From assembly GCA_009780755.1 (NCBI GenBank), contig WQZL01000002.1, forward strand, positions 1 to 38,423: a DNA stretch of 38,423 nt. Reading direction: 5' to 3'. Below are positions 1-38,423 of the stretch, piece after piece. Every line of letters begins with the position of its first letter. The stretch's first letter is position 1. Source of the stretch: Promicromonosporaceae bacterium. Its GTDB lineage: Bacteria > Actinomycetota > Actinomycetes > Actinomycetales > Cellulomonadaceae. The notes beneath the pieces were generated by a model. That model had not been told where the DNA came from and did not search any database. It saw only the letters and a program-made list of their open reading frames with translations. A program made the translations under genes and the position numbers.

Positions 1-75
1 GCCAGATGGCTCGCCATCGAGTATCGAGGTGGCGGCATGCGAGCCGAGTACATCGTCATCAACGCCAGCAGATGA
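1..75 (+). CDS. C-terminal fragment of a truncated ORF (...ARWLAIEYRGGGMRAEYIVINASR*)
   Basis: Frame 1 open from the window edge to TGA at 73-75; too short to identify. Confidence 0.35.
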   Translation, partial: ARWLAIEYRGGGMRAEYIVINASR

Positions 76-197
76 TGAGCAGGGCTCAGTTACGACAACA
101 GGGTCGGCGCCAACGCCGCCAAGATGGGAAGTCATCTCTGTCTCCGTCAGTATGTGATGCCGTCACCGGCGTAAACGGGTAAGGGAAGGCCAAGACA

Positions 198-215
198 GCC
201 CCGCCCAGGCGGGGC
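198..215. terminator. GC-rich hairpin GCCCCGCC-CA-GGCGGGGC downstream of ssb
   Basis: Perfect inverted repeat 18 nt past the ssb stop; no clear T-tract. Confidence 0.4.
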
Positions 216-232
216 CGCTCGACTCGATTAGG

Positions 233-733
233 TCAAAATGGCGGCGGCCCGTCCGCCACCGGGGCATCGGCTGCCGCCCAAGGATCATGATCGCTTGTGT
301 TCTCAGCTGACGTAGGCGCCTGTGGCGCTCCGCCGCCCGCGTTGAAGATGAAGCCGCCAGGGCCGGTGCGTTGTTTGCGGGTTACCTGCGCGGTCGCGTT
401 GCGTAACGAGGGGCCGATCTCATCGACCTGTAATTCGTAGGCGGTACGTTTTTCGCCTTCGCGGGTTTCGTACGAGCGCTGCACCAGGCGACCTTGTACG
501 ATAACGCGCATGCCCTTGGTCAGCGTCTCGGCTACGTTCTCTGCTGGCTCGCGCCAAATGGAGCATGAAAGGAACAGACCATCGCTGTCTTTCCATTCAT
601 TGGTCCTCTTGTCAAAGATGCGCGGTGTAGAGGCGATGCGGAAGTTTGCTACGGGTAAACCTGTTGGCGTGTACCGCAGCTCCGGGTCCGCAATGAGGTT
701 ACCTATTACTGTGATTACGGTCTCACCAGCCAT
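233..733 (-). CDS. ssb: Single-stranded DNA-binding protein
   Basis: [35 protein letters not shown]... OB-fold Ssb signature, acidic DHDPW and GPPPF tail. Confidence 0.95.
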
Positions 734-850
734 GATGTATCTCTCTTTCAGGTGTAGTGGGTGAGGAGAGGGTGGGTGGCCCGCTCTTGGGAGAAAGTTT
801 GAGGCGGGCCACCCAAGCTGGCCCCGCGTGGGTAGCGGGGTCAGGTGTTG

Positions 851-3800
851 TTAGGCGAAGTGCTTTCCGGTCTGCTTGGCTGGCCGGTTGCTGTGCCTGG
901 TTGTAAGTAGCGCGATACCACCCGCTGCGGCTAGTACCCCAGCGGCCAGGAGCCACGGCCAGGTTTGTGTACCGGTAACTGGTAGGTCTGGCTGGATGCG
1001 CCAGGTATCACGGTGGACTGGGCCGGTGGTCTGCCCTTCAGCGTCCCACTGGCCCGTGATAACAAGAGAACCAGCTGGGAGATCAGCTACGGGGGTATCG
1101 GCGGTCACGGACGGGGCACCTGGCCTGGTGATTACCGCACGTCCTACCCAGTGCAATGCCACCGAGGCATCCGAGCCAGAACCTCCACCCCAGACAAACT
1201 GGTTCGTGCGGTAGGTACCCGGCCCGGTGAAGGGTTTAGAAACGTGGAGGAACCCGATGTGGTGACGCATCTGGTAGGCACATTCGAGCAGGCCCAACGC
1301 ATCGATCACGGGCGTTACACCAGGAATTATCTCGATACGCCAGTCCACACACGTGCTTGGTATCTCGAACACGTCAGCCCCGAGGGATACGTTCGCGTTC
1401 ATGCCCCTGGGCACTTCGCCCTGGAAGTGAATCTGATCGAAGAAGTAATCCCCGCGACGCGCGACATTGTCTCGGCCTGTGAAGCCTGATGTGGTGGATA
1501 GGTCAACTACGTAGATCACTTCGGTTGGCCACCCACATTCATCTTGCCAGAGCAGATCACCTACCGGGGTGTAGACCCTGGCGCGGAAATGCCAGCGCCC
1601 AACCCGGTCAAGATCATGTGCCCAACCGGTGTAGTACGTGGCCCAACCATCAGCGTCAACTAAGGCAGTACCGACCGTGATAAGAGCCGATTCCCATACC
1701 TGGTTACCTGGCACACAGACCAGTTCTTGGCCAGGAGCGTTGAAGAACTGCTCCACGCGGATGGTCGAACCAGCTGGCACAAGATTTCGGTTAATCAACA
1801 CCCGGTCACGAGAGCGATCACCAATCTTGCCGATAGCCTCTCCTCGTGGCCCACGAATCACGTGGTAGCCAGTCAAAGCATCATCAGAAGCCCCAGACGG
1901 GAACACCAACGCCACAGTTGAGGCCAGTGGTGGGTCAATAACCCACCACTCATCTTCGTCTTCGACTGGGCGCCCGGAGATTACGCCTATGCCTTCGATG
2001 CGGGCGCGGTTAGCGTGTATCTCGTTGTCTTCTAGTCCTTCGAGGATGCCATCACACCCGAACCGCTCACCGGGTAGGAGTACGAGTAGTTCGCCATCAG
2101 AGGTGATGAAGTAGCCCTCGGCATTCCATTCGTAGTCACAGGTCCAGCCGGTAACGTCTGGGCCGTAGAGGGTGGTGTCAGTAAACCGTAGCCAAGAAAG
2201 AGGTTCGGTGCGGTTGTTCGTAAACGAGACCCATACTTCGACTGATGCGCCGGGTCCGACCAGGAGTGCGGTGTAGATGTTGTCGGCGTCTACGCCGGTC
2301 ATGCGGTAGGCCGGGACTTGTGGCAGCATCGAGGACGCCATGCCTGTTTCTGGGGTGCCAGAGACATAGGTCGCGATAAAGAAATCACCACCATCTGGGC
2401 AAGGAGTCATCGTGGTCCCTGCTGGGATCACTTCACCCGCATCAGGGCCATAGGTGATTGTCACGTCTCTGGTTACGCGTAAGAACGCGCCTCCTGAGAC
2501 CCGATCTAGCCTGACCGCGTTGCGGTCATCAACGAGCGGGACAAGGGCGTAAGCGATGTTGTTATCGGCATCGCCCATGTTGCCGTCCCCTGCGCCAAGC
2601 CAGAACCCATGACCTTTTTCGACGTCGATCCCTGGGCCGTCTTCGGTGTGGATGTACCAGTAATCAAAGTCCGAGTCCTCACGATCTGAGACCACGCCAC
2701 GACCGGTGACGGTAGCGCGGTTTGCGTGTAGCTCGCCTGGTTCCATACCGGTTAGTACCCCTTCACCGAAGATCCGGTGTGAGATGTAAGCGGTAGTGGG
2801 GTGAAGTACAACGAGTTCCCCGAGAGTGCCCTGGTGGTAGTAGCGGAACATGTTGTTCTCGTCTAGGGTTATGACCTTTGCCCAGGCGGCCCCGAGTAGG
2901 CACTCGGTGTCGTCTTCGTTACAGGTCACAGAGTGATCGAGGAACTCCACACCCCAGACAATGTTTTCTACCGGGCGGTCGCCTTCGATTGTGGTATCGG
3001 TAAAGGTGATCTCAGTGACAGGTTCATCGCCGGTGTTCGTGATCGCAAAATACACCGGAACATCCAACCCCGGCAACACGCTGGCGGCGGTTTCGATGGT
3101 GTCCGCGTCCAACCCGGTCAACACGACTGTTCCTAGACGCAGGACCGCGGGCATACCAGTGGGGTCGAACCCTTCTAGCTCGGTAAGGTTCACGAAGAAC
3201 CCTTCAGTATCCGAAGCGATCAGAGTATCTGCGCTAAGGGTGAGCCAGCGGGTGAGGGAGGCCCAGCCGCCCTGGTCTTGGTTACCCCATGTTTGGTGGT
3301 CACGGTAGACCAGTACCCGCACATCACGAGACAGGACAAACGTGCCTTCCCCGCGCCATAGCAGCGCGGACCAGTCCTCGATAGCCGGGATGGCGAGTTC
3401 GATCTGGCCGTGGTTATCCGGGGCGTCCTGGTTCGAGCCTTGTCCTGGAGGCAGCGGGCGGCCGTGGCTCTTCTCGATGTCGAGCGAGGGACCAAACGCG
3501 CGGACGTACCAGTAATCAAAGTCCGAACCCTCACGATCTGTGACCACGCCACGACCAGTGGTCTGCGCGCGGTTACCGTGTAGCTCCCCACGAGCCAGGC
3601 CTGGTAGAACGCCGCGGCCAAAGATCATCTCACCAGGTGCATACAGGCTGCCTTGGATGTGGACCCCAGAAGAGGCACGAACAAGTATCTGACCGCCCGG
3701 TAGACGGGCAATACCTGAAGACAAATCCAACACCACCCGGTCATCCTCGCGGCACAGCCCAGAAGGATCCCCATTGGTACAAATCCACCAAACAATGTCT

Positions 3801-6800
3801 TCTACGTCCGTGTCACCCTCGACCGTGGTATCTGTGAGCGTGATGTGATGAACATCCTCGCCACCAACGTTAGCCCAGGTGAAATACACGCCAATCGGGC
3901 GGCCAACCGCGACCACCGCAGCAGTAGCCACAGTGTCAGCATCCAAACCAGTCAACACCATCGATTCCAGACGCAGGAGCGAGGGCATAACCACCGGGTC
4001 AAACCCAACCAAGACAGATAAGTCAACAAAGAAACCTTGACTGTCAGACTCAATCAACGTCTCAGAACCCAGGGTGATCCAACGGCTGGCTTCTGCCCAA
4101 CCACCCTCGTACTCATCACCCCATTCTTGGCGGGCTGAGTAAACCAACACGTTAACCTCGCGCAACAACTCGAACTCCCCGTCGCCGAGGTAAGCCAACG
4201 CTGACCAATCCCCGATGTTCGGGGCGACCAGTTCGATGCCGTTCCAGTTGTTTGGCAGGTCAGCACCTGAACCGATACCAGGAGGCAGGTGCGTTCCGTG
4301 GCTCTTTTCTAACGCAACCCTGGGGCCAGGCAGGTTACGCGGGCGCATCCAGGCGACCCGAGCCATCTGCCGCTCATCATCAGCGCGGCTCAAGAACGGC
4401 TCAGTACGAGCATCCCCTGCGAAATCAAGAACAAACACGTAGTAACCCGCGGCGCATTCCATGCGCAAGTTCCCAGGACAAGGCGCCCACCAGTCCTCTC
4501 CTGGTGGTCCCATCGGAGCAGGCGGTAAACGCAGGTCACCAAACCCAACCTCCCACATCCCATACGGCGTGGTAATCGAAGTAGCCCCAGCCGCCACGGT
4601 CACACGACCATGCTCTGGGGTGCCCTCAGGCACCACAGCGGTATCGAACATCTCCCGAACCGGACCCATCAACGCAATATCTGCCGTGAGCTGGTCCGGC
4701 GCCCACCAACCCGGTACCCCAGCAAACTCACCCTGGGTGGCTGGCATAAACGAGATCGTCATATCATCACCAAACCGGCCGCCCGGAGCGACATTAAACT
4801 CATGGGCAACCGAGAACTTACGGATACGACCCAACACCGAGTGCGTCTCTTCGCCTACCCACCAATCGGTGTCATAAGCAGCAAACAACGCAGTCTCCTG
4901 ACCGTGAGAAGTCCACGTATAAAACCCAAACGGGCCACTATCAGGACGCGGTAGACCCAAGCGCGGAGACGGCACAGTAATCATGGTCAACTCACGAGCA
5001 GTACACACCCGCTGCGTACCCACCCCAGTAAACGTAGCGTCTACCGAGTCCCACGGAACAAAATTCGTGAACGCAGGAGTTACATCCGCCCACGGGCGAC
5101 GAGACTGGGCCTGGTCAAACGGGCCACGCACATCATTACGCACCAACCACACACCAGGACTCGCATCCGCACCAAAACCCGTATGAGGCCACTGGTCACG
5201 AGCATGCGGCAAACTGACAGTGATGTCATCACACAACGCAGTCGGCAGATCATCCTCCGTGATCCGAGCCTGAGTCACCTCCGTGACCACTCGCGGCTCA
5301 GCCGGAACAAACACCGTCTGCGAGGGCTGCCAAGCCCCATGCGACGCCGGAACAATCATCGTCCCAGACTCACCACGCAAATACGCGCTAGAGGAAACCA
5401 CGATGGTGTACCACCCAGAGAACGGCAAATAGAACGTACCAATCCCGCCCGGCAAACCAAGCAAAACATCATCCCACGACGACGCCGTAAACTCGACATA
5501 ACCAACCAGCATGCCAACAGGAACCGCAGTACCAGGAACATGCTGACGATCAAACGGACCATAAACCTGCGCCGTCAACACATGAGCGTAAGCCACACCA
5601 TTAACCGAAGGCCAAGGAATACCAGCCTGTGCCGCGATAGCCGGAGCGAGCATCACCCGATCAGCCCACCGCTGCGCGCCACGGGCAACCACAGTATGCG
5701 TGCCCGGTACCGCCGTCGTAATCGCAATCTCAATTGGATCGACAATCACTGTTTGCGAGGGCTGCCAGTAGCCGTGTTCGGTATGGCCGAACACCTCGCG
5801 TGCCTCATCACTCATCCGCGATAGATCAGTAGCAACATTGATCGTGTAAGCGCCAGGCACACACAGCTCTCCCGTTGGGACACCGCCAATAGCGACGCCC
5901 AGCGCGAGGTCATCCCACGAAGTCGCATAGAAGAACACCTCATCAGCCGGGCCAGCCGCACGCATCGTCGCAGTCGGACGTGTGCCTACTGGCTGAATCG
6001 TGTCCCACCGCCACACGCGAGCCCTAAGAGCCAACGTCATATTCGTGCCGTCCTCATAAGTCGGCCAATCCGCGTCCTCCGGGTCAGGCCACAACCGCAC
6101 CAAATCAGCCCACGCCTCACACGCAGCAATACGCTCATGCGAAACTGGAACCTCAGTCGTAATACTGAAATCCGCCTCCGTACTCACCTCAAAACGAATC
6201 ACCGACGTAGACACCGGACGGTTTTCGTGCTCGAAGGCGCATTCAGGGCTGGTGCGCTCAAACGTCGGCTGCCAACCATCCGGCTCCCGCCGACACATCC
6301 CCGGATCGACGAAGTTGAACACAATGCTCCGATTTACGTAGCCGTTTCCGGTGGCTACCCAAGGGAATGCCAGCCGCTCAGTGGTGGTTGCACCAGAGAG
6401 AGTTCGGCCGTCGGCTGAGACGGTGAAGGCTGTGGGGATAGCGTCACGGTCGAACACTGCGGGGCCATCAAGAGTGATGGTGAACTCGATCCCGGCAACC
6501 CGTATGCCATCAACGGTGGCGTAAATGCCAGTGAGTTCACCGCGTGACAGTGTGGTTGTCGTGTATCCGGCTGTGGTAGTTACTCGAGGGCGAGCGTTAC
6601 CAGCTAGCGTCCACAATCGTTGGGCCTCGGCCATGATGTGGGCTGGGGTGTTGTGCACTATGTCAATACGTGCCAGATGGGGACTGATGTTAACCCCGCC
6701 AGAGTCACGGCCCTGGTCATAGAACATCCTGACCAGCCACACCAGCGCCGCGTTAGAGGCGTGTGATTGGCTGTTCTGGCCTTCGAGGTAGTTAAAGACC

Positions 6801-7420
6801 CAGGCCAGGCGAGCCATTGCCTCAGCTTGGGCTGCGGGGTTGACCACGCCAGGTTCTCTGGAGATTGGCTCGTCTAGGTTGTTAATCAGCCAGTCAACCT
6901 GGCCAGGTAAGAAGTGGTCATGACTGACCAACAACAGCAGTGCATCACCAGTTGGAGCGGTAGCTGGCTGTGGAACCGCCGCTTGGGTCGCGGTCTGGTT
7001 AAACCCATAATGGGTTGCGTAGCAAATTGCCCACCGGCCATCAGGCCCAGCCAGCGGAGCGAATCTCGGGTCAGCCGACCCGATGTTCGTATTGAACCGG
7101 TAACCCGGAGCAACCACCGGCGGGACCGCTGGAATCTGAACAGCAAGATCAGGACTCCGCATCCAACTGTGCGGCAACACCGCCTCAACCAACGGAGCCA
7201 CCAAAACTTCCGGCCCGGATTCGGATTCGGGTTCGGGTTCGGCGTATGCCGGCGCGGCCATTGCGCCCGCAAGAAGAGTAGCGCCCATCGCGACCACCAG
7301 TGCCCCAGCGCCCACAACGCGGAGCCTGGACAATGAACGGCCCGTCCGCCGATGGCGGCCACGGCCACCACACACTGTATTTGGATCAACACCAGATCGG
7401 TGTCTCTTCCACAAACTCAT
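851..7420 (-). CDS. Giant LPXTG cell-wall-anchored surface protein (2189 aa) with three related internal modules
   Basis: N-terminal signal peptide, C-terminal DLPVTG + hydrophobic helix + basic tail; repeated modules beginning VALEKSHG / LDIEKSHG / IDVEKGHG and ending DFDYWYV / DFDYWYI / EDEWWVI; the N-terminal region resembles thioester-domain adhesins. Confidence 0.9.
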   Translation of the reverse strand: MSLWKRHRSGVDPNTVCGGRGRHRRTGRSLSRLRVVGAGALVVAMGATLLAGAMAAPAYAEPEPESESGPEVLVAPLVEAVLPHSWMRSPDLAVQIPAVPPVVAPGYRFNTNIGSADPRFAPLAGPDGRWAICYATHYGFNQTATQAAVPQPATAPTGDALLLLVSHDHFLPGQVDWLINNLDEPISREPGVVNPAAQAEAMARLAWVFNYLEGQNSQSHASNAALVWLVRMFYDQGRDSGGVNISPHLARIDIVHNTPAHIMAEAQRLWTLAGNARPRVTTTAGYTTTTLSRGELTGIYATVDGIRVAGIEFTITLDGPAVFDRDAIPTAFTVSADGRTLSGATTTERLAFPWVATGNGYVNRSIVFNFVDPGMCRREPDGWQPTFERTSPECAFEHENRPVSTSVIRFEVSTEADFSITTEVPVSHERIAACEAWADLVRLWPDPEDADWPTYEDGTNMTLALRARVWRWDTIQPVGTRPTATMRAAGPADEVFFYATSWDDLALGVAIGGVPTGELCVPGAYTINVATDLSRMSDEAREVFGHTEHGYWQPSQTVIVDPIEIAITTAVPGTHTVVARGAQRWADRVMLAPAIAAQAGIPWPSVNGVAYAHVLTAQVYGPFDRQHVPGTAVPVGMLVGYVEFTASSWDDVLLGLPGGIGTFYLPFSGWYTIVVSSSAYLRGESGTMIVPASHGAWQPSQTVFVPAEPRVVTEVTQARITEDDLPTALCDDITVSLPHARDQWPHTGFGADASPGVWLVRNDVRGPFDQAQSRRPWADVTPAFTNFVPWDSVDATFTGVGTQRVCTARELTMITVPSPRLGLPRPDSGPFGFYTWTSHGQETALFAAYDTDWWVGEETHSVLGRIRKFSVAHEFNVAPGGRFGDDMTISFMPATQGEFAGVPGWWAPDQLTADIALMGPVREMFDTAVVPEGTPEHGRVTVAAGATSITTPYGMWEVGFGDLRLPPAPMGPPGEDWWAPCPGNLRMECAAGYYVFVLDFAGDARTEPFLSRADDERQMARVAWMRPRNLPGPRVALEKSHGTHLPPGIGSGADLPNNWNGIELVAPNIGDWSALAYLGDGEFELLREVNVLVYSARQEWGDEYEGGWAEASRWITLGSETLIESDSQGFFVDLSVLVGFDPVVMPSLLRLESMVLTGLDADTVATAAVVAVGRPIGVYFTWANVGGEDVHHITLTDTTVEGDTDVEDIVWWICTNGDPSGLCREDDRVVLDLSSGIARLPGGQILVRASSGVHIQGSLYAPGEMIFGRGVLPGLARGELHGNRAQTTGRGVVTDREGSDFDYWYVRAFGPSLDIEKSHGRPLPPGQGSNQDAPDNHGQIELAIPAIEDWSALLWRGEGTFVLSRDVRVLVYRDHQTWGNQDQGGWASLTRWLTLSADTLIASDTEGFFVNLTELEGFDPTGMPAVLRLGTVVLTGLDADTIETAASVLPGLDVPVYFAITNTGDEPVTEITFTDTTIEGDRPVENIVWGVEFLDHSVTCNEDDTECLLGAAWAKVITLDENNMFRYYHQGTLGELVVLHPTTAYISHRIFGEGVLTGMEPGELHANRATVTGRGVVSDREDSDFDYWYIHTEDGPGIDVEKGHGFWLGAGDGNMGDADNNIAYALVPLVDDRNAVRLDRVSGGAFLRVTRDVTITYGPDAGEVIPAGTTMTPCPDGGDFFIATYVSGTPETGMASSMLPQVPAYRMTGVDADNIYTALLVGPGASVEVWVSFTNNRTEPLSWLRFTDTTLYGPDVTGWTCDYEWNAEGYFITSDGELLVLLPGERFGCDGILEGLEDNEIHANRARIEGIGVISGRPVEDEDEWWVIDPPLASTVALVFPSGASDDALTGYHVIRGPRGEAIGKIGDRSRDRVLINRNLVPAGSTIRVEQFFNAPGQELVCVPGNQVWESALITVGTALVDADGWATYYTGWAHDLDRVGRWHFRARVYTPVGDLLWQDECGWPTEVIYVVDLSTTSGFTGRDNVARRGDYFFDQIHFQGEVPRGMNANVSLGADVFEIPSTCVDWRIEIIPGVTPVIDALGLLECAYQMRHHIGFLHVSKPFTGPGTYRTNQFVWGGGSGSDASVALHWVGRAVITRPGAPSVTADTPVADLPAGSLVITGQWDAEGQTTGPVHRDTWRIQPDLPVTGTQTWPWLLAAGVLAAAGGIALLTTRHSNRPAKQTGKHFA

Positions 7421-7688
7421 GAGAATGCTTTCCCACCGCTAAGACGCGCGCTATAGCAGGTGACGGACACACACCGCCCCACCACCGGTTGGTGAGGCGG
7501 CATGCAGTGCGTCCACCCCACACCTCAACCCCACAGCAACTACCCCCCGTTTCGATATCGGCAACACTGTCAACATGAAGGCGTAAACTGTGACACGTCC
7601 ACCGATCATCTCACCGTCAGCGACGCCGAGCCATCATGGGTGCACCTGTTCTTCCCGGCACGCTGCGGGAAGAAAGGAGGTGGACAAG

Positions 7689-7823
7689 ATGAAGATCACC
7701 GTCTTCGTCGCCAGTGAGTGCGCCTGCACATGCGAGAGGGCCAAGACCCCGAACCTCGTCATATGGTTCTCGGGAATCTCAGCCCTCAACGCGCTGGTGC
7801 ACTTACTTCACCACCTGATCTAA
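7689..7823 (+). CDS. Small 44-aa protein with a CxCxC motif and a hydrophobic segment (MKITVFVASECACTCERAKTPNLVIWFSGISALNALVHLLHHLI)
   Basis: Strong Shine-Dalgarno AAAGGAGGTGG before ATG; hairpin CTTCCCG/CGGGAAG just upstream of the SD; terminator-like hairpin just downstream of the stop. Confidence 0.55.
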   Translation: MKITVFVASECACTCERAKTPNLVIWFSGISALNALVHLLHHLI

Positions 7824-7836
7824 CGATCGGGTGAAG

Positions 7837-7872
7837 CCCAGGGCGGCGGAGTCCTACCTCCGTCGTCCTGGG
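7837..7872. terminator. Shared convergent terminator hairpin CCCAGGGCGGCGGAG-TCCTAC-CTCCGTCGTCCTGGG
   Basis: 15-bp stem with two G-U pairs, between the plus 44-aa ORF and the minus SLH gene stop. Confidence 0.7.
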
Positions 7873-7879
7873 TTCTACT

Positions 7880-8929
7880 CTAGCACCGTCCGTCCCCGCA
7901 ATGCAGTGCCCTCTCCAACCACCCCGGAGCCGGCGCAAGAATCCCATGAGGCAACCCCGGAAGAGGACCAGTACGGACAGCACAGAAGTTATTAACCGGT
8001 TGCCCTTGATACATACCCCCAAGCGACCCCACGGCGATCTGGCCACACTCACAATTCAACTCACGCCACAGGGAGCGAGCGCTTTGGTGACTACCCATTT
8101 GTGAAGTGTTGAGGGGACAGGTGAGTTGCCATTCATTGTGTTCGGGGGTGCCGATTCTTGGCGGCACGACCGTGCGGTGTGCGGGTTGGGTGCAGGTGTT
8201 GTAGTTCCCGTCAAGGAAGCCCAGGGTGTAGGCGCGGTATATGAACGCGGCCATTGCTTCGCGGGTGACAGGCTGGGTTGGACGGTATGTGCCATCAGGG
8301 TGACCAGTGGTGATGCCACGAGCGCGGAGCCATTCAATCTCGTGATGGAAAGCCCCACCCCACCCAACGTCAGTGAATGTCGCGTACATAGTGCCGTTGA
8401 ACGTTGGGCACCCGGCAGCGCGGAACAAGAATGCAGCCATCGCTTGACGTTCTACCGGTGCCGTGGGCCGAAACGTCCTATCTGCGTGTCCGGTAGTGAT
8501 CTGGTGTCGGTTCATCCATTCGACATACCGGTGGAACTGGCTACCGCGAGGCACATCCCCAAAGGTTGCCGTAGCAGGCGCGTTGAACCGGCCAGGAGTA
8601 GCCGTAGCGCGGTAAATGAATGCGGCCATAGCCTGCCGCGATACCGGCTCACCCGGACGGAACGTGCCATCACCATAACCAGTAGTGATACCCATCTCCG
8701 CCATCCACTCAATCTGCCGATGGAACGGATGGGTTCTAGGCACATCGCTAAACCGCTGCCCTGATGCCGTCTCAGATGTGGCGTGGCCTTCGGTCTCCAT
8801 GATGTACTCCGCTGTAGGCACGGTGTTGGCGTGTGCGGCAGCGGGAGCCAAGGCGGCGAAGAGCGCGGTGATGACCACAGCTACGCTGAGGCGCGCGGCC
8901 TGGTATCTGCTGAGTAGTGTGGTGTTCAT
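7880..8929 (-). CDS. Secreted protein with three SLH (S-layer homology) domains and a Cys-containing C-terminus
   Basis: FSDVPRTHPFHRQIEWMAEMGITTGYGDGTFRPGEPVSRQAMAAFIYRA and two further similar units; N-terminal signal peptide. Confidence 0.9.
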   Translation of the reverse strand: MNTTLLSRYQAARLSVAVVITALFAALAPAAAHANTVPTAEYIMETEGHATSETASGQRFSDVPRTHPFHRQIEWMAEMGITTGYGDGTFRPGEPVSRQAMAAFIYRATATPGRFNAPATATFGDVPRGSQFHRYVEWMNRHQITTGHADRTFRPTAPVERQAMAAFLFRAAGCPTFNGTMYATFTDVGWGGAFHHEIEWLRARGITTGHPDGTYRPTQPVTREAMAAFIYRAYTLGFLDGNYNTCTQPAHRTVVPPRIGTPEHNEWQLTCPLNTSQMGSHQSARSLWRELNCECGQIAVGSLGGMYQGQPVNNFCAVRTGPLPGLPHGILAPAPGWLERALHCGDGRC

Positions 8930-9145
8930 GGTGATGGCTCCTTGCTGCTGTGTGTTTGGTGTTTAGGGTGCCGGATCAATTCGGGTATCGGGAGTTGCTA
9001 GGCGCGTTGTGTCTGGTTTTCCGGTTGTCATGGTCATTCCAGTGGGTTGTTGGGTGTTTGTCGAGGGCTGTCAGTGTGTGTTGTGGATTGCGTCCGAGAA
9101 TGCTGCCTGTGGATGCGTAGTAGTTCGTTTCGGGAGAGTTGCGGG

Positions 9146-11173
9146 CTATCCGCAGGTGCCGGTGCCTTCGAAGTCGAAGGTAATTGTGGCGTTGGTGGGT
9201 GCGGTGACGCTGATTGAGGGTGCAGCGGGGATGGTCAGGGTCGCGGCGCCTGTGCCGGATGTTTGTTGGCCTCCGGCGGTGATGGTGATGGTTCCTGAGC
9301 CTTCTGCGGTGATGGTTAGAGCGCCGATTCCTGTGCAGGTGACGATGTGATTGCTCGTCGCTGGGGCTTGAGTGTCAGGTGCGTCTGGCTCTGGTGCCGG
9401 GGTTTCTTCTTCGTTGGCGGGGGTGGTGGGTTTGGATGGGGATGGTTCGGTCCGCAGGGTTGGCGGCTCTGCTGGGGTGGGAGCGGGTGGTGTCGTGGCG
9501 GTCTGTGCGGGGGATGCTTCTAGGGAGGTGGGCGTCGCGTTCGGAGTAAGCGAGGGTGTGGTTGATTCTGCTGGAGTTGTTGGGGTCGGCTCGATAGTGG
9601 GTGTCATTTCGGGTGTTGCTGTTGGGGTTGGGCTGGGTGTTTCTGCGGTGGTTATGGTTGTTGGCAGCAGGGTTGTTGATCTCAGGGTTATCCATCCTCC
9701 TGCTCCGAGGGCGATGCTGGCCGCTATAACCAGGGCGCCTACGCCAAGGAGTGCTCGCCTGCGCGGGCGCTGCTCGACCAGGGCGACATGCGCAGGGGCT
9801 AGATCAGTTGTGTTGGGTGGCTGTGTGTTCTGGTCGTGCAAGGGCGGCCACCAGGTGGTGGCGATCACGGTGGCTGGTGCTGGTGGCGTGTGCTCCTCGT
9901 CGTCGAGGCGTTGTGGCGCAATGTCGGGCGTTGCCGCGCGTTGTCCGTCGTTGCCGAACCTTATGGCGGAATGTTCTGCGTTGTCAGGCGTTGTGGCAGG
10001 TTGCTCAGGGTTGTTGGACGTTGCCTGAGAACGTAGGGCGTTGTTGGCTTGGTCGAGATCGGCTTGCAGGCCGCGGCACAGCGCGCTTGCCTGGTCGAGT
10101 TTGCTGGTGAGTTCATCGCGGTCGGCGTTCGAGCGTTGCAGGTCGTTGTCTAGCGTTGTGGCGCGTTGCTCGGCGTCGTCGTGCAACGCTCGGGTTTCGG
10201 CGGCTTCGACAGCAAGGGTTTCACAGGCTTCGAGTGCCTGGTCACGCTCGGTGGTTAGGCGTTGCACGTCCTCGTCTAGCGTTGCTGCGCGTTGCTGAAC
10301 GTGGGCGAGCGTTGCTGCGCGTTGTTCAGCGTGCGTGGCTGCTTCGGTGAGCTGTTCGGCTTGGGTGTCGCATTGGGCTTTGAGTGTTTCGATGAGTTCG
10401 GCATCTTCGGGCCTGGCCTTGGTGGGTGATAGCGCGAGTTGCATGACGCGGGTGTTGAGCCGCTCCACCTCATCGCGGGCGTCCGTGGCTTCGGTTTGGG
10501 CCTGGTCGCGGGCTTGCTCAGCTGCTTTGAGGCCAGACAGTGCGCCCCTGTAGCGGTCATCAAGTTCAGCCAGCTGGCCTGCCAGTCCATCTCGTTCACG
10601 AGCGAGGGCATCGTGTTCGCTGGTTAGGCGTTGCAGCTCAACGTCAGACGTTGTGGCGCGTTGTTCGGCGTTGTCCAGCAACGCGCGAGAACGCTCGGCG
10701 TTGTCTGTTGCGTCAGCGAGTTGTTGGGTCAGGGCGTCGGCCTGGGTTTGGAGGGAGCGGCAGGTATCGCCAAGCTCGATGACTTGTTCCTCTAGCGCTG
10801 TTCGCTGCGCGGCCAGTGTGTCGCGTTCGGTGGTCAAGCGTTGCAGCGCAACGTCAGACATTGCGGGGCGTTGCTCGGCGTTGTCCGGCGTTACAGCAGA
10901 ACGGCCCGCGTTGTCGGGCGTGGTTTGGAAACGTTCGACGTTGTCGGGCGTTGTGGCGGTGATGTCGTAATGCGCGGTGTCGAAGGGGTCGGGCTCGGCG
11001 GTGCTGGTGGCACGTTTGCGGTTCCAGGGCCGGTTAGCACGCCGGGCGGCTTTGCGAGCTTGTTCTTCGGCCGCTTGGGCCGCGCGCTCGGCGAGGGTGT
11101 CGGCACGGCGGGCGTTAGCGTCGGCTAGTTGTTGGGCCAGGTCGGTGGTATCGATGTTCATTGACCGCTCCAT
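9146..11173 (-). CDS. Coiled-coil membrane protein with Pro/Thr-rich stalk and C-terminal extracellular domain
   Basis: Long Glu/Gln/Ala coiled coil with recurring TTPDNAEQ motifs, one TM helix (RRALLGVGALVIAASIALGAGGWITL), Pro/Thr-rich stalk, terminal domain bounded by TCTG...TCG. Confidence 0.8.
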   Translation of the reverse strand: MERSMNIDTTDLAQQLADANARRADTLAERAAQAAEEQARKAARRANRPWNRKRATSTAEPDPFDTAHYDITATTPDNVERFQTTPDNAGRSAVTPDNAEQRPAMSDVALQRLTTERDTLAAQRTALEEQVIELGDTCRSLQTQADALTQQLADATDNAERSRALLDNAEQRATTSDVELQRLTSEHDALARERDGLAGQLAELDDRYRGALSGLKAAEQARDQAQTEATDARDEVERLNTRVMQLALSPTKARPEDAELIETLKAQCDTQAEQLTEAATHAEQRAATLAHVQQRAATLDEDVQRLTTERDQALEACETLAVEAAETRALHDDAEQRATTLDNDLQRSNADRDELTSKLDQASALCRGLQADLDQANNALRSQATSNNPEQPATTPDNAEHSAIRFGNDGQRAATPDIAPQRLDDEEHTPPAPATVIATTWWPPLHDQNTQPPNTTDLAPAHVALVEQRPRRRALLGVGALVIAASIALGAGGWITLRSTTLLPTTITTAETPSPTPTATPEMTPTIEPTPTTPAESTTPSLTPNATPTSLEASPAQTATTPPAPTPAEPPTLRTEPSPSKPTTPANEEETPAPEPDAPDTQAPATSNHIVTCTGIGALTITAEGSGTITITAGGQQTSGTGAATLTIPAAPSISVTAPTNATITFDFEGTGTCG

Positions 11174-11910
11174 TCATCGTCTGGGTCGCCTGGTGGGTAG
11201 AGAATCTGTTGGATGTCATCGCCAGGGCGGCCATCATTGATGAGGTGGATGCCGTTGTAGGGGCGGCCGGCTTCATCGAGGGCGGGCCAGGTGAATGTGG
11301 CATGCACGTCAGGGTTGGAGGCGTAGCTGACGCGGCGAGCGTCAATGTTCTCTGCCGGTGGTGCGATGGGCGGCTCGTGGCGTGTCGCGGTACAAGTGAC
11401 CATTGAGGAGCGCCACCAGTCGCGGGCGTCTTCAAGGCGGCGGCGGAACAGTCCGGGCGCTGAGGTGTCTTTTCCGCGGTGGAACTCTGTCCAGGCTCGC
11501 TCGACATCACTCATGGCGACTACCACGTCGGGATGGAGGCGCCAGCAGGGGGTGAGTTCGGGTAGGCGCCAGATGCGGCTTGCCCACTCGGCGAATCGTT
11601 CAGCTCGTTCTAGCAGGGCTTCGATTTGCCAGAGTTCAGCATCGAGCCAGTTGACGACGCCTGGATCCTCGTGCTTGAACTGTGGCCAGCCCGGGCCGAT
11701 CCGAACTGCTCGGGGGATCGAATCGTCGTCTGAGTGTTCTTCATCGTTGCCGGGCGTTGTCGGGCAATGCTCGTCGTTGTTGAGCGTTGTCGGGTAACGC
11801 TCGTCGTTGTCGGGGGTTGTATCGGAATGTTCGGTGTTGCCGGGTTGTATCTGGTCGTATGCGGCCAGTGCGCGTTGGCGGGCTTCGGTGGGGGTTAGGG
11901 GAGTGGCCAT
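11158..11910 (-). CDS. DUF4913-like protein of a conjugative element
   Basis: Central ...LPELTPCWRLHPDVVVAMSDVERAWTEF... pattern resembles DUF4913; lies inside the T4SS operon with 16-nt overlaps at both ends. Confidence 0.6.
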   Translation of the reverse strand: MATPLTPTEARQRALAAYDQIQPGNTEHSDTTPDNDERYPTTLNNDEHCPTTPGNDEEHSDDDSIPRAVRIGPGWPQFKHEDPGVVNWLDAELWQIEALLERAERFAEWASRIWRLPELTPCWRLHPDVVVAMSDVERAWTEFHRGKDTSAPGLFRRRLEDARDWWRSSMVTCTATRHEPPIAPPAENIDARRVSYASNPDVHATFTWPALDEAGRPYNGIHLINDGRPGDDIQQILYPPGDPDDEWSGQ

Positions 11911-13421
11911 TGGGTGGTTCCTTTGGGGACGACGGTGGAGGTTAGGAGTTGGCCGGGGTGGGCGGCGTGCCAGGCGCGGGAAGCTTTGATGCAGTTGGCG
12001 TGAGCTCGGTGGTGGTAGCGCACGAGGTCAACGATCATCAGCCGAGTAGAGGTTTCGAGGATCGCGGCGGTGCCGAAGGGTAGGCGCCGGATTTCGTCTG
12101 CGGTTAGGCCGGGGACTTCGCGGGTGGAGTGTGTGGTGGAGCCGAGTAGGGGCAAGCCGCCGCCGACTTGGCGGGAGGTTTCGGTGACGGTACGGGTGGG
12201 CATGAGATCGGCGATGCCTTGTAGGTATTCGGCGTTCTTGGAGTTCCCAAGGAGGATGGTCATGGAGTTGTCGCGGATGACGCCGGCGCGTTCACGGGTG
12301 TAGGCGTCTACGGATTGTTCGTAGGTCTGGAAGATCGCGACTTCTTGGACGCCTTCGCCAGCGCCGGCGGACATGACCCGCCCAGCGGCTTTCCACGCGT
12401 AGATATTGGCCAGCTCATCAAGCAGCAGGCCTTGGGGTATGACGAGACGCCCGTCAGGGTTGCGTTGGGAGACTTCACGGGTCACGTCGTTTACGTGATC
12501 GAGGAACAGGGAGTAGAACACGCCGGCAGTGCCAGCGGTGTCGTCGGTGGAGTCTGATCCGTTGGCGATCATGTAGACCGTGCCGCCGTTCAGGATGAAC
12601 TCTCGGGTATTGAAGTAGCCAGGATCGCTCGGCTTGTGAGCGAAGTGCCGCCGAACTTTGTACTCGTGCAGGGGGGCGAGGGCTTGTTCAACGCCAAGCC
12701 ACTTGCTGTCCTGCATGCGGCCTTCGAGAGCCTGGACGGCGGTGAGGGTGAGGTGCCATTGATCCATGAGTGGGTCATCGCGGCGCTGGGCACCAGCCAG
12801 CAGGATGTTGATGGCTTGTTCCGCAGATTGGATGTTCCGCGACCACCGGTAGACATCCTCGATGGTGAGCCCCTCCACGGCTGCTGCGTGGAGTAGGGCT
12901 TGGAGGATGCCGCCAGAGGCGGTGGCCCACACGCCGTCTTTGTTGTCCCCGCCAAGGCCGGAGGCTCCAACGAGGGTAGCGGCGCGTTTCCGGGCGACTT
13001 TTGGGATCTCGCATCCTTCGATGGCTGACCAGTTCACGTTGTGGGGATATCCGCCGACGCCGTCGGGGTTGAAGCAGTAGATCGGCCCCCAGGCTGCGCG
13101 ACATACGGCTGAGGCGATCATGTTGTCCGGGCGGGTGGAGGTGGTGATGATCGAGCCGGGGTATTCGGTCAGGAATGGGATCACGAAGTGCCATCCCTTA
13201 CCGGCACGGGTCGCACCGATCAGCGAGATGGGCCGCTCGACGGGTACCCACACGTCTTCGCCGTTGGAGGTGCCTAGCCAGAACCCCACATCCTGTGGGC
13301 GACGGCCACGCTTTCGTGGGTCGGCTAGTGGCGGGGCGGCGCAGCGCAGCAGCTGCGGCCCGTCATAGAAGCCTTGAGCTGGGCCTGCTACGGGCGGGGC
13401 GGAGAGTAGTTGGAGCGTCAT
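11895..13421 (-). CDS. Type IV secretion coupling protein (VirD4/TraG/TraD family)
   Basis: PISLIGATRAGKGWHFVIPFLTEYPGSII (Walker A-like), LLLDELANIYAWK (Walker B-like); ATG at 13421 overlaps the previous stop as ATGA. Confidence 0.9.
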   Translation of the reverse strand: MTLQLLSAPPVAGPAQGFYDGPQLLRCAAPPLADPRKRGRRPQDVGFWLGTSNGEDVWVPVERPISLIGATRAGKGWHFVIPFLTEYPGSIITTSTRPDNMIASAVCRAAWGPIYCFNPDGVGGYPHNVNWSAIEGCEIPKVARKRAATLVGASGLGGDNKDGVWATASGGILQALLHAAAVEGLTIEDVYRWSRNIQSAEQAINILLAGAQRRDDPLMDQWHLTLTAVQALEGRMQDSKWLGVEQALAPLHEYKVRRHFAHKPSDPGYFNTREFILNGGTVYMIANGSDSTDDTAGTAGVFYSLFLDHVNDVTREVSQRNPDGRLVIPQGLLLDELANIYAWKAAGRVMSAGAGEGVQEVAIFQTYEQSVDAYTRERAGVIRDNSMTILLGNSKNAEYLQGIADLMPTRTVTETSRQVGGGLPLLGSTTHSTREVPGLTADEIRRLPFGTAAILETSTRLMIVDLVRYHHRAHANCIKASRAWHAAHPGQLLTSTVVPKGTTQWPLP

Positions 13422-14032
13422 GACTGGCCTCCAATAGTGGCTGCGGGGACGGCGACGCGTTCCCATTTCTCGGCCAGGCGAGCGCAAGTAAGGGACTCGT
13501 CTTTGGCTGTGACGGTCTTGCCGCGTTCTGCTTGATGGGCGGTAATGAACTCGAGGCCTTCGCGTACCTGGTCTGGGAGGAGTTGGGGGGCTAGGGCGTA
13601 GCCGCGGGAGAGGTCAGCTCGGGCAGAGAACTGGGAGCGCATGTCACCGCTACGAGCTATGAGTTCTTTAGCTGAGGCGTTTGCTGCGATCTCGCTACCA
13701 TTGGCGATGACGCCGGCGCGAGAAAATAGGACGTGGCGGTGCTGGCGCCCGGAGTACCGGTAGCGGAACCACCAACGTGCCGCCGTGACCGTGACAACGA
13801 GCATGCCGATCCCGGCGGCTGCCCAGGGGATGAGCGCAGCATCCGGGGCGAAGCGCCAGATGAATACCCCACCGACCAGGCCGAGTAGCCAGAACATCCC
13901 TAGAGTCTTGGCGAGTTCCTTGCCGTTGAGGTCGGCCAGGTGACCATAGGCTCCGCCATGGCGTATCCACCAGCGCTTGAACCCGCGCTGCTGGCCCGGG
14001 CCTCGGATGATCGGCTTACTGTTGTTGGTCAT
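13418..14032 (-). CDS. T4SS-associated membrane protein
   Basis: Two hydrophobic segments near the N-terminus; 4-nt overlaps with both neighbours in the T4SS operon. Confidence 0.7.
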   Translation of the reverse strand: MTNNSKPIIRGPGQQRGFKRWWIRHGGAYGHLADLNGKELAKTLGMFWLLGLVGGVFIWRFAPDAALIPWAAAGIGMLVVTVTAARWWFRYRYSGRQHRHVLFSRAGVIANGSEIAANASAKELIARSGDMRSQFSARADLSRGYALAPQLLPDQVREGLEFITAHQAERGKTVTAKDESLTCARLAEKWERVAVPAATIGGQS

Positions 14033-15672
14033 GTGCCGAACCTTCCGGCGTCGGTGTTGATAATTCGGTACAAGTCAGGGCCGGCTACCGGGTAGACGGA
14101 GATGGGAGTGTCGTCCCCGATGTGCCACATCCCGACCCCCTGGGGGAGGGTGGTTAGGTGGCGGGCCTCGAACGCGGTGGGCTTAACGAACTCGTTGATC
14201 ATGGCCATCGCTTCGTTCGACTGCCGGTAGAGCACTTTGGTGGCCGACTTGGTGATGATGCCCTTGACCTGGTTACGGTGTTCTGACCCGGCTTCACCGA
14301 ACTGGGTGATATCGGCCAGCTCGTGGAAAATCAGCCAGTTTGAGCAGCGCCAGTGACCGGTCATCCGGAGCCGGTCGTCCATCGCTTGAGCTTGGGCTGG
14401 GTTCCTGATCTCGTCCCACCCTTCTTCGGAGACCACACAGCGCCACCGGCCATCCATGCTGCGTAGCGTGGCGTCGATCCAGGCAGACGAGCAGGCCGAT
14501 GCGATCGCGCGGATCTGTGGGGATGCCCCGCGCAAGTGAGAGGTGTCAATGACGACCATGGGGGCAGCCGGGTCGATGTGCACGGTGGATTCGGTATCGA
14601 ACATCCCGGCCATCGGGCCCCGCACCAACCGGCCGAACACTAGGGCCAGTTCGGCCGGAGCGTCGGGGCCGACCTCGACCAACATCTCGCGAGATGGGTT
14701 CTGCAAGGCGTAGACGACGCCACGGATGGTCGCGTCGACTTGTCCGTCGGCGATGGCTTCGACCACGCGGTCTAGGCAGGCTTGTTCCCGAGTGTTGAGG
14801 GTTTGGCCGTGACGGAGGGTTTCTGCGATCGATTCCAGTGCTAGGGCGCGGCGGGTTAGGACGAGCTGCCGCCACAGATGCTCGGCCATACCGGCAGGCC
14901 TGATGCCCTCATCGAGCGGGTTGAACACCTGACCGGAGCCTGGCCCGATGGAAACAACTTGCCCGCCGAGCGCGTGGGCCAGGGCGATCCATTCACCCTT
15001 GGGGTCAGAGGACACGATGACCTGCACGCCGTCTTCGATGTAGCGGACCATGCAGATCTTGACGCCCATAGACTTACCCGAGCCCTGTAACCCGAATACG
15101 ACGACGTTGGGGCTGGTGACCGAACCGGCGCGGACTGGGCCCCAGGGAGAGTGGGTCCAGGGTTGGCGGCTGGTGGTCTCAAGCCCAATGATTGGCCCTT
15201 CGATGGCCATCGTGCGTGGCGCCAACATCAGCGAGAGCACGCCCATGCGCGCCGAGCTGGTCAGATGGGCTGGCACTCCGGGGGAGAGCGGCCCCCACAA
15301 ACGGTGTCTGCTCCAGCGGCCGCGCCGGAGGCGGCGCGGCATGGTCGGCAGGGGCGTGTTGGTGACGGTGGTGCCAGTGATCTTGGAAAGAGCAGCAGAC
15401 TGGCGGGCATGCTCATCGCGTAGCGCGCGTTTGGCATCTCGGCCACGGGCACCAACATCAGCCACGACTGCGGTGCGGAGCAGCGCATCAGCGGCTGAGC
15501 GCGCCCGCCGTCGGGAGCGGACTTGCCGCTGTGAAGCACGAACCGGCGACGACATGGTTGCTGCGGGCGCGGCTGAGACGGTCTTGCCCGGCTTGTTGGC
15601 GGTTTTAGCGGCTTCGCGGCGACCCGCGCGGGTCATTTCCACCCCAGGAGGAGGATCGATGCGTGGTGCCAT
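14029..15672 (-). CDS. VirB4/TraC-like conjugation ATPase
   Basis: VVVFGLQGSGKSMGVKICM (Walker A), MVVIDTSHL and WRCVVSEEGWDEI (Walker B region). Confidence 0.85.
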   Translation of the reverse strand: MAPRIDPPPGVEMTRAGRREAAKTANKPGKTVSAAPAATMSSPVRASQRQVRSRRRARSAADALLRTAVVADVGARGRDAKRALRDEHARQSAALSKITGTTVTNTPLPTMPRRLRRGRWSRHRLWGPLSPGVPAHLTSSARMGVLSLMLAPRTMAIEGPIIGLETTSRQPWTHSPWGPVRAGSVTSPNVVVFGLQGSGKSMGVKICMVRYIEDGVQVIVSSDPKGEWIALAHALGGQVVSIGPGSGQVFNPLDEGIRPAGMAEHLWRQLVLTRRALALESIAETLRHGQTLNTREQACLDRVVEAIADGQVDATIRGVVYALQNPSREMLVEVGPDAPAELALVFGRLVRGPMAGMFDTESTVHIDPAAPMVVIDTSHLRGASPQIRAIASACSSAWIDATLRSMDGRWRCVVSEEGWDEIRNPAQAQAMDDRLRMTGHWRCSNWLIFHELADITQFGEAGSEHRNQVKGIITKSATKVLYRQSNEAMAMINEFVKPTAFEARHLTTLPQGVGMWHIGDDTPISVYPVAGPDLYRIINTDAGRFGT

Positions 15673-17165
15673 TACTCGTCACCATCCCTGAACCCCAGGG
15701 GGAGCGCGGCGGTGACGAACGTGGCGAGTTGCCGGCCGCGGCAGAGGTTGACGTTCATGCCCGAGGCGGCTTGCCTGACCCACATGTCGGACTGGTCGAG
15801 CTCGTCAACGGTGCGAGCGTGGACAGTAACCCAACCCGAGTAGCTGACATCGCCGTATCCGGCTTGCATCTCCATGTGCCTGGTCTCAACGTCATCACCC
15901 TCGACTTCGGAGACAAGGGACTCGGCTCGGCCGAGCATCTTGTTGGTCTTCGCGGCCGTCTCACGGGCGACTCTGAGCTGGTTGAGGTTCTTCTCGGACT
16001 TGTGAAGGTCGAAGGGCTCCCATATCTGGCAGACGGTTCGGGGGATGGTTCCACCGGCAACGAGCTCGGTCATGACTCCGGCCCGGGCAGGGGTAGATGG
16101 CCACCGTTCGATCCACCAGGAGCGGTGAACCCCGGAGTTGGTGACCAGGTAGTCACGAGCCTCATCGACGTAAGTCACGAGCGGAGTGTCATGGGGGTGT
16201 TCCCAGCCGTTGTCTTCGAGCCAGGCCGCTGCGGCCGGATCGAATGCTAGGCGGATGGCGGCGCGGACGCCGCCGGCGCCGAGCCAGCGGGCGTTGGTGG
16301 TCAGCACGCCACAGTCGGGCATCATGTGCATGAGCCGCTCTACCCGGTTCGATAGCACCACAGAGAGCCCTTCGAGGCCACCGCCGTGGGACTCGATGTC
16401 AGCTAGGGCCTTCTTCTTGGAGATGGTGATCCCGATCAGCACGTCACGACGCAGGGTTGAAGTCATCTGGGTGCGCTCTAGCATCTGCCCGTACTCGACG
16501 CGGGTGAAGTCCCCTAGCGGGCTGGGGTCGTCGATCAGGTCAGGGGCGGGGAGCTGGTCACGGGCGGCCTCATAGGTGCGCGCCCACTGCCCGACACGGA
16601 TCACCCCGGAGACCTGCGCGATCTGCCGGCACAGCTCGTTTGTTGCGTAAACCCGATTGGCTTTGACCTGGTCATCGGCCATCATCCACCCCTCAGTCTC
16701 GACCAATATCACTGCGGTGGCGGTCGGGTTTTTCGGGTTCGCATCCCACACGAGACACGCGTTGTTCCCGTACTCAACATCCAGCAAGGGCAGGACACGG
16801 GTGCGTTCCCCGACGGCGCCGGGGATCGCTATCTGGTCAGGGGCGGACTTAGCGCGCAGGGAGGGGATAGCAACGGTCTGACCGCCCAGCTTCCGGATCA
16901 AAAAAATCCCCTGAACGCACAGGATCGATAGGACTGCTCGGCCCCGGTAGGAGCAGACTGCTACGGCCCCTACTGGTAGCGTCCAGAGGAAGAATGCCTG
17001 AAACGCGCCGCCGAGATTCCCACCAAACATCCGCAACGCGGTTGGGGCGACCGCGATTATGAGCAAGATGATCTGGCGTTTGCCCAGCCCACCGAGCACT
17101 CCGGTGCGTGACAGGGGCGCGAACGTGGCCTTGGGGACGATGTCAGCTGAAGGATGATCGGTCAT
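15672..17165 (-). CDS. SCO6880-family (PrgI-like N-terminus) T4SS protein
   Basis: N-terminal hydrophobic pair, then a soluble domain typical of the protein next to VirB4/VirB6 in actinobacterial ICEs. Confidence 0.75.
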   Translation of the reverse strand: MTDHPSADIVPKATFAPLSRTGVLGGLGKRQIILLIIAVAPTALRMFGGNLGGAFQAFFLWTLPVGAVAVCSYRGRAVLSILCVQGIFLIRKLGGQTVAIPSLRAKSAPDQIAIPGAVGERTRVLPLLDVEYGNNACLVWDANPKNPTATAVILVETEGWMMADDQVKANRVYATNELCRQIAQVSGVIRVGQWARTYEAARDQLPAPDLIDDPSPLGDFTRVEYGQMLERTQMTSTLRRDVLIGITISKKKALADIESHGGGLEGLSVVLSNRVERLMHMMPDCGVLTTNARWLGAGGVRAAIRLAFDPAAAAWLEDNGWEHPHDTPLVTYVDEARDYLVTNSGVHRSWWIERWPSTPARAGVMTELVAGGTIPRTVCQIWEPFDLHKSEKNLNQLRVARETAAKTNKMLGRAESLVSEVEGDDVETRHMEMQAGYGDVSYSGWVTVHARTVDELDQSDMWVRQAASGMNVNLCRGRQLATFVTAALPLGFRDGDE

Positions 17166-19420
17166 TGTTGCTCCCTGGTGCCAGGCGTGCTGTTACGGCC
17201 TCGGTACTGCTTACGACCACCGCCAGGCTGACTAGTGGTCGACGTGGAAATTGGTGAGGTAGGGGTGGGTCTGATCTGCCCAAACCGTTTGACCGGCCCC
17301 GTAGTGGTGCCTCGTCCGGTTGGGTTGAGGGCATACCCGCCTGCCGGGCCTTGCCCACCCCCACCCCCTGGCCGCGACCGGCCACCATCTGTTTCGCCTG
17401 TGGTACTTGGCGCGGGGGGAGTGGGGCCGACGTGAGCACGCTTGGGGGTTTGCGGGCCGCTCGAGGCCGCTCCGGCAATCCCGCCCCCGCCGAGTACGCC
17501 ACCGTCGGTGACCCCGCCGCCCGTGATGCCACCACCGCCAAGCACGCCAGTGGTGCCATCTCCTGGAAGCGAGCCGCTCCCGCCGCCGCGTGGGTCGAAA
17601 ACGCCAGCTGTGTCCGCCCTATCTGACCCATCAAGGCCAGACCAGGGCGCGCCGCCCGTTTCGGAGCCTGGATAATCCGCGCCGCCGAACCCGCCGACGG
17701 GTTCTGTAATTGAGCCGCCCAGGTCGGAGCCCGAAGGACTGAAGCTACCGCTGGTGCTGCCATCCGAGGGGCTGCCTGCGGTTGTATCTGACTGGTCAGC
17801 GCTAGTAGGCCCGCTGATTGGCCCTGGCGCCAGGGAGCTCAAATCACCCGTGTGCCCGCTGGCGCTGTCGGAGGTTGAGCCCTGCCCGCTGGTGTTGCGG
17901 TTTTGGCCAGGGCCACCGAGGCCAAGCGAGCTGTTGCCCGCACCTGGCTGGCCGCTGACCGGCGAGGTATCGGTGGCGTCGGCTTTCCCACCAGCGGATG
18001 CCTTGTTAGCCGACTTCTTGTAGGAGTCGTCGTCGGCCTTGCCCTTGTTGTTCGCCTCTTGAACTTTCCCGGCAAACGATCCGAGCCCGGAGAACGCGCC
18101 CTTGGCCGAGTTGACTGCCCCACCGATAGCTGGCCCTAGGTTGGCGAAAACGAACCCGACGAACTGGAACACCGCCAACGGGGCGGCTACCGCCATCATC
18201 ATCCCGATAATCCCGGTGATCAACGTGTTGAACCCATCGCCTTGCGTGATGAGCAGCAGATTCAGCGACAAGATGCCAGAAATGATGGGCTTGACCAGCA
18301 CGAGAGTGGTCGCCATCTCTAGCCAGCGCACAGACATCGAACGGGTATGCCGGTTCCCGGCTAAGAACAACGCCACCGGCGCCAATGCCGCCAGGAGCAT
18401 CTGCCCGTAGGTGACCAGCGCGAGCACCCCAACCAGGGCGAGCAGCATGATAAACGCCCCGGCTACCACCCCGACGAGCACCAGCCACCCGACCGGGCCT
18501 TTGAGCGTGAGCGCGGCAGTAGCCATCTTGACGGCCATCAACCCACCAGCGGTCATCCCCGAGGCCACTAGGGCCGCACCAGATGGGTCATTGAACATAT
18601 GCACTACCGAGTGCAGGATCTGCGCTGAAGCCCAATCCCCGATACGAATCAAGCGAGCAAAGATAATCAGCGCGGCCATCGTTGCTGGCCACGCGGCCAA
18701 CGCCCACATGGCCCCGGAGATCATCATCGACCCGTTACGGGTCAGCGCGCCCTTAGCGATCTCCAGGACACACAGCGCCAGGGCCGGGAAGATCATCAGC
18801 CCAGCCCACCTAGCGGTCTGGGAAAGCACGATCGCCCACTCAGTGTCATCAATCTGAGTCAACGGGTTATTGACCGCAGCCTCGAACAGCTCAGCTACCC
18901 GGTACAGCGCGTTGATCGACTCACACGAAATCCACCCGCCAATGTCGAACGACATGTTGAACGGGTTGAGGTTGATGTACCCGCCGCAGTCCAACGGCAG
19001 AGTCAGTGGGTCAAACAACTGGTTGGCCAGATCATCACATTCCTGCACGGTATGCCCAAGGACGAGGCATCTAGGCCAAAAGTCCTGCTCGGCAATCTCT
19101 TCTGGCGGGGCAGGGCGCGGGCCACCGCCAGGCCAGGGCGCTCCTGGCCGCAGTTGAACATTTACTCTTGTGATTGAAAAAAGATCGGTGACAACTGTGC
19201 AGTAAGTGTTTAATCTAGTCTCATCATCGATGCACCATTGGGCGACTTGTTCGGGCGTCCAGTCCCAGCCCGGCTCAGCAGTATCAGCGGTATCGGCGGT
19301 AGCTGGTACTTCAAGGCCGATGAGGAAAGCCAGGGCAGCGAAGAGCGCTAGGAAAACACGGCATGCCCGAGCAGCCCACCGGGACGGGGTGGGTTGCTCG
19401 GGCACGACGGTTTTATCCAC
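17162..19420 (-). CDS. VirB6/TrbL-like polytopic T4SS protein with Gly/Ser-rich tail
   Basis: Signal peptide, multiple TM helices, then a low-complexity Gly/Ser/Thr C-terminus. Confidence 0.8.
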   Translation of the reverse strand: MDKTVVPEQPTPSRWAARACRVFLALFAALAFLIGLEVPATADTADTAEPGWDWTPEQVAQWCIDDETRLNTYCTVVTDLFSITRVNVQLRPGAPWPGGGPRPAPPEEIAEQDFWPRCLVLGHTVQECDDLANQLFDPLTLPLDCGGYINLNPFNMSFDIGGWISCESINALYRVAELFEAAVNNPLTQIDDTEWAIVLSQTARWAGLMIFPALALCVLEIAKGALTRNGSMMISGAMWALAAWPATMAALIIFARLIRIGDWASAQILHSVVHMFNDPSGAALVASGMTAGGLMAVKMATAALTLKGPVGWLVLVGVVAGAFIMLLALVGVLALVTYGQMLLAALAPVALFLAGNRHTRSMSVRWLEMATTLVLVKPIISGILSLNLLLITQGDGFNTLITGIIGMMMAVAAPLAVFQFVGFVFANLGPAIGGAVNSAKGAFSGLGSFAGKVQEANNKGKADDDSYKKSANKASAGGKADATDTSPVSGQPGAGNSSLGLGGPGQNRNTSGQGSTSDSASGHTGDLSSLAPGPISGPTSADQSDTTAGSPSDGSTSGSFSPSGSDLGGSITEPVGGFGGADYPGSETGGAPWSGLDGSDRADTAGVFDPRGGGSGSLPGDGTTGVLGGGGITGGGVTDGGVLGGGGIAGAASSGPQTPKRAHVGPTPPAPSTTGETDGGRSRPGGGGGQGPAGGYALNPTGRGTTTGPVKRFGQIRPTPTSPISTSTTSQPGGGRKQYRGRNSTPGTREQQ

Positions 19421-19430
19421 GGCCCTGTGC

Positions 19431-19790
19431 TTAGAACCCGTGTTCTAGGCCAGCAGCCCAAGCAACGATAGCGAACGAGGCACCGACAAGCAGCGCGCCG
19501 ACAGCGCAGGCGATGGCTACACCCCAGCCGATCTGCTGAAGGATGCTGGACTTAGCGAACTTCCCGGCCAAAGCGCCCAGGATGGCGAACACCAGCAGGA
19601 TGCCAAGAACCACTAAGGCAGATGCTTGGATAGCGCCTGCAATATCAACAATGATTCGTTGCCAAGGCATCAGGTCGTGCTGCATGGTCACGCCCAAGTT
19701 GGGCGGAATGTTGCCACTGCCTGAACCGGGGGCGGGTGAGGGGGTGTTGGCGCCCAGCCTGGTGGCTAAGTGTGAGGTGAGGGTGGTCAT
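19431..19790 (-). CDS. Small two-TM protein, possible VirB2/pilin-like subunit
   Basis: 119 aa, two hydrophobic helices, upstream of the VirB6-like gene. Confidence 0.6.
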   Translation of the reverse strand: MTTLTSHLATRLGANTPSPAPGSGSGNIPPNLGVTMQHDLMPWQRIIVDIAGAIQASALVVLGILLVFAILGALAGKFAKSSILQQIGWGVAIACAVGALLVGASFAIVAWAAGLEHGF

Positions 19791-19831
19791 AGCGGTTCTC
19801 CTAAGGGGTAGGGAGGGTGCAGGTTGTCGGG

Positions 19832-20197
19832 TTAGAAGAGGGTCCAGCCCTCCATTAAGGAATGGCGCAGTGACCAGGCAACGGCTCCGGTGATGGAGCC
19901 GATGATGGTCGCGGCGATCAGGCAGATCAGGGCGCCTTGGATGTAGTCACCTGATGAGCGGCCAAAGGGCTGGATGCCGACCTTGTACGAGATTCCACCG
20001 ACAATGGCCAGGATGAATGCGATGCCGACTATGACGAGCGCAGAATAGATAATGGCTCCGACGAGGTCTTGAAGCCCGCTGTGCATGGAGGCGGTGTGTG
20101 TGCTTCCTTGGGGGTCATTGGTGACCCATTCGAGATTGATTGGCGGGATATCAACGGCGCCGAGTCGGGCTGTCAGAGAAGAGGGGGTGGTTAACAT
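19832..20197 (-). CDS. Small two-TM protein, possible VirB2/pilin-like subunit
   Basis: 121 aa, same layout as the neighbouring 119-aa protein. Confidence 0.6.
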   Translation of the reverse strand: MLTTPSSLTARLGAVDIPPINLEWVTNDPQGSTHTASMHSGLQDLVGAIIYSALVIVGIAFILAIVGGISYKVGIQPFGRSSGDYIQGALICLIAATIIGSITGAVAWSLRHSLMEGWTLF

Positions 20198-20946
20198 GTC
20201 GCTCCTGGCATATTCCCGAACGGATGGAGCTGCACGATTCGCACTAGGCCGTCTGCTATGACCATTCCGATCTCACCGGCAACCGCGTTGAACACTGGTG
20301 GTGGTCCATCGTTAGTGTTTTCCCATTGGATACACACGAAGGCCAGCAAGCCACCTGACCCGGACTGAATGGTTGATAACTCAGTGGCGTCAAGAACCAT
20401 CGGGCGAGGATGAATGTCTGCACGTAAAGCACGGTCAGATAGCTCACGCAACAGGTCATCGCCGATATATGTCTGCCCACCATCTGCTAGCCACTGAGCG
20501 TTAGCACGGCCAGCGGCTGCGTCCCACGGAGTAGTCGCTGGTGCGCCAAGCGACCAAGGCTCTACAGAGAGGTCTTCGGGCTGCCAGTAGATAAACGCTT
20601 CGCGCAGCCACGCGAGCGCGATCTGCCAGTTGTCCTGATGCTCTTCAAACGAGATCGGATCAGTAACCGGCTCAGGTGTAGCGGTCGGCTCATATCCGGC
20701 CACCGCATCGTCATCTGGCCCAGGGACAGGGTGGATCGGAGATGCGGCAGTGCCGCCAGGCTCGAAAAGCCCCTCGCTGGCAGTGGGTGTAGGGGCTGGC
20801 TCGACCGGCACGATCACGGCAGGCGAGTAGGCGGCGGTGTTTACGCGTTCTACTTCATCGCTGAACCGCGAGATGGCTAGCCAGCCAACCACTACAGTAA
20901 TCAGCGCTGCCCATACCAGCACGACTGCGCGCCAAAGAAGTCTCAT
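20191..20946 (-). CDS. Single-pass membrane protein of the T4SS operon (VirB8/TcpC-like position)
   Basis: MRLLWRAVVLVWAALITVVVGWLAISRF N-terminal TM, extracellular C-terminal domain. Confidence 0.65.
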   Translation of the reverse strand: MRLLWRAVVLVWAALITVVVGWLAISRFSDEVERVNTAAYSPAVIVPVEPAPTPTASEGLFEPGGTAASPIHPVPGPDDDAVAGYEPTATPEPVTDPISFEEHQDNWQIALAWLREAFIYWQPEDLSVEPWSLGAPATTPWDAAAGRANAQWLADGGQTYIGDDLLRELSDRALRADIHPRPMVLDATELSTIQSGSGGLLAFVCIQWENTNDGPPPVFNAVAGEIGMVIADGLVRIVQLHPFGNMPGATC

Positions 20947-20948
20947 GT

Positions 20949-22070
20949 CTAGTACCAGCCCCGATCTTGGAAGTGTGCCCAAGCCCCGCAAGGGGTTTGA
21001 TGGCGGTTACGGATGTAGTTCAGGCCCCACCTGATCTGTGAATCAGGCGAAGCAAGCCAGGCATCAGTGGCGGTCTCTGGGTGACAGGTGTTAACCGCTT
21101 GGGGTATCCCGCGGGCGTTTCCGCAACCACTGGCGCAGTCACACCCGCCAGGAGTGCGGTTGATGGCCTCGTGATCCCAACCCGACTCGCGCATCCAAAG
21201 CTCCAGCAGGCATTCCCACTCATCCCCGACCCAGCCCTGCTCGGCAGCGATGGCCTGACCAAGTACCCGGTTTAGCTCAGGGGTATCGCCATGCCCCCCA
21301 GGATTGGGCAAGCAGTCAATGCCGAGTTCTTCTGCGGAAACCCATTCCCAATGCCAAGGCTCAGGCCTTGATCCATCGGCATGTGCCCATGTCGGGTGAA
21401 ACCACCCGAACCGCCCCGCATTAGCGCGCATCCAGTCATGCTCGATACCGAACACGGCAGCAGGACCAGTGAAATCGACCGCGATACCCCACCCATGCCA
21501 AGACTGCCCCGGAGTAGCCGCCAACGGATTAGAAACCATCGCACCCTGCTGGGCGCGAGTCCGATACCCGTTCCCAATCCCAAGTGGGACACCGAACTGC
21601 TCATAGAACGCGGTACGTAGGCCCTGGAGCCCGGCCCAAGCATCACAGTGAAGGAACGCGCCAAACCAGGTCGCGTCTTCTGCAAACGGTGGCGACATCC
21701 TGCACATCAATGGATGCTCCCGATACCGCAAATGCCCAGACTCGGGATACCCGGCTTGCCAGCCCCGCGCGATATTCGGCGGGGTCTGAACGAAAGCATC
21801 TTCGGGCCACAACAACGAAGGATGCGGGCGTGAACCGACGCGATACCAGGACTGAGCTACGCCAAACCAGTTATCTAACTGGTAGTCAGGGAACAGACAC
21901 GGCGCGCTCCAATGAGCGTTACCCGACGATGCCTGGTTCGATGACCCGGCACCCACGAATCCGGCCAGCAGCATCACCAGGAACAACCCCGCAGCGGTAA
22001 CGCCGCCTCCAACGCCGAGTAGCCCAAAGAGTGTCAGACGCCGGATGGCCGAACGTTTACGTCGTTTCAT
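20949..22070 (-). CDS. Bifunctional cell-wall hydrolase: VanY-like D,D-carboxypeptidase plus lytic-transglycosylase-like domain
   Basis: SWHGWGIAVDF...WHWEWV (M15/VanY-like) followed by ...LLELWMRESGWDHEAINR...GIPQA...QIRWGLNYIRNRHQTPCGAWAHFQDRGWY (transglycosylase-like); N-terminal TM. Confidence 0.85.
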   Translation of the reverse strand: MKRRKRSAIRRLTLFGLLGVGGGVTAAGLFLVMLLAGFVGAGSSNQASSGNAHWSAPCLFPDYQLDNWFGVAQSWYRVGSRPHPSLLWPEDAFVQTPPNIARGWQAGYPESGHLRYREHPLMCRMSPPFAEDATWFGAFLHCDAWAGLQGLRTAFYEQFGVPLGIGNGYRTRAQQGAMVSNPLAATPGQSWHGWGIAVDFTGPAAVFGIEHDWMRANAGRFGWFHPTWAHADGSRPEPWHWEWVSAEELGIDCLPNPGGHGDTPELNRVLGQAIAAEQGWVGDEWECLLELWMRESGWDHEAINRTPGGCDCASGCGNARGIPQAVNTCHPETATDAWLASPDSQIRWGLNYIRNRHQTPCGAWAHFQDRGWY

Positions 22071-22316
22071 GCGCTGACACCTCCGTCCCAAACTCAGCCA
22101 GCTGCAACCGACTAACACCTCAGATCAGGTGACGCAGCCCCGATTCCGATATCAGATCAGCATTTGCGCAGGTCAGAACGGCGAAAATGCGTTTTCTGGG
22201 GCGCACACGGGTGAAGTCATTTTGTGATACGGCCTTGCTCTGCTTCTTCGTCTAGTTCTTGTCAGCTCGGGTTGGCGCACATAACAGGAGTGATCCGACT
22301 AGAGCTGCGCCCGCCT

Positions 22317-22604
22317 TTAGTTGTATGGCGTGAAAAACACGCTCCGACCTGCGGCTGGCTCACAAAGCTCTTGCCATATATCAGCTGGCGCATCCATCAG
22401 CTTTGCGGACGGCGTCTGGCGATGATTGCGAAGCACTGGAAGGCCGGCAAGGACTGGTTCAAGGTCATCAAGCAGATCGTGGATGCCGCTTACGTTGTCG
22501 TCGCTTTCCTGTGGCATGGCTCGACAGCACACCTGGTGGCTGGTGCGGCCAAGACTGTTCTCGGTCAATTCGGCCAGGCCATCAATCTGGTCGACCTCGT
22601 GCAT
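22317..22604 (-). CDS. Small acidic hypothetical protein overlapping the end of the rep-like gene
   Basis: ATG inside the rep 3' end (23-nt overlap); the opposite strand is also open. Confidence 0.3.
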   Translation of the reverse strand: MHEVDQIDGLAELTENSLGRTSHQVCCRAMPQESDDNVSGIHDLLDDLEPVLAGLPVLRNHRQTPSAKLMDAPADIWQELCEPAAGRSVFFTPYN

Positions 22605-23940
22605 CGGTTCGTGGTGGTGGCTCGATGGGGGTGGGCTTGGGTCGTCCTACGGTTACTCGGGCGAGGTCGGCTTCGGCGGCGAGGTACGCGGCGGTGTTCC
22701 GGACGCTGGCTGTGTTCATCGGCTGGCCGCCGTTCGCGCGCGCGGCTTGGAGCGCGGCACGAGCTGCAGCGAGTCCTGATGCTCGCACGATGTTCTCCTC
22801 GGTGGTGGGGGAGTGGTTTCGGGTGGCGTCAAGGGCGTGGAGCTCGCGCTGCTGTCTGGTGCCGGCGGCGATCTGCCTGGCCCTGGCTAGGGATCGTTGG
22901 CTCTTGGAAGGCAGTGGTTGGCCGTCGTCGCCCATCCAGGCCACGAAGCGGTACATCAGCCACCTGGCCGGGTGGACGACTCCGTAGGCACCGTAGTGTG
23001 GCGGCCTGGTGTCATCGGGTCGCCAGTCAACGGCGTGGTGGAGGTCAGCTACCGTCCAGTCAGCGGCCAGCCAGGGGCGGATCACGGCCGCGATAGCCCG
23101 CACCGAGGAGCGTCGAAGCACCGGTAACCGGTCTTGGAGGGCTTCGGCGGCCGAAAGGGACATTCTCCGGGCTGCTCTTCGTGTCACCCGCCCGTCACCC
23201 GCCCACGCGTCGTCATTGAAAGCAGCGTCGGTACCTCCCGCCACCGGCTCGCTTGCCGGTGCTGCGCCTACGACCGAGCCAGAAGAACGCGCCCGAAGGG
23301 CGTCCTTCTCTGTTTCGGTCTTGCGCGCGGGTGTGGGATACGTTGTAGTCGTGCTTAGCACGCGGGGGGTCCGAGTTCTTTCCACAGGTTTAGGAACGGC
23401 CAGGACGTATACGGCCGCATCGGCTCGCGGAGGGCCAAACTTGTCGCGGCGAAGCTGCATGCCGGCGGAGCGACCACCGGCTACCACCCCGAGTAGCCCT
23501 TGGGCTTTGAACCAGGCCAGTGCTGAGCCGACGGTGGAGCGAGCCAGGCCGGTTTGTTCCATGAGCCGTGCCCATGTGGGGCGGGTGGTCATCCTGGTCA
23601 AGTCCGCGAACCACGCCAGCACCCCACCAACCGCCAGTAGGTTCGCTTCCCGGTCTGCTCGCACGTTCGCTACCTCGATGGCATGCTGGTAGGCGTTGCG
23701 GAACTGACGGACCGTGGTGGGACGCACACGTCCGGCTGGGATCGCTGCGGTGATCGTCGAGGTAGAGCGCTCCTGCTCACGAGTGGGCCGCCGGGGAAAG
23801 ATGTGCGATCCGCGCGTGTGCTTCTCCCGGACGCAGTCTTTCTGCGGGCAAGGGAGCTTGTCGTCTGTTTCTGGGCGCGCCAAAGACCTCGCCGTAGCGA
23901 GGTGCAGGGTCTCAGAGATCAGGGTCGGGCCGCGGGTCAC
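22582..23940 (-). CDS. Replication-initiator-like / winged-HTH protein
   Basis: WARLMEQTGLARSTVGSALAWFKAQGLLGVV helix-turn-helix; size and position fit actinobacterial ICE Rep-like proteins; GTG start overlaps the previous stop as GTGA. Confidence 0.65.
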   Translation of the reverse strand: MTRGPTLISETLHLATARSLARPETDDKLPCPQKDCVREKHTRGSHIFPRRPTREQERSTSTITAAIPAGRVRPTTVRQFRNAYQHAIEVANVRADREANLLAVGGVLAWFADLTRMTTRPTWARLMEQTGLARSTVGSALAWFKAQGLLGVVAGGRSAGMQLRRDKFGPPRADAAVYVLAVPKPVERTRTPRVLSTTTTYPTPARKTETEKDALRARSSGSVVGAAPASEPVAGGTDAAFNDDAWAGDGRVTRRAARRMSLSAAEALQDRLPVLRRSSVRAIAAVIRPWLAADWTVADLHHAVDWRPDDTRPPHYGAYGVVHPARWLMYRFVAWMGDDGQPLPSKSQRSLARARQIAAGTRQQRELHALDATRNHSPTTEENIVRASGLAAARAALQAARANGGQPMNTASVRNTAAYLAAEADLARVTVGRPKPTPIEPPPRTDARGRPD

Positions 23941-24137
23941 CGCTTCCCGCGCAAGCCGGCGCGACGGATCGACAACAGGAGCCAGGCCGCCGTGGCGGCT
24001 CCTAACAGGACAGAAAGCGGCAGTGAAGCGCGTTGTTCCTGTCGTCCTTGACAGGAGCTCACACAGTTAACGTGGCTCGTGGGGCATGCATTGTGCCAAT
24101 GCCGCTGGCCTAAATCACGAACGGCCGCTATGCTCAT
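23937..24137 (-). CDS. Small membrane protein translationally coupled to the rep-like gene
   Basis: MSIAAVRDLGQRHWHNACPTSHVNCVSSCQGRQEQRASLPLSVLLGAATAAWLLLSIRRAGLRGKR; GGGGGTG upstream of ATG; GTGA overlap with rep. Confidence 0.5.
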   Translation of the reverse strand: MSIAAVRDLGQRHWHNACPTSHVNCVSSCQGRQEQRASLPLSVLLGAATAAWLLLSIRRAGLRGKR

Positions 24138-24336
24138 AGCGCACCCCCGGTTCTTGCTGGTAGGTGTTGAACTCCGAGTCGAAGATCGTGTAATCCCTGG
24201 CGACCAAACCGAGACTTTGCGAACTTCGCTCAGCAGAACCCTCGCCCCTGGCGGGGGTTTTTGCGTACCCGCCAAGAACCCCACCACCACCAGCGGTGGG
24301 CAGCGAGAACAACGGGACATCGAACCAGGCGGTCAT
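24115..24336 (-). CDS. Small hypothetical protein (73 aa)
   Basis: ATG at 24336 with SD GGGAGGTG and ATGA overlap with the upstream ORF. Confidence 0.35.
   Translation of the reverse strand: MTAWFDVPLFSLPTAGGGGVLGGYAKTPARGEGSAERSSQSLGLVARDYTIFDSEFNTYQQEPGVRYEHSGRS
24149..24262 (+). ncRNA. Candidate structured RNA ending in a rho-independent terminator, antisense to the rep upstream region
   Basis: Closing stem GGTTCTTGCTG (24149-24159) / CAGCAGAACC (24231-24240) overlaps the 5' arm of the following terminator. Confidence 0.3.
24237..24262 (+). terminator. Rho-independent terminator AACCCTCGCC-CCT-GGCGGGGGTT-TTT
   Basis: 10-bp stem with one G-U pair followed by a T-run on the plus strand; no plus-strand gene ends nearby. 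Confidence 0.65.
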
Positions 24337-24536
24337 CGACGACACCTCCCACACGTACACCCCGGCACCACCCGCGAAGGCGCAGCCAGCGCCCCGATGC
24401 CGCCCAGCACAACAAGCACTCCGCCGACAACCAGCGGGAACCGACTACCGGACATGATCGCGATCCCGGCAGTGACCAGCGGCCAGAAAACAAAATCAAC
24501 GGCATACCTGGTAACACGCTCATGATGATGACTCAT
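24333..24536 (-). CDS. Small two-TM protein with C-terminal CTCGRC motif
   Basis: MSHHHERVTRYAVDFVFWPLVTAGIAIMSGSRFPLVVGGVLVVLGGIGALAAPSRVVPGCTCGRCRR; ATGA overlaps at both ends. Confidence 0.5.
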   Translation of the reverse strand: MSHHHERVTRYAVDFVFWPLVTAGIAIMSGSRFPLVVGGVLVVLGGIGALAAPSRVVPGCTCGRCRR

Positions 24537-25528
24537 GAACCGATCACCGCCTTCGTTGGTGACGCGACGCCGTCTCCTGGCATCGCGCCACCAGCGGCCG
24601 GCGAATCAACACAGCGCGCCAGAGGCGCGCCCCCATGTGTGTTGTCACCGGCTCCTCCTACGCTCAGAACCGCTACCGAAGCTGCGACCTCGGCAGCAAC
24701 CTCGACAGTGCCAACAGCAGGCGCGGAATCCGCCGCGCCTGCACGAGTTGTAGGAGAAGAGTCTTGTCGGAAAGCAAGGAAAGGCTCACGCGGCGCGTAG
24801 CTGCGCTTGAAGCCAAGCATGATCAGCAACTCGCTGAAAAAGCCGTGAGCGATCTCCCAGATGACCCCTTTATCCGGACGGCACGACGCCTTCGGGTTCG
24901 AGGAGGTAGAGCCGCAAAAACGGCAGATGTACTCCACATCGTATGGGGGTTGATCAAGGCTGGCGCTACTATTGCGGCCGTCGTCGGTATCTTCTTGGCC
25001 ATCCATTCCGCGAACGTCAACACTGACCGCTGGCAAGCCACCGTGGACGCTGAGGCCGCCCGCTGGGAGCAAGGAGCAGCTGAACTTGCGGCAATCGCCA
25101 ATCTCCCTACTATCGAGATTGGGCTGGGTATTGGTGTGCCGACAACCAGAGAGGAGCAAACCCTGGTCGTCATCACAAACAGCGGGCGCCTTCAAGTTGA
25201 CATCATCGGAGCCGAAATCCGGATCTTCGACGGGTTTTTCACTGACATTTGGGGATGCGGGGAGTTCCCGCTGCGCCTTGAGCCCGGTGCCTCTGGCGTA
25301 GTCGCGTTTCCTGGACTGCACATAATCAGCGAGATTATGGTAATTACAGCAACAGGTGACAGGCTCTTCTTGCCTGTGGCAACAGCCGACTACGAAACAA
25401 CACGACTGCTGATGTTTGCCTACTCTGTCGATGAAGATACACTTCGCGCCTGCGAAGAGTTCCTCTTCTGGCCTGGCCGTCCCCGATTCCCCGTGAGTCC
25501 TCGCAATGACTGATTGATCCAGGTTCAT
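24533..25528 (-). other. Open minus reading frame fully antisense to the plus gene at 24764-25513, joined by ATGA overlaps to both neighbours
   Basis: ATG at 25528 (SD AAGGTGG) overlaps the stop of 25525-26580; stop at 24533 overlaps ATG 24536. Protein-like character is weak. Confidence 0.35.
24764..25513 (+). CDS. Membrane-anchored hypothetical protein (TTG start; alternative ATG at 24635)
   Basis: SD TAGGAGA 6 nt before TTG; VLHIVWGLIKAGATIAAVVGIFLAI TM helix followed by a folded-looking domain. Confidence 0.65.
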   Translation: MSESKERLTRRVAALEAKHDQQLAEKAVSDLPDDPFIRTARRLRVRGGRAAKTADVLHIVWGLIKAGATIAAVVGIFLAIHSANVNTDRWQATVDAEAARWEQGAAELAAIANLPTIEIGLGIGVPTTREEQTLVVITNSGRLQVDIIGAEIRIFDGFFTDIWGCGEFPLRLEPGASGVVAFPGLHIISEIMVITATGDRLFLPVATADYETTRLLMFAYSVDEDTLRACEEFLFWPGRPRFPVSPRND

Positions 25529-26580
25529 GCGATCACCACCTTGGTCAGATCGATGCCATGCGCGCCCACAGCAGGGGTACATTGGCCGTCGATGGAGCAG
25601 CCGTATGGGACTTCCGTGGAGGCGCCGTTGTGGTTGCGCAGGCCGGTGAGAACGGCTCGTGCTCGCTTTGCCTTCACGCGGGCAGGCGCATGATCCATTA
25701 AGCCTGCTGCGACAAGTTGATTGATGCACGGGTCGCCAGCAGCCGGATGGCGGTGCGTCACCCACCACTCAGCCAGAGTGCGTAGTGCTGTTGTGGGCGC
25801 GTGGAACAGCCCGTCAGCGACGGCAGCCGTGGTAGATAGCGTTTGCCCTGCACGCAGACGGGAGATGGCCCAGGTCTGCCAGCACTGCACCGGCCGCACC
25901 AACTCGGTCACATCTGGTACCCGCCCGGCCTGAGCCAGTTCCACGGCAGTCAGCAGCAACGTTTTGGTGCCGGGGGAGCGTCTAGCGCGAGCGAGTAGCC
26001 GATCCCATCCGGTCGAGCCGACGCCCGGAGCTGCCATTACCAGCCCCATCACTTGCTGCACCGCCCGCACCAGCTCCACATCAACCGGATCGGCCGCCGC
26101 GGACGTGGCCTGGCTGGCACCGACGACCTCAATGGCTCCCGTACGCCGTGCTTCAACCCCGGCGGCTGCCACTTTGCGGGACTGGCTCACCACAGCGTCA
26201 ACAGCCTGCAAGGCCAGCTTCTTCGCCGTGTCGAATGCGCGAGCGCGACGACCATCCTCATCACGATCCGCCCACTTTGCGCGGGAGTCCCACAAGGCGA
26301 CCGCTAATCGTGCGAGGACATCGTCAGCGACATCGTGAGCGTCAACCTGCACCCCGCGCGCTACTGCGCGGGCACCAGTGGTCTTGGTGATCGTTCCGCG
26401 TAACCCCTTGTCGTGCCCGAGGGCGGAAATCCAGTGCGCGATCGCTGAATCACTCAACAGCCCAGGCTCGGATCGCAGCGGGGCAATCACCTGATGGCTA
26501 ACCTCGGGGCGAGGGATTACCTGTGGTGGCCGCTGGCGCACTACGACCACCCGCGGTAAAGGCGTGGCAACTGCTGTCAC
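25525..26580 (-). CDS. Hypothetical protein of the control operon
   Basis: 351 aa, GTG start overlaps the previous stop (GTGA); no family recognised. Confidence 0.7.
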   Translation of the reverse strand: MTAVATPLPRVVVVRQRPPQVIPRPEVSHQVIAPLRSEPGLLSDSAIAHWISALGHDKGLRGTITKTTGARAVARGVQVDAHDVADDVLARLAVALWDSRAKWADRDEDGRRARAFDTAKKLALQAVDAVVSQSRKVAAAGVEARRTGAIEVVGASQATSAAADPVDVELVRAVQQVMGLVMAAPGVGSTGWDRLLARARRSPGTKTLLLTAVELAQAGRVPDVTELVRPVQCWQTWAISRLRAGQTLSTTAAVADGLFHAPTTALRTLAEWWVTHRHPAAGDPCINQLVAAGLMDHAPARVKAKRARAVLTGLRNHNGASTEVPYGCSIDGQCTPAVGAHGIDLTKVVIA

Positions 26581-27845
26581 GGCCCACCACCCCCAGCAGG
26601 CAGGGGCGGCAGTGTTGCCGGATCAGGCACCGCCCCCGATAGGGGCAGCCGCCGCTCGGCCGGCAGACTATCGATCAAGGTGGCCGCCTCAACAACTTCC
26701 TGAAATGGCACCTGCGCCTGATCGGCCACAGCCCCAACAGAGGTGGCCTGTGTCCACGCCCACCAACGGCGAGCGGTCACGGCATCAGGACGAGGGTCAG
26801 CAACCCATGGCACATCCGTATCGTCGTCATCATGACGGCGATACAACTCTTCAAGATCGATTCCCAGCATCCGCGCTACCCACGCCAACCGCTGCAACGC
26901 CTCGGCTAGCCCTGCCTCGACCGTCACAGCGGCCAGATCAGCGCGGAATAGCGGATCAGTCTCCCAGAACACCGTCGATACATGCCGACTCAGCTGCTCC
27001 CCAGCCGCCGCGGCAGCGGAAGCCGCGTGCTTCGCCTCAGTCAACAACGTCGCAACCGGCGACCAACGCACAGAACCACCATCCACCACAGCTGTTGGAT
27101 CGAAGACCTGGGCAGGGCCAATCGGACTCACCGCAGCAGTGGTATCAGCATGAACCTGCACGTCGCCCCACTCCGCAGCACCCGTGGGCTGCGACCAACT
27201 TGCCGGCAAGACCACCTCATCAAGACCAGGAATTGAACGACCAGTCTTGTCCGCCACCCGAAGCAGCGCCAGGTCATCGCTGATCGTGCCTGCAGCAGCC
27301 TTCGTCATGCCCGCGATGTCTTCCACCAGGGCCGCAGGAGACACCGCTTTGATCGCCCGTATCTTCGCCAACCGCTCCAGCCGCTCGGGAGGCAGCGGCG
27401 CGGACTCAGCCCGCTCCAACGTCTTGATCCCGTGAGTCTCGCGATAGTTCGCACGCACCTGCTTCATCAACGGCCGAACCGTGCCCGCACTCACCCCATA
27501 CACCGCAGCGATCGTGTCATGCGACACCGTCGCCGGAGAATGACCATCAGCAACCAGCATCGCGACAAACGCCAACACCGCCGCATCCCGAGCCGCCTTA
27601 TGCTGCGACAAGTGAATATCCGACAGCTCGGCCTCGCAATACGCAGTGATCGACTCATACCCCAACGCCCGCCACATCTGCTCACGCTCAACCCGCTGCA
27701 CCAACAACAACACCTCAGCATCCACATCACGCTTACGCACCAATGCCGACTTCAACGACGTGGTCACCTCACGAGCAACCTCAGCCGACGCCACCGGCAC
27801 AACCTCAGCAACCATCGAGCCCGAGGACAAAGCGACATCACTCAT
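26577..27845 (-). CDS. Hypothetical DNA-binding-like protein of the control operon
   Basis: 422 aa; helix-turn-helix-like segment DTIAAVYGVSAGTVRPLMKQV; ATGA overlap with the upstream ORF. Confidence 0.7.
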   Translation of the reverse strand: MSDVALSSGSMVAEVVPVASAEVAREVTTSLKSALVRKRDVDAEVLLLVQRVEREQMWRALGYESITAYCEAELSDIHLSQHKAARDAAVLAFVAMLVADGHSPATVSHDTIAAVYGVSAGTVRPLMKQVRANYRETHGIKTLERAESAPLPPERLERLAKIRAIKAVSPAALVEDIAGMTKAAAGTISDDLALLRVADKTGRSIPGLDEVVLPASWSQPTGAAEWGDVQVHADTTAAVSPIGPAQVFDPTAVVDGGSVRWSPVATLLTEAKHAASAAAAAGEQLSRHVSTVFWETDPLFRADLAAVTVEAGLAEALQRLAWVARMLGIDLEELYRRHDDDDTDVPWVADPRPDAVTARRWWAWTQATSVGAVADQAQVPFQEVVEAATLIDSLPAERRLPLSGAVPDPATLPPLPAGGGGP

Positions 27846-28648
27846 GCCACACCCCCAGACGCCCGAGCGGAACCAGCAGGCGGCGCGGCGCGCGGAGGAA
27901 CCTCAACGCACGCCACGCCACCCGCACCCGGTGACATCACAGCAGCACGAAGGCCACTGTCGACCGTGTCACCGGCATCACCTACCATCGGAACCACACC
28001 CGAAGCACCACCTTCGGGAGCGCTAACAGCAGAACGAGAAGAAGCCTCACCTGCACAACTGATAGGTAACTCAACATGGCCAAGAAAACCCCGCCACTCG
28101 CCGACCGGCCCGACGTTCTGGTCTACGCCGGAGAGCGGATAAACCTCCACCCGGAGACCGACCTCAAAACACTTCGGCAAGACATCGAAGCCGCCCTCAA
28201 AACCGGTGGATCGCTGGTCACCGTCAAGCGCACCCCTGACGGCACCAGCCGTCCCTTCGGCCAAGGAATGACCCCGGCCACCGACCACCAAATCCTCATC
28301 TCGCCGCACATCCCCTTGCGTTTCGAGATGCCGCTCGACATCGGACTCCACCCGTGGACGGCTTAAGCGCTCAGCTTGCTTCACACGAGCAGCACGCTTA
28401 CGCTGCGCGGCCATCCACGCCAGCTCAGCTATCGCATCATCAACATGCCACCCAACCAAGAACTGATCATCACCGTCAATAGCTTGATGGGCAGTAATAA
28501 CCGTCCCATACACGCCATCGCGATCCCACCCGCGCCCAGAAGCAGTCCACACGCTCAAAACCGGCTCGCCCTGCACGGCCCGCTTAACCCTACGAAACAT
28601 CGAAAACCTCACTCGACCATCAAGCCGATGCTCCTGCTGTCTAGTCAC
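27842..28648 (-). CDS. Control-operon ORF whose C-terminal half lies antisense to a plus gene
   Basis: Protein-like first ~95 aa (MTRQQEHRLDGRVRFSMFRRVKRAVQGEPVLSVWTASGRGWDRDGVYGTVITAHQAIDGDDQ...); GTGA start overlap and ATGA stop overlap. Confidence 0.5.
   Translation of the reverse strand: MTRQQEHRLDGRVRFSMFRRVKRAVQGEPVLSVWTASGRGWDRDGVYGTVITAHQAIDGDDQFLVGWHVDDAIAELAWMAAQRKRAARVKQAERLSRPRVESDVERHLETQGDVRRDEDLVVGGRGHSLAEGTAGAVRGALDGDQRSTGFEGGFDVLPKCFEVGLRVEVYPLSGVDQNVGPVGEWRGFLGHVELPISCAGEASSRSAVSAPEGGASGVVPMVGDAGDTVDSGLRAAVMSPGAGGVACVEVPPRAAPPAGSARASGGVA
27966..28038. repeat. 73-bp perfect direct repeat, copy 1
   Basis: gtgtcaccggcatcacctaccatcggaaccacacccgaagcaccaccttcgggagcgctaacagcagaacgag; contains hairpin CCCGAAG-CACCAC-CTTCGGG; 37 nt before the ATG at 28076. 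Confidence 0.97.
28076..28366 (+). CDS. Small protein (96 aa), paralog of the 28867-29103 product, nested antisense in 27842-28648
   Basis: MAKKTPPLADRPDVLVYAGERINLHPETDLKTLRQDIEAALKTGGSLVTVKRTPDG...; aligns with the second ORF at GG-VT and LIS-PLD positions. Confidence 0.65.
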   Translation: MAKKTPPLADRPDVLVYAGERINLHPETDLKTLRQDIEAALKTGGSLVTVKRTPDGTSRPFGQGMTPATDHQILISPHIPLRFEMPLDIGLHPWTA

Positions 28649-29346
28649 GCCACACCTCCTTGCACTGACGGAACGGAATCCGCAGGTGGCGCAGACACCG
28701 AGCCTGCGCCACCCGCACCCAGCAACACCGAGGCGGGAGGTGAAAAACCACCTCTGGTGTCACCGGCATCACCTACCATCGGAACCACACCCGAAGCACC
28801 ACCTTCGGGAGCGCTAACAGCAGAACGAGCACCCGGCTCGCCTGCACGAACGAGAGGTGAAACCTCATGGAAACCCGACCCGAAAGAGAAGCCCTCCTGC
28901 GAATCGCCGCAGGAGACGTACTCGCAACTCCTGCCAGCGAGATCGACTCCATCAAGTCCAAAATCGCGATCAAACTCCGGCAAGGGGGCGGCTGGGTGAC
29001 TATCGACACCATCCCCTACGGACACAAACCCGCCATGAAACGCGACCTTCTCATCAGCCACGGCACTGCTATCACAATCGAACACCCGATCGACTTCAAC
29101 TGATACCGACCCAAGGCGCGCGGTCGAATCCAGAAAAAGCCGCGCCGCAGATCGCGCCGAATGAAGGATGGACACCAACACCGGATCACGCTCAAGCGCA
29201 TCCTCACTCAACCAAGCGCCAGGCCAACAATGAGCAGCAGCTTGTGACAATCCATCAAACACACCAGCAACCTGAAACAGGCGCTCCAACGAAGGCGGCA
29301 CATCTCCGCGCTGGACTAACCCTCGCAGATCAACGGGAACACTCAC
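28645..29346 (-). CDS. Control-operon ORF whose C-terminal half lies antisense to a plus gene
   Basis: Protein-like first ~80 aa (MSVPVDLRGLVQRGDVPPSLERLFQVAGVFDGLSQAAAHCWPGAW...); GTGA overlaps at both ends; SD AAGGAGGTG for the next gene in its tail. Confidence 0.5.
   Translation of the reverse strand: MSVPVDLRGLVQRGDVPPSLERLFQVAGVFDGLSQAAAHCWPGAWLSEDALERDPVLVSILHSARSAARLFLDSTARLGSVSVEVDRVFDCDSSAVADEKVAFHGGFVSVGDGVDSHPAAPLPEFDRDFGLDGVDLAGRSCEYVSCGDSQEGFSFGSGFHEVSPLVRAGEPGARSAVSAPEGGASGVVPMVGDAGDTRGGFSPPASVLLGAGGAGSVSAPPADSVPSVQGGVA
28757..28829. repeat. 73-bp perfect direct repeat, copy 2
   Basis: Identical to 27966-28038; also exactly 37 nt before an ATG (28867). Confidence 0.97.
28867..29103 (+). 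CDS. Small protein (78 aa), paralog of the 28076-28366 product, nested antisense in 28645-29346
   Basis: METRPEREALLRIAAGDVLATPASEIDSIKSKIAIKLRQGGGWVTIDTIPYGHKPAMKRDLLISHGTAITIEHPIDFN; SD GAGAGGTG. Confidence 0.65.
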   Translation: METRPEREALLRIAAGDVLATPASEIDSIKSKIAIKLRQGGGWVTIDTIPYGHKPAMKRDLLISHGTAITIEHPIDFN

Positions 29347-29951
29347 ACTGCACCTCCAGATGCACTAGCAGAACCAGCAATAACAGCCAGGGGCTCATCC
29401 GCGACCGGCTGCACGGTCGACGCAAACCCTGCGCTGACCGTCGAACCCACATCCGATGGCGGAAGATGCCCCTCAGCACGCAACGCCGTAATATCCGCGC
29501 GAACCAACCGCGGCGAACGACCCAACTCCGCCGCAATCACCTCCACACTCCAGCCAACAGCGACCAGAGCCCGCACCCGCTCACGAGTCTCGTCCAACAC
29601 ATCCCGACCCAACGGAATCACCCGACCATCACGCCCACGCTTAAACCCCGGCGGCGGCGGAACCGACTGAGGTGCAGGAACAGGCGTCCGACTAGGGGCA
29701 ACAGCAGAATCGGCGTCAGCCTCCGCCGTTGGGCTTATGCCCTCTCCAGCCATCACGTTTTCCAGCGTGTCGCGAAAAAACTGAGCCACGCGCGCGAGCT
29801 CGACAGGTTGCCATTTGACGCGGCCTCGCTCACGATCGGAGAGGGTCTGTCGGGTTAGGCCAACCTCCTCGGCGAAGTCTGTCTGACTCAGTCCGCGCAG
29901 GCGTCGACGTTCGCGGATCGAGTGATGCTGGGTGCCCAAGGTGTCGCACAT
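29343..29951 (-). CDS. XRE-family HTH regulator with a second HTH-like region, first gene of the control operon
   Basis: IRERRRLRGLSQTDFAEEVGLTRQTLSDRERGRVKWQP; second SVEVIAAELGRSPRLVRADITALRAEGHL; ATG at 29951. Confidence 0.85.
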   Translation of the reverse strand: MCDTLGTQHHSIRERRRLRGLSQTDFAEEVGLTRQTLSDRERGRVKWQPVELARVAQFFRDTLENVMAGEGISPTAEADADSAVAPSRTPVPAPQSVPPPPGFKRGRDGRVIPLGRDVLDETRERVRALVAVGWSVEVIAAELGRSPRLVRADITALRAEGHLPPSDVGSTVSAGFASTVQPVADEPLAVIAGSASASGGAV

Positions 29952-29957
29952 GCTGTC

Positions 29958-29986
29958 ATAGTGCCGAATATTTCGGCGACAAGCAA
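29958..29986 (-). promoter_or_regulatory. Predicted promoter of the XRE gene: TTGCTT-17-CACTAT, 6 nt before ATG, spacer holding a palindrome
   Basis: Read on the minus strand; palindrome GCCGAA-TAT-TTCGGC at 29963-29977. Confidence 0.45.
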
Positions 29987-30007
29987 ATCGCCACGCGGCA
30001 ACCTGCG

Positions 30008-30036
30008 TTGCGCAATGACGAGAAATGCGGCATACT
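30008..30036 (+). promoter_or_regulatory. Predicted promoter of the plus HTH gene: TTGCGC-17-CATACT, 6 nt before ATG 30043
   Basis: Same spacing as the divergent promoter; TTGCGCAA palindrome overlaps the -35. Confidence 0.45.
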
Positions 30037-30042
30037 TTCCCC

Positions 30043-30414
30043 ATGGTCATCACACTGCCAGCCCCAGCGGCGCCTCCTGCAACACGATCAGATGCGGTGC
30101 GGTTGGAGGTTCGTTCTGAAGCCGGCCGCTGCGGTTTCACAAAGAGTGCGCTAGGCCCGCTGATGGGGATGTCACGTCAGTCAGTGGGGGATCGCTGGAG
30201 TGGTCGTGTCCCCTGGACCATTGACGAGGTGGACAGTCTGGAGATGATCTTCGGCTTGGCGCCTGGCACTTTGATGGCTCGCGCTGTCCTCGCGATGTAC
30301 CCGGAGGTGGCGATGGCTCCCACCCTGGTTGGGGCGAGGTTTGCTAGTAGTGCGCCCCCGGCAGGATTCGAACCTGCGACCGACGGATTAGAAGTCCGGC
30401 GCTCTATCCACTGA
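30043..30414 (+). CDS. HTH (Cro-like) protein whose 3' end lies inside the tRNA-Arg gene (alternative ATG 30025)
   Basis: EAGRCGFTKSALGPLMGMSRQSVGDRWSGRVPWTIDEVDSLEMIFGL; C-terminal PPAGFEPATDGLEVRRSIH is antisense to the tRNA. Confidence 0.65.
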   Translation: MVITLPAPAAPPATRSDAVRLEVRSEAGRCGFTKSALGPLMGMSRQSVGDRWSGRVPWTIDEVDSLEMIFGLAPGTLMARAVLAMYPEVAMAPTLVGARFASSAPPAGFEPATDGLEVRRSIH

Positions 30415-30425
30415 GCTACGGAGGC
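30353..30425 (-). tRNA. tRNA-Arg, anticodon TCT
   Basis: GCCTCCGTAGCTCAGTGGATAGAGCGCCGGACTTCTAATCCGTCGGTCGCAGGTTCGAATCCTGCCGGGGGCG; acceptor stem GCCTCCG/CGGGGGC. Confidence 0.95.
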
Positions 30426-30514
30426 GGGCGCCACGCCACTGAGGCGGCGATGGCAGCACCAATGGTACTAGGGTTGGCGGCTTAGGCCATTTACCGACGT
30501 AGGGAGTAATCGCA

Positions 30515-30850
30515 ATGGGAATCGACGCCCCGGTGATCCGGCAACTTGTGGCATACAACGCCCGTGACATCGACGCCTTCGTGCTCAACTTCCATGAAGA
30601 CTGCGTGGTTGAGGATGGCGCAGGCAAGGAGCTGATGCGCGGGCGGAAGGCCATGCGCGAATCGTATGGCCGCATGTTCGCCGCCTCGCCCGACCTGCAC
30701 TGCCGCGTGGTCAGTCGCATCGTGTTGAGCGAGTACGTGCTGGACGAGGAGCGCGTCACGGGCCGCGCCGGTATCGAAGGTGAGGGGCACGTCGTTGCCG
30801 TCTACCGTGTCGAAAACGACGAGATTACCCACGTTCGTTTCCTGCGGTGA
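30515..30850 (+). CDS. SnoaL-like / nuclear transport factor 2-like protein
   Basis: VAYNARDIDAFVLNFHEDCVVEDGAGKELMRGRKAMRESYGRMFAASPDLHCRV. Confidence 0.8.
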   Translation: MGIDAPVIRQLVAYNARDIDAFVLNFHEDCVVEDGAGKELMRGRKAMRESYGRMFAASPDLHCRVVSRIVLSEYVLDEERVTGRAGIEGEGHVVAVYRVENDEITHVRFLR

Positions 30851-30852
30851 CG

Positions 30853-33800
30853 CTAGTCGGCGGCTGAGTCTGTCGAGGTTTCCTCAACTACCGGGGGAAG
30901 CTCCTCCTCCGGCTCGGATTCTGGCTCTGGGGTGTCACCGTGATCGCCTTCGTCAGTTTCGAGGGTCGGGCACAGCGGCGGGGCTGATAGCTCCGGTTCC
31001 TCGACAGGCTCGCCCGGTTCGGTCTCCGTGAACACTTCTGAGTCGAAGGGTTCGAGGTCTAGCGACGCGAAGGCGAAACGGGGACTGGGAAAACTTGGTG
31101 GCCAGTGTTGAGTTGAGCAGGCGGAGGGATTGCCACTCTTCCAACCGAAGCAGGCTGGCGGGGTTGGCGCGTAGGGGTCCGAGGGGAACATCCAGTTGCC
31201 GGAGGTGGCCGTCGAACATGTGGTCACGTTGTTCTTGTGCAGGGACGGCGTGATCGTGTACGCCTGCGCGGTCCAGGAGCTTGCAAGGTCCGGCTGCTCC
31301 ACGAACAGCGTCGCCAGCAGGTTGACCGCGTTGGCGATTGCGCTGCCGGAGTTGTTCCCTTGGAACTCCACGTGAATGTACGGCTGATAGGTCGATGCGC
31401 CGTCGAAGTCGATCAACGTATACCAGTTGTTGCCGTCTCGGGTCATCTCCACGTAGTCGGTAGTCCGGTCAGCATCGCCCAGGTAGATGCGCAGGGTGCC
31501 GTTCGCGCCGGTTTGGAGATTGCCGCTGAACATGTAGTCCACCCAGGCTTGGGGGAAGGAGACGGTGAGCAGGGCAGGGGAGACGTCGCTGCTGGAGAAG
31601 CTCATCTGCATCGGCATTCGAATGAAGATCTGTGTGTTCGTGCCGCCGGATCCCGCGGTCACCCGATATTCGCCGCCGCCGTTGCCGAGCGTTGTCCAGC
31701 CGATGGTGCCGGTGGTGGTGAAGGCGATGTATGCGCGGCAGGCGGGGATTACGTTCAATGGTGGCATGGTCACCGGATCGCAGGTCCAGATGCCTTGAAT
31801 CGGGTCCCAAACAGGGAAGCAAATGGCCGGAATATCCACGGTGGTCCACCATTCGGCGGTGGATTCCTGAGAGACCGTGAGCTGAAGGTGGTTGATGGTC
31901 GATTCGAGGTTGGCGATGGCGCGGTTGCGGTAGACGCCCTTCTCCTCAAAGCCATCAGTGAAGATATCCTCCAGCATCTCCTGAGTTATCTGCATGGTTT
32001 GTGTGCAGATGACAACGTTCGGCGCCGAGCTTGGGGTCGGTTTTGGTGGCAGCATCCAGTTGCCCTTTGCGTCTTTTAGGTCGCCAACACAGTCGGTGAT
32101 CGGGATCAGGGCGCTTGGATTGCCATCCGCGTAGTGCTTGTTGTCGAACAAGGAGACCAGCGACCACGAGGTCGAATCGGAATGGTTCGCCAGGGTGTAG
32201 GTGAAGGTCACCACGTCATCCGCCTTGTACGTACCATCGGGGGCATTCTTGTGGATCATGATGGGCCACTCGGTGACCGGCACGTTTACGGTTACCGATG
32301 AGCCGCCCACATTCTCGGCCACGGTAACTGCCGCGGTGTTCGAGTGCAGGCCGACGGCGCTCTCCTCACGGGTGACCACCCAGGTAAACAAGCAGGTCAT
32401 TGAGGCCCCGGCGGTCAAGGTGGTGGCCGGACAGGAGACGGCCCGCAGTTGACCATCCGTAGCCACCATGTCGGTAAGGGCGATGCCGGTTAGCGTTGTG
32501 ACGCCGGTATTTGTCACCACATACTCGAAGTTGAGCGTGTCCAGGTAGGACACCTCAGAGCCGGGCAGGTAACTCTTGGTGGCGCCGGTCTCGCCGATGG
32601 TGGCCAAACGCTTGGTCACAGAGATGGACGGCGAGTTCAAGGGGATAGTCAGGGCGACCGAAGCGGCGCCCAGCTCGGCAGTGGTGACCGTTGCGATGTT
32701 TTCGTGGACGCCACGTTGAATCTCCCAGTCGGTAATAGTCCAGTTCTTGGTGCAGGTCAGTGACTGGCCAGTCCCCAAAATGACGGGACTTAGGCTCGAT
32801 GGCGCGCCGCCGGGACAATTCAGCGTCGGCTCCAGGGGGGAGGAGAGGCCCAAAATGTCATCGTCAAGCGAGGTGAGGGTTAGCGGAGTCTCGCCATTAT
32901 TTGTCACCACGATGGTGAAGGCGGCCGAGGTGTAGGTGGAGCTGACGCGTCCGGGGATCGATGTGCCCGGTAGGTACGCCGTGGCCGACCCGCCGGGAAC
33001 CGTCACGGTCGCGGTCTTCGTGATCTGTAGCTCAGGCACCAACGGGACACACACGGTGCAGGGCACCTGTTCGCCGCCCGCCCCAGGGCAAAGCGCGTCG
33101 GCCACCTTTTGCCCGGCGGGGCAGCCGCAGATGGCGGCATTCGCCACCCGGTAGGAGGGAATCGAACACAGGTCAACGATTTCTGATGGCCACTCGACGA
33201 GGATCGTCGCAGAACTGATGTTGTTCGCGCCGTTGGGGTCGCTTATGTCGGTAGAGACGGTGGCGGTGTTCACTACCACGCCCGCGACGGTGGTTAGCGC
33301 CCGAATGTGCAGCGTCTTGGATTGGCCGGGAGCAAGCGATCCGACCAGCCAGACGCCGGTCTCCTCGTTGTAACTGATGGTGTCGGTTCCGGCGAAGGTA
33401 AGTTCGGGCGGCAGCCGGTCGATCACCGTCGCATTATTCACGTACTCACCGGGAACTGAGTTGCTGACGGTGATGGTGTAGATCACGTAGGAGCCGACGA
33501 TGAGCGGGTCGGGCAGCGGGGTGAGGCTCTCCCCGCTGACGGTCTTGCTCACGGCCAGATCGGTTTCGGGCGGCGTTGGGTACTGGCAGCCACCGATGGG
33601 CAGGCCACCGTCGGGATACCACTGCGCAAACCACGGGTTCGGGCTGGCGACCGGCGACCACTCGTAGTCCGTGTCTTCAGGAGCGCACAGACACTCCCAG
33701 GGGTTGCTCGTGACGTAGGCGAGTTCGGGGTCGTAGGCACAGGAAAGGGCAATCGCTTCGCAGTCGCCGTTCAGATTCAGGAACTCGTCCTCCGCGCAGC

Positions 33801-34053
33801 CGGGAGTTACGGGTTTAGGCGGCTTGTATCCGAGCAGGTCTACCGTGCCGAGAGCCAGCTCGTCGGTTTGCGCCCAGCGCGCGTCGGTGAGGCCCGTGCC
33901 GCCGATGAGCGCGGCCAGCAGGGCGACAACCAGCGCGATGCCAACTAGGGCGGAGCGACGGGGGCTGGCAATAAGGTGCACCCGCAGGGCTGGCAGGCTT
34001 CCCGGCGTGAGGCCAGCCCCGCGGGGTGTCTTGGGGGTAGGAATGCTTCTCAT
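30853..34053 (-). CDS. Surface protein with DUF11-like repeats and alternate-type signal peptide
   Basis: ALVGIALVVALLAALIGGTGLTDARWAQTDEL; DLAVSKTVSGESLTPLPDPLIVGSYVIYTITVSNSVPGEYVNNATVIDRLPPELTF and similar units. Confidence 0.85.
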   Translation of the reverse strand: MRSIPTPKTPRGAGLTPGSLPALRVHLIASPRRSALVGIALVVALLAALIGGTGLTDARWAQTDELALGTVDLLGYKPPKPVTPGCAEDEFLNLNGDCEAIALSCAYDPELAYVTSNPWECLCAPEDTDYEWSPVASPNPWFAQWYPDGGLPIGGCQYPTPPETDLAVSKTVSGESLTPLPDPLIVGSYVIYTITVSNSVPGEYVNNATVIDRLPPELTFAGTDTISYNEETGVWLVGSLAPGQSKTLHIRALTTVAGVVVNTATVSTDISDPNGANNISSATILVEWPSEIVDLCSIPSYRVANAAICGCPAGQKVADALCPGAGGEQVPCTVCVPLVPELQITKTATVTVPGGSATAYLPGTSIPGRVSSTYTSAAFTIVVTNNGETPLTLTSLDDDILGLSSPLEPTLNCPGGAPSSLSPVILGTGQSLTCTKNWTITDWEIQRGVHENIATVTTAELGAASVALTIPLNSPSISVTKRLATIGETGATKSYLPGSEVSYLDTLNFEYVVTNTGVTTLTGIALTDMVATDGQLRAVSCPATTLTAGASMTCLFTWVVTREESAVGLHSNTAAVTVAENVGGSSVTVNVPVTEWPIMIHKNAPDGTYKADDVVTFTYTLANHSDSTSWSLVSLFDNKHYADGNPSALIPITDCVGDLKDAKGNWMLPPKPTPSSAPNVVICTQTMQITQEMLEDIFTDGFEEKGVYRNRAIANLESTINHLQLTVSQESTAEWWTTVDIPAICFPVWDPIQGIWTCDPVTMPPLNVIPACRAYIAFTTTGTIGWTTLGNGGGEYRVTAGSGGTNTQIFIRMPMQMSFSSSDVSPALLTVSFPQAWVDYMFSGNLQTGANGTLRIYLGDADRTTDYVEMTRDGNNWYTLIDFDGASTYQPYIHVEFQGNNSGSAIANAVNLLATLFVEQPDLASSWTAQAYTITPSLHKNNVTTCSTATSGNWMFPSDPYAPTPPACFGWKSGNPSACSTQHWPPSFPSPRFAFASLDLEPFDSEVFTETEPGEPVEEPELSAPPLCPTLETDEGDHGDTPEPESEPEEELPPVVEETSTDSAAD

Positions 34054-34679
34054 GATCCACGCACCTGCACTATGTCAATGAGATGGGTACCCAGAGAGAT
34101 CGAGCAAACCTGCTCGCCCTCCCAGGTAACGGACGACATCTCCACGGCCACATCGATCACGAGGGTGTCTTGCGGACCGAAGGGCACGGAGCTGACGTAC
34201 TCGTAATCGAGGTCGAGCCATTCTGCACAGCCTGGGGCCAGCGTGGGCGCCTGTTGGATGCGAACGGAATGCACCTGCGCGCGCAGGTGTTCGCCCACGA
34301 ATGCGCTGCCCGCACCCAGACGAATCGGGTAGATGCCGCGAACCTGCGCGCCGGAGCCAAGGGGGTAGGTACCCAGGTTTATCGGTAGCCCGCCAACCGC
34401 CGCGTCGTAAGGCCCGGCCGCCTGGCAACCCTCCGGGATGGGGCAGCGCGGCTGAGTCTCGCCCAGGTGATACCACTGGCCTTCGGCTTGCGGCTGGAGG
34501 TTCCAGCGTCCGGAGCTGATGGTCACAGAATCGGTGACGGAAATCTCATAGTCCCCGGCCCAACGGGCCTGGGTTGCCTGGGAGGCGGCGAGCATGACGA
34601 TAGCCACCGCCACGCACAAGGCGCCCAGCATTAGGCGCCGGTACGTGACCGGTTTGCGGATTCGTCGCTCGTTTCGCAT
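34050..34679 (-). CDS. Alternate-type signal peptide secreted protein
   Basis: LGALCVAVAIVMLAASQATQARWAGDYEISVTDSVTISSGRWNLQ; ATGA overlap with the next gene. Confidence 0.8.
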   Translation of the reverse strand: MRNERRIRKPVTYRRLMLGALCVAVAIVMLAASQATQARWAGDYEISVTDSVTISSGRWNLQPQAEGQWYHLGETQPRCPIPEGCQAAGPYDAAVGGLPINLGTYPLGSGAQVRGIYPIRLGAGSAFVGEHLRAQVHSVRIQQAPTLAPGCAEWLDLDYEYVSSVPFGPQDTLVIDVAVEMSSVTWEGEQVCSISLGTHLIDIVQVRGS

Positions 34680-34689
34680 GGCCTTTCCC

Positions 34690-35388
34690 CTAGATGGCGT
34701 ATTCCGGCTCGATGATCTTGGCGTAGCGCGGCATCAGGTACCAGCACGCGGCGAGCGCCAGCCCGCCAGCCACGATGAGGGCCACGGTTTGCATGTCAGT
34801 TTGCGTCTGGATGCGGTTTAGTACGTGCCCCACCCAGGGCACGGTGTACATGACCTTGCCCTTGATGGCGCGGGCGGGCACCACCGCGTCGGCGACATTG
34901 TTGTTATCGCCCTTGGTTTGCACGGTGCAGGTCTCGTACTTGACATCCTCACCGATGGTGTTGCCCTTATCGGTGGTGTTCACGGCGATGACGCGATGGG
35001 TGACCAGGGTGGCGTCATCGGTTTCGGGCATAAACGTGACCACATCGCCTACCGCGATGTTCTCGCAGACCTCGTGCGCCTTGATGCCCTTGACGGCGAC
35101 GACATCGCCGGGGTTGATGGCTGGTTGCATCGAACCGGTGAGTACGGTAAGCCCGGCGCCAGCCTGGGCCTGCGGAATCACGTAGATCAGGATCGCTACG
35201 ACTACCACCAGGATCGCCGTCGCCCAGAAGAGTCCGGCGAGGGTGCGTTTAGTCACCTTCTGCCACAGCGGCACGGGCTTGCGCGTATAGGTCACGGGCG
35301 GTGGCTCGGTGGCCCCGCCCGCCGCAGCCGCGGCGGGATCGGGGGGCACGGGGAACCAGTGGCTCAATGAGTGGATGCTTGTATTCAT
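34690..35388 (-). CDS. SipW-type signal peptidase I
   Basis: GLTVLTGSMQPAINPGDVVAVKGIKAHEVCENIAVGDVVTFMPETDDATLVTHRVI...KGDNNNVADAVVPARAIKGKVMYTVPWVGHVL. Confidence 0.92.
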   Translation of the reverse strand: MNTSIHSLSHWFPVPPDPAAAAAGGATEPPPVTYTRKPVPLWQKVTKRTLAGLFWATAILVVVVAILIYVIPQAQAGAGLTVLTGSMQPAINPGDVVAVKGIKAHEVCENIAVGDVVTFMPETDDATLVTHRVIAVNTTDKGNTIGEDVKYETCTVQTKGDNNNVADAVVPARAIKGKVMYTVPWVGHVLNRIQTQTDMQTVALIVAGGLALAACWYLMPRYAKIIEPEYAI

Positions 35389-35468
35389 GGCCGGGAAGCC
35401 TTTCAGTGGCCGGGAAGCCTTACGGTTGTGGGGTGGACGGACCTTCCGCCCACCCCACTAGTTGATGG

Positions 35469-36197
35469 TTATCGGGTCTGAACCACGGTCACCTTTATGC
35501 CGGTGATGGTCAGCGCGCCGGTTAAGGTCAGCGAGTTGCCAGCGGCGGCGTCATGGTGAGCGGGGGAGTCCGCAATATCGTCGCCAAAGGCGTACTCGAT
35601 CACGATGGCAATCTCGCCTTCGGCGAGGGGGCCGTCGTCGTCGGGTCCCCAGTCCTCGTCGAGCCAGGTGTATGGGGTCACGGTTATCGTGTCGCCCCAC
35701 GCGGCGAAGGAGGCGGGTGCCATCTCGATGTTGTCCCACACCGCGCCTTCAACCTCGACAACGAGGTGTTCACCGACTAGGTCGATGTCGGCATCAGCGG
35801 GTAAGGCAATCGCGAAAATACCGGTGAGTTGATCGCCTGGCACGACGGCAAAGTCGGCGAGCGTGATCTCTAGGCCACCGTTGTTGGCATCGGCCGGCAT
35901 ATCCAGCCAGTCGCCATAATCGGCATCGCCAATCCAGTCATTGCCCTGCGGCTCAAAGGTGTCATCCGTCACTTCTGCTGAGGTGTCGAACCAGCCAAGA
36001 AGGGAGATATCGCCCTCCTGGTCATTGAGCGTCCAGCTACCGGAGAAGATGGTTGGGTCGCTGACGCCGGTGAACAGTAGGTCTGCTTCCTCAGCCCAGC
36101 GAGCAAACGTACTGGCCCCGCCGAGCAGCACGGCCACGGCTGCCGCCGCGCAAAGTCCCGCTTTCGCCTTGGAGGGCTTGCGGATCGTTGTCTTCAT
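35469..36197 (-). CDS. Alternate-type signal peptide secreted protein (SipW-dependent class)
   Basis: MKTTIRKPSKAKAGLCAAAAVAVLLGGASTFARWAEEADL; ATG at 36197 with SD GAGAGG. Confidence 0.85.
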   Translation of the reverse strand: MKTTIRKPSKAKAGLCAAAAVAVLLGGASTFARWAEEADLLFTGVSDPTIFSGSWTLNDQEGDISLLGWFDTSAEVTDDTFEPQGNDWIGDADYGDWLDMPADANNGGLEITLADFAVVPGDQLTGIFAIALPADADIDLVGEHLVVEVEGAVWDNIEMAPASFAAWGDTITVTPYTWLDEDWGPDDDGPLAEGEIAIVIEYAFGDDIADSPAHHDAAAGNSLTLTGALTITGIKVTVVQTR

Positions 36198-36398
36198 GAT
36201 CTTGCCTCTCAGTTGAGTGGACGCGGGAGCGTCCGTTGGCGCTACCCAACCCTTGGTGGCGCAATCTGAAAAGTCATCTGTCGCCAAAAGTCGCTCTTTT
36301 TCAGAATTGGCGCCCCCTGATCGATAGAACCGCTCGGCGAAGCGGTGACGACTCTCACACTCGCGCGTCACCTCTCCCGGTGATTCACCGCTCTGCGG

Positions 36399-36497
36399 CT
36401 GGTTGAGTAGGCCGACGAAGGAGGCCGTGTCGAAACTACTTGACGTACGGTTGGTGGTTTCGACATGTCGGGCCTGGCGACCCTCCTACTCAACCAC
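36399..36497. repeat. Imperfect palindromic intergenic repeat (REP-like)
   Basis: TGGTTGAGTAGG...GTCGAAAC on the left and its complement GTTTCGAC...CCTACTCAACCA on the right. Confidence 0.7.
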
Positions 36498-36554
36498 CCG
36501 GTTTGGTGCCGGATGAGGATTTGTGTGGGGTGGCCCAGGCGGTAGCCTGTGGTC

Positions 36555-36893
36555 ATGAGCGCTGAAAAGTCTGGCCGGGATGTTGTTTTGGAGATTGGTG
36601 ATCGCGTGCGCGCCGGGGTATCCGTGACGCATGGCGAGAAGGTGGTGATGGGTGACGCCGAGATTCTGCCCGTCGCCGCGACCGCCTACGGTTTCGGCGG
36701 CGGCGGAGACAACAACGGCAACGGCGGAGGCGGCGGTGGAAGCTGGTCGCTGCCGTTTGGCGCCTGGATCACTCGGGACGGCAAGACCGTGTTTGAGCCT
36801 AACTCCGTGGTGATAACGGTGGCCTCGATTCCGCTGCTCTGCGTCATCGGGCGCTCTGTTGTTCGCATCATCAAGGCGGTCCGCGCTCGCTGA
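36555..36893 (+). CDS. GerW/YtfJ-like protein
   Basis: GDRVRAGVSVTHGEKVVMGDAEILPVAATAYGFGGGG...GAWITRDGKTVFEPNSVVI. Confidence 0.6.
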   Translation: MSAEKSGRDVVLEIGDRVRAGVSVTHGEKVVMGDAEILPVAATAYGFGGGGDNNGNGGGGGGSWSLPFGAWITRDGKTVFEPNSVVITVASIPLLCVIGRSVVRIIKAVRAR

Positions 36894-36909
36894 GCTAGGG
36901 TTACCGCTC

Positions 36910-37299
36910 GTGGATGATGTGATTCGGGTGGCCGCCATGCTGTTGCGCGACGAGGCCGGGCGGGTGTTGACCGTGCGAAAGCAGGGCACCGAACGATTCA
37001 TGCACCCCGGGGGAAAACCGGAGCCAGGGGAGAGCTATTTCGCCACCGCGCTGCGGGAATGTCGCGAGGAGCTAGGCGTCGAACTCGACGCCAGCCGGGT
37101 GCGCCCGGTGGGAGTCTTTACCGCCGAGGCCGCAAACGAACCCGGCTACACCTGCGAAGGTACCTTCTTCGAGTACATCGAGCCGCTGCCCATCGAACCC
37201 GCCGCCTCTGCCGAGATTGCCGAGATTCGTTGGGTAGATCCGGCCAACCTCCCGCCCAATATCGCCCCGCTAGCCACGGTTGTGCTGGCGGCGATCTGA
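36910..37299 (+). CDS. NUDIX hydrolase (GTG start)
   Basis: GGKPEPGESYFATALRECREELGVE Nudix box. Confidence 0.9.
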   Translation: MDDVIRVAAMLLRDEAGRVLTVRKQGTERFMHPGGKPEPGESYFATALRECREELGVELDASRVRPVGVFTAEAANEPGYTCEGTFFEYIEPLPIEPAASAEIAEIRWVDPANLPPNIAPLATVVLAAI

Positions 37300-37358
37300 G
37301 ATCGGTCGCGGCCTGGCCAACTGCGCTGCCCGGCAGCGCAACAGCCTAGACTGCGTGC

Positions 37359-38327
37359 GTGCGTTTGCTATTTGCTGGAACCCCCGAGGCGGCCATCCCC
37401 TCCCTGGCGGCACTGATCGCCTCCAATCATGAGGTGGTGGCCGTTCTCACCCGCCCCGATGCTCCGGTTGGGCGCCGCAGGCGGTTGACGCCATCGCCCG
37501 TGCGCGTCGTCGCCGAGGCTGCCGGGATTCCCGTGTGCACCGATGTGCCGCGCGGTGATGAGTTCGTAACCTGGCTACGTGGCCTGGCCATAGATGCCGC
37601 ACCCGTTGTCGCCTATGGGCATCTGCTGCGCCCCGAGGTACTCGCTGCACTGCCCTTTGGCTGGGTGAACCTGCATTTCTCTTTGCTGCCCGCCTGGCGC
37701 GGTGCCGCCCCCGTGCAGCGCGCCATCATCGCTGGCGACGAGGTGACCGGCGCCACCACTTTCCTGCTCGATGAGGGCATGGATACCGGCCCGACGCTGG
37801 GCGTGATGACCGAGAGCATCAGGGAACGCGACACCTCCGGTGACCTGTTGGTTCGTCTCGCCGCCGCCGGGGCCGAGCTGCTGGTCAAGACGCTTGACGC
37901 GCTGGAGGCCGGGGCATTATCGCCCGCTCCGCAACCATCGGAGGGGGTATCGCTCGCGCCCAAGCTGCTGCCAGATGACGCCTTCATCGACTTCCAAATC
38001 CCGGCGGTGGCCATTGATCGACTAATTCGGGGCTGCACGCCGGCGCCCGGTGCCTGGACGATGCACCCGGAGGGTTGGCGCTTGGGTCTTGGGCCGGTGA
38101 CGCCGCAGCCCGACGTTGTTGACCTGGCACCGGGTGAGGTATGGGCGGGTAAGCGCTCTGTGCTGGTTGGCACCATCACCTGCGCCGTCGAACTTGGCCT
38201 CGTTCAACCATTCGGTAGGAAGCCAATGCCCGCCGCCGACTGGGCGCGCGGAGCAGTCAAGGCGACCCACTACACACGAAACTTGTTTGCCAACCACCGG
38301 CTGGGCCAGGCTCTGAGGCCGGACTAA
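37359..38327 (+). CDS. fmt: Methionyl-tRNA formyltransferase
   Basis: MRLLFAGTPEAAIPSLAALI...VNLHFSLLPAWRGAAPVQRAIIAGDEVTGATTFLLDEGMDTGP. Confidence 0.97.
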   Translation: MRLLFAGTPEAAIPSLAALIASNHEVVAVLTRPDAPVGRRRRLTPSPVRVVAEAAGIPVCTDVPRGDEFVTWLRGLAIDAAPVVAYGHLLRPEVLAALPFGWVNLHFSLLPAWRGAAPVQRAIIAGDEVTGATTFLLDEGMDTGPTLGVMTESIRERDTSGDLLVRLAAAGAELLVKTLDALEAGALSPAPQPSEGVSLAPKLLPDDAFIDFQIPAVAIDRLIRGCTPAPGAWTMHPEGWRLGLGPVTPQPDVVDLAPGEVWAGKRSVLVGTITCAVELGLVQPFGRKPMPAADWARGAVKATHYTRNLFANHRLGQALRPD

Positions 38328-38349
38328 CTATTGGAGCGGAAAAGAAAAG

Positions 38350-38423
38350 ATGAGTGAACAACGCAGGCAACCACCAAGGCAGCGCGACGACCGCCGCGAC
38401 TTACCAGATCGCCGGGATCAGCA
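38350..38423 (+). CDS. N-terminal fragment of the gene after fmt; possibly rsmB by usual gene order
   Basis: ATG at 38350, MSEQRRQPPRQRDDRRDLPDRRDQ..., open to the window edge; order fmt-rsmB is common. Confidence 0.5.
   Translation, partial: MSEQRRQPPRQRDDRRDLPDRRDQ

Follow-up and report, generated by a model that had tools for sequence, protein, structure and literature searches.

In the integration-dependent switch of phage BPs, the repressor gene has attP in its 3′ part and its product is shortened on integration; the long form is degraded via an ssrA-like tag, both forms bind DNA alike and the short one is active (PMC4557955). Related arrangements are described for the Gordonia phages McGonagall, Jeanie and GMA5, in which attB lies in a tRNA-Lys gene (PMC5559632), for prophages of M. 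abscessus, where some systems have no ssrA-like tag (PMC8092301), and for Bifidobacterium prophages, which were interpreted by the same in silico method (PMC6109161). The switch is thus already known in phages, and the new part is its use by conjugative elements that carry a type IV secretion system (T4SS): the literature searched, which left out most subscription papers, contained no description of an integration-dependent switch in such an element. One paper uses both "integration-dependent immunity" and "conjugative", and passages of it apply the former term to its prophages.

The module described here lies in the window, by which we mean the whole stretch of 38,423 nucleotides that was analysed. 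It resembles that of BPs and relatives (PMC4557955) in having attP in the 3′ part of a repressor gene (rep), which is shortened on integration, a tyrosine integrase gene (int) downstream on the same strand, a divergent operon headed by a helix-turn-helix (HTH) gene, and attB in a tRNA gene. A BPs-like topology had been proposed in the first-pass annotation, and all of these parts were recovered, while operators were not demonstrated. The likeness to BPs is one of topology, no sequence comparison with BPs gp33 having been made; unlike the window element, BPs is a phage and not conjugative, and tag-driven degradation of the long form has been shown for it. The prophages of M. abscessus (PMC8092301) and Bifidobacterium (PMC6109161) share with the window the placement of rep and int at opposite att ends, facing a tRNA, and a stop codon supplied by the junction, but they carry no conjugation genes. 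We consider it likely that the window contains the right-hand end of an integrative and conjugative element (ICE) inserted in tRNA-Arg(TCT), with a phage-type rep-attP-int switch that ties conjugative quiescence to integration; the activity and stability of the two repressor forms are inferred.

Table 1. Coordinates of the rep module, the attachment site and the divergent operon in the window
Feature	Position	Strand	Basis or remark
Single-strand binding protein (SSB)	233..733	-	Pfam
TraG/VirD4 coupling protein	11895..13487	-	Pfam
VirB4/TraC-like conjugal transfer ATPase	14029..15672	-	NCBIfam, below cut-offs; colinear homologues in sibling T4SS regions
SCO6880-family conjugation protein	15672..17165	-	NCBIfam
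Unknown-family gene	22582..23940	-	Common to Arthrobacter-type plasmids and small integrative elements
XRE-family HTH gene heading the minus-strand run, divergent from rep	29343..29951	-	Pfam HTH_3
Intergenic region between rep and the divergent operon, 91 bp, expected operator region	29952..30042		Function inferred
Palindrome CCGAATATTTCGG upstream of rep	29964-29976		Single copy in window
rep, Cro/CI-type HTH repressor, integrated (short) form, 123 aa	30043..30414	+	Alternative start 30025; PHROG 4583 match
attR copy of the att core, 57 bp	30349..30405		Identical to L009 (C70) 10917-10973
tRNA-Arg(TCT), intact, attachment site of the element	30352..30425	-	ARAGORN
TGA stop of integrated rep	30412..30414	+	From tRNA D-arm antisense; outside shared core, absent from reconstructed attP
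SnoaL-like gene, chromosomal flank past the tRNA	30515..30850	+	Pfam

The first-pass annotation had the HTH reading frame ending inside the opposite-strand tRNA gene, with about 21 final codons of antisense tRNA. Reading frame and ARAGORN coordinates agree on this, and the last 63 nt of rep, antisense to tRNA-Arg(TCT), encode 20 residues and a stop, ending in SSAPPAGFEPATDGLEVRRSIH (in the full listing the tRNA-encoded end reads APPAGFEPATDGLEVRRSIH). All nine members of the repressor family alignment matched PHROG 4583, "transcriptional repressor", and most of them, though not the one from the window, matched Pfam Cro/CI families. Searches of viral contigs, phages and plasmids gave no close relatives of the window HTH, and a search of a named genome collection returned one remote locus only. 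A paralogue on contig C27 of the same metagenome-assembled genome (MAG), 74% identical over 97 aa, supports the rep start given in the table by its own start (MAITTLAP...) and enters tRNA-Lys(TTT) in another frame than rep does. For this pair of genes dN was 0.18 and dS 1.22 over codons 1-97 (dN/dS about 0.15), and 0.13 and 0.64 over codons 79-97, which lie past the HTH domain. Since dN is far below dS, rep is under purifying selection, codons 79-97 included. The C27 paralogue (L010 8160-8541, minus strand) stands alone with no element beside it, and may be a remnant or a kept immunity gene.

A search of the whole MAG with this region returned an exact 57-bp copy of 30349-30405 on contig C70, matching the expectation that another att site would mark the left end of the element. 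The integrase start codon follows 47 bp past this core (ATG at L009:11021), and the sequence after the core (ccccgtgagtcacgggagctgcgcatagtctggcatgttctggcggcATG) is the start of a tyrosine integrase that runs for 67 codons to the contig end. Its N-terminal core-binding region aligns with the armless-type integrases of the related loci collected below, and its catalytic half is unassembled. The exact core copy and the adjoining int therefore place attL-int on C70 and rep-attR on the window, a strong inference from sequence and not a proof, as these are separate contigs of a fragmentary MAG and the join is inferred. If C70 is the left end, the att core lies within the rep reading frame and the attP frame is open across it. 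The integrated tail, EVRRSIH and stop, is then replaced on the circle by EVRRSPRESRELRIVWHVLAAC, still open at the contig end, and the reconstructed attP frame (EVRRSPRESRELRIVWHVLAACRNYKNLL) contains 82 codons without a stop up to that point. The attP form would have at least 203 aa compared to 123 aa for the integrated form, IH and the stop being exchanged for at least 82 other codons. The predicted difference in C-terminus between the integrated and circular states was obtained on this condition. An altered tail was thus found, but a recognisable degradation tag remains unsupported for the window element because the contig ends before the stop of the long form. Unlike in relatives, this long form overlaps int in another frame. 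At the position where a locus of the same genus, L047, has CTGGCGGCATGACC, giving an end in LAA and stop, the window has CTGGCGGCATGCC, so the stop that makes LAA is missing; the difference may be real, or may reflect decay or an assembly error.

The minus-strand run of the window carries T4SS genes, which bears out the earlier suggestion that the element is conjugative. Of two criteria for an ICE, the presence of conjugation ATPases and a coupling protein was met by the TraG/VirD4, VirB4-like and SCO6880-family genes, and that of a flanking att pair with an integrase by the 57-bp direct repeat and the int start, the latter on the separate contig C70. No virion families were found among the scanned window proteins (Pfam/NCBIfam), T4SS genes being present instead; no relaxase was recognised among them, and part of the element is unassembled. 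The palindrome upstream of rep has no second copy in the window, and a set of operators could therefore not be demonstrated. The conjugative plasmid of Citricoccus sp. I39-566 (NZ_CP133844.1) arranges its SCO6880-family, TraC-like, TraG and SSB genes in the same order, and its operon likewise begins with an HTH gene, but in the stretch read it has no divergent tRNA-reading repressor and no adjacent integrase, and it was rejected as an excised circle of this type on these grounds. The unknown-family gene of the window is also present in small elements with the same switch (G006, G067, G068) and is perhaps a replication gene. Within the element, a 2189-aa reading frame at 851-7420 (-), whose end weakly matches a sortase motif (LAVTG), and the product of 7880-8929 (-), which has three S-layer homology domains, are possible surface or mating-contact proteins.

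The arrangement suggests a cycle, in which rep, the attP core and int would lie in this order on one strand and the transfer operon would be transcribed away from rep. In the excised, circular state the rep frame would cross attP into a foreign tail ahead of int. Crossover on integration would remove this tail, the antisense strand of the host tRNA giving the stop codon, and the resulting short repressor would keep the divergent transfer operon switched off. Integration would also cut int, which stands behind rep on the circle, off from rep. On excision, or on arrival in a recipient, the long form would return and repression would be relieved with int again behind rep, until integration resets the system. 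The att copies, the geometry, the tail swap, the homologous integrase and the recurrence in other conjugative elements are demonstrated as far as sequence can do so; the roles of the two forms, the short one as an active and stable repressor of the transfer operon and the long one as inactive or unstable, are inferred by analogy with phage BPs.

The tail was swapped in all ten further attP reconstructions. These comprised five prophages (G012, G246, G255, G076 and G347, with tape-measure-like proteins recognised by reading the sequences), two small elements (G006, G067) and three conjugative elements bearing T4SS genes: G261 in tRNA-Met (85.4 kb, on a single chromosome contig), G340 in tRNA-Lys (52.9 kb) and G088 in tRNA-Asn, whose attL-like site is on another contig and perhaps belongs to a sibling copy. 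The integrated frame stopped 0-8 codons past the core in every case and the attP frame continued for 12-66 codons. In most reconstructions the two att copies cease to be identical at the stop codon or beside it, and this codon is read from the antisense strand of the anticodon loop; for the window and G340 it comes from the D-arm. Two loci were found in a natural attP state without reconstruction. In L047, rep ends in GLAA and stop and is followed by int; in L290 (G573), rep ends in RHQGLEPRTHWLRVCGRVLLILAAFPVALVVLCVFAGRD and stop and is followed by two genes and int, and this locus pairs with the integrated L289, in which rep ends in FRVVRHQGLEPRTH and stop. The L290 region (2922-5998, on a 2.4-Mb contig) carries, between rep and int, a gene for a nucleotidyltransferase that reads as AbiE-like, and int is followed by a ParA-like gene. 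Although ends in -AA, -LA or -VA occur in several relatives, the long forms of the conjugative G261 and G340 carry no ssrA-like tag, the G261 tail being hydrophobic. These two, and the M. abscessus phage systems that also have no tags, leave room for a real tail swap that works in another way, with the long form active, or with a tail that alters DNA binding, partner contact or coupling to int and not stability. We regard this as unlikely, though it keeps some weight, given that the BPs forms bind DNA alike and the short one is active.

How general the arrangement is was examined by searching an HTH profile against 222 genomes of the family and 396 of the order and scanning the fetched loci. 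There were 28 distinct profile HTH genes that faced a tRNA no more than 600 bp away; all of them ran into that tRNA without an earlier stop, and their stops fell 38-63 nt inside it. The tRNAs entered were Lys, Asn, Met, Arg and Phe, in several frames, and further loci outside the 28 added tRNA-Arg(ACG) and tRNA-Thr cases. Eight of the 28 came from the sequences used to build the profile and about 20 were found by the HTH domain alone. Because the profile was seeded on tRNA-reading genes, this count indicates uniformity of the family and not frequency among all HTH genes. Some 481 codons separating the domain end from the tRNA had to be free of stops, which gives a chance product of about 1e-6 to 1e-8, and on the evidence of these reading frames chance is ruled out for HTH genes running into facing tRNAs. 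It could still be argued that the genes merely abut an attachment site and have lost their own stop, the tRNA and attP tails having no regulatory meaning: one frame of antisense tRNA is frequently open, the HTH domain stops well ahead of the tRNA, and tail length is no evidence by itself because random high-GC sequence gives similar lengths. Such neutral run-on is rather improbable, and it fits poorly with the uniformity of the 28 genes across five tRNA types and several frames. It also fits poorly with the tail ends. The ten reconstructed tails ended in GGVA, AVAA, RLAA, TTAS, ARAV, ECVA, TVSA, GADR, KQGE and MRLA, RLAA being the end of the G255 tail; a final Ala was present in 6 of 10 in-frame tails compared to 1 of 20 in other frames (p = 0.002), and a motif (DLAAWRA, YLAEWRA or DLAAYRA) was common to three elements. 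A broader small-residue test was picked after the data had been seen and is weaker evidence. Homology to modules with a described effect stands against it as well, as the repressors and integrases of the set are related to immunity modules of Gordonia phages, some of them described as integration-dependent. In these relatives int lies directly downstream of the immunity repressor, and one viral form ends in NPEPADRLLSLVAA and stop. McGonagall, Jeanie, GMA5 and Bunker share a related repressor and an armless-type integrase with the set, their viral forms end in VAA and AAA, and the McGonagall core encodes the same antisense tRNA-Lys peptide, CAIRDSNPEPA; unlike the window these are phage genomes, and the window repressor is only remotely similar to theirs.

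Flank synteny did not confirm the join of the two contigs. Genomes of the same genus have tRNA-Arg(TCT) close to tRNA-His (and orn, by reading of one protein) and pepP at another place, so synteny neither backs nor refutes the link between C70 and the window contig (C2). The remainder of int was not found in the MAG, whose two Xer-like (by reading) and two other integrases do not continue the C70 gene. That the C70 site belongs to a different element in a tandem array at the same tRNA, leaving the true attP and tail of the window element unknown, is very doubtful: the contigs are broken, their synteny is unconfirmed and C70 has one more, older att remnant (9391), with an integrase start that has decayed, but the core is identical over all 57 bp, the window tRNA-Arg(TCT) is the only intact one found in the MAG, and no other MAG integrase is cut at a contig end. 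The remnant region (C70 9391-10959, L009) is read as a decayed tandem element at the same tRNA, and its Fic-type cargo gene has its own frame ending in the second att site (SNLRPTD followed by TAG from the anticodon loop), so that it too reads into the core. The MAG contains another integrative element, different from that of the window, at L245 (C11), where an integrase gene adjoins tRNA-Thr(CGT) and is accompanied by a P-loop ATPase that reads as FtsK/TraB-like.

Returning to the reading of the window as an ICE with a phage-type switch, homologues of its T4SS genes are enclosed by the att sites in G261 and G340 and adjoin a tRNA-reading HTH gene in G088, G415, G508 and G473. In G458, TraG alone was found, with no attL within 120 kb, and no tRNA-reading HTH gene was found in the stretches read of the sibling T4SS regions G143, G149, G213, G079, G078 and G200. 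The HTH-domain tree was poorly resolved overall; it placed the G088 repressor with the immunity repressor of phage Bunker (99/98) and the tRNA-Met ICEs elsewhere (97/94). Phage and ICE labels require at least two changes on supported branches, so the modules seem to have moved between phages and ICEs on more than one occasion. We lean modestly towards the wider proposal that conjugative elements from several actinobacterial families have exchanged a rep-attP-int switch with phages at least twice, in which the host tRNA would supply the stop of the active repressor, integration would silence transfer, and a new circle would stay derepressed until integrated.

For most systems it is not settled how ICEs couple quiescence to integration, and a repressor that receives its C-terminus through recombination would act as a switch without need of a signal protein. 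If this is true, transfer genes would be quiet only while the element is integrated, incoming circles would express their transfer and integrase genes in a burst, and immunity against siblings would arise only after integration.
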